This document shows, piece by piece, positions 1 through 64,000 of a DNA stretch of 64,000 bases (position 1 is its first letter; every line of letters starts with the position of its first letter). This DNA comes from Trichococcus shcherbakoviae (lineage in GTDB: Bacteria > Bacillota > Bacilli > Lactobacillales > Aerococcaceae), in the NCBI RefSeq assembly GCF_963666195.1, contig NZ_OY762653.1, positions 1,426,001 to 1,490,000 of the forward strand, read 5' to 3'. The position numbers and the translations under genes were made by a program. The notes under the pieces were generated by a model. That model was not told the origin of the DNA. It searched no databases and saw only the letters and a program-made list of their open reading frames with translations.

Positions 1-1
1 T

Positions 2-280
<279 letters not shown>

Positions 281-347
281 TAGTCTTCTATCTGAAAGTA
301 TGTTATAAAAATGGATAAGATACTATAAGAATTTTATTTGAGATAGG

Positions 348-1130
348 ATGAGTACTATTATGCGCTTTACAGATTTAGTAAACGAACATTATGCTGATTT
401 AAACGAAACAGAGTTATTAATGTGTAATTATATCATGGAAAATATCGATATAATTCCCACTATGAGTACACTTGAATTTGCTAAAAATAGTTTATCCTCA
501 AAGTCTTCAGTTATACGCTTTTCACAGAAATTAGGGTTTACTGGATTCACCGAACTTAGAAATTTCATTAAATGGCAAGATCATGAAGAACGTTTTGATG
601 AGCAAATAACTTTTACTAATCAAGTAATTAAAGACATAGAACGTTTATTAAACATCTTGAAAGACCGCAACTGGCTCCCAATTTATCAAATTATTGATTC
701 TGTAGATAATATCTACGTCATTACAACAGGGATTACACAAAAAAATCAGGCAGCAGAATTACAACGATTATTTCTTTTGATTGGTAAACCTCTGCAAATC
801 ATTCCTGGAAATGGTAGCTCCAACGAGTTCAGAAGAATCCTTGAGAGACTAACTGAAAAAGATATCGTTTTTGTTTTATCATTATCTGGAGAAAATAATC
901 GGTTAGAATCTATCATTCATCAATTAGAACTTGTTAAAAGCAAAATTATCTCAATTACCAGTTTACAGAATAATTGGTTATCTGGAAAATCAGATTTTAA
1001 CTTGTATGCTACAACTAGTCGCAGTCCCTTACCTAAAGATTGGTGGCTACAGACAGCCTCTTCGTTTTTTGTTTTAATTGAAGCTTTTGCTTTTGGATAT
1101 ATGGATTATAAACGCAAAGAATCCTCTTAA
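348..1130 (+). CDS. MurR/RpiR family transcriptional regulator
   Basis: 260 residues. The N-terminal ~75 residues form an HTH_6-type domain (segment SSKSSVIRFSQKLGFTGFTELR is typical of RpiR proteins), and residues ~115-235 resemble a SIS sugar-phosphate-binding fold, although the sequence there is diverged. It probably senses a phosphorylated sugar and controls the neighbouring glycosidase genes. An AGATAGG sequence lies just before the ATG; an in-frame ATG at 360 is an alternative start. A hairpin terminator follows the stop. Confidence 0.85.
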   Translation: MSTIMRFTDLVNEHYADLNETELLMCNYIMENIDIIPTMSTLEFAKNSLSSKSSVIRFSQKLGFTGFTELRNFIKWQDHEERFDEQITFTNQVIKDIERLLNILKDRNWLPIYQIIDSVDNIYVITTGITQKNQAAELQRLFLLIGKPLQIIPGNGSSNEFRRILERLTEKDIVFVLSLSGENNRLESIIHQLELVKSKIISITSLQNNWLSGKSDFNLYATTSRSPLPKDWWLQTASSFFVLIEAFAFGYMDYKRKESS

Positions 1131-1148
1131 ACAATTATTTATCTTATG

Positions 1149-1175
1149 AAACGACGATGTATTCGTCGTTTTTTT
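1149..1175 (+). terminator. Rho-independent terminator after the RpiR gene
   Basis: Arms AAACGACGA and TCGTCGTTT around a 5-nt loop, followed by a T run, 18 bp after the stop codon. Confidence 0.85.
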
Positions 1176-1378
1176 ATTCGGGTTGAAATAACGGCTTCAC
1201 CTAAATTTTGATTGCGTAGTTGTTCTAAATTTGACTTATTTCAAATATAAAATATAGTATTAAGAAATTGGATTGACTACTCATTGACACTTAAACTTGA
1301 AATTTACTATTACTTAATTCTGTCATATGGCGATTCACTATCTTTGATTGTGTAGTAAGTATAATAAAATCGATATTA

Positions 1379-1819
1379 TCATTTTGTAATTGGAATCATG
1401 ATATCTAGTATGTTTTTTGCTTTATAGTGTTCTATAAATGGAAATGACCAATTGATATCCTCTTCGTAATGACCAATTAATAACTGATAAGCTGGACCGA
1501 TTTTTTCATATAGTTCTGGTGGATCAAATTTGAGGCGTAATCGTATATAAGTTCCTCCCTCAAATTCGAATTGATCAAATCCAAATAATTCTCCATGATC
1601 ACTTTCCAGAACGAGTGTACATACCCTGTATAATTTGCTCTCTCCATAATCTAGTCCATACATTTTCCTGCCTGTTAAAGAAGGAAAGCGGGCTTCAAAT
1701 GTGGGCCAAGCTTTTTTTTGATTGTCTATATCATTCGGTATTTCTATATAAAGAAAGTTCATTTTTTCGACAGTAACCTCTTGTATAATCCCCAATTCTG
1801 TATTAATGGTTTTATCCAT
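1379..1819 (-). CDS. GyrI-like effector-binding domain protein
   Basis: About 146 residues from the ATG at 1819, which is preceded by AAGGAGA at good spacing; the frame is open further upstream but would enter the neighbouring gene. The pattern (TINTELGIIQEVTVEKMNFL at the start, GLDYGESKLYRVCTLVLES in the middle) fits the stand-alone GyrI-like/AraC-effector domain, a small-molecule-binding fold. No DNA-binding domain is present. It lies directly after the C39-like protein gene on the same strand and is probably co-transcribed with it. The ligand is unknown. Confidence 0.6.
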   Translation of the reverse strand: MDKTINTELGIIQEVTVEKMNFLYIEIPNDIDNQKKAWPTFEARFPSLTGRKMYGLDYGESKLYRVCTLVLESDHGELFGFDQFEFEGGTYIRLRLKFDPPELYEKIGPAYQLLIGHYEEDINWSFPFIEHYKAKNILDIMIPITK

Positions 1820-1836
1820 AATTATCAGTCTCCTTT

Positions 1837-2751
1837 TTATTGAATACATAATGTTCTAAATAGTTCATCTAGTTTAGCAATGTCCATAAGTGTATTTGCC
1901 AAGTTGGTGTATTCTTTTTTCATGCTGTCCAAGTGTGCTTGTCCAAACGAAATAGCCAATTTCTCCTTAATTTCGGCTCTAGGTAAGTCAAATTCTTTAA
2001 GGAACTCACTCATATATAAATTTCTAGCAGAAGCTAATCGAAAACTAAAATAGTGATGAATTTTTTGTTGCTGTTGATTTAAACCATTTGTTTTAATCGC
2101 ATTCGCGTAATACTCTATTACTTTTGTATCTCCCTGTTCATAACGAGTTTTCATAACAATTGATACGCAATGAAAAATTTCTTTAGCAGTGGGTGTTTTA
2201 GTTCGGTATAAATTTCCCCACATTGAAAATGATCCTCTTTTATAATCAACATCTTCGGCTCTCCAAGCTTTTACAAACTCTTCAAATCTCATTTTCATAT
2301 AAGGATAACCAGCAGGGTCATGTAAATAGATATAATCATTTTCTAGATTTGTTACTGAAACAAAATGATCAACTCCGCTTTGATTGATAGAATTTGGATT
2401 GTAGTTTAAGTGTCCCATATCTAAGGGACCAACAATAACTGACCCCCTTCTCAAAAACTGTTCTAATTTTTTCTTACTAAGTTCGATGGAATTTTCGTCA
2501 ATATCAGTTAAGTAAAATTCTTCATAATTGAATCCAAGCATAGTTAAAGAGTTACTAATAGATAAATCGGGTAGTCCGTTGTCAAAAAAAACTAATGGGT
2601 GTTTTGTATTCTTATCAACAAAGCTTGCCCCATTACACATTACCATTAGGGCTTCTATATACTCAGGTTGAAAATGATACCCATAAGACTTTAGCACCAT
2701 AGCGACTGAGTTAGTGTAGCATAAAGGTACATCTCCAATAAATGAATTCAT
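1837..2751 (-). CDS. BtrH N-terminal/C39-like papain-fold protein
   Basis: 304 residues with a perfect AGGAGGTG site before the ATG. A Cys in PLCYTNS (residue 11), a His in GVDHFVSV and an Asp in LHDPAG are ordered as in the papain-like fold of BtrH-N/C39-like proteins, which act as acyltransferases or peptidases in the cytoplasm. The C-terminal third is helical and not recognised. The gene stops 18 bp before the GyrI-like gene, so the two form an operon. Its reaction is unknown; a secondary-metabolite-like acyl transfer is one possibility. Confidence 0.6.
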   Translation of the reverse strand: MNSFIGDVPLCYTNSVAMVLKSYGYHFQPEYIEALMVMCNGASFVDKNTKHPLVFFDNGLPDLSISNSLTMLGFNYEEFYLTDIDENSIELSKKKLEQFLRRGSVIVGPLDMGHLNYNPNSINQSGVDHFVSVTNLENDYIYLHDPAGYPYMKMRFEEFVKAWRAEDVDYKRGSFSMWGNLYRTKTPTAKEIFHCVSIVMKTRYEQGDTKVIEYYANAIKTNGLNQQQQKIHHYFSFRLASARNLYMSEFLKEFDLPRAEIKEKLAISFGQAHLDSMKKEYTNLANTLMDIAKLDELFRTLCIQ

Positions 2752-2885
2752 TTTAACACCTCCTGATTAGATTCCGTACTGTCAAAGTTTAGCTCTGCCA
2801 GACGTTCAATTTTGTATTTTTTCGTTGATTTAACGGGGTTAACGACAAAAACAACTTGCCACCCCCCAATTTTTGGTTAATAGTG

Positions 2886-4376
2886 ATGGTAACTACACCG
2901 CACTATTTCCCCAAAAGAAAGGAAGATGACAAGTTGCTACCTCTATTATTAACCTATTTAGTTGATATTATCAAGCGTCAACGAATGATTATTCTTGCGT
3001 TAATGAAGCTAGTAATCCTGTTGACGCAAAATTCCCGTATGCCTCAGTTAACTGCTCCGGATAATTTAAATTACCAGAAGCTCAAAGTCGATGAACTGCC
3101 TTTGATCGAAAAAGTTGAAAAGTTGGACTATCATCTGCTTCTCCAAACTCATTTCGAAAAAACTGGGAAGGTTCTCCAGCCCATTCAACGCCGCAATGGC
3201 GTTAAAATCAACCTAGACCTCAACACGACCTGCCCATGTTGCAGCGCTCCCTCAGACTACCTCTATGCCAACAATGGCGCCAAAGGCCAATGCAACTGTA
3301 AAGTTTGCGATGCTTTATTCAGTCCTAAAAATCATTTCTCCAAAGCAGCCATTTTAAAGTGCCCGCATTGTACGCATCCGTTAGAAAAAGTGAAGGCCCG
3401 CAACGGATTTGATGTATATAAATGTAAAAGAGCGGATTGTCCTTATTACTTGAGAAGACTACAGGGACTAACAGCCGAAGAAAAAGACTTATTCGAAAAG
3501 CAACCGCACCAATTTAAGATGCATTATCTATTCCGCCAATTCAATATTGTTTTTGAACCCATTTCGAAGGACTCGATCATTCAGCCGAAAGTTAATCTGG
3601 CCAATATTCATTGTTCCCCTTACACGTTGGGATTGATACTCACTTATCATGTGAATTATGGCCTTTCCGCCAGAAAAACAGCGGTACTTATGTACGACGT
3701 ACATAATGTTAAAATTACAGGCCAAACCATACTCAATTACGCGTCCAGCACATCTGTTATTCTGAAGCCCTTTTTGGAGAACTACCCTTACGAATTATCC
3801 GATCAATTCTGCGGAGATGAAACCTACATCCGGGTGAGTGGTCGTTGGAACTATTTATTTTTCTTCTTTGATGCGGTCAATAAAATTATTCTGTCGAATT
3901 ATGTTTCGCCAAACCGCGATACAGAATCTGCTATTTACGCCTTGCGCGAAGTATTCAAAAAGATGCCCCAGATACCGGAAGACTTGACTTTTATCGTCGA
4001 CGGCAATCCGATCTATCTTCTGGCTCAACACTATTATGCCCAGCACGGCATCCCCTTTGATGTGAAGCAAGTAATCGGACTTACAAATAATGATCCAGTG
4101 TCAAAGGAATATCGCCCTTTAAAGCAAATCATCGAACGGTTGAATCGGACGTTCAAAGGCAATTACAGAGCGACCACCGGCTTCGGATCCCAACAGGGAT
4201 CAGTCTCTTTCGTGACCTTATTCTGTGTCTACTTCAACTTTTTAAGGCCGCACGCTGCCTTGGAAAAGAAGGTACCAGTGCTGATTCCCGAGCTGGATAA
4301 GATGCCCAACATGCCAGGTAAATGGACAAAATTAATCTCTTTATCCCAAGATTGGCTGATGGACCAAACCCCTTAA
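2886..4376 (+). CDS. DDE transposase, IS6/IS240-like core with zinc ribbon
   Basis: About 496 residues from the ATG at 2886. The DDE core is visible as GDETYIRVSGRWNYL, FIVDGNP and IIERLNRTFKGNYR, with the spacing and surroundings of IS6/IS240-type transposases. Ahead of it are two Cys-pair groups (CPCC...C..C and CPHC...CKRADC) forming a zinc-ribbon DNA-binding region. A TTG at about 2932 with AAAGGAAG upstream is an alternative start. It looks intact and would move the element by copy-in transposition. Confidence 0.85.
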   Translation: MVTTPHYFPKRKEDDKLLPLLLTYLVDIIKRQRMIILALMKLVILLTQNSRMPQLTAPDNLNYQKLKVDELPLIEKVEKLDYHLLLQTHFEKTGKVLQPIQRRNGVKINLDLNTTCPCCSAPSDYLYANNGAKGQCNCKVCDALFSPKNHFSKAAILKCPHCTHPLEKVKARNGFDVYKCKRADCPYYLRRLQGLTAEEKDLFEKQPHQFKMHYLFRQFNIVFEPISKDSIIQPKVNLANIHCSPYTLGLILTYHVNYGLSARKTAVLMYDVHNVKITGQTILNYASSTSVILKPFLENYPYELSDQFCGDETYIRVSGRWNYLFFFFDAVNKIILSNYVSPNRDTESAIYALREVFKKMPQIPEDLTFIVDGNPIYLLAQHYYAQHGIPFDVKQVIGLTNNDPVSKEYRPLKQIIERLNRTFKGNYRATTGFGSQQGSVSFVTLFCVYFNFLRPHAALEKKVPVLIPELDKMPNMPGKWTKLISLSQDWLMDQTP

Positions 4377-4457
4377 CTTTTGGCACCGGAGCCCTCTAAA
4401 AAAGAGAGAACCAATAAACTAAACAAACGGCGGAGCGTACTCTTTACAATCCGAAAA

Positions 4458-4550
4458 GCCAATGGTTTAAAATTTTTTAAGCCAAGGGCTACTTTGTGCT
4501 GCTCCTTTTGTGTACCGTCGCCCTTGACGGCACAGGAAGAAACCATTGGC
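4458..4550 (+). repeat. Nested hairpins in the right end of the IS6-like element
   Basis: A perfect 11-bp inverted repeat GCCAATGGTTT / AAACCATTGGC (4458-4468, 4540-4550) encloses a second near-perfect hairpin (TTGTGTACCGTC ... GACGGCACAG, ~4518-4536). There is no reading frame here. It could be a structured RNA or simply the end-folding region of the element. Confidence 0.6.
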
Positions 4551-4880
4551 TCGGTTGTCAAGAGCGTTTGTTTCACCCAACTTTGAATAGCAGGGCTAAG
4601 TTTTGCACATCACCTCATTGTTCATGGCAGTTTCCATAGAATTTTTGGCACTACCCTATTTTTATGGAACAAAAGAATGAAGCTGAATACCATTGTCCTG
4701 TTGTTCATTATTAGTTTACTTGTTAAAGTCCACTTCAAGGCAAGCGTTTTCTTCATTTCTTCACCTTTTATTTGCCTTTCTTTCTGCAGCTGTATCTCTT
4801 ATCATCCCTCCCCTCTGTACTAAGTCTGTATAAATGTTAAAATAATGAAGTGATTGAAATCAATTGAAGAGGTGGGAAAT

Positions 4881-5609
4881 GTGGAAACATTGATCTATAA
4901 TCTTTTAGCTTACATAAACAATTCTCTTGATAAAGATATTAACTACCATATAGCGAAAACATTGCTCGAAAATTCTCATAAAATCGAGGGGTTTTCATTA
5001 GAAACAGTCGCAGAGGTATGTAATGTAGCGCCTTCTACAATTAATCGTTTCTGCAAAAGAATTGGTTTCAGAAATTTTTCAAGCTTAAGAAATTCTGTAA
5101 TGAAGTATGGGGCATCTCTTGAAAAAAACGATACTGCCCTAAGTGGCGATAGCTTTATAGCGCAATTAAAAGAAAACGTGGAGATAATTGAAAATATCCC
5201 AAAAGAACAGATCGAGCGGATCGTAAAACAGATCAGCAAATCCCGCAGAGTTGTCATACTAGGTTTTGAAAAGAATCAAATCCAAGCTTTGGAGTTGCAA
5301 AAAAAAATACTTCTGGCAGGGAAATTTTGTGAATGCAATACAAATATTTTTAAACAAATGGATACTCTGGATATATTGACAGAGGAAGATATGATCATCA
5401 CTATTTCTATCCAGGGATACTTACTCTCAGAGGAATTCCTCTTATTTGAAAAACTTAAAAAGACAAAGGGAAAGAAATTACTCATTACCTTCTCGGAGCC
5501 ACATCAGCATCTGGAATTGTTTGATGAATTTTTACAGTGCGGAAAAATTGAAAATAGTGCTGTCAGTAGTCAAACGTTATTAAGATTGTTTGATGTATTG
5601 TTTCATTGA
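4881..5609 (+). CDS. MurR/RpiR family transcriptional regulator
   Basis: I start at the GTG at 4881, which has GAGGTGGG at good spacing, rather than at the ATG at 4854, which has no site. The product (~242 residues) has an N-terminal HTH_6 domain (SLETVAEVCNVAPSTINRFCKRIGF) and a diverged SIS domain. It precedes the 6-phospho-beta-glucosidase gene by 120 bp and probably controls beta-glucoside use. It is a distant paralogue of the RpiR gene at 348-1130 on the other side of the IS6-like element. Confidence 0.8.
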   Translation: METLIYNLLAYINNSLDKDINYHIAKTLLENSHKIEGFSLETVAEVCNVAPSTINRFCKRIGFRNFSSLRNSVMKYGASLEKNDTALSGDSFIAQLKENVEIIENIPKEQIERIVKQISKSRRVVILGFEKNQIQALELQKKILLAGKFCECNTNIFKQMDTLDILTEEDMIITISIQGYLLSEEFLLFEKLKKTKGKKLLITFSEPHQHLELFDEFLQCGKIENSAVSSQTLLRLFDVLFH

Positions 5610-5641
5610 TTCCAATAACAACATTCTTCTTACTTAGCCTT

Positions 5642-5672
5642 AAACTGGTCTCTTTTTGACCAGTTTTTTTTG
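5642..5672 (+). terminator. Terminator between rpiR-like gene and GH1 gene
   Basis: AAACTGGTC / GACCAGTTT stem with a T8 tail. It suggests that the GH1 gene has its own promoter; a TATAAT-like sequence lies at 5684-5689. Confidence 0.85.
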
Positions 5673-5681
5673 TATCACTAA

Positions 5682-7175
<1,494 letters not shown>

Positions 7176-7187
7176 ATAGAACTTACA

Positions 7188-7218
7188 AGGGGGTGTCTCA
7201 AAATGAGGCACCCTCTTT
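7188..7218 (+). terminator. Terminator after GH1 gene
   Basis: Arms GGGTGTCTCA / TGAGGCACCCT with a short AAA loop and a T-rich tail, starting ~13 bp after the stop codon. Confidence 0.8.
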
Positions 7219-7271
7219 GCTTATAGATATGATAGCACCTATGTTATTCAAATTTAAGTGAGTAGTGCCCT

Positions 7272-7316
7272 GAGGAATGGTCCTTCAATAGGTTCATGGC
7301 CAGATTGATTTGTTTT
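7272..7316 (-). pseudogene. Fragment of a serine resolvase gene
   Basis: These ~45 bases are nearly identical to 23873-23917, inside the C-terminal part of the intact resolvase gene at 23775-24353 (shared run of GGAATGGTCC, CAATAGGTTCAT and ATTGATTTGTT). No other part of the gene remains. Just beyond, 7341-7372 resembles 21799-21830 (TCCATAAACCCG motif), so both sites may be scars of related mobile DNA. Confidence 0.7.
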
Positions 7317-7421
7317 GCGAGTGTCGTAAAAGAAAAAGCAGTATCCATAAACCCGTTACATTCTCTATGTTCACTTTTTTCCTTTTATCAAACGTTTCAC
7401 CCCTTTTTAAGTTTAAGTTGA

Positions 7422-7452
7422 AATTAAAAAGAATCCTATCTTCATAGGATTC
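7422..7452 (-). terminator. Terminator for the small membrane gene at 7495-7692
   Basis: GAATCCTAT / ATAGGATTC stem; read on the minus strand it is followed by TTTTTAATTT. Confidence 0.8.
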
Positions 7453-7494
7453 CAGATACGGACGTAAGTAGCTCTGTATAATTTCCGTTGTCCA

Positions 7495-7692
7495 TTAATT
7501 TGGTTGCAATAGCTGAGAAACTATTTCAGAGCTACCTGGCAGTAGCATAATTAACGAAACTACAATAAATAAAACCCCGATAACAAGCGACAAACTTACA
7601 ATTTTAACTGAACATGAAACATCTTTATTTAATATACCTACTACAACAAGAGTGATACCTGCAAAGAGTATTAGAAAATACCAAAAACCCAT
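7495..7692 (-). CDS. Small two-helix membrane protein, unknown
   Basis: 65 residues with two clear hydrophobic segments (~3-20 and ~29-52) joined by a short charged loop (NKDVSCSVK). GGAAGTAGGAG precedes the ATG, and a terminator follows. No family is recognised. It stands alone between the GH1 gene and decayed genes; a small immunity-like protein is possible, but nothing shows it. Confidence 0.6.
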   Translation of the reverse strand: MGFWYFLILFAGITLVVVGILNKDVSCSVKIVSLSLVIGVLFIVVSLIMLLPGSSEIVSQLLQPN

Positions 7693-7937
7693 TATATCTC
7701 CTACTTCCTTTTATTTTATTGTTGAAAGAAGTATACCCTTTAATTGTATATGATTTTATATAATTATTGTTAAGTTTGTAATAAGGTTTCAGTAGAAATT
7801 ATTTATTGTGTTGATATGTTGAACTCTCAATCACTAGATATATCTATATTTTTCTTGTAGTAGTTAATAACAGTAATAACCAATATACGATTTCCGATCA
7901 AAAATAACAGTATCAGCGTAATAAATCATCAATGTGA

Positions 7938-8153
7938 TCATTGATGACAATCAAACGATTTTTCAGTAGTTGACCTTTTTTTCAGCGCTAAATTCCCGCC
8001 CTGATTTTGGAATAATTTAACTTCAAGATCAGTTTCGAGATATTGGATATGTTGCGTGATGGCTGGTTTGGACAAACAGAGTTCTTGAGCAGTATTTGCA
8101 TAATCCAAGCAATCCGCTAAAACCAGGAAAGTTTGGTAATGATAATCAATCAT
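7938..8153 (-). pseudogene. Truncated LysR-type regulator (HTH only)
   Basis: 71 residues with good start signals (GAAAGGGTGATTTC before the ATG). YANTAQELCLSKPAITQHIQYLE is a LysR winged helix. The normal ~220-residue effector domain is missing; the frame ends after ~15 unrelated residues. The product may fold as a DNA-binding fragment, but I judge it a remnant of a full-length gene. Confidence 0.75.
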
Positions 8154-8183
8154 GAAATCACCCTTTCATTTCTTATTGATGGC

Positions 8184-8456
8184 TTACCGGAAAGACAAAT
8201 CTGAAATCGCCTTAAAATGTGTTATTTCGGAAGCATTTTTTCTGAATAGAAGCATAGAGAGTCCAAAAAACAGCTTTGTGCTTGAATCGATGGAAGCATT
8301 TCTTACTTTACCCGACGTTAGATAGTAAAGATAAAAGTTTGCGAAAACATCGGAAAGACTTGCACCTTCCAAATCCATTTCTTTCATGAAATCGTCTAAT
8401 TCTTCTTTACTGACAATCAGATTGGCCAGTTTATTATAGTCCCCCAGTGGATAGAC
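8184..8456 (-). pseudogene. Unrecognised gene fragment
   Basis: An open frame from just after a stop at 8457-8459 to 8184 encodes ~90 residues with no start codon and ribosome site at the front. It contains a coherent acidic/helical segment (SKEELDDFMKEMDLEGA). I do not recognise the family. It is flanked by the LysR remnant and looks like the surviving 3' part of a lost gene. Confidence 0.4.
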
Positions 8457-8506
8457 TTAGATGACTTTTCCCGGTGTCTTCCGTTGGATTTTTTCTATTT
8501 CTTATT

Positions 8507-9016
8507 TTATAAATTGATTTTTTCCCATTTGCGAATTTTTGTTCTGAAGGTCGTAAATGGTGCGACAGTGTTGATGTGAATCCATTTCCAAAGAGGCCAT
8601 TCTGCTTGTGTGGTTGCCCAATTTCTCTGTCTCGGTTCAAAAAGTTCATCATCTGTTAAGGACTGAACCCAGCCGGTTAAGTCGGTAACTGCAGCATTTA
8701 AAAGATCTATTTGTTTTTCTAATGGGTACTGAGTGTAGTCTTCGTAGAAAGATTGATATAATCTTCCCAGATTATTCCATCTATAGCCATTCTCAGGCGT
8801 TTGTACATCTTTTCCACCTTTCTCGTCCGTATCCCACTGCAGTAATAAATTGATCCAACCTAGTTGATAAGACACGTTTTCAGAAGGTGTCCTATCTACT
8901 TCATCACTGCGTTTATTTTTTAGTTCTTCTGGAATACCGTCAAATTCAGCGATATACTTTTGGTACTTATCTTGAATTGCTTCAAGCAACTCCTGCTTAT
9001 TCTTGTATGGTTTCAT
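8507..9016 (-). CDS. ClbS/DfsB family four-helix protein
   Basis: 169 residues. MKPYKNKQELLEAIQDKYQKY at the start, ENVSYQLGWINLLLQWD in the middle and W-rich C-terminal helices (EWPLWKWIHINTVAPF) are typical of the ClbS/DfsB (DUF1706) family. Characterised members are DinB-like cytoplasmic proteins; ClbS hydrolyses the colibactin warhead, but most members have no known role. AGAAGGAGA precedes the ATG. It appears to be a single-gene unit. Confidence 0.85.
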   Translation of the reverse strand: MKPYKNKQELLEAIQDKYQKYIAEFDGIPEELKNKRSDEVDRTPSENVSYQLGWINLLLQWDTDEKGGKDVQTPENGYRWNNLGRLYQSFYEDYTQYPLEKQIDLLNAAVTDLTGWVQSLTDDELFEPRQRNWATTQAEWPLWKWIHINTVAPFTTFRTKIRKWEKINL

Positions 9017-9348
9017 TTTAAATTCTCCTTCTGTAGGATTTCAGACTTTTCTCTGGGCTTGCTATATGGCATTGAGCTATTGCTGTCATTGTAGATTTAG
9101 TCGTACCTTACATCTATAATGACAGACAAAAATAGGCAGCTAGCCAATCCCAGTAACCGGGATTCCCGGAAACACCTAACTGGGATCAAATCAAGGTTTC
9201 CACCGGCCTGGTTACGGACTTCCTGGATTGCAGGCTGTAAATGGTTTAAAATGATTTTGAACCAAAGGTGAATTTTTGAAGCTACATATTAGGTGTTATG
9301 CTAAGATACTTATGTACCAAATAATAAAATAGGAGCTGACATAATAAT
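9017..9348. other. Gene-free stretch
   Basis: No supported gene. There is an inverted repeat AATCCCAGT / ACTGGGATT-like at 9145-9153 and 9179-9186 with a more GC-rich interior (9140-9240) than its surroundings, suggesting a scrap of mobile DNA. The promoter of the downstream + strand gene should lie near 9270-9330. Confidence 0.4.
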
Positions 9349-9630
9349 ATGGATTACAAAAAAAAATTAATGAAACCGTTCCACGATTTTCCAGAGTATA
9401 ATGACCTTACCAAAGATTATCTATGGCCAGTTGAAGTAAAGTATTATGACCAATCAATAATTGAATTTCACCTTCCAAAATCGGACATAATAGAAGCTAT
9501 GTATTCAATAGAACAACGACTAGAAGATGAGTCAACTGAACCCTTTAAGGTAGGTGACCGTTTTATTGAAAAAGAGAATTTAAATTATATCTCTTTTGAA
9601 GGTCGATCTTATACTTTTAGTAAAGAGTAA
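9349..9630 (+). CDS. Hypothetical small acidic cytoplasmic protein
   Basis: 93 residues, rich in acidic and aromatic residues (LTKDYLWPVEVKYYDQSIIEF), with no signal peptide or membrane segment. AGGAGCTGACATAATAAT precedes the ATG, so the Shine-Dalgarno is present but spaced rather far. A strong terminator follows 27 bp after the stop. No family is recognised. Confidence 0.6.
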   Translation: MDYKKKLMKPFHDFPEYNDLTKDYLWPVEVKYYDQSIIEFHLPKSDIIEAMYSIEQRLEDESTEPFKVGDRFIEKENLNYISFEGRSYTFSKE

Positions 9631-9656
9631 ATAACTAAATAATATTTCAGATATCA

Positions 9657-9710
9657 ATAAAAAAGCTTCTTCTTTAATTTTTACGGTATTAAAGAAGAAG
9701 CTTTTTTATT
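9657..9710. terminator. Strong bidirectional terminator
   Basis: AAAAAAGCTTCTTCTTTA / TAAAGAAGAAGCTTTTTT with a ~12-nt loop, flanked by A and T runs on both sides. Confidence 0.9.
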
Positions 9711-9781
9711 GATTTTATAAAGTTAATTTTTAATGCCGGAAATAAAATGTAGGAAATTATACTTTTTTTGAATATACTTAT

Positions 9782-9901
9782 TTCATCTATCGCCTGAAAG
9801 ACTACAAACTGGAACGCGAGCAGCGTTCCAAGAAAAAACACCGGACGACCCTCATTTATCGACCGGTGAAAAAAGACAGTACCCAGTTGTTTTTCGGCTA
9901 A
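9782..9901 (+). pseudogene. C-terminal fragment of an unrecognised basic protein
   Basis: A 39-codon open tail, strongly basic (KLEREQRSKKKHRTTLIYRP, then ending TQLFFG), with no start codon. Base composition is higher in GC than its flanks. The sequence GTGTTGACAGT just after it (9933-9943) is also found at the right end of the IS3 element (21617-21627), so this may be the tail of a decayed transposase. Confidence 0.35.
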
Positions 9902-9940
9902 AGCCGGTGAAATCCAATATTCTTGAAGCGGTGTTGACAG

Positions 9941-10501
9941 TTAATTACCTAAAGTTACTCCTCCTGCTCTACAATCTGCTGCTCCAGGGCCCATAGTTGT
10001 TGTAATCTGAGAAGCTAAACTTACAGAAAAATATTTTTCTGCCCCTGTGTAAGAAGAATAAATTCCACCAGAAGAAACATATGGAGAATTATACGGAATT
10101 ACACTTGAGCTGAACGACTTATAACCGCTTAAAGTAACTCGTGTATCTGTTCTAAGTATTGGTGCATTGGAAGAATTTATAACGTATGATGTGTAAGCAC
10201 TTGTAGAAGTTATTTTTTTTGTACTTCCAGTTATAAAAAGAACATTTGCTTGTACTCTTTGTTGTAAAGTTCCTTCCGTCGCAGGTTGTTGGATAATAGT
10301 TTGTTGAAAATATTGATTATTTTCGTCAAAACCCTCGTATAAAAAGTATGTTTGTTGCTCTTCTGAAAGTTCTGAAAATTCAATAGTTTTTTCCCCTAAA
10401 TTTTGAGTTTTATTATTTACTGAAGCACTAACTTTGCTTTCTGGAAATAAAAATAAAAATAAACTCAACACACCAATAACTATCAATATTTTTTTCTTCA
10501 T
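9941..10501 (-). CDS. Secreted protein, unknown
   Basis: 186 residues with a classic signal peptide (MKKKILIVIGVLSLFLFLFP, cleavage near SKVSA-S). The mature part is Ser/Thr/Gly/Tyr-rich with a C-terminal Gly-rich segment (MGPGAADCRAGGVTLGN) holding its only Cys. No family is recognised. A separate single-helix protein gene lies upstream on the same strand. Size and composition resemble other orphan secreted proteins here (22598-23308), though I see no alignable similarity. Confidence 0.65.
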   Translation of the reverse strand: MKKKILIVIGVLSLFLFLFPESKVSASVNNKTQNLGEKTIEFSELSEEQQTYFLYEGFDENNQYFQQTIIQQPATEGTLQQRVQANVLFITGSTKKITSTSAYTSYVINSSNAPILRTDTRVTLSGYKSFSSSVIPYNSPYVSSGGIYSSYTGAEKYFSVSLASQITTTMGPGAADCRAGGVTLGN

Positions 10502-10692
10502 AAATATTAACCCCTCACAATTTTAATCTTCAATTTAGTTGTACTTAATACAGATGAGATTATCCTCCTTAATTCGATTATTATTTAGTCTTTCAAAATA
10601 AATATATGTAAAATTTACTAAGCAGAAAAATAAATATGCTAAAGCAACTTCATAGTTCCGTGACTCCTCCACGACACAGTCGACAAGTACAT

Positions 10693-11235
10693 TCAGTATT
10701 CATAGAACTTTTTTTCCCAATCAGCATAGCAAGCTGTCTTATGCATGAGGCGGATTGCTTGATATAATTCTTTTTGATCTTGATAGGTGGACTGGTCTGT
10801 CCTGAAGAAACAATCGTCGCCATTAGGAAAGTAGAAAAAAGCTTGAATGGTTTCCTGCAGTTCCGATCCCTGCAGGATTTCTTCACAGAAGGGATCGGAA
10901 TTAATTATCTTCGCTCCAATCACTACTATTGGTATTTCTCGGGCAATCTTTTGTATAGACTCTCGGTACTCTTTTTGAGTCACTTTGGAGAACTGAGCAG
11001 GATAGATGAATGACGCAGAGGCATTTTTTAAGACTATTTGACGCAAGGAATCATTTGTTAAATCGTGTAATCTTATGGACTTATAATGAAAGAAATCGCT
11101 TTGAATGTTCCCCCTCCTTTCGAGTGTTGCTACTTTGAGTCGGCCACTTGTTCTAGTCATTTTGGATTTTCTTCGAAAAAATAAATCCGGCAAGAAGAAA
11201 GTAAGAACAAAAATGATAAACAGAACACGTGACAT
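10693..11235 (-). CDS. Hypothetical protein with N-terminal membrane segment
   Basis: 180 residues; the start has an excellent site (AAGGAGGAGGAATT). Residues ~4-20 are hydrophobic (LFIIFVLTFFLPDLFF) and are followed by RRKSK, as for a signal anchor with the rest probably inside. The remaining 160 residues are soluble and unrecognised. It lies 190 bp upstream of the secreted protein gene on the same strand, so the two may belong together. Confidence 0.55.
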   Translation of the reverse strand: MSRVLFIIFVLTFFLPDLFFRRKSKMTRTSGRLKVATLERRGNIQSDFFHYKSIRLHDLTNDSLRQIVLKNASASFIYPAQFSKVTQKEYRESIQKIAREIPIVVIGAKIINSDPFCEEILQGSELQETIQAFFYFPNGDDCFFRTDQSTYQDQKELYQAIRLMHKTACYADWEKKFYEY

Positions 11236-11684
11236 AATTCCTCCTCCTTACATCCTTTCAAATTTCAAAAACGAATACACTGAGAATTTAATAGCATCTC
11301 CTTCTTGAATAAATTTGATCGGTATATATTTCTATCTATACATCTAACTTAAAGTAAATCCGGTAAATATAAAAGCAACCAGTGGTTTACATGGCCGCAC
11401 TTAATAGGATCTCCTACCATTAGCAACTGATAATTGCGGACATGCAATCAATCGTTTCTAGAAAAAGAGGATTATTTACGCTATTATGAAGAAAAGTTAG
11501 AGAAAGTGAATATTGCAAATGTATAGAGCCACCTGTGCGGAGAAATGAGCCATTGAATGCGAGGAACAGAGCCAGCTATTGCGAACAAGAGAGCCGTCCA
11601 ACTATTTTTATCTATAGAACAAACCTTCTGTATAATGAAGTTGCATGCCTACGGGCATGACGCATTATAACAGGAGGTTTTTTT

Positions 11685-13187
11685 ATGATTCAATATCGTA
11701 AGATTCTGGAACTGCATTTCAACGCTATCTCCCAACGCACAATCAGTACAAGCGTGGGAAGCTCCCGAAATACAGTTTCAGATGTCGTCAAACGTGCTAA
11801 AAATCTTGGATTAGAGCGATTGACGGACACCATGACTAACCAATGGCTTGAAGAGCTTCTCTTCCCAGAGAAGCAAGCAATTGAGAAAGGATATTCCCCA
11901 CCAGATTGGGAAAAGGTTCATAAAGAATTACAGAAGAAAAACATCACATTGAAGCTACTCCATACGGAGTATTCTCAACAAACCCGTGATGGTAAAAAGA
12001 TCCCCTATGCTTATCGAACTTTTGCAGAGAACTATGGAAAGTATGCGAAGAAACATAAAGCGACTATGCCTATTCGAAGAAAGCCTGGAGAAGTGTTAGA
12101 GGTAGATTGGGCCGGATCGACGTTGTTCATTAATGACCGTGAAAGTGGAGGGAAGTTAACTGTATATATTTTCGTAGCAACGCTCCCTTACAGTCAATAC
12201 AGTTATGTAGAAGGGTTTTTAGACATGAAGTCTGCCAGTTGGCTAACTGGACACATTCACGCATTCGAATACTTTGGCGGGGTTTCGGAATCATTAGTTC
12301 CTGATAATTTGAAAACGGGAGTCACGAAAGCTTTACGAGGAGAACCTATTCTCAATGAAGCATATCGAGAGCTGGCTGACTATTATCAAACGGTTATCGT
12401 GCCTGGAAGAGTTCGAAGTCCCAAGGACAAAGCTAGTGTAGAAGGAACCGTTGGTTTTATTTCTCGGCAAATTATAGCTGCTCTGCGTCACTTTCAATGT
12501 TTTGACTTACAAGACTTGAATCAACAAATTTGGAAAAAACTAAATGAGATCAACGAGGAACCTTTTCAGAAAAGGCCAGGTTCAAGAAGAAAAGTGTTTG
12601 ACGAAGAGGAGAGCTCCTACCTTCACCCACTCCGCCAAACACGATTCAAGTTATCCGAATGGAGAATTGCAAAGGTTCAACCAAATTATCACATTCAAGT
12701 TGAACGCATGTACTATTCCGTTCCTTACGAATATATCCAAAGCGATGTTGATGTCCGTCTCTCTAAGGATTTAATTGAAGTATACTTCAAAGAAGTGCGG
12801 ATTGCATCCCATAAACGACTATCAGGGGAAACCGGTCAATTCTCAACTTTTTCAGAACATATGCCGGATAATCATCGTCTGTACTTGGAACACACACCTG
12901 AAAAGAATCTAGAGTGGGCGAAATCGATCGGAACAAACATGGGAGTATTTGCGGAGGCTCTACTTAAAAATAGTTCCGAAAAAAGGGCCTTAAATCAATT
13001 GATGAGTTTGCGCAGCATAGGGAAGAAATATTCTAAGGAAGAGCTGGATCTCGCTGCCCAAAACCTACTCCTTGCTTCTTCTAACCCTACGGTTAGTGTG
13101 TTTAAAACCATTCTTCAGAGAAATAAAAAAAGAGAAAAAGAAAAAGACAATGGAACGTTGACTGAACATCAAACAGATAATAATTAA
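11685..13187 (+). CDS. istA: IS21 transposase IstA
   Basis: 500 residues with an N-terminal HTH (QRTISTSVGSSRNTVSDVVKRA), DDE core starting at EVLEVDWAGST, second Asp in SLVPDNLKTGV and Glu in SPKDKASVEGTVGF. It cuts and joins the IS21 ends. AGGAGG precedes the ATG. The IS5-type insertion lies immediately at the stop codon: the TTAA target copy supplies the TAA, so the protein itself is intact. Confidence 0.95.
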   Translation: MIQYRKILELHFNAISQRTISTSVGSSRNTVSDVVKRAKNLGLERLTDTMTNQWLEELLFPEKQAIEKGYSPPDWEKVHKELQKKNITLKLLHTEYSQQTRDGKKIPYAYRTFAENYGKYAKKHKATMPIRRKPGEVLEVDWAGSTLFINDRESGGKLTVYIFVATLPYSQYSYVEGFLDMKSASWLTGHIHAFEYFGGVSESLVPDNLKTGVTKALRGEPILNEAYRELADYYQTVIVPGRVRSPKDKASVEGTVGFISRQIIAALRHFQCFDLQDLNQQIWKKLNEINEEPFQKRPGSRRKVFDEEESSYLHPLRQTRFKLSEWRIAKVQPNYHIQVERMYYSVPYEYIQSDVDVRLSKDLIEVYFKEVRIASHKRLSGETGQFSTFSEHMPDNHRLYLEHTPEKNLEWAKSIGTNMGVFAEALLKNSSEKRALNQLMSLRSIGKKYSKEELDLAAQNLLLASSNPTVSVFKTILQRNKKREKEKDNGTLTEHQTDNN

Positions 13188-14778
13188 TGTCTACTGAATA
13201 ATTAACAAACCTTATCATAACAGCGTTTTTAGATGTTTTTTGGTATAATAGATGCATGGAATCCAGGGCAAAACACCAAAAACCCGTGCACTTTTTTCAA
13301 AAATGATACGAAGAGGCGATGAAAATGTACAAAAAGCAGACGAATCGGCAATTAACCATTTATGACTTCGATCAGCCATTGGGCCTTACGATGAACCCAG
13401 AAAACCGTTGGGTCAAAAAAGCGGATTCGATTCCCTGGTCAGTCATTGAAGATAAGTATGCTGCTCTGTTCAACAGTGACAGAGGAAACATCGCCAAACC
13501 GGTAAGGATGGCACTAGGTGCCTTGATTATTCAAAGCGAATTTCAGTATGCAGATACCGAAGTCGTCAATCAGATTCGCGAAAATCCCTATCTGCAGTAC
13601 TTTGTCGGACTACCTTCCTATAAGGATGAAAAGCCATTCGATGCTTCTTCGATGGTGCACTTCCGCAAACGTCTCTCGTCCGAAATTCTGATTGAAATCA
13701 ATGAATTGATCCTCAAACCTATAGAGGATGGAGCAGATGATTCCCAAACTGACGATAATGACAATAATGATGACAATGATGCATCAGGATCTGAGAATGA
13801 AGGGACGCTCATTCTAGATGCCACTTGCGCGCCTTCAGAAATCAAGTTCCCGCAAGACACGGAACTGTTGAACGAATGTCGGGAAAAGTTGGAAGGCATC
13901 ATCGACGTAATCTGCGAAGCAAACCACCTTCCCAAACCCCGCACCTATCGGAAAATGGCCCGAAGGGATTATCTCAACATCGCGCGCAAGAAAAAGAAAA
14001 GCAGCAAACAAATTCGCAAAGCCATCGGCAAGCAACTGAACTACATCCGGCGAGATTTAGGGTACATCGACGCATTTCTGGAGCAAGGTTATACGCTAGG
14101 AACGAAGCAAGTCAACCTGTTGGGGACTTTGCGGAAATTGTATGAACAGCAGCTCTACATGCACACAAGCAGGACGCACAAAGTGCAGGATCGCATCGTC
14201 AGTATCAGCCAGCCGTTTATCCGCCCGATTGTCCGCGGAAAAGCCAAGAACCCGGTGGAGTTTGGAGCCAAACTGGACATGAGCATAACCAATGGGTACG
14301 CCCGACTCGAAAAAATTTCCTTCGATGCCTACAACGAGAGCGAATGCCTCATAGTTGCAGTGGAACGCTACAAAGAACGGATGGGAGTGTATCCTGAACG
14401 AGTTTTGGCGGATAAAATATACCGAAATCGCACAAACTTGAGCTACTGCAAAGAACTCGGAATCCGATTATCCGGCCCGTCGCTCGGCAGGCCCAAGAAG
14501 GATCAAAAGGTTGACAAAAAACAAGAATACACCGACAACTGCGATCGAGTAGAGGTCGAAAGAGGCTTCAGCCTGGCGAAAAGAAAGTTCGGGCTCAGGC
14601 TTATTCGAACACGCCTTGAAGAGACCAGTCTGTGTGTGATTGCTTTATCCATTCTTACAATGAACCTGTCCAAGGTTTCATTGCGCATTTTTTTGACTAT
14701 CATCCAATGGATGAGCTTACTCAGAATTGAACCCCTTGTGAACCCGTAAGCTAAAAATAGCTATTTATTCAGCAGGCA
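13188..14778 (+). mobile_element. IS5-type element inserted between istA and istB
   Basis: Ends TGTCTACTGAATA (13188-13200) and, reversed, TGCCTGCTGAATA (14766-14778) match at 11 of 13 positions. A TTAA target duplication flanks it (13184-13187 and 14779-14782), the usual 4-bp target for this family. Removing the element restores a short istA-istB intergenic region. Confidence 0.9.
13319..14749 (+). CDS. IS5/IS1182-type DDE transposase
   Basis: 476 residues. An N-terminal DUF772-like region (RMALGALIIQSEFQYADTEVV) is followed by the DDE parts: TLILDATCAP, RVLADKIYRNRTN and a late Glu region (DRVEVERGFSLAKRKFGL). A striking Asp/Asn-rich linker (DDSQTDDNDNNDDNDASGSENE, about residues 139-160) lies before the first catalytic Asp. 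AGAGGCG precedes the ATG. It appears complete and able to move the nested element. Confidence 0.9.
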   Translation: MKMYKKQTNRQLTIYDFDQPLGLTMNPENRWVKKADSIPWSVIEDKYAALFNSDRGNIAKPVRMALGALIIQSEFQYADTEVVNQIRENPYLQYFVGLPSYKDEKPFDASSMVHFRKRLSSEILIEINELILKPIEDGADDSQTDDNDNNDDNDASGSENEGTLILDATCAPSEIKFPQDTELLNECREKLEGIIDVICEANHLPKPRTYRKMARRDYLNIARKKKKSSKQIRKAIGKQLNYIRRDLGYIDAFLEQGYTLGTKQVNLLGTLRKLYEQQLYMHTSRTHKVQDRIVSISQPFIRPIVRGKAKNPVEFGAKLDMSITNGYARLEKISFDAYNESECLIVAVERYKERMGVYPERVLADKIYRNRTNLSYCKELGIRLSGPSLGRPKKDQKVDKKQEYTDNCDRVEVERGFSLAKRKFGLRLIRTRLEETSLCVIALSILTMNLSKVSLRIFLTIIQWMSLLRIEPLVNP

Positions 14779-14827
14779 TTAATTATGGATTTGTGCGAGG
14801 CGCAGGATATTTTGGAGGGAAAAATAA

Positions 14828-15583
14828 ATGACAAATGAAGAAACTGTACGCAAACTAACAGAAATGAAAATGAGTGCAATGGCTGACTCATACCGAGAAC
14901 AAATGAATAATCAAGACTATCAGGATATGTCATTCGAGGATCGCTTTAACTTACTTGTAGACCATGAATACTCTCGTCGCCAGTCAAACAAACTACAACG
15001 ACTGATTAATCAAGCGCAATTCAACGAACCATCAGCGGCTATTGAAGATATAGAATACCACCCAGACCGTCATCTGGATAAAAATCTCATTCTTGAATTA
15101 GCCATGGGCAACTATATACAGAAACACTTGAACATCATTTTAATGGGTGCTTCTGGCAATGGAAAAACATGGCTGTCCAATGCCTTTGGCATTCAAGCAT
15201 GCCGTCAACATTACAACGTAAAATACGTCCGTCTTCCAGAGCTCTTAGATGAATTTATTGCCGCTAAAAACGAAGCAGACGGTAGCTTTCGCAAGCTGAT
15301 TAAGAAGTACAAGAAAGTGGAATTACTCATCATTGATGAGTGGCTATTGGCGGCCCTCCCTGAAGAACATACACTAACCCTGTTCGAGATTATTGAGTCC
15401 CGTTTAAAAACCACTTCAACGATATTCTGCTCACAAACGGCACCTGAAGGATGGTATGAAAAGCTCGGTGAAGCGCTCGTCGCGGACGCTATTCTCGATC
15501 GTATTGTCCATGATTCTTATAAAATATTAATTGATGGCGTCGTGTCTATGCGCGAAAGACATGGATTGGGGGCAGACAGATGA
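14828..15583 (+). CDS. istB: IS21 helper ATPase IstB
   Basis: 251 residues with Walker A GASGNGKTWL and Walker B VELLIIDEWLL, an AAA+ ATPase of the DnaC/IstB type that selects the target for IstA. TTGGAGGGAAAAATAA precedes the ATG. It is separated from istA by the nested IS5-type element, which may lower or alter its transcription. Confidence 0.95.
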   Translation: MTNEETVRKLTEMKMSAMADSYREQMNNQDYQDMSFEDRFNLLVDHEYSRRQSNKLQRLINQAQFNEPSAAIEDIEYHPDRHLDKNLILELAMGNYIQKHLNIILMGASGNGKTWLSNAFGIQACRQHYNVKYVRLPELLDEFIAAKNEADGSFRKLIKKYKKVELLIIDEWLLAALPEEHTLTLFEIIESRLKTTSTIFCSQTAPEGWYEKLGEALVADAILDRIVHDSYKILIDGVVSMRERHGLGADR

Positions 15584-15771
15584 TTTCTTCTGAAGTAGAA
15601 GATAGGATTGCCCGCTACTTTTTCCATCAGTACTTGCCGGAAGATGTCAGGTTAGAAATTGTGGGGACATTACTTCCTTTCTATCTAATAGATGATGATG
15701 AAGATGAGCCCTCCGCAGATGAAATGGTTAAACTAGCGATTGACATTATAGATAGTCAGTTAGAAAAGTAG
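15580..15771 (+). CDS. Small third gene of the IS21 element
   Basis: 63 residues, acidic (segment DDDEDEPSADEM). Its ATG overlaps the istB stop (ATGA at 15580-15583), so it should be translationally coupled. It lies inside the element, ending ~100 bp before the right end. IS21 elements normally have only istA and istB; I recognise no family for this product. Confidence 0.65.
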   Translation: MISSEVEDRIARYFFHQYLPEDVRLEIVGTLLPFYLIDDDEDEPSADEMVKLAIDIIDSQLEK

Positions 15772-15905
15772 AAAGCAGCCACTGGTAAAATAATATCAGT
15801 GGCTTTCTCTATTGCATTGGGTGGCTCTATTTATCGCACTCGCTGGCTCTATCATCCGCACAGGTGGCTCAATCTGTTCGCAATACTCAGAAAGGGAGAG
15901 ATGGG

Positions 15906-16427
15906 ATGTTACTAGGCGAAAGATTGAAAGAAACACGACAAAGTAAAGGGGTATCTCAAAGTACAGTTGCTGAACATCTAAATATCAGCCGCCAATCTAT
16001 TTCTAAGTGGGAAAACAACAGTAGTTACCCTGACCTGGATAATCTCGTACGATTGAGTGAATATTACGAGATATCTATTGATGATCTTTTGAAAGAGAAT
16101 AAAGGATTAAAAAAAAAAATAGAAGAAAACAACGAAAAAATTAAAGACTCTCAAAAGAAATTGGCCTATATCCAGGCGAATGGTGAGAGGGATGAAGGAT
16201 TGGTCCTGCTGATGCTTAATCTTCTCAGTTGTTTGATTGCGCCATTAGGTTTGTTTATCACTCCAATTATCCTGAAAAGAAATAAAGCAACAAACACCTT
16301 TTATAAACTGGTGTTTGTTGCGGGAGTGATCAGTCTCTTGGTCAACGTATTCGGTTTGTATGCGCACTTAGGCAATCTATTCCACTGGGGCGGACCCTCC
16401 AGCGTGGAGTACATAGGAAATCAATAG
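15906..16427 (+). CDS. Membrane-anchored XRE-family regulator
   Basis: The start at 15906 has GGGAGAGATGGG before it; an earlier in-frame ATG lies in the IS21 end. The product (~173 residues) has an N-terminal Cro/CI-type HTH (VSQSTVAEHLNISRQSISKWE), a coiled-coil stretch (residues ~65-100) and two hydrophobic segments (~105-130, ~135-155). It resembles the protein at 62516-62956, including the SIDDLLK motif after the HTH. IS21 has inserted only ~35 bp upstream and must have displaced its promoter. It probably controls the secreted-protein gene that follows. Confidence 0.8.
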   Translation: MLLGERLKETRQSKGVSQSTVAEHLNISRQSISKWENNSSYPDLDNLVRLSEYYEISIDDLLKENKGLKKKIEENNEKIKDSQKKLAYIQANGERDEGLVLLMLNLLSCLIAPLGLFITPIILKRNKATNTFYKLVFVAGVISLLVNVFGLYAHLGNLFHWGGPSSVEYIGNQ

Positions 16428-16515
16428 GGAATGGAGATTGCGTTACTTCCTATTATAAAATAGGGGTTCACGAACAGTTAACTGAGATATAAAAAATTAG
16501 AAAAGAGGTATCGTT

Positions 16516-17046
16516 ATGAAATTTTAAAAAAATATCGTTCCTGTGTTGTGTGGCGTATTATTATTTAGTAGTGTTTCTCCAGCTTTTGTTGCTTCTGCTG
16601 CTGAATCTAGTCCGATCGAGATGAACGCTGCAGAAATTAATAAAGATGCTTTGCTAGAGTACGCAATAGAGTTAGGCGTTTATTTCACTGATGATGAAGT
16701 TATAATTACTGACAGCCAACTTTTAAAACTACTAGAATTTCAAGGTGTTGAAATTCCTGAAGATGGGTCACAAGGCGGAATCTCTTTATTTAGAGAGGGC
16801 GTGACCAAAATTGTCTCTAGAGGGAGTGGTTCTTGGGATATTTATTTAAGTGCTTCTTTCATAAGAAATTACTATTGGGCAATTGGTGCTGCAGCAACCC
16901 TTATCGGGGTAATGGCTCCTGGCATTGGATGGGGACTTGCTTATGCTTCAGTAGCACTCGTTGCTGATTTAGTCAGCTCAAAAACTCAAAACGGATATGT
17001 CGTTTCCATTAGAAACTATGGAATCTCAGGTGCGTACATGCAATAA
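16516..17046 (+). pseudogene. Secreted Gly/Ala-rich protein with stop at codon 4
   Basis: From the ATG at 16516 (AGAAAAGAGGTATCGTT upstream) the frame reads Met-Lys-Phe-stop and then runs open to 17046. With AAA in place of TAA the start would be a perfect signal peptide (MKFKKNIVPVLCGVLLF, then SSVSPAFVASA). The mature part has an acidic pro-like region and a hydrophobic Gly/Ala-rich segment near residues 115-145, as in membrane-active peptides. Translation might restart at an internal TTG or GTG, but without a clear signal. It is bacteriocin-like only by architecture. Confidence 0.6.
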
Positions 17047-17060
17047 GAGGAGGCAGACTG

Positions 17061-17324
17061 ATGACCAACTTTTTAAAATATATAAAAGGAAAGAACTTAG
17101 CTTTATTGGTTTTTACAACGTTTTACTTTTTCCTAAGCCGGTTTATGCTTGAAATAGATCGAATTTTTCTTAATACACCAACTAGTGTTTACGTATCCTA
17201 TACATTTTTCACTTTAACATTCATATTGATTGCACGATCAATTAAAATTGAAAAGCAAATAAAATTATTCATACTTGTCTTAGGTGTTCTTTTTGGGATA
17301 CTCATGGGTTTCGCTTTTCTATAA
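17061..17324 (+). CDS. Small membrane protein, possible immunity protein
   Basis: 87 residues with three predicted hydrophobic segments (~10-28, ~40-58, ~65-86). AAGAGGAGGCAGACTG precedes the ATG, 14 bp after the secreted-protein gene, so the two are co-transcribed. A small polytopic protein directly after a secreted membrane-active-like protein is the usual arrangement of bacteriocin immunity genes; this is inference only. Confidence 0.6.
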   Translation: MTNFLKYIKGKNLALLVFTTFYFFLSRFMLEIDRIFLNTPTSVYVSYTFFTLTFILIARSIKIEKQIKLFILVLGVLFGILMGFAFL

Positions 17325-17391
17325 CAAAAATTGTAAGCTACGCATTTTTTAATACACTTCTTGTACTCCTTTATAATTCAAAGATATATAA

Positions 17392-17832
17392 CCTAGATTC
17401 CCAAAAAATTATAACGTGGTCTGGGGGCACAACACCCTCACGTATTGAAAGAAACGCTCTGGCATCCGAGAACTGCTGATCCTTAAGGGCATTTATTGTA
17501 ATGTCTGGTTATATAGCCTGACGATACTTCATCTGATCGAAGTGAGCGAAATCAGAGAAATTCCCCAAGAGCGGTATAAATATGAAATGAAGCCAAAGAT
17601 CAGCATTGCTATCGGAATCGTGAAAACCTACTTGATTCGATCGTCTATGAGTGAATCACGCAGACAACGGAGAGAAAGTTTCGAACAAAGGAGTACACTG
17701 CTGACCAAACGCCTTGTCTCCGTCCGACCAAACAGGGCGATCAAAAGGAAGAGCCCCGTGAACAAATCCAGACGATCTTATCGTTACACATATTAACTTG
17801 GATTCCCTGTAAAATTGTAACGGGGATCATTT
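17392..17832 (+). mobile_element. Decayed insertion-sequence remnant
   Basis: 17392-17436 copies the end of the IS1634-type element found at 19344 (CCTAGATTCCC, TTATAACGTGG and GGGGGCACAACACC shared, one base differing). The following frame (17524-17796) encodes a basic tail (segments RQRRESFEQRSTLLTKRL and RPNRAIKRKSP) that looks like a transposase C-terminus. A second, diverged end motif in the same orientation (TTGGATTCCCTG) occurs at 17799. No complete gene remains. Confidence 0.6.
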
Positions 17833-17953
17833 AAAGCTTGATAAATAGATGTTTACCTGTTGAACCACGTTATAGTAATTCGGGAATGAAGGTGTTAGGG
17901 CAACTTTTTTCATGGAGTTGCCTCGCTTCGTCGTGCTTTCGATTGTTAGAAAA

Positions 17954-18007
17954 AAAAGAGACAGTGGAAATGGGAGAGAAATTCTCACGTTTCCACTGTC
18001 TCTTTTG
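17954..18007. terminator. Strong hairpin, bidirectional terminator-like
   Basis: AAAAGAGACAGTGGAAA / TTTCCACTGTCTCTTTT arms with an ~18-nt loop containing a second small stem; A/T runs on both sides. The stretch 17833-18154 holds no gene. Confidence 0.75.
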
Positions 18008-18033
18008 TCAATACCCTTAAGTTAATGACATTG

Positions 18034-18075
18034 CCCCTACTGAATGGGCACTTTTTAGTGTCTATTCAGTAGGGG
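18034..18075. repeat. Perfect 12-bp inverted repeat
   Basis: CCCCTACTGAAT and ATTCAGTAGGGG, 18 nt apart, lying between decayed IS sequence and a small hypothetical gene. The arms resemble transposon ends brought together (compare CTACTGAATA at the IS5-type end), or could form an RNA hairpin. Confidence 0.55.
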
Positions 18076-18154
18076 TGTCCAGTTTTTAAAGATCCAAGAC
18101 TTCTATTGGTGAGAAACATAGATTTGTCAAAGTGTTTGCAAACAGACAACAACT

Positions 18155-18400
18155 TTATCTAAAATCAGGGATATGTAAGGCTTCCATTACTCTTGCGACA
18201 TACTCATCATAATCTTCCCATTTATCATCTTCCACAAAATCTTTTTCATTAACAGTACCTAATAGAGCTATCGCCGCCACAAATTTTAGATCATGATTCC
18301 AAAAAGGCATTGATGAATTTCCTTCGATCGTAACAGTAATATTTTCGCCACTTTCTGTACTGCCGGATAATTGTTTCTTAATAAGCTCTTTTTTCGACAT
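18155..18400 (-). CDS. Hypothetical small acidic protein
   Basis: 81 residues from the ATG at 18400; a TTG start ten codons earlier (18430) is possible. No signal peptide; one moderately hydrophobic segment (LKFVAAIALLGTV) and an acidic C-terminal half (EDDKWEDYDEYVARVMEAL). No family is recognised. The IS3 element begins 66 bp upstream and may have removed its promoter. Confidence 0.5.
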   Translation of the reverse strand: MSKKELIKKQLSGSTESGENITVTIEGNSSMPFWNHDLKFVAAIALLGTVNEKDFVEDDKWEDYDEYVARVMEALHIPDFR

Positions 18401-18548
18401 AAACCGCTCATATCCTTTTATTAAAATCAATACATCTTATTCTACAATATTTCTTATACAATATGTGGATAGGTTACACTTAACTGGACAAATTCATTGA
18501 GGTCTATACAATAGAACTTAATATAATCAAAAGGAGAATATAATCCCC

Positions 18549-18833
18549 ATGACACCACGTCCAAGAAGAACCTATACCGATGACTTCAAAAACCAGATGG
18601 TACTCCTCTACCAAAACGGCAAGCCGCGAAAAGACATATTGGCCGAGTATGAGTTGACCGCATCAGCTTTCGACAAATGGGTACGCCAATCCCAATCGTC
18701 TGGCTCATTTAAGGAAAAAGACAACCGTACTCCCGAACAGGAAGAAATGATTCGCCTACGCAAAGAAAATGAGCGCCTAAAGATGGAAAATGATATTTTA
18801 AAGCAAGCGGCGCTGATACTCGGACAAAAATAA
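18549..18833 (+). CDS. IS3 OrfA (HTH and leucine zipper)
   Basis: 94 residues: an HTH_8-type domain (YTDDFKNQMVLLYQNGKPRK) and a C-terminal leucine-zipper-like helix (IRLRKENERLKMENDILKQA). AAGGAGAATATAATCCCC precedes the ATG. The A5 run at 18826-18830 just before the stop is the likely -1 frameshift site that would join OrfA to OrfB, as in other IS3 elements. Confidence 0.9.
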   Translation: MTPRPRRTYTDDFKNQMVLLYQNGKPRKDILAEYELTASAFDKWVRQSQSSGSFKEKDNRTPEQEEMIRLRKENERLKMENDILKQAALILGQK

Positions 18834-19343
18834 AAGTCATTCAGGCAAATGCCGATAGATACCCAGTATCAGCGATGTGCGAAAGCCTAGATATCGCCAG
18901 AAGTACTTATTACTACGAATCCAAGAGTAGCCCATCCGATGATGAATCGCTAACAGAAGAAATCCAGGAAATCTTCCGAGCCAATCGGCGTACCTATGGC
19001 ACGCGGCGGATCAAGAAAGAGCTGTCCAAAAAAGGTAAAGTCGTTTCTCGCAGGAAAATCAGCCGCATTATGAAGAAGTTGGGCCTACAATCCTGTTACA
19101 CGGTAGCCCACTATAGGGTCCATCAACCGAAGAGCAATGAATCGGACCTGGGGAATACGCTGAACCGTGAATTCAAAACAGCCAATCAACATGGCGCAAT
19201 CGTTAGTGACCTGACTTACGTTAGAGTTGGGAAGAAGTGGAACTATTTGTGCGTCCTGCTTGATCTGTACAACCGAGAAATCATCGGTTATTCGTGTGGT
19301 GAGCACAAAACGGCAGAATTAGTCCTGCAAGCTTTCCATACAG
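18827..19343 (+). pseudogene. IS3 OrfB, 5' part
   Basis: The -1 frame after orfA encodes the integrase core start: HTH_21-type region (RANRRTYGTRRIKKELSKKG), then first Asp in GAIVSDLTYVRVGKKW. It breaks off after ELVLQAFHT at the nested insertion. Joining it to 21087-21424 across the 6-bp ATACAG duplication restores one continuous frame, so the damage is only the insertion. Confidence 0.9.
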
Positions 19344-21086
19344 CCTAGATTCCCAAAAAATTATAACGTGGTCGGGGGCACAACACCTAAGGTGTTATAT
19401 AATTGCGACTGCTTCTTCGTAATCTCACCCACTCGCACTGCACTGCCTGGATTTTCAAATGCCTCAATGACATCCAATTCGTCCAGTAATTCCTGCATCG
19501 TATAATTTTTATACAGCCCTTTTTCGGACATCTGCTTTTTGATGTACGATAAATAGATCAATGCAATAAACTGCACGAATAATTTTCCTTCAAGCGAACT
19601 TTCTGATGAAACGGCTGTGCGCCGTAAATTCAACCGCTCTTTAAGATTTCCAAAGGCTTTCTCAACGATGTCTTTGTTACGGTACAAATCTAAAGCGGCG
19701 ATGGGATCCTTGATTTCATTGCTGATGAGGGCAAAGAATCCGTAGTCTTTTTCTGCTTGGGTAATGGCTTTTTGTTTTGGGGTTACCTTTGTCCCGCGTT
19801 TTGGTGTTGAAGTGATTTCGAAGTATTTAGCGTACTGCTTTTCGTGTTCTGCTTTGCGGTTCCCGGAAACTAGTTCTGCTTCGAGCCGATCAAGAAGCGC
19901 ATTGAAACGGTTCTCGTGCTCCAGTGCTTTTTCACCGCTAAAATAAAGATGCAGGTACATCCGCCGTTTCCCTTCAATCACATCGCCTTTGTACGGGCGT
20001 TTCTGTGAATACTCCCAGTCTATCGTTGCAGTATGGCTGTAAAGTTGGTAGCTGGCATTGTAATTAGCGCGTGTGCGGATGTTATCTCGAACCTTGTTCA
20101 GTTCTTCCTGCACGTATTTCAGGGATACTTTTGTGGCCATCAAAAATTTCAAATGATTTTGGTACAAGGCATCGATATTTTCCTTGCTGTAAAACCCTCG
20201 GTCCATTACGAGTTTGACCTTGCTAAAACCAAGATTGCCTAGATCGGCAAGCAAGTGCTTCACTGTTTTGACATCGCTTATATTGCCTGCTAACTTGCGG
20301 TAGTAAAACGGTAAGCCAGATTCTTCACCAAACAACAAAGCAAGATTGATCTGCGCAAGCGGATCGTGGTCCTTGTTGATACCGTATTTGACTTGCTTAA
20401 GAGACTCTGAATAGGAGGAAACACTGGTAGTATCATAAGCCCAATATTCATTCTCCGTCCGTCGCTTAGCCTGCAGGCTGAAAAAACGATTTTTAGCTTC
20501 TTCCGTAACCGAGGCAAACAGATCGCTGCTTCTTTGCGAGGGAATACAGCTGCCGTAAGGATGGGAATGAGTGCGATCCCACTTTGGAAAACGAAGCATC
20601 GTATTGCGATCTTCCAAAATCAAGAAGTAGGCAATCGAGAGTATCTGCTTATAGCTTTCAGGAAAGCAAGCTTTTAGATCGGCTGTAACACCAAGCAGTT
20701 CTCCGATTTTGTCAAACAGATAGGTCGCTCCGTAGAAGCTTCGTTTCATGACGGTGGATGGTACCGGCCCTTGCTTTGCAGGTGCTAATGCCGGCGGCAT
20801 AGCCAATCGCTTAGAGGGAACCAGGTTCCCAGCTTCGTCCAGTTTTCCTATGCAGACACGCTTGCTGCGCGACTGTTTCTTTTCTTTATCCCAATAGTTG
20901 GTTGATTCGTAAACATAGGTAGTGCCGTTCTTTTTGTTGGTTACATATACTAAACTCATAAAATCACGCCTTTCCACGTTATAATTATAACGTGGAAAGT
21001 GCGGAAATTCAATAGGAATAGCCAGAAAATTCCTTTTATATCAATGTTTTTTGCATTCCTCGTTATAATTTACACGGGAATGAAGG
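19344..21086 (-). mobile_element. IS1634-type element nested in IS3 orfB
   Basis: Ends CCTAGATTCCC (19344-19354) and, reversed, CCTTCATTCCC (21076-21086), with further matching TTATAACG and GG inside. An ATACAG direct repeat flanks it (19338-19343 and 21087-21092), a 6-bp target duplication in the family's usual range. The palindrome around TTATAATTATAA at 20976-20996 lies before the transposase gene. Confidence 0.9.
19361..20959 (-). CDS. IS1634-family transposase
   Basis: About 532 residues from the ATG at 20959 (AAAGGCG upstream). The opening MSLVYVTNKKNGTTYVYEST and the DDE segments (EYWAYDTTSVSSYSE; KVKLVMDRGFYSKENID; late YRNKDIVEKAFGNLKERLNLRR with its Glu) are those of IS1634/IS4-related transposases. 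It looks intact. It is the best candidate for the source of the end fragment at 17392-17436. Confidence 0.9.
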   Translation of the reverse strand: MSLVYVTNKKNGTTYVYESTNYWDKEKKQSRSKRVCIGKLDEAGNLVPSKRLAMPPALAPAKQGPVPSTVMKRSFYGATYLFDKIGELLGVTADLKACFPESYKQILSIAYFLILEDRNTMLRFPKWDRTHSHPYGSCIPSQRSSDLFASVTEEAKNRFFSLQAKRRTENEYWAYDTTSVSSYSESLKQVKYGINKDHDPLAQINLALLFGEESGLPFYYRKLAGNISDVKTVKHLLADLGNLGFSKVKLVMDRGFYSKENIDALYQNHLKFLMATKVSLKYVQEELNKVRDNIRTRANYNASYQLYSHTATIDWEYSQKRPYKGDVIEGKRRMYLHLYFSGEKALEHENRFNALLDRLEAELVSGNRKAEHEKQYAKYFEITSTPKRGTKVTPKQKAITQAEKDYGFFALISNEIKDPIAALDLYRNKDIVEKAFGNLKERLNLRRTAVSSESSLEGKLFVQFIALIYLSYIKKQMSEKGLYKNYTMQELLDELDVIEAFENPGSAVRVGEITKKQSQLYNTLGVVPPTTL

Positions 21087-21424
21087 ATACAGTCAAGGCG
21101 CCTTTGTCGTCCATTCAGCTCTTTCATACGGACAGGGGCAGCGAGTTCGATAATCAACTGATTTCCAAACTATTAGATACTTTCAACATCGTCCGCTCCC
21201 TCAGCGCCAAAGGTTGCCCTTACGACAACGCTGTTGCCGAAGCGACCTTCAAATCAATCAAGACAGAATTCGTATACCAAGAAACATTCGAAACAATAGC
21301 AGAACTTCAGATTAAGTGGTTTGACTATGTGCATTGGTACAATCATATCCGTCTGCACAGCACATTGGACTACATGGCTCCTGTGGAGTACCGCCGCCAA
21401 TTGGCGGAAGTAAACTGCGAATAA
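21087..21424 (+). pseudogene. IS3 OrfB, 3' part
   Basis: Encodes the second half of the integrase core: FHTDRGSEFDN (second Asp), KGCPYDNAVAEATFKSIKTE (catalytic Glu) and WYNHIRLHSTLDYMAPVEY. It has no start of its own and is separated from its 5' half by the IS1634-type element. Confidence 0.9.
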
Positions 21425-21448
21425 AACAAGACGAGGCTGGCTTGCGTA

Positions 21449-21560
21449 CCATTGACATGGAGGGGCGGCAGGATAGGCTTTGGGGCTGGCCCATATTTCG
21501 ATTCTTGAAAATTTGGAGACAGGCCAGTTTATCCTACCGCCAGAGGCTCCGTGTCAATGG
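21449..21560 (+). repeat. Large imperfect hairpin after IS3 orfB
   Basis: 21449-21475 pairs with 21530-21560: outer arms CCATTGACA / TGTCAATGG and inner GGCGGCAGGATA / TATCCTACCGCC, with mismatched centres; GGCTGGCC and GGCCAG pair further inside. It lies between orfB and the IS end, where IS3 elements usually have little sequence. Confidence 0.6.
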
Positions 21561-21726
21561 CAGCCGTGTATACCTTCAAATCATTTTTGACACCTTATTA
21601 TTTTTGTCCGAAAAAGTGTTGACAGTCCAATGTACCTAATGCAACTAGAATGAGTTTATTAATCGGCCTTCAAGAAAAGTGTGCTTTAATTCTCAACGAT
21701 ACTATCTAACACTGATCCCTGCTTGT

Positions 21727-21780
21727 ACAGTGTCCAGAAAATGGTTCATTTCTGGACACTGTATTTGTTGTATTTTTTTT
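21727..21780 (+). terminator. Perfect 14-bp stem terminator
   Basis: ACAGTGTCCAGAAA / TTTCTGGACACTGT with an 8-nt loop and a T8 run ~17 nt later. Confidence 0.75.
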
Positions 21781-21944
21781 CTTTAAAAGAGCTGAAATGC
21801 GTGTCCATAAACCCGCAACAAATTCTATGTCCAATTAATCACCCTGGATAAAGTTATGGTACACTCAAAAAAAATTAGAAATCATTTACATGCTTCTTTT
21901 GAATTGGGCTTACTTGAATAAACACAATGCATATAACAAAGAAT

Positions 21945-21990
21945 GTCATAAATCCGTATGAGGGGAAAAGTTCCCGTACGGTTTTATGAG
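21945..21990 (+). other. Hairpin resembling group II intron domain V
   Basis: CATAAATCCGTA and TACGGTTTTATG pair around TGAGGGGAAAAGTTCCCG. The CCGTATG ... GAAA ... CGTACGG arrangement is like group II intron domain V, but the AGC triad position reads ATC and no reverse transcriptase gene is nearby. At best it is an intron remnant; it could be an unrelated hairpin. Confidence 0.3.
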
Positions 21991-22004
21991 GAGTGCTGAA
22001 AGTA

Positions 22005-22036
22005 AAAACAACGACCCTCAAAGGAGTCGTTGTTTG
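22005..22036 (-). terminator. Terminator for the membrane/secreted pair
   Basis: AAACAACGAC / GTCGTTGTTT stem; on the minus strand the 3' arm is followed by TTTTTAC. Confidence 0.7.
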
Positions 22037-22152
22037 AAATCAGTTCTCTACTCTACGATAATCTAAGGCTGTAACACATAGGCATATCAGTTTGCTATTC
22101 TGCACCCAACGTCTGTATGTATAAGTTTTTTAATTTAGTCTAAAAGGACTTC

Positions 22153-22557
22153 CTAACTATTTTCTTTATTCTGAATATACTTTGTAATGAGTAGATAATA
22201 ATAAAAAGCAAGACCAATCAGAAGGATTAGGATTAAAAAATAGCCATATTTCACTCCTGAAAAAAATACTAAACCTTGACTAACGGTAGGTGATAACAAA
22301 AGCGCTATCAGAAAAATTAGTTCCAGCTCTAATAAAATTAGGATTCTTATACTTTTAACCTTTAGTGAAAAAGCATAGGTAAAAATAATTAAGGACAGAA
22401 AGATTAGCATTAGAATATTATCGGATAAGAAACGCAGACCCGTTACAGGCTGAACGGCTAATGTTGCCGGATCTGGAACTAAAATCCAAGGCATAAACAG
22501 AGTCGTTAATAAAAATAAATAAATTACGGAAACTAAATTATTTTTAATAAAATTCAT
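22153..22557 (-). CDS. Polytopic membrane protein, unknown
   Basis: 134 residues with four hydrophobic segments and almost no soluble parts. It follows the secreted-protein gene by 40 bp on the same strand and is probably co-transcribed. The order secreted protein then small membrane protein is the same as at 16516-17324 and is compatible with a toxin/immunity pair, but no family is recognised. Confidence 0.6.
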   Translation of the reverse strand: MNFIKNNLVSVIYLFLLTTLFMPWILVPDPATLAVQPVTGLRFLSDNILMLIFLSLIIFTYAFSLKVKSIRILILLELELIFLIALLLSPTVSQGLVFFSGVKYGYFLILILLIGLAFYYYLLITKYIQNKENS

Positions 22558-22597
22558 TTTCTATCAGCCCCTTACCTCTAATTTATTTGCAAAGAAA

Positions 22598-23308
22598 TTA
22601 CTTAAGAACCATCCCGCCACTTTGGAAAAGGATATTTTGAACTGTCATCGTCCATTGAGAGGAGTTTCTTTTTAGTGACAAAGTATTATTAGCACCGCCC
22701 ATGGAATATAAGTTAGGATTTACATAATTTGTAAATCCAGGATAAATTGTCCAGTTAGAATTTGTTGGATAAGCGGTCGTTCTTTGAGTTATTCCGCCGC
22801 CAGTACAAGCTAGGATGACGCTCTGTGAAAGTACTTGTGTAATAGAGTCATAGACTGCGTAGCCCCCGGAAACTGAGGTAATCTTGTACTTGCCATAGCT
22901 ATCAACAGAATATACTACTGTTATATTTCCCTTCACACCTCCGGTAGAATCCCATCCGTATACATACTTAGATCCTCCAGTTGAAGCTTGAACGCTCTTA
23001 AATAGATAGTTATCAAGGAAGGCCAATTTATTAATGTCCTTCTCATTTTTTGGTTGAGCATCTTGAGTGTTAAAATCAATTATCTGCGTATACTCTGTAA
23101 CTCCTTGATCAGTTTCTTCAGATAAAATAGTTACATTTGCAGGAACAGTTACTTCTTCATCCTTATCAGATTTTAACTGGATTAAGTCTTCTGATTCAAA
23201 GGTTTGGACTGTATTTTTTTCTGATGCTGATGCTGTGTTAGATTCGAAAACAACAAAGGTTATGCTCATCAAAAATAGGGTTGCTATAATTGTAAGTGTC
23301 TTTTTCAT
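22598..23308 (-). CDS. Secreted protein, unknown
   Basis: 236 residues with a signal peptide (KKTLTIIATLFLMSITFVVF, cleavage near TASAS). The next ~85 residues are acidic and pro-region-like; the rest is Gly/Ser/Tyr-rich with one Cys (ILACTGGGITQRT) and a hydrophobic end (QNILFQSGGMVLK). The ATG is preceded by AAGAGGATAATCACC. No family is recognised. Signal peptide, acidic spacer and Gly-rich mature domain resemble the broken gene at 16516. Confidence 0.65.
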   Translation of the reverse strand: MKKTLTIIATLFLMSITFVVFESNTASASEKNTVQTFESEDLIQLKSDKDEEVTVPANVTILSEETDQGVTEYTQIIDFNTQDAQPKNEKDINKLAFLDNYLFKSVQASTGGSKYVYGWDSTGGVKGNITVVYSVDSYGKYKITSVSGGYAVYDSITQVLSQSVILACTGGGITQRTTAYPTNSNWTIYPGFTNYVNPNLYSMGGANNTLSLKRNSSQWTMTVQNILFQSGGMVLK

Positions 23309-23774
23309 GGTGATTATCCTCTTCTTATATTTATTTTTTGTTGGAAAATATAAAGAAACAGAAAACGACGTTTTGTATTCGAATACCCTTATATTATTAC
23401 ATAAAACATCACTACTTGATCAAAAATATGCTTATAATAATATCATGAAATTGAATAACTTAATAATTCATACCATACAAAAATAATCCATTGCTTTAAA
23501 TTTTACCGAAATAAATATTTTTTTATTCCAATTCAGATCCCAACAGATTACAAAATTCGAAGTGGTTAGATAAAAAGCCGCTATTCAACCAAATTCGGTC
23601 GTACGCGTCTCTTGGGTCCACAATTCATTTGATCACGTCCTACATCCTGTGTAAAATCATTTTGTAGTTCCTTATTGGATTAGTCCCATTTATTGCAGAT
23701 AAAATTCGATTATCGTACCATTCCATTTAAATCACTCCTCTTTGAATTGGGTAATTTTTAGTATAGCAAATTAT
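23309..23774. other. Gene-poor stretch with IS remnant
   Basis: The proximal part should hold the promoter of the secreted-protein gene. On the minus strand, about 23640-23725 encodes EWYDNRILSAINGTNPIRNYK-like residues reminiscent of an integrase C-terminus (Y..RI...L...P..Y), followed by stops. No intact gene is supported. Confidence 0.35.
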
Positions 23775-24353
23775 CTAATCACTCAGCTTATTACCTGATG
23801 TATTTATAATTTTTCTCTTATTACGCATCAAAGTGCTCTTACTGATTCCAGTCATTTTTTCTACTTCTTTGTAGGAATGGTCCTCCAATAGGTTCATAGC
23901 CAAATTGATTTGTTGCTGATTGAATTTTTTTGGTCGCCCTTCCCGGAAATCGGGTTTCTGTTTGGCCAGTTCTTTTCCCTCTTGCGTACGCTCCACAATC
24001 AGATCCCTCTCAAAATCTGCAAAAGCGCTGAAAATCGTGAAGATCAATCTTCCAGTGGACGTATTTTCGATAATTCCTAGATTCAGCACATTGATCCGCA
24101 CGCCCTTCTCGAATAAGAGCTTGATCGTGTTCAATGCATCTTGCGTGCTGCGAGCGAAGCGGTCCAGCTTCGTCACAACCAACGTATCCCCTGTTTCAAT
24201 TTCCTGAAGTAGTTTTTGAAATTCTGGACGATCACTTTTTGTTCCGGTAATTTTTTCGAAGTAAACCCGGTCGCAACGTTCCTCCTCGAGTTGACGCAGC
24301 TGTCCTTCCAGATCTTGTTGGCGGGTACTCACCCGTGCATAGCCATATTTCAT
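23775..24353 (-). CDS. Serine recombinase (Tn3-type resolvase/invertase)
   Basis: 192 residues. Catalytic Ser9 lies in [25 protein letters not shown] and [18 protein letters not shown] are typical. The C-terminal HTH is ...[22 protein letters not shown]. It would resolve cointegrates or invert DNA at the paired dyads just upstream. No Tn3-type transposase is in the window. A 45-bp fragment of a near-identical gene remains at 7272-7316. Confidence 0.95.
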
Positions 24354-24375
24354 CTTTTTTCGCCCTCACTTTTGA

Positions 24376-24471
24376 ACATAAGTTATGACACCTTTGTATC
24401 CCTTGATTTTACTAGAGCAAGGAAGCATAGTCAATACTCTTGAGTTTTGACTATGGCTATCTAACTTATGT
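24376..24471. promoter_or_regulatory. Candidate res site upstream of resolvase
   Basis: Two nested perfect dyads: ACATAAGTTA (24376-24385) with TAACTTATGT (24462-24471), and CATAGTCAA (24426-24434) with TTGACTATG (24447-24455). Placement before the recombinase start fits a multi-subsite res region that also represses the gene. Confidence 0.5.
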
Positions 24472-24481
24472 ACCTAGACAA

Positions 24482-24525
24482 AATAAAAAAACTGATTATG
24501 AGTCGCGTAATCAGTTTTATTATTT
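24482..24525 (-). terminator. Terminator beyond the truncated gene
   Basis: AAAACTGATTA / TAATCAGTTTT stem with a T-rich tail on the minus strand. It probably ended the gene now interrupted by the IS630 element. Confidence 0.75.
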
Positions 24526-24600
24526 GCATTGAATTTAATATCTTCTATTGATACGGTTATTTTTAATTTCATCTATGGGATTATTGGACTCTCTAAATAC

Positions 24601-25912
24601 TAGTGTAGTGTAGCGTTGATAAATAAGTAAGATATTGAGTTTGAATCTGTTAGAGTCGCCATCGTTGTGGAGTATAATAAAAATAAACGGCGGTGGATTA
24701 AAATGGGAAGAAACAAGAAGTACGTTATCTCATTGACAGATGATGAAGTACGCAGATTAAAAAGTGTTTTGCGTAAGAAAACGACTACTCGAACCCTAAA
24801 ATGCAGATGCCAGATTTTATTAGACCTCGATGAAGCACATGGGAAAACACTTACCCATCAACAATGTGCCAAATCTATCGGTGTTTGTATCGCGACTGTG
24901 CACAATGTAATCAAGTACTATATTGACGGCGGTGTTGAAAATGTTCTAACAGTCGGTAGAAGTGTCAATTCTGATAATGCCCGTAGGAAAATCGATGGAC
25001 GCGCGGAAGCAAAACTCATTGAAATGGCCTGCGGCCCAGCTCCAGAAGGTCGTTCCAGATGGACCCTTCGCCTTCTGGAAGAGAAAGCAAAAGTTGAACT
25101 TGAAATTCCCGTTGGCAAAGATGCCATCGGAAGAACCTTAAAAAAAACGAATTACGACCTCACAAAAAACAATATTGGTGCATCCCGTCAAAAGAAAACG
25201 CAGCATTCGTAGCGTGCATGGAAGATGTCCTCGACGTGTATGAGTTACCTTACGATCCTCAACACCCAGTCGTTTGTATGGACGAAAAACCCTATCAACT
25301 TTTGGGTGAATCAAGAGAACCTCTTCCTATGCGAAAAGGCAGTGACCAAAAAATTGATTCTGAATATGTGCGAGAAGGCACTTGTAGCATTTTTATCTTC
25401 ACTGAACCACTGGGTGGAGTCCGACACGTGAACGTACGTAAGCAACGAACGTCAGTAGATTGGGCCGAGGAGATTCAATACCTTGTAGATATTGGTTATC
25501 CCAATGTTGAAAAAATCACTTTAGTTCTGGATAATCTCAATACACATACACTCGCTTCACTCTACAGAGCATTCCCGCCCGAAGAGGCACGAAGGATAGC
25601 CCGCCGCTTAGAGATTCATTTCACGCCATTACATGGTAGTTGGTTGAATATTGCCGAAATAGAATTAAACGTTATGACCAGGCAATGTTTACATCGCAGA
25701 ATTGATGATTTTGAAAAACTCCGTTCGGAGTTGGCTGCATGGGAGCGGGAACGGAATACCCGATCATCAAAAATCCGTTGGCATTTTACAAATAATCAAG
25801 CGCGAGAAAAGATGGCTTCGTTGTATCCAAAAATTGAAAAATCAAATATTTGATACTAGTTGAGTATGTCGATGTCGATCTTTTCTTTAAATATCAACGC
25901 TACACTACACTA
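24601..25912 (+). mobile_element. IS630-family element
   Basis: Perfect inverted ends GTGTAGTGTAGCGTTGAT (from 24603 and, reversed, before 25911) flanked by TA on both sides, the standard IS630/Tc1 target. It carries one transposase gene in two frames. Confidence 0.95.
24703..25853 (+). CDS. IS630 transposase, needs -1 frameshift
   Basis: The first frame (24703-25212) has an HTH region and winged-helix segments; the second (to 25853) has the DDE core: VVCMDEKPYQLL, ITLVLDNLNTHT and HGSWLNIAEIELNV. At 25164-25170 the zero frame reads A-AAA-AAC, a classical -1 slippery heptamer; slipping there gives an uninterrupted product with KQYWCIPSKENAAFVACMED at the join. Either programmed frameshifting or a single-base lesion explains the two frames; the ideal heptamer favours the former. 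Confidence 0.9.
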
Positions 25913-26393
25913 GCTCGATCCCCTCTTCATCCTTTACCTTTAGGTCATTATTATTGCACCACTCAAATATTTTTTCGGCTACAGAAATACTTTTCGAATA
26001 TAGATGGTATATTTGCCCGTTTTTAAAATTGATTTTTACTTCTAATGTCACACTATCAGACGGTAAAATTCCCATTACTAGATCAAGTTTCTTTTGAGTA
26101 TTCACTTCTATCAGCTCGATTTCCTCAACTAGATGAGTTAATTTGAAACGTAAGCTGTTCTTCCAGTTTAGTGATTGCGGTTTAAATTCGAAAAAGTTGA
26201 TTTCTTTGTTTGAAAATTCACATAAATACGGAGAACCTACCGAATTCATTGTCTCTGGATAAAAATGTCCACCCATTTTGAATGTGACTTCAACACGTTG
26301 CTTTTGCAGTGTTTTGTCAAATTCTTCCCAAAACTCACCGTTTTCTCCTCTTCTTAAATTGGCACTTTTTTCAAGACTCTCTTTATTAAGCAT
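25905..26393 (-). CDS. Hypothetical protein truncated by IS630 insertion
   Basis: The start is the ATG at 26393 with TAGGAGGGTG upstream. The last codons before the stop (GTG TAG) come from the IS630 end. Joining the flanks across one TA copy extends the frame by ~22 codons (FRESNNPIDEIKNNRINRRY then stop), so the original protein was ~182 residues. It is soluble and mixed alpha/beta; no family is recognised. Confidence 0.6.
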   Translation of the reverse strand: MLNKESLEKSANLRRGENGEFWEEFDKTLQKQRVEVTFKMGGHFYPETMNSVGSPYLCEFSNKEINFFEFKPQSLNWKNSLRFKLTHLVEEIELIEVNTQKKLDLVMGILPSDSVTLEVKINFKNGQIYHLYSKSISVAEKIFEWCNNNDLKVKDEEGIELV

Positions 26394-26512
26394 AAATAAA
26401 CACCCTCCTAATAGTGACATAGTGAATGACACCAACAAATTTAAACGTTTTCTAAGACTATCTTAGTATATCGCTACCGTCTCCATATTAAAAATAATAC
26501 GGTGGGATTGAA

Positions 26513-26584
26513 TTGACAAATCCGTGTAAAGCAAACTTTACTTTTCGTTGTTTTTTAGTATACTAAACGTAAAGTAAGCTTTAC
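26513..26584 (+). promoter_or_regulatory. Promoter with two operator dyads for XRE cassette 1
   Basis: Two nearly identical 16-bp dyads, GTAAAGCAAACTTTAC (26526-26541) and GTAAAGTAAGCTTTAC (26569-26584), bracket a TATACT -10 element (26559-26564). This is the expected arrangement for autorepression by the XRE protein that follows. Confidence 0.75.
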
Positions 26585-26600
26585 AAAAAGGGAGAGTTAA

Positions 26601-26798
26601 ATGAAAAATAAATTGGAGGAACTCAGAAAAAATAAAGGACTGTCCCAAGAGCAATTGGCGGAAAAGGTGCTTGTATCAAGACAGACGATTATATCCCTTG
26701 AAAAAGGTCGTTATAATCCTTCACTCGATTTAGCTTTCAGATTGTCAAAATTTTTTAATGCACCCATTGAAGATATTTTTATTTATGAGGAGGAATAA
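26601..26798 (+). CDS. Small XRE-family regulator, cassette 1
   Basis: 65 residues, only a Cro/CI-type HTH: NKGLSQEQLAEKVLVSRQTIISLEKGRYNPSLDLAFRLSKFF, ending EDIFIYEEE. AAGGGAGAG precedes the ATG. It overlaps functionally with the membrane gene 2 bp downstream. It most likely represses its own operon through the two dyads upstream; the signal is unknown. Confidence 0.85.
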   Translation: MKNKLEELRKNKGLSQEQLAEKVLVSRQTIISLEKGRYNPSLDLAFRLSKFFNAPIEDIFIYEEE

Positions 26799-26800
26799 TT

Positions 26801-27217
26801 ATGGTTAAAGAAAAAAGGTTGGCATTTGTTTCATATATTATCAGCGCCGTGTTATTGATACTAGGAGGCTTTCATTATTACTTCGCAATACCGGAACATT
26901 TATCTTTTGCATTTCTCTCTGCGGGATTATCCGCATTTATTCATTCAATATGGCAAACGAAGAGAATACTATTTTTCAAGAAGGATCCAAAACAATATGA
27001 TCTTGAACAGATTGAGAGTAAAGATGAAAGGAACCAATTGATCTTGCAGGTTTCAAAAGCAAAGACTTTCGAAACGAGCAGCTATCTACTCATAGTGTTT
27101 ATGCTGGTTTTTGTTGTGTTAGATGAACCCTTGTTCGTATTAATATTATTCAGTTTTGGTTTTATATCATTGAGTGTGTTTTTATGGAATTTATCAAAGC
27201 AGCAGAAAAAAATTTAA
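26801..27217 (+). CDS. DUF2178-like membrane protein, cassette 1
   Basis: 138 residues, four hydrophobic segments in two pairs (~8-25, ~30-48; ~92-112, ~114-130). The central cytoplasmic stretch has ESKDERNQLILQVSKAKTFE, the DER-x-K/A signature seen in DUF2178/DUF3796-type proteins that are commonly encoded next to small XRE regulators. It begins 2 bp after the regulator stop. Function is not established; it may sense membrane state or be the effector. Confidence 0.6.
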   Translation: MVKEKRLAFVSYIISAVLLILGGFHYYFAIPEHLSFAFLSAGLSAFIHSIWQTKRILFFKKDPKQYDLEQIESKDERNQLILQVSKAKTFETSSYLLIVFMLVFVVLDEPLFVLILFSFGFISLSVFLWNLSKQQKKI

Positions 27218-27249
27218 CCTACTGTTTTGTAACGTAATCGATTTATTAT

Positions 27250-27294
27250 AAGGAATGGAGAGCGTCGTAGTGTGACGTCCTGCATTCCTTTTTC
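27250..27294 (+). terminator. Terminator after cassette 1
   Basis: AAGGAATG ... CATTCCTTTTT with an internal GCGTC/GACGT stem. A related hairpin (AAGGAATGGGGAACGTC...GCGTTC) lies after cassette 2 at ~28096-28130. Confidence 0.75.
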
Positions 27295-27470
27295 AGTTCC
27301 TGCATACGGCATTGTGCCCTTCCCTATTATTTAACTATCTCATTTTTAAGGACACATCACTGTGTAAATTAAGCTTATGTACAAGTTTAATATAATTACT
27401 TATATCATTTATCAAAGTTTACTTTACTTTTATCAATCTATACATTATGATTCTATCAGAGGTGATAGCA

Positions 27471-27710
27471 TTGAAAAAAGATTTTGGGGATTCGATCGGC
27501 AACACAGTTTATGAATATCGGGTACTTGCCAGAATGTCTCAGCAGGAATTAGCTGATAAAGTGGGGGTCTCTAAACAAACCGTTTTTGTCATGGAAAAAG
27601 GCAATTATGTCCCGACGCTATTATTAGCATTTCGAATTGCAGATTTTTTTGACGTATCTGTATCAGACATTTTTACTTACGAGAAAGGAACTGATAACAA
27701 TGGAAATTAA
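27471..27710 (+). CDS. Small XRE-family regulator, cassette 2
   Basis: I start at the TTG at 27471, which has GAGGTGATAG at proper spacing (ATG at 27447 has none). About 79 residues: HTH MSQQELADKVGVSKQTVFVMEKGNYVPTLLLAFRIADFF. It overlaps the next gene by 11 bp. Upstream AT-rich DNA (27400-27440) contains an AAAGTTTACTTTAC sequence resembling the cassette 1 operator half. Confidence 0.8.
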   Translation: MKKDFGDSIGNTVYEYRVLARMSQQELADKVGVSKQTVFVMEKGNYVPTLLLAFRIADFFDVSVSDIFTYEKGTDNNGN

Positions 27711-28050
27711 ATCAATCTCTGATATCCCTGGTGCATTCTTTTATCCTTTGAAAGAATGGGCGGAAGCTAGTTCAACTAATTGGAATATTTTTGTGGGAAT
27801 TCCAATGGTGTTACTGTTAGTTGCAGCGATTGCATATATAAGACTTATAAAAACAATCGGTGAACCAGACGAGCGAACCAATCAATATCATAAACATTGG
27901 GCCTATGTCGTTTTGATAACGATTTTGGTATGCGACATTATTTTCCCTAAAGAGTATTTAGTCATGCAATTCTTTGTTTATAAATATGCATTAGCCGTTC
28001 TGGCTGGAGACATCTATTTTTACATTCAACATAATAAAGATTTCAGTTGA
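27700..28050 (+). CDS. Small membrane protein, cassette 2
   Basis: 116 residues from the ATG at 27700, inside the end of the regulator gene, so the two are coupled. Hydrophobic segments at ~30-48, ~66-82 and ~88-108; between the first two lies KTIGEPDERTNQYHKHWAY, the same DER signature as in cassette 1. The overall sequence differs from cassette 1, so they are not recent duplicates. Confidence 0.6.
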   Translation: MEIKSISDIPGAFFYPLKEWAEASSTNWNIFVGIPMVLLLVAAIAYIRLIKTIGEPDERTNQYHKHWAYVVLITILVCDIIFPKEYLVMQFFVYKYALAVLAGDIYFYIQHNKDFS

Positions 28051-28165
28051 TTTCATTTTAAACTGACGTTTAAGAATAGTAATCTCTCATGTAAAAAGGA
28101 ATGGGGAACGTCGTATTGGCGTTCTTTTTTATGAATACAGCATCTCAAACGCCATACCGTTCAAA

Positions 28166-28225
28166 ATGTAAAAAGTTTTTTACATCACCACTTGTTTTAT
28201 GTACACTTAAAATGTAAAAAACATT
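28166..28225 (+). promoter_or_regulatory. Operator-like palindromes before cassette 3
   Basis: ATGTAAAAAGTTTTTTACAT (28166-28185) and AATGTAAAAAACATT (28211-28225), two TGTAAA-type palindromes about 45 bp apart, like the spacing in cassette 1 but with a different core. Confidence 0.6.
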
Positions 28226-28246
28226 TGATACAAGGGAGCTTATCGT

Positions 28247-28543
28247 ATGCGGAAAAAAGATGAAATGGAGCAGCGGATGGCAAATAAATCTGCTAAGATT
28301 ACATTGTTTGTTACTGTCACGGCCTTATTTATTATAGGGGGAATTGAGGCTTTTAGGAATGATATGAAAACGAATATCCTTCTGGTGATTGCTCAGTTTT
28401 CGGTTTCCCTTGTTATTTTACTTGAACGGTATTATTTATCTAAAGCGAATGGAGATGACTCATTCAAAAAAACACTGATACTGACTCTGGTTTTTGTAAT
28501 CATTCTGTTGGCTATTCTACTGGGAACAGCGTCTTTAGCCTGA
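28247..28543 (+). CDS. Small membrane protein, cassette 3
   Basis: 98 residues, three hydrophobic segments (~18-36, ~43-60, ~74-95). It begins KKDEMEQRMANKSAK, again an acidic DE-x-R/K signature next to the membrane, here at the N-terminus. AAGGGAGCTTATCGT precedes the ATG. Unlike cassettes 1 and 2, the membrane gene comes first. Confidence 0.6.
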   Translation: MRKKDEMEQRMANKSAKITLFVTVTALFIIGGIEAFRNDMKTNILLVIAQFSVSLVILLERYYLSKANGDDSFKKTLILTLVFVIILLAILLGTASLA

Positions 28544-28737
28544 TGAAAAATAATATCAAAGAACTCCGTAAAGCCATGAAAATATCGCAACAAGACCTGG
28601 CTGACCGCTGCAATGTTACACGTCAAACCATCAATGCGATTGAGAATGAGAAATATGATCCCTCTCTGCAATTAGCTTTTGATTTAGCTAAAAACTTAAA
28701 CACCACGGTAGATAAATTGTTTATTTCGGATGAGTAA
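28543..28737 (+). CDS. Small XRE-family regulator, cassette 3
   Basis: 64 residues: MKISQQDLADRCNVTRQTINAIENEKYDPSLQLAFDLAKNL, ending TVDKLFISDE. Its start overlaps the stop of the membrane gene (TGATG), so translation is coupled. By analogy it controls its own operon through the palindromes at 28166-28225. Confidence 0.85.
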   Translation: MKNNIKELRKAMKISQQDLADRCNVTRQTINAIENEKYDPSLQLAFDLAKNLNTTVDKLFISDE

Positions 28738-28797
28738 AAAATTGAAAACAGAAGAAATTTATACATCATAAGAATAATTTATCATTATCTAAATTAA

Positions 28798-28843
28798 AAA
28801 CAGACGCAAACTTACCAACTTAGGTAAGTTTGCGTCTATTTTA
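28798..28843. terminator. Perfect 15-bp stem terminator
   Basis: AGACGCAAACTTACC / GGTAAGTTTGCGTCT with a 6-nt loop and A/T runs on both sides; it serves cassette 3 and the converging small gene. Confidence 0.9.
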
Positions 28844-28844
28844 A

Positions 28845-29018
28845 CTATTCAATTGAGTTTTGTCCCAGCCTCTCTTTTATTATAAAAATTAAATTTATAG
28901 CAGCTGCAATTCTAAAAAAGGTTTCAACTTTATATGCATCTTTCCAGAATATATTAACTATAATATAAGAAATAATAATAAATAAAAAAATAACTTTCAA
29001 ATATTTCATTTTTATCAT
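28845..29018 (-). CDS. Small two-helix membrane protein
   Basis: 57 residues from the ATG at 29018 (GAAGGGAAA upstream; ATG at 29009 also possible). Two hydrophobic segments (~6-22, ~33-47) with short charged ends. It converges on the XRE cassettes and shares their terminator. No family is recognised. Confidence 0.5.
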   Translation of the reverse strand: MIKMKYLKVIFLFIIISYIIVNIFWKDAYKVETFFRIAAAINLIFIIKERLGQNSIE

Positions 29019-29219
29019 TTTCCCTTCTATAAATCGTTTTGCAGACAAGAAGCTAGAAAATACTTTCAAGTCTTCTATTTATCCGGGATCTTTATCCTCA
29101 ACCTCTTTAAATGCATCGGCATTTGTTAAAAACTGAAACAGGAAAGGCACTCTCGTGTATAGCTAGATAGTAGTTCATAATAATCTCCTTTATTTTTTTA
29201 CATAGTGTTCAAGTTTATT

Positions 29220-29840
29220 CTAGAATAAGTCTTGCAAAAACGCTAACTCTCTTTTAATCCGATAAACGGTATCCCTGGTTACGTCGGTTTCTTCCGCAAT
29301 CTTCTTTATGGGCTCTCCCTTTTTCAGCTTATTCACAATCACGTTGTATGTCATACGGTCACGGGGGTTTTTGGCATCAGCCGCATACTTCACCGGACGG
29401 CCCTTGTAGTGGCCCTTCTTCTTAGCGATCTCTATCCCTTGGCGTTGCTTACGCTTAATTTCTTCCCGTTCATTTTGAGTGGTCCAGGAAAGTAACTGCA
29501 CGATCATGTTCCGAATCAGCTTCTGTAGATTGGAATCTCCTAAATCATGGTTCAGAATGGGTAAATTTAATACGATTAAACCAATTTCCTTCCGGTCAAG
29601 TTGCTGCACCATCTGAACGATATCATCATAGTTTCGACCCAGTCGATCCAATGACTCCACCATCAAGACATCTTTTTCTCGCAGGAAACTCAAGGCTTTC
29701 TGTAGTTCCTCTCGATCTGTCATACTATTTCCGGACATTTTTTCTTCAAAGATTTTCTCTGCCCCTGCTTTTTTGAGGGCCTCGATCTGTCGGTCCAGAT
29801 TCTGGTCTGTGGTAGACACACGCGCATATCCAATTTTCAT
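29220..29840 (-). CDS. Serine recombinase (resolvase family)
   Basis: 206 residues; Ser9 in YARVSTTDQN, EKDVLMVESLDRLGRNYDD, TTQNEREEIKRKQRQGIEIAKKKG, then C-terminal HTH (GEPIKKIAEETDVTRDTVYRIKREL). It is a different subgroup from the recombinase at 23775 (longer linker, DRMTYNVIV segment), typical of plasmid resolvases of Gram-positive bacteria. A dyad at 29923-29952 lies upstream. Confidence 0.95.
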   Translation of the reverse strand: MKIGYARVSTTDQNLDRQIEALKKAGAEKIFEEKMSGNSMTDREELQKALSFLREKDVLMVESLDRLGRNYDDIVQMVQQLDRKEIGLIVLNLPILNHDLGDSNLQKLIRNMIVQLLSWTTQNEREEIKRKQRQGIEIAKKKGHYKGRPVKYAADAKNPRDRMTYNVIVNKLKKGEPIKKIAEETDVTRDTVYRIKRELAFLQDLF

Positions 29841-29922
29841 CTATTCTACCCCTCTTTCTGAACTGATTTATTAGACACTTATAATCTACATCAAAGGCCC
29901 AGTAAAATCAATGTTTTGCACT

Positions 29923-29952
29923 TGTCGGATTTGAGTACACCCAAATCCGACA
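29923..29952. promoter_or_regulatory. Perfect dyad upstream of recombinase
   Basis: TGTCGGATTT and AAATCCGACA, 10 nt apart, about 85 bp before the recombinase start. It is likely a res subsite or the recombinase's own operator. Confidence 0.5.
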
Positions 29953-29980
29953 TAATTAAATAAAAAACGTAGGCTCCTCT

Positions 29981-30083
29981 TTTCGATACATGATTTTATT
30001 CTATTATGGTATATAATCATGTATTTTTGACGGGTATAAAAAAAGAACCCCATGGGTATAGGGCTTTCGATACATGATTTTAT
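29981..30083. repeat. 19-bp direct repeats with inverted copies
   Basis: TTTCGATACATGATTTTAT occurs exactly at 29981-29999 and 30065-30083. Partial inverted copies (AATCATGTATTT at 30015, TTTCATGTATT at 30089 and ~30490) surround them. No gene occupies 29953-30162. They could be recombination sites or protein-binding repeats. Confidence 0.6.
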
Positions 30084-30162
30084 AGAATTTCATGTATTGC
30101 GTTATTCTTAGTAATAATAAATATTATAACTAAACAAGAAAAGTGAAATGGAGAGATTATAG

Positions 30163-30468
30163 TTGCTTAAAAAACAGACAAAGTTATTTTCAACACTAAG
30201 TATCATGTTTATATCAATTTATATTATCTTATTCTTATCAACTGGCTTAGATAAAATAGGGACATATAACATATGGTTTGCATTTTCATTATCTGTTTTT
30301 CTATCCGTTGGAGGATTTATTTTATCAATTTTGTCCATTATTGGAAAGGGAAAACAAGTAGTTGCTTACGTTTTACTGTTATTCTCGCTTTTATTAATTC
30401 TTTTTACAGTTTTTATATACCTTTTACCTGAAGCCGGAATACCACCTGGTATACCACTGTTTTACTAA
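30163..30468 (+). CDS. Small membrane protein
   Basis: 101 residues from a TTG start with GGAGAGATTATAG upstream. Three hydrophobic segments (~10-28, ~38-58, ~66-86) and a short Pro-rich tail (EAGIPPGIPLFY). No family is recognised; AT-rich codon use like its neighbours. Confidence 0.55.
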   Translation: MLKKQTKLFSTLSIMFISIYIILFLSTGLDKIGTYNIWFAFSLSVFLSVGGFILSILSIIGKGKQVVAYVLLLFSLLLILFTVFIYLLPEAGIPPGIPLFY

Positions 30469-30620
30469 GCTTCTTGATGCACGTTTTTAAGCAATTTCAT
30501 GTATTTATAAAGCAGAAACTGAGTTTGTCACATTAAGAATTGAGTAAAACTCAAAACTATAAATTGATGAACATTAGTATTAAAGTGTGTAATTGAAATT
30601 CATAGACTGAAGGTGATAAA

Positions 30621-31094
30621 GTGAATAAGTTAAAGAAAAGACTATTAAATTTATCTATAGGAGAATTTGCAGCAACATGTGTATTTATATATATTTATAT
30701 ATCATCAAGTTTAATAACAATAGGAATTGCTAATTTAATAGCATTTTTATATCTCGTATTTATTTTAATACAGGGAAGTATATATTGGTTTTATAAATAC
30801 AGATTAATAGTTAAAAAAGAACAACCTAATCCTAAAGCTGTAAAACTTCTCAGTAATTTAAGGAAGTTAAATATGGTTATAGCATTAGCGATAATCTTAA
30901 CAATACCTATTATTAAAAGTAATTATAAAGACTTATTAATTGCTATTGGATTAGTTTTATTTGGAATAATTGAGTATATAAACTATTATTGGTATCAATT
31001 AAGTTATGGAGCATCAGGATTTAATATAAAAATATTATTAGATAAAGGATTACAAAAATCAAGTATAGCCAAAACTATTGATAAAAAGTCTTAA
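30621..31094 (+). CDS. Polytopic membrane protein
   Basis: 157 residues from a GTG with AAGGTGATAAA upstream. Four hydrophobic segments, the last followed by EYINYYWYQLSYG and an amphipathic tail. Strongly AT-rich codon use. I have seen this kind of protein only as hypothetical in Gram-positives; function unknown. Confidence 0.55.
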   Translation: MNKLKKRLLNLSIGEFAATCVFIYIYISSSLITIGIANLIAFLYLVFILIQGSIYWFYKYRLIVKKEQPNPKAVKLLSNLRKLNMVIALAIILTIPIIKSNYKDLLIAIGLVLFGIIEYINYYWYQLSYGASGFNIKILLDKGLQKSSIAKTIDKKS

Positions 31095-31111
31095 GACGTA
31101 TCATTTATATT

Positions 31112-31543
31112 ATGCGTCGCTGGATAGCTTATAATTTTGAAGCTCTTTTTGCTAAGAAAAATATTTATTATGCATTAAATGGGGATTCTCTATTCATTAC
31201 CGCTGATAGGGACAAAATAAGTCAAGTTATTACAAATCTTTTATCCAATGCTGTTAAATTTACACCCCCAGAAGGAACAATAACTCTAAAAATTCGCAAC
31301 GAAAAAAATCAAGCTTTATTGACTATCGCAGATACGGGAGAAGGAATTCACCCAAAAGAAATTAATCGTATTTTTGAGAGGTTTTATATGTCTGATCTTT
31401 CAAGAAATAGTTTTCTAGGCGGGCAAGGAATTGGCTTATCTATCGTAAAAAGTATCATAAAGGCTCATAACGGAACCATAACGGTCAAAAGTGATTATGG
31501 AAAAGGTTCTACATTTACCGTTATTCTTCCTGTCAAAAGATAG
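31112..31543 (+). pseudogene. Histidine kinase ATPase domain fragment
   Basis: 143 residues covering only the HATPase domain: N box ITNLLSNAVKFTP, G1 IADTGEGIHP, F box IFERFYMSD, G2 GGQGIGLSIVKS. It matches the C-terminal third of the kinase at 42619-44016 closely. Sensor, membrane and dimerisation domains are absent and there is no ribosome site, so it is a 5'-truncated copy of a related sensor. Confidence 0.85.
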
Positions 31544-31551
31544 TAATCATC

Positions 31552-31594
31552 AAAAAAAGCGGTTCACTTTTATGTAAAGTGAACCGCTTTTTCA
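31552..31594 (+). terminator. Terminator after kinase fragment
   Basis: AAAGCGGTTCACTTT / AAAGTGAACCGCTTT with a 5-nt loop and T run. Confidence 0.9.
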
Positions 31595-31712
31595 GCTTCA
31601 TGATAAAGTTTTCCATTTAATTTAGGACTAATTAAGATTTTTAAACGTTAGAATATTTATCCCTTTTCAGAAATCATTAAGTTGATTTTTTAGTTTAACT
31701 TAACACTAATAA

Positions 31713-32921
31713 TCATTTCAGAGTAATCCCATTTGGTGTTTCACCAACCTCAACCGTGACAATAACTTCACTAGTCTCATTCTCAATAACACTGACCGTA
31801 TCATCGAATGCATTCGTGACAAAGGTGTATTTATCGTCTTCACTAATGACAACTCCATGTGCACCGCTACCCACTTCGATTGTTTCGACCACTTCATTAC
31901 TATTTAAATCAACCTTTGAAACGGTATTGGAAGGATTCTCTTCGGTACCTTCATTTGCCACAAATACATATTGATCATCATGTTGAACAAACAACTGGAT
32001 AGGACCATTTCCAACTGCTACTTTCTCAACTTTATTGGTTGTCAGATCAACGATTGCTAACGCATTTTCTCCATTTAATGTTACTAAGAGCGTTTGTCCA
32101 TCTGAGGTAATACCAGTTGTAGCTGGAGTACTGCCAACAGTTATTCTATTAACTTCTTCCATACTTTCTAAATCAAGGACGCTTACAGTGTCTTCACCCA
32201 TATTGGCAACGTAAGCCGTTTTTCCGTCTTCAGCGATTCTAAAACCGTGTGGACCTTCGCCTGTTGGGATTGTTTCAACCACTTCATAAGTAGATACATC
32301 AATGACTGAAACAGTGTTCTCTCCATTATTGGAAACTGCTGCATAGTTGCCATCGTTAGTGAAAACGATATGAGCAGGGTGACTCCCTACTTCAACTTCT
32401 GCAAGTTTTTCACCTGTTTCAGCATCATAAAAAGCTGCAATACCTTTTTCATCGTCACTTTCATTACTCATACTAGTATCACTATCTTCGTCCTGTCCCA
32501 TCTCCATACTTTCATTGCTCATACTGGTATCACTATCTTCGTCGTGTTCCATCTCCATACTTTCATTACTACCTGAACTGTCTTCAGCATGCCCCTCGCT
32601 GGGAACAATTGTTACACCAATGACTTTTTCATCAGGTGAAATTTGTACATTATGTGCGGATCCATCGATGGCAATCGTATCCACAACTTCGTGCGTTTGA
32701 GCATCTACTTTTGTAACACTTCCAGTATCGGAAGTGTAATAGGCTTCTGTTTGTTCCTTATTTTCTTCTTTAGAACTAGATTGAGACTCACTAGTTTCTT
32801 GTGACGTTGATACAATTGCTTGTTGAGAAGAATTTTGACTACTTGTTGACTCTTCTTGACCACAAGCTGCAAGCAAGAGACCCACTGACGACAATAGTGC
32901 TAAAGTGATTCTTTTTTTCAT
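31713..32921 (-). CDS. YVTN-type beta-propeller lipoprotein
   Basis: 402 residues. Signal peptide with lipobox LLLAAC, so Cys20 should be lipidated and the protein held on the outer face of the membrane. A Ser/Gln/Glu-rich linker is followed by repeated YVTN/NHL-type blades (for example ...AYVANMGEDTVSVLDL..., ...GSGAHGVVISEDDKYTFVTNA...). Between blades 1 and 2 lies an insertion with a doubled Met/Asp/Ser motif (ESMEMEHDEDSDTSMSN, then a near copy), encoded by a ~54-bp tandem repeat. AAGGGGATATTAAA precedes the ATG. It probably shares the transcript of the 27-codon gene upstream, which has a regulon-type promoter; a role in envelope metal handling is inferred. Confidence 0.8.
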   Translation of the reverse strand: MKKRITLALLSSVGLLLAACGQEESTSSQNSSQQAIVSTSQETSESQSSSKEENKEQTEAYYTSDTGSVTKVDAQTHEVVDTIAIDGSAHNVQISPDEKVIGVTIVPSEGHAEDSSGSNESMEMEHDEDSDTSMSNESMEMGQDEDSDTSMSNESDDEKGIAAFYDAETGEKLAEVEVGSHPAHIVFTNDGNYAAVSNNGENTVSVIDVSTYEVVETIPTGEGPHGFRIAEDGKTAYVANMGEDTVSVLDLESMEEVNRITVGSTPATTGITSDGQTLLVTLNGENALAIVDLTTNKVEKVAVGNGPIQLFVQHDDQYVFVANEGTEENPSNTVSKVDLNSNEVVETIEVGSGAHGVVISEDDKYTFVTNAFDDTVSVIENETSEVIVTVEVGETPNGITLK

Positions 32922-32992
32922 TTTAATATCCCCTTTTTTACTACGTACTTTTTACTTTTCGTACTATTTTTATTGCTCTATAATTGCCTGAA

Positions 32993-33076
32993 TTATTCAT
33001 AATTTTTCCGTAGGTTTCTGAAAAGATTGTGGTACTGCGTTCCTGATTTCTCTTCTTTACTTTCATGGTGGTGCAT
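32993..33076 (-). CDS. 27-residue His-rich micro-peptide
   Basis: ATG at 33076 with AAAGGGGATAAATT upstream; the peptide begins MHHHESKEEKSG and ends with basic residues. It is too short for most gene finders. It lies between the shared-box promoter (33118-33150) and the lipoprotein gene, so it could be a metal-binding peptide or a leader that couples metal level to lipoprotein expression. Confidence 0.45.
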   Translation of the reverse strand: MHHHESKEEKSGTQYHNLFRNLRKNYE

Positions 33077-33117
33077 AATTTATCCCCTTTCTTTGATTTA
33101 TTTTATGTTTCTGTTTT

Positions 33118-33150
33118 ATAATAATATATGAATGTGTTGATTTTATGTAG
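33118..33150 (-). promoter_or_regulatory. Regulon promoter P1
   Basis: Minus strand: box CTACATAAAATCAACACATT (33131-33150), 7-bp spacer, -10 TATTAT (33118-33123). It drives the 27-codon gene and the lipoprotein. Confidence 0.65.
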
Positions 33151-33159
33151 AAAAAAACC

Positions 33160-33204
33160 ATATCAAAAAGCCAAGATTTGTATATGATCTTGGCTTTTTG
33201 ATAT
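33160..33204. terminator. Perfect 18-bp stem terminator
   Basis: ATATCAAAAAGCCAAGAT / ATCTTGGCTTTTTGATAT with a 9-nt loop; probably terminates the SHOCT gene on the minus strand. Confidence 0.85.
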
Positions 33205-33273
33205 GAATAGTTCATTTCCGGAATATATTTTTGAGAAAACTCAGTTCGAGCATGAAACTTCAGACTTACCCAA

Positions 33274-33513
33274 CTAACTTTTCAATATTTTCTTCTTTTG
33301 TTGGTATTCTTCGTCTGATAATTCTCCTTTTGCATAACGCTGATCAAGGATTTCAAGTGCCTCATCCCGGCCATTTGAAGTTGTGCCAGCATTATTGCCT
33401 CCTTGGACTAGCTTCATCACCGCGTATACGATAATAACGATTAAGATTACCAGGATAATCATCATGAAAATTCCCCAACCGCCCATCATGTCATAACCAT
33501 AATAATTCATCAT
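33274..33513 (-). CDS. SHOCT-domain small membrane protein
   Basis: 79 residues from the ATG at 33513: one transmembrane helix (~8-31, after MMNYYGYDMMGGWG), linker, and a C-terminal SHOCT motif (ALEILDQRYAKGELSDEEYQQKKKIL). Such proteins are frequent in metal-resistance islands; function is unknown. The Met/Tyr-rich N-terminus may bind metal. The IS110 element lies immediately upstream and may have removed its native promoter. Confidence 0.8.
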   Translation of the reverse strand: MMNYYGYDMMGGWGIFMMIILVILIVIIVYAVMKLVQGGNNAGTTSNGRDEALEILDQRYAKGELSDEEYQQKKKILKS

Positions 33514-33589
33514 TTTTATAAGCATTCCTTTCGCTTCGCTCAAGGCACAAAACGAAATGAAAATCGTTGCGCCTTCGGCGTATATTATT

Positions 33590-33813
33590 GTATTCTTCCC
33601 CTGTAGAGTAGTTGTACACTACAAATCACGGAGGAGTGAGTAGCCCTATTTGACATTCTGTAGGACTGCATTTTTATATGTGTCATTATTCCTTCAAGTA
33701 CAAATAAGTGTGACAGTGAGCACGTAAACTTATCTTTGCAAAAGCGATCCATATATTTAGGAATAATAGTCACTGCAACACTCTACTATCCTTAAAGAAA
33801 GGAGGAAAAACTG
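33590..33813 (+). ncRNA. Candidate bridge RNA region of IS110 left end
   Basis: About 220 bp of gene-free sequence directly upstream of the IS110 transposase, with paired segments (for example TAGTTGTACACTACA near 33611). In the IS110 group the left end encodes a bridge RNA with guide loops. No reading frame explains this stretch. The fold and loops were not computed. Confidence 0.4.
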
Positions 33814-35064
33814 ATGTTGAAAATTGTTTATCCTATTTGTTGTGGAATAGATGTCCACAAAACGTTCGTGGTAGCCTGTATTGCCATCACAGACAACAAG
33901 GGAATCACAACTTACAAACGCCATCGCTTCTCGACATTCACACAAGGATTGAGAGAGCTGTTACAGTGGCTAGAGTTATTCTCTTGTTTTGATGTCTGTA
34001 TGGAATCTACGGGGAAATACTGGATCCCTGTATACAATATTCTGGAACCTTCGGTTAATATTACCCTTGCTCATCCGAAATATGTGAAAGCAATTCGCGG
34101 AAAAAAGACAGATACAAAGGATGCCCAATGGATAGCTGAGTTATTCAAACACGATTTGGTTGCAGGTAGTTTCATGCCACCACTAGCGATTCGTGAATTG
34201 CGTGATTTAATGCGCTACCGGTTCAAATTAACCAATTTTGCGTCCAGTGAAAAGAACAGATTTCAAAATTCTCTAACCGTATCCAATATTCAGATCGCTA
34301 GTGTTGTTTCCGACACATTCGGAAAAAGTGCGTTGAAAATTATCGAACGCATCCTAGAAGATCCTGAGCAGTCCATGCTTACGGCAGAAGAATTAGAGAG
34401 CTTGATTCACGGTCGCCTAATAAAGAAATTACCCGAACTTGAATTAGCAGTGGACGGTTTTATTACACCGGAACAAAAGATAAAGCTGAAGATCATTAAA
34501 GAACACTTTGATGCATTAACACTATGCAAAAAACACTTAGAAGAAACTATCCTCGAACTCGCCCAGCCTTACCAAAATGAAATCCAACTCATTCAAACTT
34601 CTCCTGGATTTAAAAATGAACTATCCGCAGTCGCATTAATTTCGGAAATTGGTGTTGATATGTCTGAATTTCATTCCTCTAAACATCTCTGTTCTTGGGC
34701 AGGATTAGCACCCACAAATAATGAAAGTGCAGGGAAGAAAAAATCCGTAAGGATTTCCAAAGCGGGCTGCTATCTCAAACCATTACTGGTTCAAATAGCC
34801 AATGCCGTTGTCAAAAGTACAAAATATCCTGAAATTAGAAATAAATATCTCAATATCAAAAAAAGAAGGGGCCATAAAAAAGCAATCATCGCTATAGCCC
34901 GTAAACTCTTAACGGCTATCTATCATATGTTGAAAAACCAGGAAGTTTATCAGGCTCAACTGTTTTCCGATATGATCGATATCCCTACTTCACGAGAAAT
35001 AACCACAGAACAAGCTCTTAAATTAATTAAGAGACAGGGCTATAAAATTACATCCGTTATATGA
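33814..35064 (+). CDS. IS110-family DEDD transposase
   Basis: 416 residues. RuvC-like N-terminal part: GIDVHKTFVVAC, FDVCMESTGKYW and KKTDTKDAQWIAEL hold the DEDD acids; the C-terminal Transposase_20 region includes SPGFKNELSAVALISEIG and TNNESAGKKKSVRISKAG. AAAGAAAGGAGG precedes the ATG. It works with a bridge RNA and leaves no inverted repeats, so the element edges cannot be set here. Confidence 0.95.
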   Translation: MLKIVYPICCGIDVHKTFVVACIAITDNKGITTYKRHRFSTFTQGLRELLQWLELFSCFDVCMESTGKYWIPVYNILEPSVNITLAHPKYVKAIRGKKTDTKDAQWIAELFKHDLVAGSFMPPLAIRELRDLMRYRFKLTNFASSEKNRFQNSLTVSNIQIASVVSDTFGKSALKIIERILEDPEQSMLTAEELESLIHGRLIKKLPELELAVDGFITPEQKIKLKIIKEHFDALTLCKKHLEETILELAQPYQNEIQLIQTSPGFKNELSAVALISEIGVDMSEFHSSKHLCSWAGLAPTNNESAGKKKSVRISKAGCYLKPLLVQIANAVVKSTKYPEIRNKYLNIKKRRGHKKAIIAIARKLLTAIYHMLKNQEVYQAQLFSDMIDIPTSREITTEQALKLIKRQGYKITSVI

Positions 35065-35105
35065 AAACCTATCGCTTATTTTTCGTAAGTGTTTATAGGT
35101 TTATT
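35065..35105 (+). terminator. Hairpin after IS110 transposase
   Basis: AAACCTAT / ATAGGTTT arms around a 22-nt loop with a weaker inner stem, directly at the stop codon. Confidence 0.6.
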
Positions 35106-35268
35106 TGGAATACCTTTTTATACGATATAAGCTCTATCTTGTTAATTATTATTTTCAAACTTTTACACTCCTTTTTTGTTTTGAGTCGCATAGGCGTGAG
35201 CTAAAAGCTGAATTTTTTCCGTTTTGTTGGCTAGCCAGTGATCATGAGGAGCAAAAGGGAATCAAGAA

Positions 35269-35311
35269 AAAAGAGCCCCTTGCTGCTTCAGCAGGTAGGG
35301 GCTCTTTAGTC
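35269..35311. terminator. Terminator-like hairpin
   Basis: AGAGCCCCT / AGGGGCTCT arms with an internal CTGC/GCAG stem, A run before and T run after. Confidence 0.75.
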
Positions 35312-35340
35312 AAAAAGTTTATTTGGACTGGAGTGGAATA

Positions 35341-35567
35341 AGATGAAACGCAGGGAGAAAAAAAGTTTTTGCGGTTCTTGATTTTCTTTTCTGTTCTCGG
35401 ATAGATCCATGTGGGACCGGAGGGAAGGGCTCCCGCATGGAAATTGCCGCCAGAACAGCCCGAAATGATAAAGCCCTGATCCGGCCCTTTCGGATCGTCC
35501 AGGGCGCTTGGCGACACAAAACGAAAAAATGACTTTAATATAGGGGGCTCTTATCAAGAGCCTTCCA
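35341..35567. other. GC-shifted structured intergenic region
   Basis: No supported gene. Stems visible: CCATGTGGGA / TCCCGCATGG (35407-35440); CCCTG-ATCCG / CGGAT-CAGGG (35474-35504); CGCCA / TGGCG closing around the latter (35449-35513); GGCTCTT / AAGAGCC (35550-35567). GC is clearly above the flanks. It could be a structured RNA on either strand or a piece of foreign DNA. Confidence 0.45.
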
Positions 35568-35695
35568 TGCCTTATAATTTCAATCTTTATTACCTGGACC
35601 TGTTTTTTCATCTTTTCCTTGAGACCTAGATTTATAAAAAGTTCTTTTATCACTATAATCCTGGCATCTTTAAGGCATACCAGCTTTACAAAGGG

Positions 35696-35707
35696 GAACT
35701 TACGTTC
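35696..35707 (+). promoter_or_regulatory. SOS (LexA/DinR) box
   Basis: GAAC-TTAC-GTTC matches the Gram-positive LexA box GAAC-N4-GTTC exactly, 58 bp before the YolD-like start. Confidence 0.7.
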
Positions 35708-35765
35708 TAAAATAAGGATACAAGAAAGACAGATGAGTGAAGTTCAGAAGAAAGGTGAGATTATC

Positions 35766-36122
35766 ATGACATACTTAAATAACCAGTACCATGATCGTGG
35801 CATGAAAAAATGGGCGGGCTTTTTCTTATCTGAACACACAGCCGAACAGGAAAAAATTCAAAAAGGATTGGCTCATATTAATCCCCAGAAGTTCCAAATG
35901 TCCGAGCAAGAAATCAGCGAAGTTCTTCAGTTGGCAATTGTGAAAAACAAACCTGTTGCAATCCAGATTGAAGCGATTGATAGCGATGGGAACTATTATG
36001 ATGATATCATCGGGCACTTAAAAGGATCCGACTCACTGGGAGTTTATGTAGGGAATGAAAAAGTGCACTATGATGAGATTAGAAATGTCGAACTGGTGGA
36101 TCATGTTAAATGGAATCAATGA
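35766..36122 (+). CDS. YolD-like protein
   Basis: 118 residues from the ATG at 35766 (AAAGGTGAGATTATC upstream). The start NNQYHDRGMKKWAGFFLSEH and end KVHYDEIRNVELV are typical of YolD-like proteins, usually encoded beside a Y-family (UmuC-like) polymerase and induced by DNA damage. The SOS box upstream supports that regulation, but no polymerase gene follows, so it is an orphan. Confidence 0.85.
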   Translation: MTYLNNQYHDRGMKKWAGFFLSEHTAEQEKIQKGLAHINPQKFQMSEQEISEVLQLAIVKNKPVAIQIEAIDSDGNYYDDIIGHLKGSDSLGVYVGNEKVHYDEIRNVELVDHVKWNQ

Positions 36123-36204
36123 TAAAAATTCATGAATGGTTATTTTATTCTTTAGATACACTTTAAATTTCCCGATTTGTGCTTCTGAAACATTTTTCTT
36201 AAGC

Positions 36205-36243
36205 AAAAAGGAATTTCTTTTAATTAAAAAGAAATTCCTTTTT
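36205..36243 (-). terminator. Terminator of the cad operon
   Basis: AAAAAGGAATTTCTTTTT / AAAAAGAAATTCCTTTTT with a 4-nt loop; usable in both directions. Confidence 0.9.
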
Positions 36244-36250
36244 CATATTT

Positions 36251-38710
36251 TTATTTATTTAGTATTCTCATGGCATTCAACACAGCTATCACGGTAACAC
36301 CTACATCCGCAAAGACCGCTTCCCACATCGAAGCCACCCCAAAGGCACCCAGAATGAGGAACAAGCCTTTCACCCCAAGGGCGAAGAAGATGTTTTGCCA
36401 AACAATGCGACGGGTATCCTTGGCCACCTGCATGGCAGTCCCAATCTTGGAGGGTTTGTCGTCCATGATCACCACGTCAGCGGCCTCAATGGCTGCGTCG
36501 GACCCCAGGCCACCCATGGCGAAGCCGATATCAGAGCGGGCCAGGACCGGGGTATCGTTGATTCCATCCCCGACGAAGGCGACTTTCTCCTTCTTCCCTT
36601 TTCGCGCGAGGATTTCTTCGAATTTTTCCACCTTGTCTTGCGGCAACAGTTCGCTGTAGACCTCTGAGATTCCCAGTTTCTTGGCCACTGCATCACCTAC
36701 AGACTGGGCGTCACCAGTGAGCATGATGATATGCTCGACTCCCTGCTCCTTCATGGTGGCGATAGCGGCTGCGGCGTCTTCCTTGATGGCGTCTGCAATC
36801 AGGAGGGAGCCGGCGTACTCACCTTCCACAGCCAGATACACGATGGTTCCGATTTCGTTCACTTCCTCGAAGTTCACCGCGAACTTCTCCATCAGGCGGG
36901 CATTCCCGGCCAACACTTCCTTGCCGTCAATGGTGGCTTGGATTCCGTGTCCGGAGATTTCGTTATAGGCGGTGATCCGGTCTTCCTGGATTGTTTGGCC
37001 ATATCTTTCCTTGATGGAATCGGCAATCGGGTGGCTGGAATAAGCCTCGGCATGGGCAGCTATTTCGAGCAGCTCTTCCGAACGGATTCCCTGTTGGGGT
37101 TCAATCGCGGTGATTTCGAACTTCCCCTTGGTCAAGGTACCGGTCTTATCCATCACCACGTACTTCAGGTCATTCAGGCCTTCCAGGTAGTTGCTGCCCT
37201 TCACGAGGATCCCTTTTCTTGAAGAAGCGCCAATTCCGCCGAAAAAACCGACGGGAATGGAGACGACCAGGGCACAGGGGCAGGAAATAACCAAGAAGAT
37301 CGCTGCCCGGTAGATCCATTCATCGAACGTCGCTCCCGGGAGTACCAAGGGTGGCACAACCGCCAACAGGAGTGCGGCGACCACGACGACGGGCGTATAA
37401 TAGCGCGCAAATTTGGTGATAAACTGCTCGGTCGGCGCCTTCCGGCCGCTGGCGTTCTCGACCAAGTCCAAAATCTTCTTAACGGTGGATTCCGCAAAGG
37501 GCTTCTCCACCACTACTTTCAGCACACCGTTGCGATTGATAAAGCCACTCAGGACGGAGTCGCCTGGGGCCACGCTCCGCGGAACCGATTCCCCGGTCAA
37601 AGCGGACGTATCCATAGCGGAGGTTCCCTCCACGATTTTCCCGTCCAACGGCACTTTCTCACCCGGTCGGACCAGAATGAAATCACCCGCCCTGATGGTT
37701 TCTGGTGCGACCTTCACAATCCCGTTTCCCGTATCCAGGTTCGCGTAATCGGGACGGATATCCATCAGGTCCGCAATCGAGCGGCGGGACTTGGAAAGGG
37801 CGACATCCTGGAATAGTTCTCCCACCTGGTAGAAGAGCATGACCGCGACGGCCTCCGGATATTCCTGTACATAGAAGGCAGCCAGCGTCGCAATTGTCAT
37901 CAGGAAGTTCTCGTCAAAGACTTGTCCGCGGACCATGTTCCGTACCGCACGCCAGACGACATCATAGCCGGCGATCAGGTAGGCAATTACGAACATGGCA
38001 AAAGACATCCATCCTTCCAGTGGCAGGAAGATCCCGGCCAGCATGAAGGAAAAACCAAGCACCAAGCGGATGATGGCTGTCCTCAGTTCATTTTTCCCCC
38101 CGTCTTCCCTATTATCCTGCTCTACCGCTTCAGCAGCTGCTGATTCCGACTCGGCTGTCTTCGTGCTCATTGCAATCAATGTACCGTCGGCCTTGTTCTT
38201 CAGGACCACATCTGGCTCCAACGTGTTCACTTTCTGTTTCACTTGGGAGAGGATTTGGTCTTTCTTCTCATTCGTCACCTCAAAGCTCAAGGTCTGCGTC
38301 ATGAAGTTCACATTGCTGTTGGCCACACCTGCTACCTGAGCCACGCCTCTTTCGACCTTGCTCGCACAGTTGGCGCAGTCGATCCCGTCGAGGATCCATT
38401 CGTAGTGTTTTTCGTCCTCTTTTGGCTGGGTATCCTTGCTGGCTTCAGTATCCAGCTTGAGTAGGCGGCCGTCGGCCTTGTTTTTCAGGATCACGTCGGG
38501 CTCCAGCTTATTCACTTTCTGTTTCACTTGGGAGAGGATTTGGTCTTCCCTTTCCCCAGTCACCTCGAAGCTCAAGGTTTGGGTCATGTAGTTCACGTTG
38601 CTGTTGGCCACACCTGCCACCTTCGCAACGCCTCTTTCTACTTTATTAGCACAATTAGCGCAATCGATCCCATCGAGGATCCATTCGTGTTGTTTCTTGT
38701 TCTCGTCCAT
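36251..38710 (-). CDS. cadA: Cd/Zn/Pb-exporting P1B-type ATPase with two HMA domains
   Basis: 819 residues. Two N-terminal metal-binding domains, each with DGIDCANC (Cys17/Cys20 and Cys112/Cys115), are near copies at protein level. Then the eight-helix pump: CPC in SCPCALVVSIPVGF, phosphorylation site VMDKTGTLTKG, and GDGINDTP. The GIDCAN(C) and CPC motifs together with CadC/CadD neighbours indicate export of Cd, Zn or Pb. GC is higher than in most of the window, as expected for a transferred resistance gene. The ATG follows AAGGAGAGACGCA. Confidence 0.95.
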   Translation of the reverse strand: MDENKKQHEWILDGIDCANCANKVERGVAKVAGVANSNVNYMTQTLSFEVTGEREDQILSQVKQKVNKLEPDVILKNKADGRLLKLDTEASKDTQPKEDEKHYEWILDGIDCANCASKVERGVAQVAGVANSNVNFMTQTLSFEVTNEKKDQILSQVKQKVNTLEPDVVLKNKADGTLIAMSTKTAESESAAAEAVEQDNREDGGKNELRTAIIRLVLGFSFMLAGIFLPLEGWMSFAMFVIAYLIAGYDVVWRAVRNMVRGQVFDENFLMTIATLAAFYVQEYPEAVAVMLFYQVGELFQDVALSKSRRSIADLMDIRPDYANLDTGNGIVKVAPETIRAGDFILVRPGEKVPLDGKIVEGTSAMDTSALTGESVPRSVAPGDSVLSGFINRNGVLKVVVEKPFAESTVKKILDLVENASGRKAPTEQFITKFARYYTPVVVVAALLLAVVPPLVLPGATFDEWIYRAAIFLVISCPCALVVSIPVGFFGGIGASSRKGILVKGSNYLEGLNDLKYVVMDKTGTLTKGKFEITAIEPQQGIRSEELLEIAAHAEAYSSHPIADSIKERYGQTIQEDRITAYNEISGHGIQATIDGKEVLAGNARLMEKFAVNFEEVNEIGTIVYLAVEGEYAGSLLIADAIKEDAAAAIATMKEQGVEHIIMLTGDAQSVGDAVAKKLGISEVYSELLPQDKVEKFEEILARKGKKEKVAFVGDGINDTPVLARSDIGFAMGGLGSDAAIEAADVVIMDDKPSKIGTAMQVAKDTRRIVWQNIFFALGVKGLFLILGAFGVASMWEAVFADVGVTVIAVLNAMRILNK

Positions 38711-38750
38711 TGCGTCTCTCCTTATTGAATATTAGTTTGAATGGCTTTCT

Positions 38751-39362
38751 CTATAATCCCAACAGGGTTTGAATGGTGCCATTTTCTATCATAATATAAA
38801 TTCCTAATCCAATAAAAACCAGCGAGACTATCACCCGCTGATACTTCTCGATTGTTTCTGATATCAAGGTAATTTTTGATAATCTGTAACTGATATAGCA
38901 AAGGATCGCCACAGAGATGGCGAAAACAATTAACGCTACACCAATTTCAATTCCAGCTAGTGATGTAAAGTAAGGGATATAAATACCTAGATTGTCACCA
39001 CCGGAAGCCACGGTAATCAGGGCTACCGTCCAAAATAATCGGTTTCCCCCTCCTGCTTCCATTTTTTCAAGCACTTCCTCTTCATCTTCATCCTGCTCTC
39101 CCTTGAAAGCAATCCGAATTCCTAAGTACAGTGGAATCAATCCCAACAAACCAATAATCCAGTCTTCAGGAATGAGGTTTAAAACATAGGCTGCAAATAA
39201 ACTGAACGCAACGAGCATTCCCGTTCCCAGGTATTGTCCCCCAACGATTCCCTTCATCTTCCCCTTCGTGCTGCTTTGAGAGAAGATAATCATGAGGATC
39301 AGGAGATAATCAATACTGGTAGAAACATAAACCGCAAGGGCAGATATAATTGTTTGTAACAT
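38751..39362 (-). CDS. cadD: CadD-family cadmium resistance transporter
   Basis: 203 residues from the ATG at 39362 (GGGAG upstream); the frame is open earlier but overlaps cadC. Five or six hydrophobic segments, with the family signatures VYVSTSIDYLLILMIIF and ALITVASGGDNLGIYIPYF and an acidic cytoplasmic loop (EQDEDEEEVLEKME). It is thought to export or sequester cadmium. It lies 15 bp after cadC and 40 bp before cadA, giving one operon. Confidence 0.9.
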   Translation of the reverse strand: MLQTIISALAVYVSTSIDYLLILMIIFSQSSTKGKMKGIVGGQYLGTGMLVAFSLFAAYVLNLIPEDWIIGLLGLIPLYLGIRIAFKGEQDEDEEEVLEKMEAGGGNRLFWTVALITVASGGDNLGIYIPYFTSLAGIEIGVALIVFAISVAILCYISYRLSKITLISETIEKYQRVIVSLVFIGLGIYIMIENGTIQTLLGL

Positions 39363-39376
39363 AGGTGCGCTCCCAT

Positions 39377-39751
39377 CTAAGATATAAGTTGCAAGTCTTC
39401 TCCCACTCTTAAGACCGAGCAAATAAAAGTCACTATTTCTTCGTTGGCCAGCGAATAGTAAACCATCTTCCCTTCTTGATACGATACTGTGACACCGTTT
39501 TTCTTCAAGAAGCGCAAGTGGTGAGAAGTTGACGCCATACTGGCATTAATGATTGCGGCTAAATCGCATACGCACATCTCTTTATAAGTAGCGAGTGCAT
39601 ATAAAATCTTTATCCTTGAAGAATCCCCTAGACACTTGCTCAGTACTAATAAATCCGCAAAATCTTTATCTTTCAGTTCCGTTTGAACCTGGTCAACTTT
39701 TTCTGCATGAATAATCGTCGTTTTACAAACGTCCAAATCTATATTTTTCAT
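39377..39751 (-). CDS. cadC: ArsR/SmtB-family metal repressor CadC
   Basis: 124 residues from the ATG at 39751 (AAAGGGGTGTAAAG upstream). Winged helix with the CadC metal site: Cys in LDVCKT near the N-terminus and CVCDL before the recognition helix (ASMASTSHHLRFLKKNGV). Cd, Pb or Zn binding releases it from the operator at 39764-39789. First gene of cadC-cadD-cadA. Confidence 0.95.
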   Translation of the reverse strand: MKNIDLDVCKTTIIHAEKVDQVQTELKDKDFADLLVLSKCLGDSSRIKILYALATYKEMCVCDLAAIINASMASTSHHLRFLKKNGVTVSYQEGKMVYYSLANEEIVTFICSVLRVGEDLQLIS

Positions 39752-39763
39752 CTTTACACCCCT

Positions 39764-39789
39764 TTCATTCAAATGTTCGTTTGAATGAA
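39764..39789 (-). promoter_or_regulatory. CadC operator
   Basis: Perfect dyad TTCATTCAAA-N6-TTTGAATGAA just upstream of the cadC start; the TTCAA-type arms match known CadC/SmtB-family sites. Confidence 0.85.
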
Positions 39790-39965
39790 GTGTAGCACAT
39801 TCTCTCTTGTTTTTCTATATTATTGGAGTCGCATTTACGCATTAATTCAGATTTTCTGCTAAAAATTACGCCCCTTCTATTGTAAATCCTCTAAAGTTCA
39901 AAGTTTGAAATCATAGTAGTTATTAATTTTCTGGAAAAAGTTTTTGATATTTATCGCCTAGTATT

Positions 39966-40240
39966 CCTTACAACCACAGAAAGAAAAACAATTCAGTCAA
40001 TTGCCACACCGTGGACTTCATCAAAAAAACCGCATGCGGACAACTGAAATCTACTATATTCTGCATGAAGCCATTCAAACACATAGAGAAGTTGCCATAC
40101 AAATAGAAGCCATTGATTGCAACGGCTCCTATCAGGAAGATATCATCGGCTTCATTAAGAATTCCGATTTGCTCGGTATTTATATAAAGAATCAAAAAGT
40201 TCACTATGATGAGATACGAAACATCCAATTTTACACTTAA
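39966..40240 (+). pseudogene. YolD-like gene fragment
   Basis: The last ~65 residues (EVAIQIEAIDCNGSYQEDII ... KVHYDEIRNIQFY) align with the intact YolD protein at 35766-36122, but the N-terminal half is lost. It lies beyond the cad operon, so cadCDA appears to sit between an intact and a broken YolD copy. Confidence 0.75.
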
Positions 40241-40293
40241 AAACTGGTTTTATAGCTTGAATAGCGTTCCATTGAAGCGAATACCAGGAGGGT

Positions 40294-40521
40294 TTATTTC
40301 GGATTGGGAAAATCAAAGGCTAGTTTATTATTAACCAACTTCAATTTGGCGTTGAAAGGGGTGCCTTTTTTGCTCTTAAATCCTTTTATGAGGCTGGTTT
40401 CTTGTTTGAGCAACAAATCCTTTATATTCTTCTTCGTGAGGGTCTTCCCACTCCATTTTTTAGGCAGTGTAAAGGTACACCCCTCACGGTAACCCGTGCA
40501 ACCATAGAATAGTACCCTCAC
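40294..40521 (-). pseudogene. Type IA topoisomerase (TopB-like) C-terminal fragment
   Basis: 75 residues: FYGCTGYREGCTFTLPKKW then TSLIKGFKSKKGTPFNAKL, the C-terminal repeat of plasmid-type DNA topoisomerase III/I. The catalytic part is missing and a stop lies directly before the fragment. It marks past rearrangement of plasmid DNA. Confidence 0.75.
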
Positions 40522-40575
40522 TTACTAAACACCAATTCTTACTACTTATCCATACTTTGAGGATTTGTTAACCCT

Positions 40576-40649
40576 AATATACCGGAGCAATGTGTAGATT
40601 TAATGGAGTTTTGCTTCTTCATACAGTCTACATAATCACCTAGTATGCT
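40576..40649. promoter_or_regulatory. Divergent regulon promoters P2 and P3
   Basis: Minus: box CTCCATTAAATCTACACATT (40589-40608), 7 bp, -10 TATATT (40576-40581). Plus: box CTTCATACAGTCTACATAAT (40617-40636), 7 bp, -10 TATGCT (40644-40649). The two boxes face away from each other with an 8-bp gap, exactly as at 47063-47110. P3 drives the 58-residue gene; P2 now faces only a gene fragment. Confidence 0.7.
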
Positions 40650-40697
40650 ATGACTATGAAATCTAAAAAAAACAATCCAGAAAGAAGGACATAGACT

Positions 40698-40874
40698 ATG
40701 CAAACAACTCTATTTATCATTTTAGTACTACTGGTTCCTGTTTTGACGATGGTAATCCTAAGTGCAGTTCGTAAACATAATTCTGTTTTAAGCGCAGATG
40801 TAAAAAGATTACGGGTAGAAAATGAGGCTTTGAGGAAAGAGCTTCTTAAACGCGGCATCATCGAATATGTTTAA
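40698..40874 (+). CDS. 58-residue membrane/coiled-coil peptide
   Basis: ATG with AAAGAAGGACATAGACT upstream. One N-terminal transmembrane helix (TLFIILVLLVPVLTMVIL) and a charged helix (DVKRLRVENEALRKELLKR). The layout (helix plus short coiled coil containing EN-x-x-L-K/R-x-E-L) is the same as in the peptide at 47260-47469, though without its His/Met segment. Its promoter carries the shared box. Function unknown; perhaps a small envelope-stress adaptor. Confidence 0.7.
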   Translation: MQTTLFIILVLLVPVLTMVILSAVRKHNSVLSADVKRLRVENEALRKELLKRGIIEYV

Positions 40875-40901
40875 CAGTGGTAAAAAAAATAAACCTTAAG
40901 G

Positions 40902-40939
40902 AAAAGCATGCAGACAAAAAGTCTCCATGCTTTTTTTTC
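40902..40939 (+). terminator. Terminator after 58-residue gene
   Basis: AAAAGCATG / CATGCTTTT stem with an inner AGAC/GTCT pairing and a T8 tail. Confidence 0.85.
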
Positions 40940-41035
40940 TTGATTTCTACCTTTTCATCAAGGCATTCGCCCAATAGCTCGTAATCTTGGAGAGCCTAAT
41001 AGAAAGATTATCTTCTGGATTAGAACGAATCCTCA

Positions 41036-41602
41036 TTAAGAATGAAACTGAAGAACTTCTTGTATCTTTTCGAATACAATGTCGGGCTTTTGTTCGCCAT
41101 TGACCATAGAAACGATTCCCGCTTCCTGATAGAAACCCGTCAGTGCTTCCATTTCGAGCTCACTCAGTTGTAGCCGTCTTTCTATGACTTCTGATTTATC
41201 CTCTGACCAAGGCAAATTGACCCTCTTTTCTAACCTTTTCCGTAAGACCTCTTTCCCAACAGCCAGATAGAGGACAACATCCAGCGACAGTCTTTTGCTT
41301 TCCAGATATGCTTCTAACGCTTCCGCTTGCTGACGCGTTCGCGGATATCCATCCAAAATGAAACCCTCTTTCATGTCATCCTCTCCCATGCGATCCCAGA
41401 GGAGTTTATTGACCAATCTATCGGGGACTAGTTTTCCCATATCCATGAACGTTTTGACTTCTAGACCGATCGGACTACCCATCTCAGCGAAAGATCGGAA
41501 GATTTCACCTGTAGAGATATACGGAATCTGATAGGTAACTGCGATTTCCCTCGCTTGGGTTCCCATTCCAGCGCCGGGCATTCCCATTATAATGATATTC
41601 AT
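41036..41602 (-). CDS. Adenylate kinase-like protein lacking the P-loop lysine
   Basis: 188 residues, short form without a zinc or lid insertion. The fold is clear: N-terminal P-loop region MNIIIMGMPGAGMGTQA, AMP-site STGEIFR, GFILDGYPRTRQQAEAL, then a helical end. But the Walker A lysine (normally GxPGxGKGTQ) is Met13, codon ATG; this lysine is needed for phosphoryl transfer in known enzymes. The gene has a shared-box promoter (P4), so it is regulated with the metal-stress genes and is unlikely to be the housekeeping enzyme. It may be a nucleotide-binding regulator or a decaying copy. Confidence 0.8.
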   Translation of the reverse strand: MNIIIMGMPGAGMGTQAREIAVTYQIPYISTGEIFRSFAEMGSPIGLEVKTFMDMGKLVPDRLVNKLLWDRMGEDDMKEGFILDGYPRTRQQAEALEAYLESKRLSLDVVLYLAVGKEVLRKRLEKRVNLPWSEDKSEVIERRLQLSELEMEALTGFYQEAGIVSMVNGEQKPDIVFEKIQEVLQFHS

Positions 41603-41662
41603 TTTCTAACACTCCTTATCTGCATTATGCCTCTATCGGATCGTACACAACCATTCACTACT

Positions 41663-41695
41663 AAGATAGCGCATGATTGTGTAGGGCGTATGGAG
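41663..41695 (-). promoter_or_regulatory. Regulon promoter P4 (adenylate kinase-like gene)
   Basis: Minus strand: box CTCCATACGCCCTACACAAT (41676-41695), 7 bp, -10 TATCTT (41663-41668), about 60 bp before the start codon. Confidence 0.7.
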
Positions 41696-41791
41696 AAACA
41701 AAAAAACAAATATTTGCAGTAGTTCTAAAGGCATTAATAGGCCGACAGAACTTTTCCTACTGCTTCTTTAAAAACAATAGGACATCTTCTA

Positions 41792-41824
41792 CTCCATAAA
41801 ACCCACACAATGAAAAGGTAAACT
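41792..41824 (+). promoter_or_regulatory. Regulon promoter P5 (two-component system)
   Basis: Box CTCCATAAAACCCACACAAT (41792-41811), 7 bp, -10 TAAACT (41819-41824). It lies upstream of the response regulator gene, implying autoregulation. Confidence 0.7.
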
Positions 41825-41935
41825 CAATTCAGCAATATTGGAAAACTACCATCGTGCATTGCTCAGGAAAGATGGTGCGGTGGGACAATTTTTAGTAGTA
41901 CAGAATCAATCGTGTGAATGATGGAGGGAAAACAT

Positions 41936-42622
41936 ATGAAAATTTTGATTGTAGATGACGAGGAAAACATTTTGGAGATTGTAGAGGCGTACTTGGTTGC
42001 TAAAAACTACCAAGTATTCAGAGCCATGGACGGAGAAGAAGCCTTGCGGAAAGCCGAAACCATCCGGCCGGATCTCATCGTCCTGGACCTCATGCTGCCG
42101 GATATCTCCGGTCTTGAGGTCTGCCGAAGAATAAGAAAATCCTCCAGCGTGCCCGTGATTATGCTGACGGCGAGAACAACGGAACAGGATATCCTGAGCG
42201 GACTGCAAATCGGCGCGGACCATTATATGACGAAACCCTTCAGCCCCAAAGAACTGGTGGCCCGAGTACAGACTGTACTGCGACGCTCACATCCGGAACC
42301 CCAAGAGGTGAAATGGTCCTTCGAAGGTGGTTTATTGGAAATCTATCCCGATAACAAGCAAGTATTCAAAAAGGGCGTAGAAGTGGGACTAACGCCAACT
42401 GAGTACAAGTTGCTGACTCTTCTGGCGTCACATCCTCAGCAGATTTTCCCTAGGCAACAGCTCTTGCAGGTCGTAAAAGGATTAGATTTTGACGGAACAG
42501 ATCGAGTCATTGATGTCCATATTAAGAACCTGCGACAAAAGATAGAAGATGATGATACGCGAACCCCCTACTATATCCTGACAATCTATGGAGAGGGATA
42601 CCGATTTGGTGGTCAAAAATGA
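41936..42622 (+). CDS. OmpR-family response regulator
   Basis: 228 residues from the ATG at 41936 (GGAGGGAAAACAT upstream). Receiver domain with acidic pair Asp7/Asp8, phospho-acceptor Asp51 (LIVLDLMLPD) and Lys in YMTKPF; winged-helix DNA-binding domain (VGLTPTEYKLL ... RVIDVHIKNLRQKIEDD). It overlaps the kinase gene by 4 bp (ATGA). It is the natural candidate to bind the repeated 20-bp box found at seven promoters, including its own. Confidence 0.95.
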   Translation: MKILIVDDEENILEIVEAYLVAKNYQVFRAMDGEEALRKAETIRPDLIVLDLMLPDISGLEVCRRIRKSSSVPVIMLTARTTEQDILSGLQIGADHYMTKPFSPKELVARVQTVLRRSHPEPQEVKWSFEGGLLEIYPDNKQVFKKGVEVGLTPTEYKLLTLLASHPQQIFPRQQLLQVVKGLDFDGTDRVIDVHIKNLRQKIEDDDTRTPYYILTIYGEGYRFGGQK

Positions 42623-44016
42623 AGCGAACAATAAAGTGGCAACTTCTCCTTTCCTTCGTTTCGCTTTCTTTTATTCTGGTAGGAGCCTTCAGCTGGATAA
42701 CCCTGAACTTACTAGAGAGCCACTTTTCTGACTATGTCAGGGAGAGACAGGAGTCAGAGTTGGAAGAATACAGCACTGATTTAGAGAATCTCTATCAACA
42801 AAACGGTACCTGGGAAGAAAATTCGCAAGCAATTGAGCGTGTTGGGCGAAATGCTCTCCAACAGGCAGTGATTGTGAAGATATACGACGAGGATGGGCAA
42901 CTTTTATGGCAGCCGTCCCCTTCTGAGGAAGAAGAGGCGAATACCCAGATGCAAGACCATCTCCTGCATATGGAGAAAACGGTATGGGATATAGAGAGCG
43001 ACTACCTACAAACCCGCGTTACCCTCTATGATGGTGCCGAAGAAATTGGAACGCTGGAAGTCCAATCAGTGAGCCCCCACGCTTATACACAACATGATGC
43101 TCTCTTCATTTCCGGTATGAAGAGTACCGTGGTTCTGGTAGCTCTTATCTCGCTCCTCATTCCCCTCTTCTTTGCGCTACTGGTGGCCAAAAAGCTTAGT
43201 TCTCCTATCGTCACAATCAATGATTTCACCAAGGAAATTGCCAAAGGGCGTTACAGCAGTCTTTCTCTGGAAGAAACAGGAATCCGGGAGATTGATGACC
43301 TGCTGGTATCAGTGAATGATCTTTCCTTGCAACTTCAACACCAACAGAAGATCCGAAACCGTTTGTCCTCCGATATTGCTCATGAAATCAGAACGCCTTT
43401 GACGACCTTGAAAGGGAATATTGAAGCCATGATAGATGGTGTTTGGGAAATATCTGAAGAGCGGCTCTATCGTTGTTACGAAGAGGTAAGCCGAATTACG
43501 CGTCTGATTGGAGAAATCGATCGGATCAACGAACTCGAAAGTCAGGAGTCTCAGCTACAGAAAACCACCTTTGATCTTACGGAATTAGCCCAACAAATCG
43601 TGGATAATTTCCAACCCATGCTGGTTGAAAATAAACTCAACTGCTCCGTTAGTGGTGATCGCGTATTTATTTCTGCGGATCGGGACAAAATCCATCAGGT
43701 CTTAACTAATCTGTTGGCAAATGCCATTAAGTTTACCCCTTCGGGAGGAAGAATCGACCTTTACGTTTCGCAAAGTAAAGGCACCACTTCCTTTCGGATA
43801 ATCGACAACGGACAAGGTATCCCTCCGGAAGAGGTGGGCCAAATATTTGAACGGTTCTATATGGCGGAGCCCTCCCGAAACAGTAAACTAGGGGGGCAAG
43901 GAATAGGCCTTTCCATTGTAAAGGGCATTGTGAATGCGCATCAAGGGACTATTTCCGTAGATAGTATTTATGGGAAAGGCACAACATTTACAATCAATCT
44001 TCCCAAGGCAAAATAA
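42619..44016 (+). CDS. Sensor histidine kinase
   Basis: 465 residues: transmembrane helix 1 (~9-30), extracellular sensor (~32-165), helix 2 (~168-190), HAMP, dimerisation domain with His255 (SSDIAHEIRTPLTTLKG), and HATPase (NLLANAIKFTP, IIDNGQGIP, GGQGIGLSIVKG). The sensor part is acidic with several Met and His. By neighbourhood it probably detects copper or metal-induced envelope stress; the ligand is not shown. A 5'-truncated relative lies at 31112-31543. Confidence 0.95.
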   Translation: MKRTIKWQLLLSFVSLSFILVGAFSWITLNLLESHFSDYVRERQESELEEYSTDLENLYQQNGTWEENSQAIERVGRNALQQAVIVKIYDEDGQLLWQPSPSEEEEANTQMQDHLLHMEKTVWDIESDYLQTRVTLYDGAEEIGTLEVQSVSPHAYTQHDALFISGMKSTVVLVALISLLIPLFFALLVAKKLSSPIVTINDFTKEIAKGRYSSLSLEETGIREIDDLLVSVNDLSLQLQHQQKIRNRLSSDIAHEIRTPLTTLKGNIEAMIDGVWEISEERLYRCYEEVSRITRLIGEIDRINELESQESQLQKTTFDLTELAQQIVDNFQPMLVENKLNCSVSGDRVFISADRDKIHQVLTNLLANAIKFTPSGGRIDLYVSQSKGTTSFRIIDNGQGIPPEEVGQIFERFYMAEPSRNSKLGGQGIGLSIVKGIVNAHQGTISVDSIYGKGTTFTINLPKAK

Positions 44017-44028
44017 AATAGGGTTTAT

Positions 44029-44072
44029 AAAAAAGTACTCCAACTAATTAAATAGGGTTGGAGTACTTTTTT
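44029..44072. terminator. Terminator between kinase and NusG_II genes
   Basis: AAAAAAGTACTCCAAC / GTTGGAGTACTTTTTT; shared by the converging units. Confidence 0.9.
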
Positions 44073-44087
44073 CAGTGGTCTATTCTC

Positions 44088-44504
44088 TTATCGTGCAAGG
44101 ACATCAATCTCCGCCTCTGTCGGATTATCGGATACAATCTCAATTAGCATGCGGTGGGGTAAGTTTAGACTAGTTTGTCCAAGTGATTGGATCCACCCTG
44201 TCCTCACGGCGATTTGCTGGGGGCTGTTATCCGATTTGTCACGAATCCGCTCCCCATCAATTTCGATAATATTATACTTCCCGGGAGCAGGATAGTAGGT
44301 GATAAGCCGCTGTTTCTCATTTCCGGTCAGGAGGAAGCGGTCCACTTCCTCGCCGTTGAACGAGATAACTGCATACAGCTTGCTCTTTTCTATGTGCGCA
44401 GTTTCAACGGCGAAGATCATTGTCGGTAAAAAAGATAGAACAAACAGAAAAGAGACAATAATGATATCAAAAGGTTTCACCATTCTACGATACTTTTTAA
44501 TCAT
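44088..44504 (-). CDS. NusG domain II-like membrane-anchored protein
   Basis: 138 residues: a transmembrane/signal segment (~12-32), then a NusG_II-type beta domain (YNIIEIDGERIRDKSD, AVRTGWIQSLGQTSLNLPHRMLIEI). The usual Cys pair of this group (CPDxxC) is replaced by NSPQQI. Last gene of the M23-lgt-SHOCT-NusG_II operon. Related proteins often accompany flavin or quinone-linked membrane systems; the role here is unknown. Confidence 0.7.
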   Translation of the reverse strand: MIKKYRRMVKPFDIIIVSFLFVLSFLPTMIFAVETAHIEKSKLYAVISFNGEEVDRFLLTGNEKQRLITYYPAPGKYNIIEIDGERIRDKSDNSPQQIAVRTGWIQSLGQTSLNLPHRMLIEIVSDNPTEAEIDVLAR

Positions 44505-44527
44505 GATTCTCCCCCTTTTTCTCTCGT

Positions 44528-44770
44528 TTACTCTAACTGTTTTTTTCTCTTCAAGTACTCTGCTTCCGTAATATTATCTCTGGCAAATTCTTTTTGAATC
44601 TGTTCCAAAGAGGTCTCATTCGCAATTCGACTATCTGTTCGATCGGAAAGAATCTTGATAAGGAGGTACGCCACCATAAACAGCACTACAATCCAAAGCA
44701 ACCCAATCAATCTCAAAGGTCCCAATCCGTCATGATTCAGTAGATTCCAATAACTCGACATGCCACTCAC
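44528..44770 (-). CDS. SHOCT-domain small membrane protein
   Basis: 80 residues from a GTG at 44770 (AGGAAAGA upstream; ATG at 44761 possible). One transmembrane helix (~20-40) and a SHOCT motif at the end (LEQIQKEFARDNITEAEYLKRKKQL). Second such protein in the island (see 33274-33513). Third gene of the shared-box M23 operon. Confidence 0.8.
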   Translation of the reverse strand: MSGMSSYWNLLNHDGLGPLRLIGLLWIVVLFMVAYLLIKILSDRTDSRIANETSLEQIQKEFARDNITEAEYLKRKKQLE

Positions 44771-44796
44771 ACTCTTTCCTGTTATCCGTCTTTACT

Positions 44797-45639
44797 TCAA
44801 TCTCTTTCTCCTTTGAGGTTCCATCCTTCTAGATAGTAGGTTTTGGGCGGATAATCCCTTCTCCGGTAAATCCAAATACCAATCGCACCCACAAACAAGA
44901 GCAAGGACAATCCCTGTGACACCCGCAAGAAATCACCAATCCACAAACTATCCGTGCGCAGGCCCTCTATGAAGAATCTGCCCGCTGAATACCAGATGAT
45001 ATAGCTGAGGGCCACTTCGCCTTGCCGCAACAAACCCTTGCGGTTTCGCAAGGCAATGATTACGCCAAATCCGAGGAGACTCCATAATGACTCGTAGAGG
45101 AAGGTGGGCTGGTAGTACACACCGTTAATTTGCATCTGATCAATGACAAACTTCGGAAGGTACAAGTTCTCCAGAAATGTTCGAGTCACTTCTCCACCAT
45201 GTGCTTCCTGGTTAGTGAAGTTGCCCCATCGACCGATGGATTGGGCCAAAAGGACATAGGGAGCCAGCACATCCAACATCAAGGCAACGGGAATCCTCTT
45301 TTTCTTGGTGTACCAATAGACAGTGAATCCCCCTGCAATCAACCCCCCATAAATGGCAATTCCACCATTCCAGATTTGGACGATTTCGCCCGGATTTTGC
45401 AGATAGTACTGCCATTCGAAGAGAATGTAGTAGATTCTGGCTCCAATCAGCCCAATGGGAATCGCCCACATTGTCATATCTGTAACGGTATCTTCTCCTA
45501 AGCCTCTTTTCGTGCCCTCCTTGGACGCCAAGGAGATTGCCAATAGCATAGCAGCCCCAATGATAATCCCATACCAGTAGACGGTGAATGGGCCAAATGA
45601 GAAAGCTACGCGATCAATTGTTCCTACTATTGTTTCCAT
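44797..45639 (-). CDS. lgt: Prolipoprotein diacylglyceryl transferase
   Basis: 280 residues with seven hydrophobic segments and the Lgt signature GRWGNFTNQEAHGG. It attaches diacylglycerol to the lipobox Cys of prolipoproteins. Lgt is normally encoded once beside hprK; its place here in a regulated metal-stress operon suggests an additional island copy, perhaps serving lipoproteins such as the beta-propeller one at 31713. GGAGGAAAG precedes the ATG. Confidence 0.95.
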   Translation of the reverse strand: METIVGTIDRVAFSFGPFTVYWYGIIIGAAMLLAISLASKEGTKRGLGEDTVTDMTMWAIPIGLIGARIYYILFEWQYYLQNPGEIVQIWNGGIAIYGGLIAGGFTVYWYTKKKRIPVALMLDVLAPYVLLAQSIGRWGNFTNQEAHGGEVTRTFLENLYLPKFVIDQMQINGVYYQPTFLYESLWSLLGFGVIIALRNRKGLLRQGEVALSYIIWYSAGRFFIEGLRTDSLWIGDFLRVSQGLSLLLFVGAIGIWIYRRRDYPPKTYYLEGWNLKGERD

Positions 45640-45682
45640 ACTTTCCTCCTTATAAGAAAAAAACGTTTATTTTATAGTGCTT

Positions 45683-46999
45683 TTACAATCCCAAGTAAGG
45701 TTCTGGGTCAACCTGAACCCCATTCTCATAAACCTCGAAATGCAGGTGGACACCTGTTGAATCCCCCGTTGTTCCCATTATCCCCAATTGTTGTCCTTGG
45801 GATACTTTTTGTCCGGGAGCAACCCGAAGGCTGCCCGCTTCCATGTGAGCGTATAAAGTTTGGAGTCCGTTTCCATGGTCGATTTTCACGTAGTAGCCCC
45901 ATGAATTATGGTATCCGGCCACTAGAACGGTTCCCCCCTGGGCTGCCACAATCGGTCCCGATCCGGCAAAATCCATGCCCGCATGCAATTTCCACTCCCC
46001 TGTAAGAGGATGGATTCTGTATCCAAAAGGATCTGTTACAATCCCATTACTCGGGCGAATGAAACCAGACGCGGTAACGCTCTTCGCTTCAGGCAGGGTT
46101 TCCCCCGCAGAGGCATACTCCACTACCTTGCTTTCTTCGAAGAAGCTTTCAGGAACAATCTCACCCGCCATTGCAACCGCGACCTCTTGTGCAGCCTGTT
46201 GTCGTACTACTTCTTCATCAGCGATCCGGCGTTGCTCCTCCTTCAGTTGATCGGAGAGGGTGCTCACCGTTCCGGCAAGATTCTGTTGCTCCTGAGCAAT
46301 CGCTTCTTTTTGTTCCACCGTAAGATCATACTCTTGGGCTAGCTGCTCGATTTGATTCTCCAGCCCTGCTTTCTGTGTCACCAAATTGGTTTTGGCTACT
46401 TGGATTTCCGCACTCAGTATTTCGAGGTTTTCCTGCTCGTCCTCAGCTGCCTGCTTTTTCTCCACCAGATCCATTTTGTCATTTTTCTGCTGGACGAGTA
46501 TTTCCTTGTTGATGTTCATAATGTAAGTTACTAAGCCTATGTTCCCTATCATTTCTGCAAGGTTCTCCGAGTTGATAACTGCTTCCAGGAGAGTACGTGG
46601 ATTTGTATCTGTTTGGACGGCTCTGGCTTGCACTTTAAGCTTTTCCCCTCTTAATTCAATCCGTTCTTCCAGCATTTCGGCTGCTTTACTTAATTCCTTT
46701 ATTTTTTCCTCAGAACTTTGCAATTTCCCCTGCTGTTCAACTAATTGTAGGGTGAGCTTGTCGATTTCCTTTTGCAGGGTGATTGTTCCAACCCCAAGTT
46801 GCTCTTTCTTTGCCTCCAATGTGTCCAATAGCTCTTGTTGCCCTGAAGAATTCTCATCCAATTCTTGGATTCTGCTTTCCAATTCCGTTTTTTGTTGATT
46901 GAGCTCTTCCAGCGTATCAGCTTTCACATCCAAAGGTACCACCAGTAAACTTAAAAGCGTGGGAATTCCTAAAATCCTGAACATCTGCTTTCTATTCAT
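45683..46999 (-). CDS. Secreted M23 (LytM) peptidase with long coiled coil
   Basis: 438 residues: signal peptide (cleavage near DVKA), long Glu/Gln/Lys/Leu-rich coiled coil (~25-270), then a LytM domain with SNGIVTDPFGYRIHPLTGEW, HAGMDF and HLHFEVYENG (the zinc ligands His, Asp and His). This is the EnvC/PcsB-like architecture of cell-wall hydrolases or their activators. First gene of the operon driven by P6, so wall remodelling belongs to the stress response. Confidence 0.9.
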   Translation of the reverse strand: MNRKQMFRILGIPTLLSLLVVPLDVKADTLEELNQQKTELESRIQELDENSSGQQELLDTLEAKKEQLGVGTITLQKEIDKLTLQLVEQQGKLQSSEEKIKELSKAAEMLEERIELRGEKLKVQARAVQTDTNPRTLLEAVINSENLAEMIGNIGLVTYIMNINKEILVQQKNDKMDLVEKKQAAEDEQENLEILSAEIQVAKTNLVTQKAGLENQIEQLAQEYDLTVEQKEAIAQEQQNLAGTVSTLSDQLKEEQRRIADEEVVRQQAAQEVAVAMAGEIVPESFFEESKVVEYASAGETLPEAKSVTASGFIRPSNGIVTDPFGYRIHPLTGEWKLHAGMDFAGSGPIVAAQGGTVLVAGYHNSWGYYVKIDHGNGLQTLYAHMEAGSLRVAPGQKVSQGQQLGIMGTTGDSTGVHLHFEVYENGVQVDPEPYLGL

Positions 47000-47049
47000 G
47001 TATCCTCCTTAAATGTCGGCAAAATTTGCCCCTTTCTTTTGCTTATTTT

Positions 47050-47123
47050 ACTGTACCAAGGAATTATGTAGGTTTTATGGAGTTGTTAATCTCCATAAAA
47101 CCCACATAGTTTTACTCTATTCT
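47050..47123. promoter_or_regulatory. Divergent regulon promoters P6 and P7
   Basis: Minus: box CTCCATAAAACCTACATAAT (47063-47082), 7 bp, -10 TACAGT (47050-47055). Plus: box CTCCATAAAACCCACATAGT (47091-47110), 7 bp, -10 TATTCT (47118-47123). The boxes form a near-perfect inverted pair separated by 8 bp. Confidence 0.8.
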
Positions 47124-47259
47124 TGTCTTAGAAAGTTATTCTGAATCTTATTCGCTTCACTGATGGAATTGGGTTCTTCGTAATTTTTTAATCTATCGTC
47201 CATTTCTTTACTAACGTGTTAGTTGTAGCATTGGCGAAAAAATAAAAGGAGAGTTGAAC

Positions 47260-47469
47260 ATGGAATCAATCTTATTTATTGTTTTGATGGTGGCAGGGCA
47301 CATACTCATGATGTTTGTTATGCCAGGTATGCATGGCGGACATAATCATAAAGGACATGGTCACGCGGATCCCGAATCGGAAGACAAGAAAAAGTTGGAA
47401 ATTGAAAACAAACGGTTAAAAGAGGAATTGAACGTAGTAAAATCAAAAATAAATCAAAATGAATTGTGA
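47260..47469 (+). CDS. Met/His-rich small membrane peptide
   Basis: 69 residues from the ATG at 47260 (AAGGAG at 8-bp spacing; the upstream TTG is too close). A transmembrane segment ending MMFVMPGMHGGHNHKGHGHAD is rich in Met and His, a good site for Cu(I)/Cu(II), and is followed by a charged helix (LEIENKRLKEELNVVKSK). Driven by P7. It resembles the 58-residue peptide at 40698 in layout. Likely an envelope copper-binding protein. Confidence 0.75.
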   Translation: MESILFIVLMVAGHILMMFVMPGMHGGHNHKGHGHADPESEDKKKLEIENKRLKEELNVVKSKINQNEL

Positions 47470-48121
47470 GGGCAATTCCACATTGAAGCAGAAAATCATT
47501 CAAATTTCAGGGTTTATTTTCATTACCTTTTTCATCTTATCCCTTTCGGTGGCAGCAACCATCAACTTTACCTTCCTCTACTCGTTTGACATTGGTTACT
47601 TGAATATATCGGAATATGTAGACATGCCGAAAGAGCAAATCTTAATGAACTATCGTATTCTGCTAGATTACCTGAATACCCCATGGATAGCGAAACTGGA
47701 TATGCCGGATTTCCCTAGCTCAGTTAGCGGGTTATTCCACTTCACTGAAGTGAAGAAGTTGTTTATGCTGGACTACCTGATTCTGATTACTTCAGGGATA
47801 GGCTCCTTCTGGTTTATGCAGTATCTAAACAGAGAGGCTCAATACTGGCGGCTTCTTCGATACTTCCAGTGGGGAATCTTGCTTCCGCTGGGCGTTGTTT
47901 TGGCTCTATTGATCAACTTTGATGTGCTGTTTGTGCTATTCCATCAGGTATTCTTTAACAATGATGCTTGGCTATTTAATCCCGCAACTGATCCCATCAT
48001 CTTAGCACTGCCGGCGGAGTTCTTTATGCATAGCTTCCTCCTGGCCTTCGGATTAATCGAAGTCCTGCTTGTAATTGGGTACTTCACTACTAAATATCGA
48101 ATCTCTGCCCCAAGCCGTTGA
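47459..48121 (+). CDS. DUF1461/TIGR01906 integral membrane protein
   Basis: 220 residues; the start overlaps the end of the Met/His-rich gene (ATG at 47459; a TTG at ~47483 with GAGGG is an alternative). Four to five hydrophobic segments with a large external loop after the first (YSFDIGYLNISEYVDMPKEQILMNYRILLDYL), the TIGR01906 pattern. Function is unknown; members are widespread in Firmicutes. Co-transcribed from P7. Confidence 0.8.
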   Translation: MNCEGNSTLKQKIIQISGFIFITFFILSLSVAATINFTFLYSFDIGYLNISEYVDMPKEQILMNYRILLDYLNTPWIAKLDMPDFPSSVSGLFHFTEVKKLFMLDYLILITSGIGSFWFMQYLNREAQYWRLLRYFQWGILLPLGVVLALLINFDVLFVLFHQVFFNNDAWLFNPATDPIILALPAEFFMHSFLLAFGLIEVLLVIGYFTTKYRISAPSR

Positions 48122-48146
48122 TTAAAAAGGTTATGGTTCATAAGAA

Positions 48147-48184
48147 AAGCAGGGCTCTCCATCGAAAGCATGGGAGCCCTGTTT
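48147..48184 (+). terminator. Terminator after DUF1461 gene
   Basis: CAGGGCTCTCCAT / CATGGGAGCCCTG-like arms (one mismatch), loop CGAAAG, then TTTTTA. Confidence 0.85.
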
Positions 48185-48226
48185 TTATCGAAAATTTATC
48201 GATCTATGATTTTCCTTATACAGCAT

Positions 48227-48280
48227 ACTGGCTGGTCTGACCCGATTCTGGAAGGGGGTCAAACCAGCCAGTGCTTTTTT
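48227..48280. terminator. Second long hairpin before copB end
   Basis: ACTGGCTGGT-CTGACCC / GGGTCA-AACCAGCCAGT with T6 on the + side; separates the converging DUF1461 and copB units. Confidence 0.85.
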
Positions 48281-48295
48281 CGTTCCTGCTTCGTT

Positions 48296-50413
48296 TTATT
48301 TAGGGTCTAATTTCAAAAGCATGGCATTGATCGCAACAATAACGGTCGATAAGGACATGAGGACGGCGCCGAAGGCCGGACCCAAGGTAATGCCGATAGG
48401 AGCAAGGAGGCCAGCAGCAATTGGAATCGCGATAAAATTGTAGCCTGCTCCCCATACCAAGTTTTGTTTCATTTTACGTGTCGTCTTGTTTGCTAACTCG
48501 ATAAAGGATTCAATATCCCCTGGATCAGACTGAGTAAGGATAATATCCGCAGAATCCAAAGCTACTTGCGTTCCAGCTCCGATTGCAATACCTACGTCTG
48601 CCAAGGCAAGGGAAGGTGCGTCATTGACCCCGTCTCCCACCATGATAACCGTCTTGTTTTGGTTTTTCATGGACTCGACCAGCTTGTACTTATCTTCCGG
48701 AGATTGATTGGCTTGGTATTGAATACCTAGAACTTCTGCAACTCCTTGTGCAGCTTCCTCGTTATCACCAGTAGCCATGAGTGGTTCAATTCCGTATTTT
48801 TTCAGCACCTCGATCAAGTTTCTGCTGGTTTCTTTCAGTTCATCTCCCAATGCGACAGCGCCGATTGCTTCATTATTTTCTACAAGGATACTTAAAGTAG
48901 CGCCTTTCGGAATATCCATACGCAATGCTTTTCCGTATGCCTTTTGGCTGATTAATTGATAGTGGTGGCCGTTCGCCTCCCCTTCTATTCCTGCTCCCGA
49001 AACGATTTCAATGGAGTCAAAGGAAACTGACTTAATGCCTTTCGCTTCAGCGTGGTTCACAATCGATTGGGCAATCGGGTGACTGGAGCCCGCCTCTATA
49101 CCCGCCAACAAGCCTGTAATTTCTTCTTCAGAATATTTATCACTCAAAACAGTGACGTCCAACACTTTAAATTCACCAGTTGTTAAAGTACCTGTTTTAT
49201 CCAATACCATAACATCCGCTTTAGTAGTTAATTCCAAAGCTTCTCTATTTTTAACCAGTAATCCTCGGCTTGCACCCAAACTAGTACTACGTGATACTAC
49301 CAAGGGAATAGCAAGACCCAAAGCATGTGGGCAGGCAATAACTAACGTAGTCACAGTAAAGATAACGGCTGTAGGCAGATCCGCAATGATCGTCCAGATT
49401 AGTAGGGCGATTAAAGCTACTACAACCGCAATGTAGAACAACAAGCCAGCTACTTTGTGAGCCACATTCTCTGCTCGAGAAGGTTGGCTTTGTGCTTGGC
49501 TAATTAATGATTGTACTTGTGAGATAAAGGACTTATCCCCTGTTTCTGTTACTTCTACATATAGGACACCACTACCGTTTGTTGATCCACCAATGACTTG
49601 ATCTTTAACATTCTTTTCGATTGGCTTAGATTCACCTGTTAAGAGGGCCTCGTTTACACGGGATTCTCCGCGAATAATGATACCATCAGCTGGAACATTT
49701 TCTCCTGCTTGAACACGGATAACATCTCCAACCTGAAGTTCAGACACAGGACGAGTTTCAATCGAATCATCTTCTAAAACAACATGAGCGGCTTTTGGCA
49801 ATAATTCTGCTAGAGCTTTTTGCGCATCCCCTGCTTCACCCAATGCCTTCATTTCAATCCAGTGTCCTAATAACATGATTAAAAGTAACGTTGCAAACTC
49901 AAAGAAGAAGTCCATAACATGTTCTCCGGTCACATATCGAGCGGCCACTGCGTAAACACTATAGGCATAAGAAACCGTTATTCCCAAAGTAATCAAGGAC
50001 ATCATGCCTGGAGCTTTTGAATTAAACTCATCTTTCGCACCCATGTAGAATGGTTTTCCGCCATAAATGTATAGAATTGTTGCCAATACAGCTGCTACAA
50101 CGTCTGCATAAGGAAAGATAATTTGGAAAGGCAACTGAATATCCATCAAAGGAGTAATGAGTAAGATTGCAATTCCTAATGGGAGTGACTTCAAGAAAAT
50201 CTCCTTAAAGCTACCGTGATGGTGGTGGGCATGCCCTCCCATTGCGCCATGATCCATTTCACTGTGATCCATCGCACTATGATCCATCTTGCTGTGATCC
50301 ATCTTGCTGTGATCCATCTTGCTGTGATCCATCTGACTATGGTCCATCTTGCTGTGATCCATCTTGCTGTGGTCCGTTGGTTTATTCGAACCGTTCTGTT
50401 GCTTGTTGTTCAT
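48296..50413 (-). CDS. copB: Copper/silver-exporting P1B-type ATPase CopB
   Basis: 705 residues. The cytoplasmic N-terminus has nine DHS/DHG pentapeptide repeats (mostly MDHSK) followed by HAHHHH, a Met/His-rich metal-binding tail instead of HMA domains. CPH in VIACPHALGLAIP marks the CopB (P1B-3) group; VLDKTGTLTTG and GDGVNDAP are intact. Similar to CopB/TcrB of enterococci, which export Cu. The repeat is encoded by ~15-bp tandem units (50237-50375). Last gene of the copY operon. Confidence 0.95.
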   Translation of the reverse strand: MNNKQQNGSNKPTDHSKMDHSKMDHSQMDHSKMDHSKMDHSKMDHSAMDHSEMDHGAMGGHAHHHHGSFKEIFLKSLPLGIAILLITPLMDIQLPFQIIFPYADVVAAVLATILYIYGGKPFYMGAKDEFNSKAPGMMSLITLGITVSYAYSVYAVAARYVTGEHVMDFFFEFATLLLIMLLGHWIEMKALGEAGDAQKALAELLPKAAHVVLEDDSIETRPVSELQVGDVIRVQAGENVPADGIIIRGESRVNEALLTGESKPIEKNVKDQVIGGSTNGSGVLYVEVTETGDKSFISQVQSLISQAQSQPSRAENVAHKVAGLLFYIAVVVALIALLIWTIIADLPTAVIFTVTTLVIACPHALGLAIPLVVSRSTSLGASRGLLVKNREALELTTKADVMVLDKTGTLTTGEFKVLDVTVLSDKYSEEEITGLLAGIEAGSSHPIAQSIVNHAEAKGIKSVSFDSIEIVSGAGIEGEANGHHYQLISQKAYGKALRMDIPKGATLSILVENNEAIGAVALGDELKETSRNLIEVLKKYGIEPLMATGDNEEAAQGVAEVLGIQYQANQSPEDKYKLVESMKNQNKTVIMVGDGVNDAPSLALADVGIAIGAGTQVALDSADIILTQSDPGDIESFIELANKTTRKMKQNLVWGAGYNFIAIPIAAGLLAPIGITLGPAFGAVLMSLSTVIVAINAMLLKLDPK

Positions 50414-50553
50414 AAACTTATCCTCCTCTTACCTCGATTAAAGAATGAGCCTCAGCTGTTCTCCCTGTTTCTTCATGAAGGATAAAAACTGAGGCTCCCC
50501 GAATAGAATCTGAATACAAAAAATTACCTAACTTACAAAATTTTTAAACTACC

Positions 50554-50757
50554 TTACTCCACTACTGAATACTTTGTGTCCTCTAAAACTGCGACAAATG
50601 TTGCTTTATCAATAACAGATCGTGTATTTATAGTAGCTTTTTTGCCTTTCAAATCAACAGACACTGATTCTACTCCCTTTATGGATTCGAATTTTTCTTT
50701 TACTCCCTTGGCGCAACCTTCACATTTCATGCCTTCTACGAATACTTCTTGTTTCAT
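50554..50757 (-). CDS. copZ: Copper chaperone CopZ
   Basis: 67 residues from the ATG at 50757 (GAGGAAAAATTT upstream). A single HMA domain with MKCEGC (Cys12, Cys15). It carries Cu(I) to CopA/CopB and to CopY. It sits between the Cys-rich HMA-like peptide and copB in the operon. Confidence 0.9.
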   Translation of the reverse strand: MKQEVFVEGMKCEGCAKGVKEKFESIKGVESVSVDLKGKKATINTRSVIDKATFVAVLEDTKYSVVE

Positions 50758-50840
50758 AAATTTTTCCTCATTTCTTTTTTTTATTATTAAATTTCTCTTT
50801 ATCCTTTTTTGAAAGAAATGTTTCAACCGTCAGTCAACTA

Positions 50841-51092
50841 TTAATGAAAACTAAAATGGGGTTGTGTGCAACAGTCGCAATTCTCCGCTTCATTGATCTC
50901 CCTTAAAAGATAGGGAATATCGGATAATGCTCCCAGAAACTCATCTTGCTTCGTTTTATTACCTTGAACGAGTGCAATTTTCTTGCTTTCATCAATAGAC
51001 ACGCTCTCCACTGCAGGGAATTTTTTTGTCTTTTCCGCTATTATGTTTAAGCATTTGAAACAAGATAAACTTATAGTTAACTCCATCCTCAT
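50841..51092 (-). CDS. HMA-like peptide with Cys-rich tail
   Basis: 83 residues from the ATG at 51092, 18 bp after the copA stop (GGGGATGGTAGA upstream). The start resembles an HMA domain (SLSCFKCLNIIAEKTKKFPAVESVSID; Cys11 and Cys14 as CxxC), but the middle is diverged, and it ends with NCDCCTQPHFSFH, a Cys/His tail absent from CopZ. Located copA-this-copZ-copB. It may be a second chaperone or a copper buffer. Confidence 0.7.
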   Translation of the reverse strand: MRMELTISLSCFKCLNIIAEKTKKFPAVESVSIDESKKIALVQGNKTKQDEFLGALSDIPYLLREINEAENCDCCTQPHFSFH

Positions 51093-51109
51093 TCTACCAT
51101 CCCCAGTTT

Positions 51110-53569
51110 TTATTTCATAACAGAAGGTTGAAATCCTTTTAAACGTAATGCATTCAACAAAACAGAAATGGAACTGAAACTCATTGCTGCTGCTGCAATG
51201 ACCGGGCTGAGCAGAGGACCGCCAAATGCATAAACAACACCCATCGCAAAGGGGATACCAAGTATGTTGTACGCGAATGCCCAAAACAGGTTTTCTTTAA
51301 TATTTCGGATGGTGGATTTACTCAATTCAACAGCAGTAGGTACGTCCATGAGATCACTCCGCATTAAGACGACATCTGCTGATTCTATGGCTACATCCGT
51401 ACCCGAACCGATTGCAATCCCTACATCTGCCTGGGCAAGAGCTGGAGCGTCATTGATTCCGTCGCCAACCATCCCTACCTTTTTGCCTTCATCCTGCAAC
51501 TTCTTCACTTCATTAGCTTTATCTTCTGGTAAGACTTCGCTCAACACCCGATCGATGCCCACTTGCTTGGCGATGGCCTCAGCGGTCCGTTTGTTGTCTC
51601 CGGTGATCATGGCTACTTCGATTCCCATCTTATGCAGCTTCTTGATGGCACGTAAGCTGCTCTCTTTTACAGTATCCGCTACCGCAATGATTCCAGCGAT
51701 TTTACCATCCTTTGCAATGTACATAGGCGTCTTACCTTGGCTTGCTAATGCATCGGAGGCAGATGCCAAATTTCCCAGACCAATATGCCTTTCGTCCATC
51801 AGCTTCTTGTTTCCGAGCAAGAGGTGTTGGCCATTGATTGTCACTTCAATCCCATGTCCTGGAATAGCATTAAACGTTTCTGTTTTCAAGAATGCTAGGC
51901 CCTTCTCTTCTGCGCTATTCACGATTGCCTCACCAAGTGGGTGCTCCGAGCCTTTTTCGGCGGAAGCAGAAAGAGTCAGTAATTCCGTTTCGGAAATCCC
52001 TTCAGCGGTGATAATATCCGTTACTTTTGGCTTCCCTTCTGTTATCGTACCCGTTTTGTCGAACACAATGGTGTTCAGCTTATGGGTCGTCTCCAACGCT
52101 GTTCCGCTCTTGAATAGCACGCCATGCTCTGCACCTTTTCCTGTCCCGATCATAATCGCTGTGGGAGTAGCCAGACCAAGCGCGCATGGGCACGCAATCA
52201 CCAGTACCGAAATGGCTATAGTCAAGGCGAATACACCTGTTTGACCAGCAAAGTACCACGCTATCGCGGAAAGAATTGCAATCGCAATGACAATCGGAAC
52301 AAAATACCCGGAAATGATATCAGCCATCTTAGCAATAGGGGCTTTGGATCCTTGGGCATCTTCCACTAGCTTGATAATTTGGGACAGCGCAGTGTCTTTT
52401 CCCACTTTTGTCGCCTTGTACCGAATCGTCCCATTTTTGTTGATACTCGCACCAATAATAGCATCTCCCACAGATTTTTCCACGGGGATACTTTCACCTG
52501 TGAGCATGGATTCATCTACCGACGTCAATCCTTCGATAACCACGCCATCTACCGGCATTTTCCCACCTGGCCTCACAACGATAATGTCGCCAACCACCAC
52601 TTCATCAATGGAAATCTCTGACTCTTTTCCGTTTCGTACCACCAGTGCGGTTTTAGGTGCCAATCCCATAAGTTTTTTAATGGCTTCAGAAGTTTTTCCT
52701 TTTGTTAAGGTCTCGAGATATTTCCCTAGGACAATTAAAGCTAAAATAACAGCTGCCGTTTCATAGTACAGTTCATTGGCATAGGCTACTTCTCCACGGA
52801 AAATCATCACTGTTGCAAATACCCCGTAAAGGAAAGCTGCACTAGTTCCTAGAGAAATCAGCGAATCCATATTAGGGTGCCCTTTAGACAATGCCTTGAA
52901 CCCATTGCGATATATTTTACTGTTTACCGCAACCACAGGGAGTGTCAAAACGAGTTGAACGATAGCAAAAGCTTCCGGGTTCATCATCGGGTTAATGAAA
53001 TCAGGAAGGGGCGCATTTACCAAATGCCCCATTGCGATATAGAGTAACGGGGCTGTAAATAGCGCGGATATTAGAAACCTGTTCCAGAGACTCTTGATTT
53101 CTTTCTGTTTCTTTTCTTTATCCTGGTCTACCGTATCAGCAGTTGCTACTTCTTCATGGGCCTCATAACCTGAATCCATAACCGCCTTTATGATATCGGT
53201 AAGGTTCACCATACCCGGATCATACTCCACTACCAGTTTCTCCGTGGCCAGATTTACGGAGGAAAGATTTACTCCTCGTAGTTTCTGAGTTGCCTTTTCA
53301 ATAGTCTGGGCGCATGAAGCACATGTCATACCCTCAATATTGAATGTTTTCTTAACCGTATTTGAAATGGCTGTGTATCCTGCATCTGCCACTGCTTTTT
53401 GAATGTCCGCTTCCGTCAATGCTGAACTGTCAAACTGGATATTCATTTTTTCGGTTGCGAGATTAACGTTCGCAGTCTTTACTCCTGGTAATTTCTGAGC
53501 AGCTTTCTCTACAGTTTGTGCACAGGATGCACAGGTCATGCCGTCTATACTGAATACTTTATTCTCCAT
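51110..53569 (-). CDS. copA: Cu(I)-exporting P1B-type ATPase CopA
   Basis: 819 residues. Two N-terminal HMA domains with GMTCASC (Cys13/16 and Cys83/86), CPC in [32 protein letters not shown], and the final helix with [15 protein letters not shown], all hallmarks of P1B-1 Cu(I) pumps. It exports Cu(I) across the membrane with ATP. Second gene of the copY operon, starting 16 bp after copY. Confidence 0.97.
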
Positions 53570-53584
53570 CTTTGCTTTTCCTCC

Positions 53585-54040
53585 CTATTTTCCATGTTGG
53601 TGTAGGTTGCACTGACATTGCCTAGGTAGACATCGGCAGCTAACCTCTTCCACAGCGGAAGTTTTTTTCTTTTCCAAAATCTCTTCCAAGTAGCGGATAT
53701 CATTAAAGCTCAATATGTTGTCCTTTATTATTTCCCCAATCACATGTCCTATATCTTTGTTGCAAATACGGTTGAAAATGTCGCCTGTATAGTTTCGGAC
53801 AGTATCTTCCTCTGCAACACGTGCCGTGTAGATAAACTTTTTCCCCTCTTGCTCAGTGGATAACGCGCCCTTTTCAACCAAACGACCCAACAGAGTTTTT
53901 ATGGTGGTTGCCTTCCAATTCATCTTATCTTCCAGGATCGAAATAACTTCCTTACTCGTGACATGATGGTTTGCCCAAACAACACGCATGACTTCCCATT
54001 CGGCATCAGTTATATGGGGAGTTAACGTTCCTGTCTTCAT
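53585..54040 (-). CDS. copY: CopY-type copper-responsive repressor
   Basis: 151 residues: BlaI/MecI-type winged helix (MNWKATTIKTLLGRLVEKGAL) and the C-terminal CopY metal site with Cys135, Cys137, Cys142 and Cys144 (CRCLPRQCQC), then a His-rich end. Cu(I) replaces Zn and releases it from the two cop boxes upstream. First gene of copY-copA-HMA peptide-copZ-copB. Confidence 0.95.
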   Translation of the reverse strand: MKTGTLTPHITDAEWEVMRVVWANHHVTSKEVISILEDKMNWKATTIKTLLGRLVEKGALSTEQEGKKFIYTARVAEEDTVRNYTGDIFNRICNKDIGHVIGEIIKDNILSFNDIRYLEEILEKKKTSAVEEVSCRCLPRQCQCNLHQHGK

Positions 54041-54068
54041 TTTTACCCCTTCTTCCCTGTTATTCGTT

Positions 54069-54124
54069 TACAAGTGTAAACGTTTCTATACTTATAATTT
54101 ACACTTGTAAACATTATTTGTCAA
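54069..54124 (-). promoter_or_regulatory. cop operon promoter with two cop boxes
   Basis: TACAAGTGTA (54069-54078) and TACACTTGTA (54100-54109), both matching the CopY box TACANNTGTA. A -35 TTGACA on the minus strand lies at 54119-54124, so the second box covers the promoter spacer. Confidence 0.9.
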
Positions 54125-54146
54125 ATTTTTTTCTTAAAATCATAAA

Positions 54147-54196
54147 AAATAGGACAAGACTGAAATTATTGTGCGATTTCAGTCTTGTCCTATTTT
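54147..54196. terminator. Terminator after FTR1 gene
   Basis: AATAGGACAAGACTGAAAT / ATTTCAGTCTTGTCCTATT with a ~9-nt loop; perfect long stem, bidirectional. Confidence 0.9.
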
Positions 54197-54238
54197 AAAT
54201 TTGCTGCCTATCTATAGATAGTTGCGCTGAGATTTATG

Positions 54239-55084
54239 TTATTGCGTGAGCGAATTTAATTTACTCGTTTCTTTTTTTATTTCCCTATGCCAAATGTAGA
54301 AAAGCGAACCCGTGTAGAGGTATTGCATAATAAATTGAAGGATTTCCGGTTTGGAATACCATCCGAACAGGACATACAGAGGCAAGCCAAGCAGTCCTTC
54401 TTTATGGTAAAAAATAGTCTCCGATAGGTCAAAGGCTTTAATAAATAGCGGGCTCTCGCTAGATAATAGGTTCATGGAGCCAAGAGCGGATAAGCCTTCA
54501 TGGATACCGTAACCAAGCAAAAAGCCGGCTTGCAGGATGAGATAGGCCAAGGTGATGTTGAACAGAATCCTTAAATTGACTTTCACCAGCGAATGATTGA
54601 TCAGGACTGCCAAAACCAAAGCCGATGCGATACCTGTAAACAGCGCAGCGATGGCGTACTGTCCGGCAAAAGTGAAGATCGCAACCTCTACGCCCTCACG
54701 CGCGACCATTATGAAAGCAACGCTGGCAATCCCGAAGGCAGATAGATTTTGGCTGACACTGCTTTCCACAGTTGAGACCATGTTTCGGCCGTGCTTAATC
54801 ATCCAGTAGATGAACGTAGTCACCAATGCCAACGCAACGAAACTTGCTCCGCTCTCCCATAATTTTGCCACTTGATCCATTTTGTCGATCGCTTTGGACA
54901 GGATGTAAAGAATGCCCCCGATTCCAAGCGATGCAACAATGCCACCAATTGTCCCATAGTAAACATATTTCCGCAAAGACTCATTTTTGCTTTTCCTCAA
55001 ATACTGAAGAATGATGCTGACGATAAGGAATGCTTCCAAGCCTTCCCTGCAACCCATGATAAACGCGGGCAGAAATGTATCCAT
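54239..55084 (-). CDS. FTR1/EfeU-family iron permease
   Basis: 281 residues, seven hydrophobic segments, with two REGxE motifs (REGLE at 13-17 and REGVE near 129) that bind Fe in this family. It imports ferric or ferrous iron. The EfeO/EfeB partners are absent. A Fur-type dyad lies 50 bp upstream. AAAGGAGAATCACT precedes the ATG. Iron uptake next to a copper island fits replacement of iron displaced by copper, which is inference. Confidence 0.9.
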   Translation of the reverse strand: MDTFLPAFIMGCREGLEAFLIVSIILQYLRKSKNESLRKYVYYGTIGGIVASLGIGGILYILSKAIDKMDQVAKLWESGASFVALALVTTFIYWMIKHGRNMVSTVESSVSQNLSAFGIASVAFIMVAREGVEVAIFTFAGQYAIAALFTGIASALVLAVLINHSLVKVNLRILFNITLAYLILQAGFLLGYGIHEGLSALGSMNLLSSESPLFIKAFDLSETIFYHKEGLLGLPLYVLFGWYSKPEILQFIMQYLYTGSLFYIWHREIKKETSKLNSLTQ

Positions 55085-55137
55085 AGTGATTCTCCTTTAA
55101 ATGTATTAGTCCAGACCGTATTATTTCATGATGTAAT

Positions 55138-55152
55138 TGAGAACGATTCTCA
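55138..55152 (-). promoter_or_regulatory. Fur-type box
   Basis: TGAGAA-CGA-TTCTCA, extended by ATT on each side, close to the Gram-positive Fur box core. It lies upstream of the FTR1 gene. Confidence 0.65.
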
Positions 55153-55350
55153 TTCACATCATTATGGGGGCATCGGTTTAACTTGTCAATGAGAAAATTC
55201 TAATTTTAAAAGATATCGTTCTATCCGAGGCGTTGTCAGGAATCCAGGGGTTAGGTGGAAGACTCCACTTTACTCGGAACACGTTTCAGCACGAGATCCA
55301 CTAATCCTCACTCAAGCGAGGATGTTCTGGTATCGACGGCTCTATTGTAA

Positions 55351-55378
55351 ACATATGTATATATTTGTTTACATATGT
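55351..55378 (+). promoter_or_regulatory. Operator palindromes before antitoxin gene
   Basis: ACATATGT at 55351-55358 and 55371-55378, spaced two helical turns apart (20 bp), each within a longer GTAAACATATGTAT-like repeat. The spacing suits binding of an RHH antitoxin. Confidence 0.6.
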
Positions 55379-55414
55379 ATTATAATGGTTGCATAATAAA
55401 GGAGGCGAATTTCC

Positions 55415-55705
55415 ATGGCTACAATCAGAATTGACGATGAACTCAAAAAAGACGCTGACAAAATGTTTGATGAAGTTGGGATGAATACTTCAGTTGCTGT
55501 AAAAATATTTCTTACGAGATTTGTCAAAACAGGTAAATTTCCCTTTGAAATTGAAGCCTTCGATTATCAACCAAGTGAAGAAACAAAAGAAGCATTCGAA
55601 GAAACTGCTGAAATGATAAAGAGATCAGATCTGGAGAATAAGGAAGATTTGAACAGCTACTTCTCAAGAATGAAACGAGAAGCAGATGAGGAAATGCATG
55701 CTTAA
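55415..55705 (+). CDS. RelB/DinJ-family antitoxin, orphan
   Basis: 96 residues: N-terminal ribbon-helix-helix (ATIRIDDELKKDADKMFDEVGMNTSVAVKIFLTRFV) and an acidic C-terminus. AAAGGAGGCGAATTTCC precedes the ATG. No YafQ/RelE-like toxin gene follows; a terminator comes 22 bp after the stop. It is an orphan antitoxin or a repressor that has lost its partner. Confidence 0.85.
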   Translation: MATIRIDDELKKDADKMFDEVGMNTSVAVKIFLTRFVKTGKFPFEIEAFDYQPSEETKEAFEETAEMIKRSDLENKEDLNSYFSRMKREADEEMHA

Positions 55706-55726
55706 CTTTTACATCAGAAAAAATTA

Positions 55727-55767
55727 AAGAAGATGACCCCGATTGCTTATCGAGATCATCTTCTTTA
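55727..55767 (+). terminator. Terminator after antitoxin gene
   Basis: AAAGAAGATGA / TCATCTTCTTT stem with an interior ...CGAT/ATCG... pairing and a T-rich end. Confidence 0.85.
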
Positions 55768-55891
55768 TGTTGCATCTTGCATGCCTTTGTAGTGTAATTT
55801 TCTAATTCTCTGTTGAATCAAGGTAAAATGTCAGCCCTGGTTTACACCCTTGCTTTTGCCGTGATCAGCTAGCTCTGGAGATATGTTGTGT

Positions 55892-56713
55892 TTATTCCCA
55901 AACGGGTATGGACGATTTGTTGGTAACTTCATCTATGATTTTTTCGACTTCAGGAGTTTGATAATAATCGACGATGATTTGGAAATCAGGATCTTCAGTT
56001 TCATCTTCTCGGGAAGCAATCACATTATAATATGGCTTGGATGATTCAGCCACAGGTTCAAGGAAAATAGCATCCTCAGTAGGCACTAAGCCTGCATCGG
56101 CAGCCATGTCATTATTGACTACGGAGGCGTCAACGTCGGTCATAGCGCGAGCAGTTTGATTGGCAGCCAGGACAGTAAATTTTAGGTTTTTCGGATTTGA
56201 AGTGATGTCATTTACAGTAGGTAATAAGCCCTTCTCTGCATCCAATTCAATCAGTCCGGCAGCCTGCAACAACAGCAACGCTCTGGATTCGTTCGAAACA
56301 TCATCCGGTATCGCGATTTCCCCACCATCCGGTATTTCATCTACAGATGTGTGTTTTTCGGAAAAAAGACCCATCGGATTCAGTGTTGTATAGGCGATTG
56401 TCGTGTTGCTGTATCCCGCATCTTCATTCACTTGTTCCATGTAAATTTCAGTCAAAGCCGCGTGCAGATCAATTTCGCCCTCTTCCAAAGCTTGGATCGG
56501 TTTCACATATTCCGTGAATTTTACCAGCTCGATTCTTACGGGTTCGTTGTTTTCTTCAAGTTGTTCTTGAACATGTTCCCACACCTCATTCCGTTCACCG
56601 ACAACGCCAATTTTCACAGTCCGGATATCTTCTTGAGCCGCTTCCTGGCCGCACGCAGCGAGAAACAATGCCGCTGCCCCAACCGTTACTAAACTTTTAA
56701 ATATTTTTTTCAT
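55892..56713 (-). CDS. metQ: MetQ/NlpA-family substrate-binding lipoprotein
   Basis: 273 residues with signal peptide and lipobox FLAAC (Cys21). The fold motifs of the NlpA family are present ([41 protein letters not shown]), but the usual ligand-region sequence near residue 85 reads [13 protein letters not shown]. It would deliver methionine (perhaps its sulfoxide) to an ABC importer; no metN/metI are in the window. Its start overlaps msrA by 17 bp. Confidence 0.85.
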
Positions 56714-57245
56714 GTTTGTCCGCCTCTCCCCATACTTCGTTTAAGCGATTTTGCCTGTCTTCTTCCAAAGGGATCATCCGCTCATGGTTTCCCTCTTTTT
56801 TATAAAAATCCTGATGGTACTCTTCCGCAGGATAAAAGATGCTTGCAGGTGAAATTTGCGTGACGATCGTTGTAGCGATTGCCAGCTTATCTTTCAGCTC
56901 CTCTTTTGAGCGTTCCGCAATTTCTTTCTGTGTTTCCGAGTGATAAAAGATTTCCGGACGGTACGACGAGCCGCGGTCCATGAACTGTCCCATGGCATCT
57001 GTCGGATCCGTTTGTTGCCAATAAATATCCAGCAACTCCCCATAGGAAATCATACTATTATCAAAAGTGATCTGGATCGCCTCTGTGTGCCCGGTTCCTC
57101 CTGCCTTCACTTCCTCATACGTCGGATTTTCTTTGAAACCGCCAGTATAGCCGGAAACGACGGACTCGATTCCAGATTGTTCATCAAACGGTTCAAGCAT
57201 ACACCAGAAACAACCTCCGGCAAGTGTTGCAATTTCTTTAGACAT
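56697..57245 (-). CDS. msrA: Peptide methionine sulfoxide reductase MsrA
   Basis: 182 residues from the ATG at 57245 (GGGGGAGAATAAGAAT upstream). Catalytic Cys12 in GGCFWCML, then [16 protein letters not shown] and GHTEAIQI. It reduces methionine-S-sulfoxide in proteins. The overlap with a MetQ gene suggests methionine repair and uptake are linked; copper-driven oxidation would make this useful. Confidence 0.95.
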
Positions 57246-57502
57246 ATTCTTATTCTCCCCCAAATGACGCTTCGCCAACTCATGACGTTTTTTCATTATA
57301 TAACAGGAAGTTACTTTTAGATAGTGAAACAAAAACGATCAATAATGATCGCTTTATCCGAACACCCTGGATTACCCATTTTTGAAAATCATTGACTTTT
57401 CCTGTAATTAAATTATCCTATAAACATACCAGAAATGAGTGTTATGAAAATCGATGCGCTTTCATCGGAAGCGTATTGATGATTCAGGATAGCGAGGGAA
57501 AC

Positions 57503-58369
57503 ATGCAAAAGACAAAAAATCAGACACAAATCTATGCCTTTGTTACAGTGCTGCTATGGGCATCGGCATTTGTTTTCACAAAAATCGCGCTGACTTACTA
57601 CACGGCAGAAGCGATAGGCGTTCTCCGTTATGTGATCGCTTCGCTATTATTCATTGTAATCGGGGTTTTCCAAAAAATTGGATTGCCGGAGAAAAAAGAT
57701 ATCCCTAAATTCCTGCTGGCCGGTGCTTTAGGGTTTTCGCTCTATATGATCACCTTCAACCAGGCTTCAAAATCGCTGACGGCCGCAACAGGCAGTGTTG
57801 TCATCGCCTCCGCGCCTATCTTGACGGCCCTGTTTGCTTGGATGATATTCAAGGAACGAATCTGCTCGCTGGGATGGGTCGCAATCATCATTGAATTCAT
57901 CGGAATACTGATTTTGACATTATGGAATGGTATCCTTTCGGTGAACGCAGGTATTTTCTGGATGTTTGGCGCAGCCGTCTGCATCAGTGGCTATAATCTG
58001 CTGCAACGTTCCTTGTTGAAAAAATACTCTGCCTTACAATCAACAGCTTACAGCGTTTTGGCTGGAACCCTGTTTCTGCTGTGGTACTTACCGGATGCGG
58101 CGGTCCAATTCGGCAATGCCCCACTTCAGCAGTTGCTAGTGATGATTTTTCTGGGTGTATTCCCCAGTGCACTTGCGTATATGTTGTGGGCAAAAGCGCT
58201 GATGCTCGCACAAAAAACAAGCGAGGTAACGAATTACATGTTTGTTACGCCATTGCTGGCCGCTTTGATGGGCTTCCTCATAATGGGAGAGATCCCTGCA
58301 TTGTCGACATGGTTGGGCGGCCTGATGATCTTTGCCGGCTTGTTGCTGTTCAAAAAAGCCAATACGTGA
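57503..58369 (+). CDS. EamA-family (DMT) transporter
   Basis: 288 residues from the ATG at 57503 (GCGAGGGAAAC upstream); earlier in-frame ATGs lack a site. Ten hydrophobic segments in two EamA repeats (WASAFVFTKIALTYYTAEAIG; SGYNLLQRSLLKKYSALQS). Such proteins export amino acids or other metabolites; the substrate cannot be told. It is divergent from msrA-metQ. Confidence 0.85.
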   Translation: MQKTKNQTQIYAFVTVLLWASAFVFTKIALTYYTAEAIGVLRYVIASLLFIVIGVFQKIGLPEKKDIPKFLLAGALGFSLYMITFNQASKSLTAATGSVVIASAPILTALFAWMIFKERICSLGWVAIIIEFIGILILTLWNGILSVNAGIFWMFGAAVCISGYNLLQRSLLKKYSALQSTAYSVLAGTLFLLWYLPDAAVQFGNAPLQQLLVMIFLGVFPSALAYMLWAKALMLAQKTSEVTNYMFVTPLLAALMGFLIMGEIPALSTWLGGLMIFAGLLLFKKANT

Positions 58370-58472
58370 TAGGCACATCGTCAACAACAACGTTATCTTA
58401 GAGGATATGTTCGCAAAGATTCGCTATCATTTCGGCGACTGATTCGTTGAATGGATTTTTGTTAAAGCATAT

Positions 58473-58520
58473 GAAAAGCGCCTTCCGATACGGACTTTCG
58501 TATCGAGAGGCGCTTTTGCT
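58473..58520. terminator. Terminator between EamA and M24-like genes
   Basis: GAAAAGCGCCTT-CGATACG / CGTATCG-AGAGGCGCTTTT; strong, usable by both converging genes. Confidence 0.9.
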
Positions 58521-58593
58521 ATCTTCACTTTTGAATCCAAACTTAGCTTCTGCTGACATCCCTTGGAAAAAGAATGCTAGTGTTTGAAGTTAG

Positions 58594-59982
58594 TTATTCT
58601 ATCTTAAAAGCTTTTTCCTTCGCTAAATAGAATGGGCGTAAATACGCGACTGTGTTGGATAATGGCAACACATCCACACTTAGGTTGATATTCAATACAT
58701 TTGTTAAATAGTCCCTTCTGACAGAAATACGTTCCCATAATTCCGGATAAGATTTTTGTATTTCATGCTGGAGGTTTTCATCAGCTATAGCTACGCACTC
58801 TTCGGCACTCACTCCGGTATACCCAGGTACCGATGGGATGATATCGATCTGCAGAATCATGCCGCTTTTCAGTTTCTCAGAAGAATCTGCATAGATTGGG
58901 GAGGACATCCATTCTTCATCCGCTGTCAGATGCCCTGGATTCAAATGCCAATGATATTTGCTTTTAGGGGATACATCCTCAATAAGCTGGTACAATTCAT
59001 TTCCGGCCATTCCAACTTTTATGTTTTCCAGCCAACTGACTACAGCTGCAAAATACGGTTTTGCTACGGCTTCCAAATAATCTCTTTGCGTATCCGGAAG
59101 TTGCTCTGCTTGCTCAACCACAAACCCGGTTCGACTGGATAAACCACCTTTGAATCCGGTGGTCAGGGACATAGGATCGCCCAACTGAATTTCTTTGTGA
59201 GTGGGATATATATTGGCAAGTTCAAAGCGCTGCCCTGCTGCCGCAATCGTGACGACTGAATTGTACTGCCCATCGGCGTTCAACAAATTTCCGATTTCTG
59301 TTTCTTTGCAGCCCGGTTCAATAGCATTCATGGCACGTAACATACAGCGCGAAGACAGGTTAGCGCCATATTCGTAATGCGCGATTTCGTTGGCGTTATT
59401 CGTGGTCCGGACTCCGTTATCCCCAATCATCACATACGCACCATTAACTAACTCACACTCTGTTGGGATTGTATTTTTGAGGGCATCTACAATAAAATAC
59501 GGTACATCAAACAGTGTGGACGGATCGCTTTGCTTCGTCGTAAACATTTTCCAGCCGATAACACCGACCCGTTTCTTTTTGGCGATACCCAAATCAAGGA
59601 ATATGGATTCAAGTGTTTTTTCATTCTCCATCGGCTGGTTAGGCAATGAGAACTGTGGGTAATGGATCAAATCGGCCGAAACACGTGCATGCGCACATAG
59701 CTTTAAATTCTCGTTGCCAAGAATCAAGGTAAATTTCTCTGGCCTTTCGACAACTAGCAGACCTTCTTCAAAACGGGGAATAAAGCCGGTTAAATACTCA
59801 AAATTGCTTGCATGCTCTTTATCCGCGTAAATGACCAAAGCCTCAAAGTTCTCCTCACTCATTCTCTGCAACAGTTTTTGTTTCCGTTCAGCAATCGTTT
59901 CAGCATTTAAAAAAGTAGGGGCAACATGCTCGAACACTTGCGGCTCGGGTATACTCTCTAATGTAATTTTTTTGTTCAGCAT
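58594..59982 (-). CDS. M24-family protein, metal ligands apparently lost
   Basis: 462 residues with the creatinase-like N-terminal domain and the pita-bread C-terminal part of Xaa-Pro peptidases (HLNPGHLTADEEW, KLKSGMILQIDIIPS, SAEECVAIAD). Where active enzymes have Asp ligands (GYCSDTTRTF-like) it reads GGLSSRTGFVV, and the first Glu position reads LQIDIIP. It is therefore probably a non-peptidase relative. AGAGGAGAATAGT precedes the ATG. It lies 80 bp downstream of map on the same strand. Confidence 0.7.
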   Translation of the reverse strand: MLNKKITLESIPEPQVFEHVAPTFLNAETIAERKQKLLQRMSEENFEALVIYADKEHASNFEYLTGFIPRFEEGLLVVERPEKFTLILGNENLKLCAHARVSADLIHYPQFSLPNQPMENEKTLESIFLDLGIAKKKRVGVIGWKMFTTKQSDPSTLFDVPYFIVDALKNTIPTECELVNGAYVMIGDNGVRTTNNANEIAHYEYGANLSSRCMLRAMNAIEPGCKETEIGNLLNADGQYNSVVTIAAAGQRFELANIYPTHKEIQLGDPMSLTTGFKGGLSSRTGFVVEQAEQLPDTQRDYLEAVAKPYFAAVVSWLENIKVGMAGNELYQLIEDVSPKSKYHWHLNPGHLTADEEWMSSPIYADSSEKLKSGMILQIDIIPSVPGYTGVSAEECVAIADENLQHEIQKSYPELWERISVRRDYLTNVLNINLSVDVLPLSNTVAYLRPFYLAKEKAFKIE

Positions 59983-60062
59983 ACTATTCTCCTCTTTCGT
60001 CTTTGATAATAGCTTTTACGTCACTTTAAAATCAACTTCCGCACTCTTATGTTTTGATTGCC

Positions 60063-60815
<753 letters not shown>

Positions 60816-60901
60816 TCACTTCTTAAAGCATTTTTGATTATCTTTCCAGTTAGATTCTATCACAAACGGAAGAAATATTTCTTCAGCGACACCAAATAAA
60901 G

Positions 60902-61285
60902 CTATCTCTTTTTGAATGGCACAAATTTTTTAACAATCCATTTTGCGCAGAAAAATCCTATCGCCAACGAGCCGAGTAATAGCAGTAGCGAAGGGACTAA
61001 CTTATTGAGTCCCTCGCCATAGAAATAATCGTGAAAAATCTGCATACCTGCGAATATTATCCCGGCGGAAATAACACTGCCGACCACGTAGTAGAGGCCC
61101 GTAGTCAAGGAGCTGCTCCTATGATGCACGTGCTCATCGGGATTGTTCATGCTCCCTCCCGAGTGCGTGAGATTCGGGCCATCAAACTTGTTGTTTGCAC
61201 CCTGACCGATATTGACTCTGGAATAGATGGAACTGTCCACATTACTTTTGTCGTCGTACTTTTTCTGATTGTCTCGCGTACTCAT
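60902..61285 (-). CDS. Membrane protein with hydrophilic N-terminus
   Basis: 127 residues: a polar, Asn/Ser-rich N-terminal 60 residues and two hydrophobic segments (~63-82, ~95-113) with a basic end (KKFVPFKKR). AAAGCGGGTGCAGGA lies upstream. No family is recognised. First or last of a same-strand group of small membrane genes up to 62313. Confidence 0.6.
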   Translation of the reverse strand: MSTRDNQKKYDDKSNVDSSIYSRVNIGQGANNKFDGPNLTHSGGSMNNPDEHVHHRSSSLTTGLYYVVGSVISAGIIFAGMQIFHDYFYGEGLNKLVPSLLLLLGSLAIGFFCAKWIVKKFVPFKKR

Positions 61286-61323
61286 TCCTGCACCCGCTTT
61301 CTTTTAAATACAAAGCTTCCGTT

Positions 61324-61716
61324 TTAGAGATCCGTTTGCTTCAAATTCATAAGGCTATTGCGTACTCTGGCAATAAGGGCAGTGGTTACAAAAAGAATAA
61401 CACCAACCTTGTTGAACAGTAGAAATACATGAAAAATAGCTCCAAAAGAGTTGGTCTTATGATACCCACTCAGCAACAGCAATGGAAAAACCGTAACCAG
61501 CATCGTCAAATAATGAACCATAATCTGCTTGCGGAAGCTCCACTGTTTTAACTCATATATGATGCTTGCCAGTCCCAAGAACAAGGCCATGAATCCATAA
61601 AAAAGAAAAACCTTTGCATCGGCTGCTCTTCCCTGAAAATTATTCCATGCATACATTGACAGCATAACAGCAAAGGGAAGAGTTCCTCTGATCAATCCTT
61701 TTAAGAAAAGCTTCAT
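61324..61716 (-). CDS. DUF3021-like membrane protein
   Basis: 130 residues from the ATG at 61716 (AAAGGGGATAAAA upstream); four hydrophobic segments with a short basic loop (ELKQWSFRKQIMVHYLTM), the layout of DUF3021 proteins. Those are often next to LytTR regulators, but none is here. Probably co-transcribed with its neighbours. Confidence 0.6.
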   Translation of the reverse strand: MKLFLKGLIRGTLPFAVMLSMYAWNNFQGRAADAKVFLFYGFMALFLGLASIIYELKQWSFRKQIMVHYLTMLVTVFPLLLLSGYHKTNSFGAIFHVFLLFNKVGVILFVTTALIARVRNSLMNLKQTDL

Positions 61717-61746
61717 TTTTATCCCCTTTCGCAAGTACCCCTTGAA

Positions 61747-61950
61747 TCAATTCACTACTATGAAAAATATCGGGATCCAGAATAGTGTCGTTATGATGAT
61801 GGCTCCGATCAAAGCTACCAAAACCAGCCGTGCTTGCTGCACATTTTGTGTTGCTTTGACTTTTTTATAAAGAAAAAAGAGCAGACCGACTATGACCAGC
61901 AAAAAAATACCATAAATCAAAAAGCCTGCGGGTTGATTAGTGGCTGACAT
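61747..61950 (-). CDS. Small two-helix membrane protein
   Basis: 67 residues: segments ~10-27 and ~43-65 around a basic, Gln-rich loop (KKVKATQNVQQAR). AAGAGGAGATGAACTATT precedes the ATG. It lies between two other small membrane genes on the same strand. No family recognised. Confidence 0.6.
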   Translation of the reverse strand: MSATNQPAGFLIYGIFLLVIVGLLFFLYKKVKATQNVQQARLVLVALIGAIIITTLFWIPIFFIVVN

Positions 61951-61971
61951 AATAGTTCATCTCCTCTTGTA

Positions 61972-62313
61972 TCATCCTTGATTTTGAGTATTCCGTGTTT
62001 CTATGCTGCTCTCAATCTTACTTTTGGCAAAAAGCAGCAAAAACAGGACCAGCAGAACTATTGCATTCAGGAGCAAGCCTATATGAGAAGGCAGGATATT
62101 AACGAGTATGGCCAGCACGACCAAGTTGAAAACATCTATAATCAGAGAAACCAATTTTTTCTCAGTCGCTTTTCTGCTGTAGACAAACAATAAAGCACTG
62201 CCAAGCCCGATCACGAACCACCAGAACAAAGGGACGTTTGGGTATTGGACTGCTCCAATTAGCGAAGTGCACGCGAATACGTAAGCGAAAAGATTGGATT
62301 TATTAGTAATCAT
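61972..62313 (-). CDS. Small polytopic membrane protein
   Basis: 113 residues, four hydrophobic segments in two pairs separated by SRKATEKKL. AGAAAGAAGGTATATC precedes the ATG. It starts divergently from the XRE gene at 62516 across a 200-bp AT-rich gap and could be its target. Confidence 0.6.
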   Translation of the reverse strand: MITNKSNLFAYVFACTSLIGAVQYPNVPLFWWFVIGLGSALLFVYSRKATEKKLVSLIIDVFNLVVLAILVNILPSHIGLLLNAIVLLVLFLLLFAKSKIESSIETRNTQNQG

Positions 62314-62515
62314 GATATACCTTCTTTCTCGCTATGTATAAATACGTTTTTTTATTAACATTTTTTATGATACTATTGTAACAAATATTTTATTTTTTAT
62401 ATAGAAGGAAAATATTTCTCCAATGTAAAGCAGAAGTTGCTAGCAATTTAAGTGGTTTCTTTATTACTATGGACATAGGCAAAGAACCAATAAAAAGAAA
62501 CGAGAGGGGATTACA

Positions 62516-62956
62516 ATGAGTACAGGGAGTATTTTAAAAATCCAGCGGCAAGAACGCGGTATTTCGCAATTGCAACTTGCCGAGCAATTGCATGTTAGCC
62601 GACAATCCATATCAAGCTGGGAAAATGATCGGGCTTATCCCTCTTTAGACAATTTAATTGCTTTATCTGAACTTTATCGTATTTCGATTGATGACTTGCT
62701 CAAGGATAATGAGGAACTGCGACAAAAAATCGAGAGAAATCAAAATCGAGTTCAGCAATATGATGAGCATCTTATGGAAATAGATACCTCAATTTCAGAT
62801 ATCCAGAAGGGGGCTTTTGACTATGAAAAGAAAGACGAATTCCTTTTTTGTTTAACTCTCATCTGCTTGGGAATTTTGCTGCTACCTTTGGGTCCGGTAA
62901 TCCCGATAAGCTACTTTATAGTTAAGAGAAATAGCAAAAAAGGAGGGAATGAATAA
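62516..62956 (+). CDS. Membrane-anchored XRE-family regulator
   Basis: 146 residues: HTH (ISQLQLAEQLHVSRQSISSWENDRAYPSLDNLIALSELYRISIDDLL), coiled coil (~65-95), then two hydrophobic segments (~112-128, ~131-143). AGAGGGGATTACA precedes the ATG. It is a clear paralogue of the protein at 15906-16427. Both are followed by a small membrane gene and a secreted or membrane-active-like peptide gene, and both probably act at the membrane. Confidence 0.85.
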   Translation: MSTGSILKIQRQERGISQLQLAEQLHVSRQSISSWENDRAYPSLDNLIALSELYRISIDDLLKDNEELRQKIERNQNRVQQYDEHLMEIDTSISDIQKGAFDYEKKDEFLFCLTLICLGILLLPLGPVIPISYFIVKRNSKKGGNE

Positions 62957-63164
62957 CTCGATGAAAAATAGAATTGATAGCGGATGGGTCTACGCGGTTA
63001 TTGCTCTGAATATTTTACTATTCTATTATCTTTTTGCTAAGACCGGAAACGCCATTTTCCTGATTTTATTTTTTGTAGAATGGATTGGGTTTACGGTATA
63101 TGGATTCATTTTAATTCTTAAACCTTTACTTACCTCCCACAAAAAAAATCGACACGGAAAATAA
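62949..63164 (+). CDS. Small two-helix membrane protein
   Basis: 71 residues; the start overlaps the regulator's last codons (AGGAGGGA upstream), so translation is coupled. Segments ~16-33 and ~36-58, basic tail (KPLLTSHKKNRHGK). No family is recognised. Confidence 0.65.
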   Translation: MNNSMKNRIDSGWVYAVIALNILLFYYLFAKTGNAIFLILFFVEWIGFTVYGFILILKPLLTSHKKNRHGK

Positions 63165-63212
63165 AAACTTCTACAAATTCGGAGGCGTATCTGAATTTGT
63201 AGAAGTTTTTAT
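63161..63212. terminator. Perfect 20-bp stem terminator
   Basis: ATAAAAACTTCTACAAATTC and its exact complement with a 12-nt loop; shared by the XRE operon and the converging peptide gene. Confidence 0.9.
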
Positions 63213-63234
63213 GGTAAATCTTTTTACCGGATAA

Positions 63235-63471
63235 TTAGAATACCAAAGTCATAATAGCTGCAGTTACAATATTAGCCACACTGTGGCTCATCCCCACATC
63301 TCTGCATGCTTGATATACTGCATCTTGAATGGTTCCAGTAGCGTTCTCTATAAAACTTAATAACGTTTCTAACCCCATGTATGCAGCAATGAACTTCTTC
63401 ACTGACAGTGGTAGCTTGTCATAGCCCGCCCGAATGATTTTAACAGCCCAAGTGAATTTCCCACGTTGCAC
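63235..63471 (-). pseudogene. Bacteriocin-like peptide gene with damaged 5' end
   Basis: The frame is open from ~63501 and ends at 63235, encoding ~87 residues: an amphipathic part (KIIRAGYDKLPLSVKKFIAAY) and a hydrophobic C-terminus (VANIVTAAIMTLVF). There is no ATG with a ribosome site in frame; GTG at 63471 is the only candidate. Just upstream GAGAGGTAATG is followed at once by TAA. The start is thus probably broken. Similarity to secreted peptides is by character only. Confidence 0.45.
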
Positions 63472-63639
63472 TTGCTGTATTATACTGTTTTGGTAAGCAA
63501 TTTATGCTTTACATTACCTCTCAATAACTTTACATAGATCCCTTTACATGAATCTCTCCTGCCAGAGCAGTCATGCTCTGACCTTCTTTCGGGACAAACA
63601 GTATGTTCCTATTGGATGAAAGAACCCGCTTATGATACT

Positions 63640-63738
63640 CTATTTCTTTTTTAAGAAATAACGGATGATCCAACCTAGAATTGCGGTAATAGCTAGTGCG
63701 CTCACTAACGTCCACACAGCATCGAAAACTTCAATCAT
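63640..63738 (-). CDS. 32-residue membrane peptide
   Basis: ATG at 63738 with AGAGGAGTAAGGGCC upstream. The peptide has a single helix (VWTLVSALAITAILGWIIRYF) and ends in KKK. Length, one helix and charged C-terminus resemble type I toxins of the Fst/holin-like kind, or a small membrane regulator. It directly follows the partial gene at the right edge. Confidence 0.55.
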   Translation of the reverse strand: MIEVFDAVWTLVSALAITAILGWIIRYFLKKK

Positions 63739-63743
63739 GGCCC

Positions 63744-64000
63744 TTACTCCTCTCTGAAAATAATTTTATCAGTCGAATAAATCGTCCCTTCAGAAACGTA
63801 TCCCATTATCCAATCATCAACTTTAAAAGAATAGTCATAACAATAATCTAAGGGGCTCTCCTTAACAGTAAAGGAAATTACATAGCCGCTTCGGGCACTC
63901 TTGTAATCTTTCCGAATTTTCTGTATCTGAATATCTTCTTCCGCAATCCCTTCTTTTCCCTCCAGCAACTCATAGAGATTTTGTTGCGCGATATAGCTTT
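63744..64000 (-). CDS. Partial protein running off the right edge (DUF3139-like)
   Basis: The last ~84 codons of a minus-strand gene; the frame is open to base 64000. The sequence (YKSARSGYVISFTVKESPLDYCYDYSFKVDDW) looks like the extracytoplasmic part of a small DUF3139-type protein, but recognition is weak. The 32-residue gene starts 5 bp downstream. Confidence 0.5.
   Translation of the reverse strand, partial: SYIAQQNLYELLEGKEGIAEEDIQIQKIRKDYKSARSGYVISFTVKESPLDYCYDYSFKVDDWIMGYVSEGTIYSTDKIIFREE

Follow-up and report, generated by a model that had tools for sequence, protein, structure and literature searches.

The OmpR/PhoB-family response regulator encoded at 41918-42622, in the window (the whole 64-kb stretch of DNA analysed), probably drives an envelope programme through a predicted 20-bp promoter box, in reply to Cu(I)/Ag(I) sensed in a CusS-like manner, with the CopA operon left under CopY. 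We regard an envelope/metal regulon as the best-fitting reading because box and regulator co-occur, the target families recur and the kinase resembles CusS. The same evidence supports the initial annotation's proposal of an envelope metal-stress regulon, although its novelty is partial, as cusRS and copper-induced lit2/lgt2 were already known.

Seven boxes and the genes behind them

Scanning the whole window with the earlier consensus followed by N7 and TANNNT (<=3 mismatches) returned 7 matches (100 dinucleotide shuffles: mean 0.01, maximum 1). When the -10 was ignored, the 20-bp box alone gave the identical seven sites at <=3 or <=4 mismatches and nine at <=5, so that both scans recovered the sites first annotated. 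The 7-base spacer claimed for every box was found in 7/7 (TANNNT background 2.2%), against 0-2 of the 7 at other spacings (0 to 25), and the 8-bp gap said to be shared by two divergent pairs was exact in both. Chance origin of the boxes is ruled out by the shuffles, the scan blind to the -10 and the shuffled regions fetched from relatives.

33131..33150, minus: box, -10 TATTAT at 33118-33123; precedes the 27-aa His peptide and propeller lipoprotein
40589..40608, minus: box, -10 TATATT at 40576-40581; without intact target in the window
40617..40636, plus: box, -10 TATGCT at 40644-40649; precedes the 58-aa membrane peptide
41676..41695, minus: box, -10 TATCTT at 41663-41668; precedes adk2
41792..41811, plus: box, -10 TAAACT at 41819-41824; precedes the two-component operon
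47063..47082, minus: box, -10 TACAGT at 47050-47055; precedes M23-lgt2-SHOCT-NusG_II
47091..47110, plus: box, -10 TATTCT at 47118-47123; precedes the 71-aa peptide and lit2
31713..32921, minus: YncE/YVTN beta-propeller lipoprotein (PF21783, E 5e-25); the same box precedes the copy in genome G010
32993..33076, minus: His-rich peptide of 27 aa, seemingly what is left of a 93-aa one
40698..40874, plus: 58-aa membrane peptide, coiled-coil-like tail (by eye), no Pfam family matched
41036..41602, minus: adk2, a short adenylate-kinase-like protein that lacks Cys and a zinc LID and has Met in place of the P-loop Lys
41918..42622, plus: OmpR/PhoB-family response regulator (PF00072, E 1e-31; PF00486, E 3e-25)
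42619..44016, plus: sensor histidine kinase, H35-F36 after TM1, M111/H114/H117/M118 loop, H159 before TM2
44088..44504, minus: NusG domain II protein (PF07009, E 8e-21)
44528..44770, minus: 80-aa membrane peptide with SHOCT-like tail, BLAST relative of box-driven SHOCT-like peptides
44797..45639, minus: lgt2, second prolipoprotein diacylglyceryl transferase (PF01790, E 8e-74)
45683..46999, minus: M23 peptidase with PcsB-type coiled coil (PF01551, PF24568)
47254..47469, plus: 71-aa Met/His-rich membrane peptide, coiled-coil-like tail (by eye), no Pfam family matched
47459..48121, plus: lit2, second lipoprotein intramolecular transacylase (PF07314, E 9e-52)

Most of the targets first listed stand, and the OmpR-family regulator placed in the middle of the region has the receiver domain and Trans_reg_C winged helix of that family; its operon may be autoregulated via the box at 41792..41811. 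The minus-strand box at 40589..40608, however, is followed by a 75-aa C-terminal piece of topoisomerase III, where T. ilyis and genomes G065 and G067 carry a Met-rich membrane protein. The His-rich micro-peptide does lie behind a box, but it looks like a remnant of the 93-aa His/Met/Cys-rich peptide encoded behind the same box in T. ilyis; the 33-mer at this site occurs unchanged in T. ilyis and G010. The gene labelled DUF1461, likewise behind its box, is a key target whose identity as Lit had been overlooked: it belongs to Pfam Lit (176.1 bits, cut-off 24) and TIGR01906 (160.2 against 74.8), although it scores below the NCBIfam equivalog NF051877 (115.5 against 400). DUF1461 being Lit, a second Lgt is therefore paired with a second Lit (the other copies in the genome lie at C1:2140079 for lgt and C1:375321 for lit). 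A Pfam search of the 80-aa peptide gave no match; a 78-aa relative matches SHOCT, below the cut-off.

As the initial annotation held for the CopY and CadC operons, the window scan found no box at the CopY/CopA operon or at the ArsR/CadA genes (36251-39772). Two TACANNTGTA motifs lie upstream of copY, at 54069 and 54100 (3 in the window, 0.68 expected), and Cu-type ATPases are encoded at 48296-50413 and 51110-53569; we infer that CopY controls the CopA operon.

Recurrent targets, copper islands and the signal

In 36 regions fetched from relatives (one present twice, L232/L233) we found 71 box sites, against 0-2 per mononucleotide shuffle (n=5), and in 61 of the 71 the next gene belonged to the labelled set. 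In five families of the order, box sites are followed by M23 hydrolase, lgt2, lit2, SHOCT, NusG_II, multicopper oxidase and regulator genes; in relatives, mco, Cu-ATPase, DUF1541 and Met/His-rich peptide genes come after a box as well. Strong boxes just upstream of the response regulator gene were absent from E. hirae, L. raffinolactis, E. faecalis and Listeria. The six plasmids examined carry the cluster beside tcr or other copper genes, the Aerococcus one with the peptide-lit part only. Genome G119 has a Mur-ligase-like gene (Pfam) divergent from M23, and a similar gene was seen by eye in G084.

Armbruster et al. reportedly described in 2019 a copper element with lit2 and lgt2 in Listeria and Enterococcus. 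As far as the available parts of its description go, the window shares with it an adjacent second Lit and Lgt, a cusRS-type pair beside them, copper genes and mobility; the accessory lit and lgt do lie beside copper genes. On the two plasmids that we took for this element (the Enterococcus and Listeria copper plasmids checked), the lgt2 promoter carries the box, as in the window. On those plasmids copY, a chaperone gene and mco come after lit2, whose only upstream box is degenerate (6 mismatches; 4 in genome G238), whereas the window's lit2 follows the 71-aa peptide gene, has a strong box, is divergent from M23-lgt2 and, in place of copY and a multicopper oxidase, precedes a convergent Cu-type ATPase gene. 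The CopY operator TACANNTGTA was sought near the Listeria lit2 and not found.

Copper-induced lit2/lgt2 is already published, judging from the portions seen of two reports (PMC8275575, PMC8689077), and the consulted part of another names the pair cusRS in E. faecalis copper islands and suggests that it regulates cueO (PMC4511184). Among the literature matches listed, none gives a binding site or regulon for a cusRS-type pair. The E. faecalis cusRS on p1521-a is homologous to the window pair (regulator 59%, kinase 42% identical); its kinase, unlike ours, lacks the Met/His loop.

In E. coli CusS, according to the part of the report available, Ag(I) is bound by H42-F43...H176 and a Met/His loop (PMC10100754). 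The window kinase has the same pattern of membrane-proximal His-Phe...His (H35-F36...H159) and loop (M111, H114, H117, M118), matched by position rather than by alignment with CusS. Across 14 aligned sensors the H and F after TM1 are invariant, and the H before TM2 is kept in at least 90%; Enterococcaceae and Listeria kinases keep His-Phe...His without the Met/His loop. The E. coli system differs in that the window pair falls under the NCBIfam cut-offs for the Cus/Sil/Cop subfamily (TIGR01387/TIGR01386: 155.5 against 279.2 and 205 against 292.55 bits) and in that the window's targets include lipoprotein and wall enzymes. A sequence link to solved CusS structures was sought without success, the best matches in one search being PhoQ (E 0.03). 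Copper or silver is the signal that we infer for this kinase.

It is unlikely, though the best-surviving alternative, that the regulon is real and answers envelope damage (lipoprotein, peptidoglycan or salt/acid stress), with the metal genes as mere passengers of the islands. The targets are envelope enzymes, with the Mur-ligase-like genes of G119 and G084 among them, the kinase ranks highest with the NCBIfam models WalK and BaeS, the loop is missing from the Enterococcaceae and Listeria kinases, and a Listeria plasmid multicopper oxidase is induced by salt and acid, as stated in the part seen of that study (PMC6669625). Against it, the aligned sensors keep His-Phe...His, the box precedes metal-related genes in relatives, and the plasmid clusters lie beside copper genes.

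Box layout and association with the regulator

Two half-sites repeat in tandem within the box, CTMCATAA-N3-CYACAYAA-T, at a period of 11 bp, a property that the initial annotation overlooked. Its self-identity over 66 unique sites peaks at offset 11 (0.657), above offsets 9 (0.515), 14 (0.485), 12 (0.23) and 10 (0.21); a period of 9 was rejected as weaker. The best TTGACA match reaches at most 3/6 in 65 of the 66 sites, which excludes a plain sigma-70 promoter with a -35 and bears out the earlier view that the box stands in for this element. OmpR/PhoB sites are tandem direct repeats of about 11-bp period that overlap the -35 position, and the layout of the predicted box is that of a PhoB/OmpR-type site replacing the -35. 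The Gram-positive copper two-component system CopRS of Corynebacterium glutamicum has, in the part of its description at hand, a 20-bp tandem repeat of the same 11-bp period, TGAAGATTT-N2-TGAAGATTT (PMC3140484), but its half-site sequence is another, and the single functional site described lies at a distance from the mapped start of cg3286.

The spacing from box to -10 held in 72 of 73 non-identical sites at 51 loci, some of them picked by patterns that already demanded the -10, and in 30/30 at 49 loci that were retrieved solely through protein similarity, among them many Trichococcus copies. In the family (76 genomes), a box was present in 15/16 regulator-positive against 2/60 regulator-negative genomes (Fisher 7e-13). 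Over 395 genomes of the order Lactobacillales, counted by hand, at least one box occurred in 34/44 positive against 55/351 negative genomes (1e-16) and at least two in 28/44 against 7/351 (3e-25); outside the home family the figures were 20/29 against 48/294 (5e-9), and all these tests assume independent genomes, an assumption that relatives violate. At this stringency, 10 of the 44 regulator-positive genomes had no box, nine with 52-60% identical regulators plus G055 (64%). The 55 matching regulator-negative genomes (63 sites; about 80 for the reversed control there, by hand count) imply that the pattern has chance hits. One box, at G073:C183, was taken as chance because the reversed control also matches that genome; G010, which lacks the regulator, has the propeller box. 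The scan was confined to homologues closer than L096-L167, which are mostly <=46% identical and in some cases matched in the receiver part only.

Genome-wide (<=3 mismatches) there were 16 box matches, against 2 for the reversed pattern. Outside the window, a divergent pair lies at C1:1285626/1285669, with a paralogue of the 58-aa peptide behind the latter, and C1:1997147 lies near a paralogous two-component system. The site at C1:1856729, which differs from the final consensus at 4 positions and has no labelled target, was set aside as likely chance, as were the other 3-mismatch sites outside the window except 1285626.

Somewhat less probable again is that the box serves chiefly the 67% identical paralogue encoded at C1:1993100, or serves both regulators, the window one being redundant or cross-talking. 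The recognition-helix region is nearly identical in the two proteins, and boxes stand before SHOCT-like, DUF6803, 58-aa-peptide or Met-rich protein genes in G060, G065, G067 and G068, genomes whose sole regulator found is the 64-67% identical one; yet the Trichococcus boxes before lgt2/lit2/M23/adk2 and the regulator occur with a window-type regulator, and T. ilyis has a second such box set with an 85-86% identical one. That a single promoter gave rise to all the boxes, spread by duplication and island transfer without shared regulation, is highly improbable. Some promoters do share spacer and -10 (e.g. ATGCG-TATCTT-like ends, at adk2 and others), and the cluster is an accessory one, missing from G068; but the half-sites, the -10 and the 7-bp distance between box and -10 are conserved, whereas five of the seven spacer positions hold <0.3 bit, and the genes behind the boxes are unrelated.

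A proposed extracytoplasmic-metal regulon

In our proposal, the kinase would sense Cu(I)/Ag(I) outside the membrane via its membrane-adjacent His-Phe...His site and Met/His loop, as CusS does, and the box would be the site of the regulator at 41918-42622 and its close relatives. The phosphorylated regulator would bind as a head-to-tail dimer on the two 8-bp half-sites, 11 bp apart, and, from its place exactly 7 bp before a -10 without a good -35, would recruit RNA polymerase as an activator. Second Lgt and second Lit may remodel lipoproteins, re-lipidating them to the lyso form; further output would comprise the PcsB-like M23 hydrolase, Met/His-rich membrane peptides, the propeller lipoprotein and the sensor itself (in relatives also multicopper oxidase, DUF1541 protein and Cu ATPase), with the CopA operon remaining under CopY.

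Copper-induced lipoprotein remodelling by Lit2 was known beforehand; a searchable predicted site would turn it into a defined regulon, spanning five families of the order and including Enterococcus and Listeria copper plasmids. The arrangement suggests a split of labour within one genome, with CopY for the CopA operon and a CusS-like system for the envelope. More tentatively, the copper/silver islands of Lactobacillales might carry a dedicated extracytoplasmic-metal regulon for remaking the cell surface, in which a single box would drive Lgt2 and Lit2, masking metal-binding lipoprotein N-termini, alongside a wall hydrolase and metal-tolerant replacement proteins such as the Cys-free Adk2, with cytoplasmic efflux handled apart by CopY.

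Box architecture and its distance to the -10 element

The seven 20-bp boxes that the initial annotation had placed in the window are real: the box followed by seven bases and a TANNNT hexamer (at most three mismatches) was matched 7 times against 0.01 expected, and a box-only scan (at most four mismatches) returned the same seven sites. The claimed position of the -10 was likewise borne out, as a scan free of any -10 criterion found TANNNT exactly 7 bases after the box in 7/7 cases (2.2% background). Over 51 loci this distance held in 72 of 73 non-identical sites, a count biased by the fact that part of the set was picked via pattern matches requiring the -10; the counts free of such selection are the window's 7/7 and the 30/30 sites of 49 loci for which protein similarity was the sole selection criterion (a set with many near-copies from Trichococcus).

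Among 66 unique 33-mers, the box is made up of a CTMCATAA and a CYACAYAA half-site at a distance of 11 bp, with T2, A5, C15, A16 and A18 invariant. Inter-position identity was 0.657 at an offset of 11, 0.515 at 9, 0.485 at 14 and 0.21-0.23 at 10 and 12. The spacer holds less than 0.3 bit at 5 of its 7 positions, despite the fixed -10 distance, and the best match to TTGACA reaches at most 3/6 in 65 of the 66 unique sites. Divergent pairs are separated by 8 (4 pairs), 9 (8), 11 (3), 13 (1), 18 (4) or 28 bases (1), and most of these gaps lie about whole helical turns apart (four pairs do not).

The 2.93-Mb genome contains 16 box matches (at most three mismatches) versus 2 for the reversed control pattern. 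Outside the window, a divergent pair (C1:1285626/1285669) is flanked by the genes for a membrane protein with DUF6803 and for a 58-aa-peptide paralogue, and the box at C1:1997147 adjoins a second two-component system (67% identical). At this second locus (L014, G000:C1:1995-1997 kb) a transposase gene follows the box and separates it from a SHOCT-like peptide gene; in the same-species genome G068 box and SHOCT-like gene are adjacent.

Co-occurrence of box and regulator

The scan of related genomes suggested in the initial annotation was carried out over 76 genomes of the family and 395 of the order, and box and regulator co-occur. In the family, 16 genomes had the regulator (E of 1e-75 or lower), 17 had the box (at most two mismatches) and 15 had both; one genome (G055) had the regulator without the box, and two had the box without the regulator, G064 (63% complete) and G073 (also matched by the reversed control). 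In the order (regulator E up to 1e-70, box pattern slightly wider than in the family survey) the regulator was present in 44 genomes and the box in 89. By a hand tally of rows, regulator-positive genomes held 137 box sites versus 9 control sites and regulator-negative ones 63 versus approximately 80, and the box count in the latter is at chance level. Two or more boxes occurred in 28/44 regulator-positive versus 7/351 negative genomes (Fisher 3e-25), and outside the home family any box occurred in 20/29 versus 48/294 (Fisher 5e-9); these p values are too small, because congeneric genomes are not independent of each other, and the stronger point is the co-occurrence counts across several families. 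Ten regulator-positive genomes of the order lacked the box, nine of them with regulators at 52-60% identity. Genome G010 (L222) encodes a propeller lipoprotein with an identical box, though the regulator is absent above the family-survey threshold.

Copies of the regulator in T. ilyis, T. flocculiformis, T. pasteurii, T. collinsii and sp. K1Tr share 95-100% identity with that of the window. Since only the 67% regulator was found in G068 (98% complete), the cluster is accessory. One Trichococcus-type regulator (99% identity) sits on a contig assigned to a Methanothrix MAG (L091), probably through binning contamination.

Genes behind the box

Thirty-six fetched regions (445,624 bases, one overlap) yielded 71 sites (at most four mismatches; one counted twice), while each of five mononucleotide shuffles gave 0-2. 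A gene of the labelled set followed the box at 61/71 sites (BLAST E up to 1e-3; a few matches short or weak), spread over five families of the order: M23 peptidase, Lgt2, the 71-aa peptide plus Lit2, NusG_II, SHOCT-like peptides, multicopper oxidase, the regulator, DUF1541, Adk2, the 58-aa peptide, DUF6803, a Met-rich membrane protein, Cu ATPase and the propeller lipoprotein. Among the 10/71 sites without a labelled match, some precede, by eye, a gene resembling an amylase or one for a 113-aa protein that recurs in more than one genome. Others of the ten precede a Mur-ligase-like gene that is divergent from M23 at a box pair (L224, L226; G119, by Pfam; G084, by eye); such genes widen the wall theme.

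The reported DUF1461 target (+) is Pfam Lit (E 9e-52). Because the same genome holds a further Lit and a further Lgt elsewhere, the window genes are lit2 and lgt2. The box lies upstream of lgt2 on E. faecalis p1521-a and on a Listeria monocytogenes plasmid. In C. inhibens, E. hirae, L. raffinolactis and Marinilactibacillus, boxes separate the genes on the lgt2 side from those on the lit2 side. Two papers report copper induction of lit2, which shares a mobile copper element with lgt2, and a proposal that copper binding is lower for lyso-form lipoproteins (PMC8275575, PMC8689077). Another names the neighbouring pair cusRS, describes it as the probable regulator of cueO, and records lgt and adenylate kinase on the same island (PMC4511184).

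One box-driven gene of the window is:
41036-41602, Adk2, adenylate-kinase-like

Adk2 is Cys-free, as is the Adk of the E. faecalis copper plasmid, and it does not have the zinc LID with four Cys found in the housekeeping enzyme. As the P-loop (Walker-A) Lys is replaced by Met, Ile or Leu in 7/7 Trichococcus copies read, Adk2 may be inactive as a kinase, a pseudo-kinase conserved in a metal regulon; a role as a metal-tolerant substitute is just one possibility among others. A 27-aa peptide (32993-33076) begins MHHHESKEEKSGTQ; compared with the His/Met/Cys-rich membrane peptide of 93 aa behind the same box in T. ilyis, it appears to be truncated.

Sensor kinase and proposed mechanism

In the aligned sensor domains of 14 kinases, the His-Phe right after TM1 is invariant, and at least 90% have the His right before TM2 (one row ends before this column). 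The window kinase has H35-F36 and H159, with M111, H114, H117 and M118 in the loop. The Ag(I) ligands reported for E. coli CusS are H42, F43 and H176, plus S84, M133, M135 and H145 (PMC10100754). We consider that the window kinase may work like CusS and do not claim its identity as CusS, because the ligand residues are alike by position only, sequence searches found no similarity to a CusS structure (in one of them PhoQ sensors came nearest, at E 0.03), the two-component pair falls below the curated Cus/Sil/Cop cut-offs, and the loop ligands are missing from the kinases of Enterococcaceae/Listeria. Near the propeller gene, a 143-aa ORF (31112-31543) looks, by eye, like the ATPase portion at the C-terminus of a histidine kinase of this type, a possible remnant of another two-component copy.

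Two cop-operator motifs lie upstream of copY (54069 and 54100), and the CopA operon presumably stays under CopY. A CopB-type ATPase (48296-50413) carries nine DHSKM-like Met/His repeats in a row at its N-terminus.

In our best reading, surface copper or silver would be the signal, the phosphorylated regulator would bind the box as a tandem dimer in place of the -35 and activate transcription, and the output would be an envelope programme with the re-lipidation of lipoproteins as one component.
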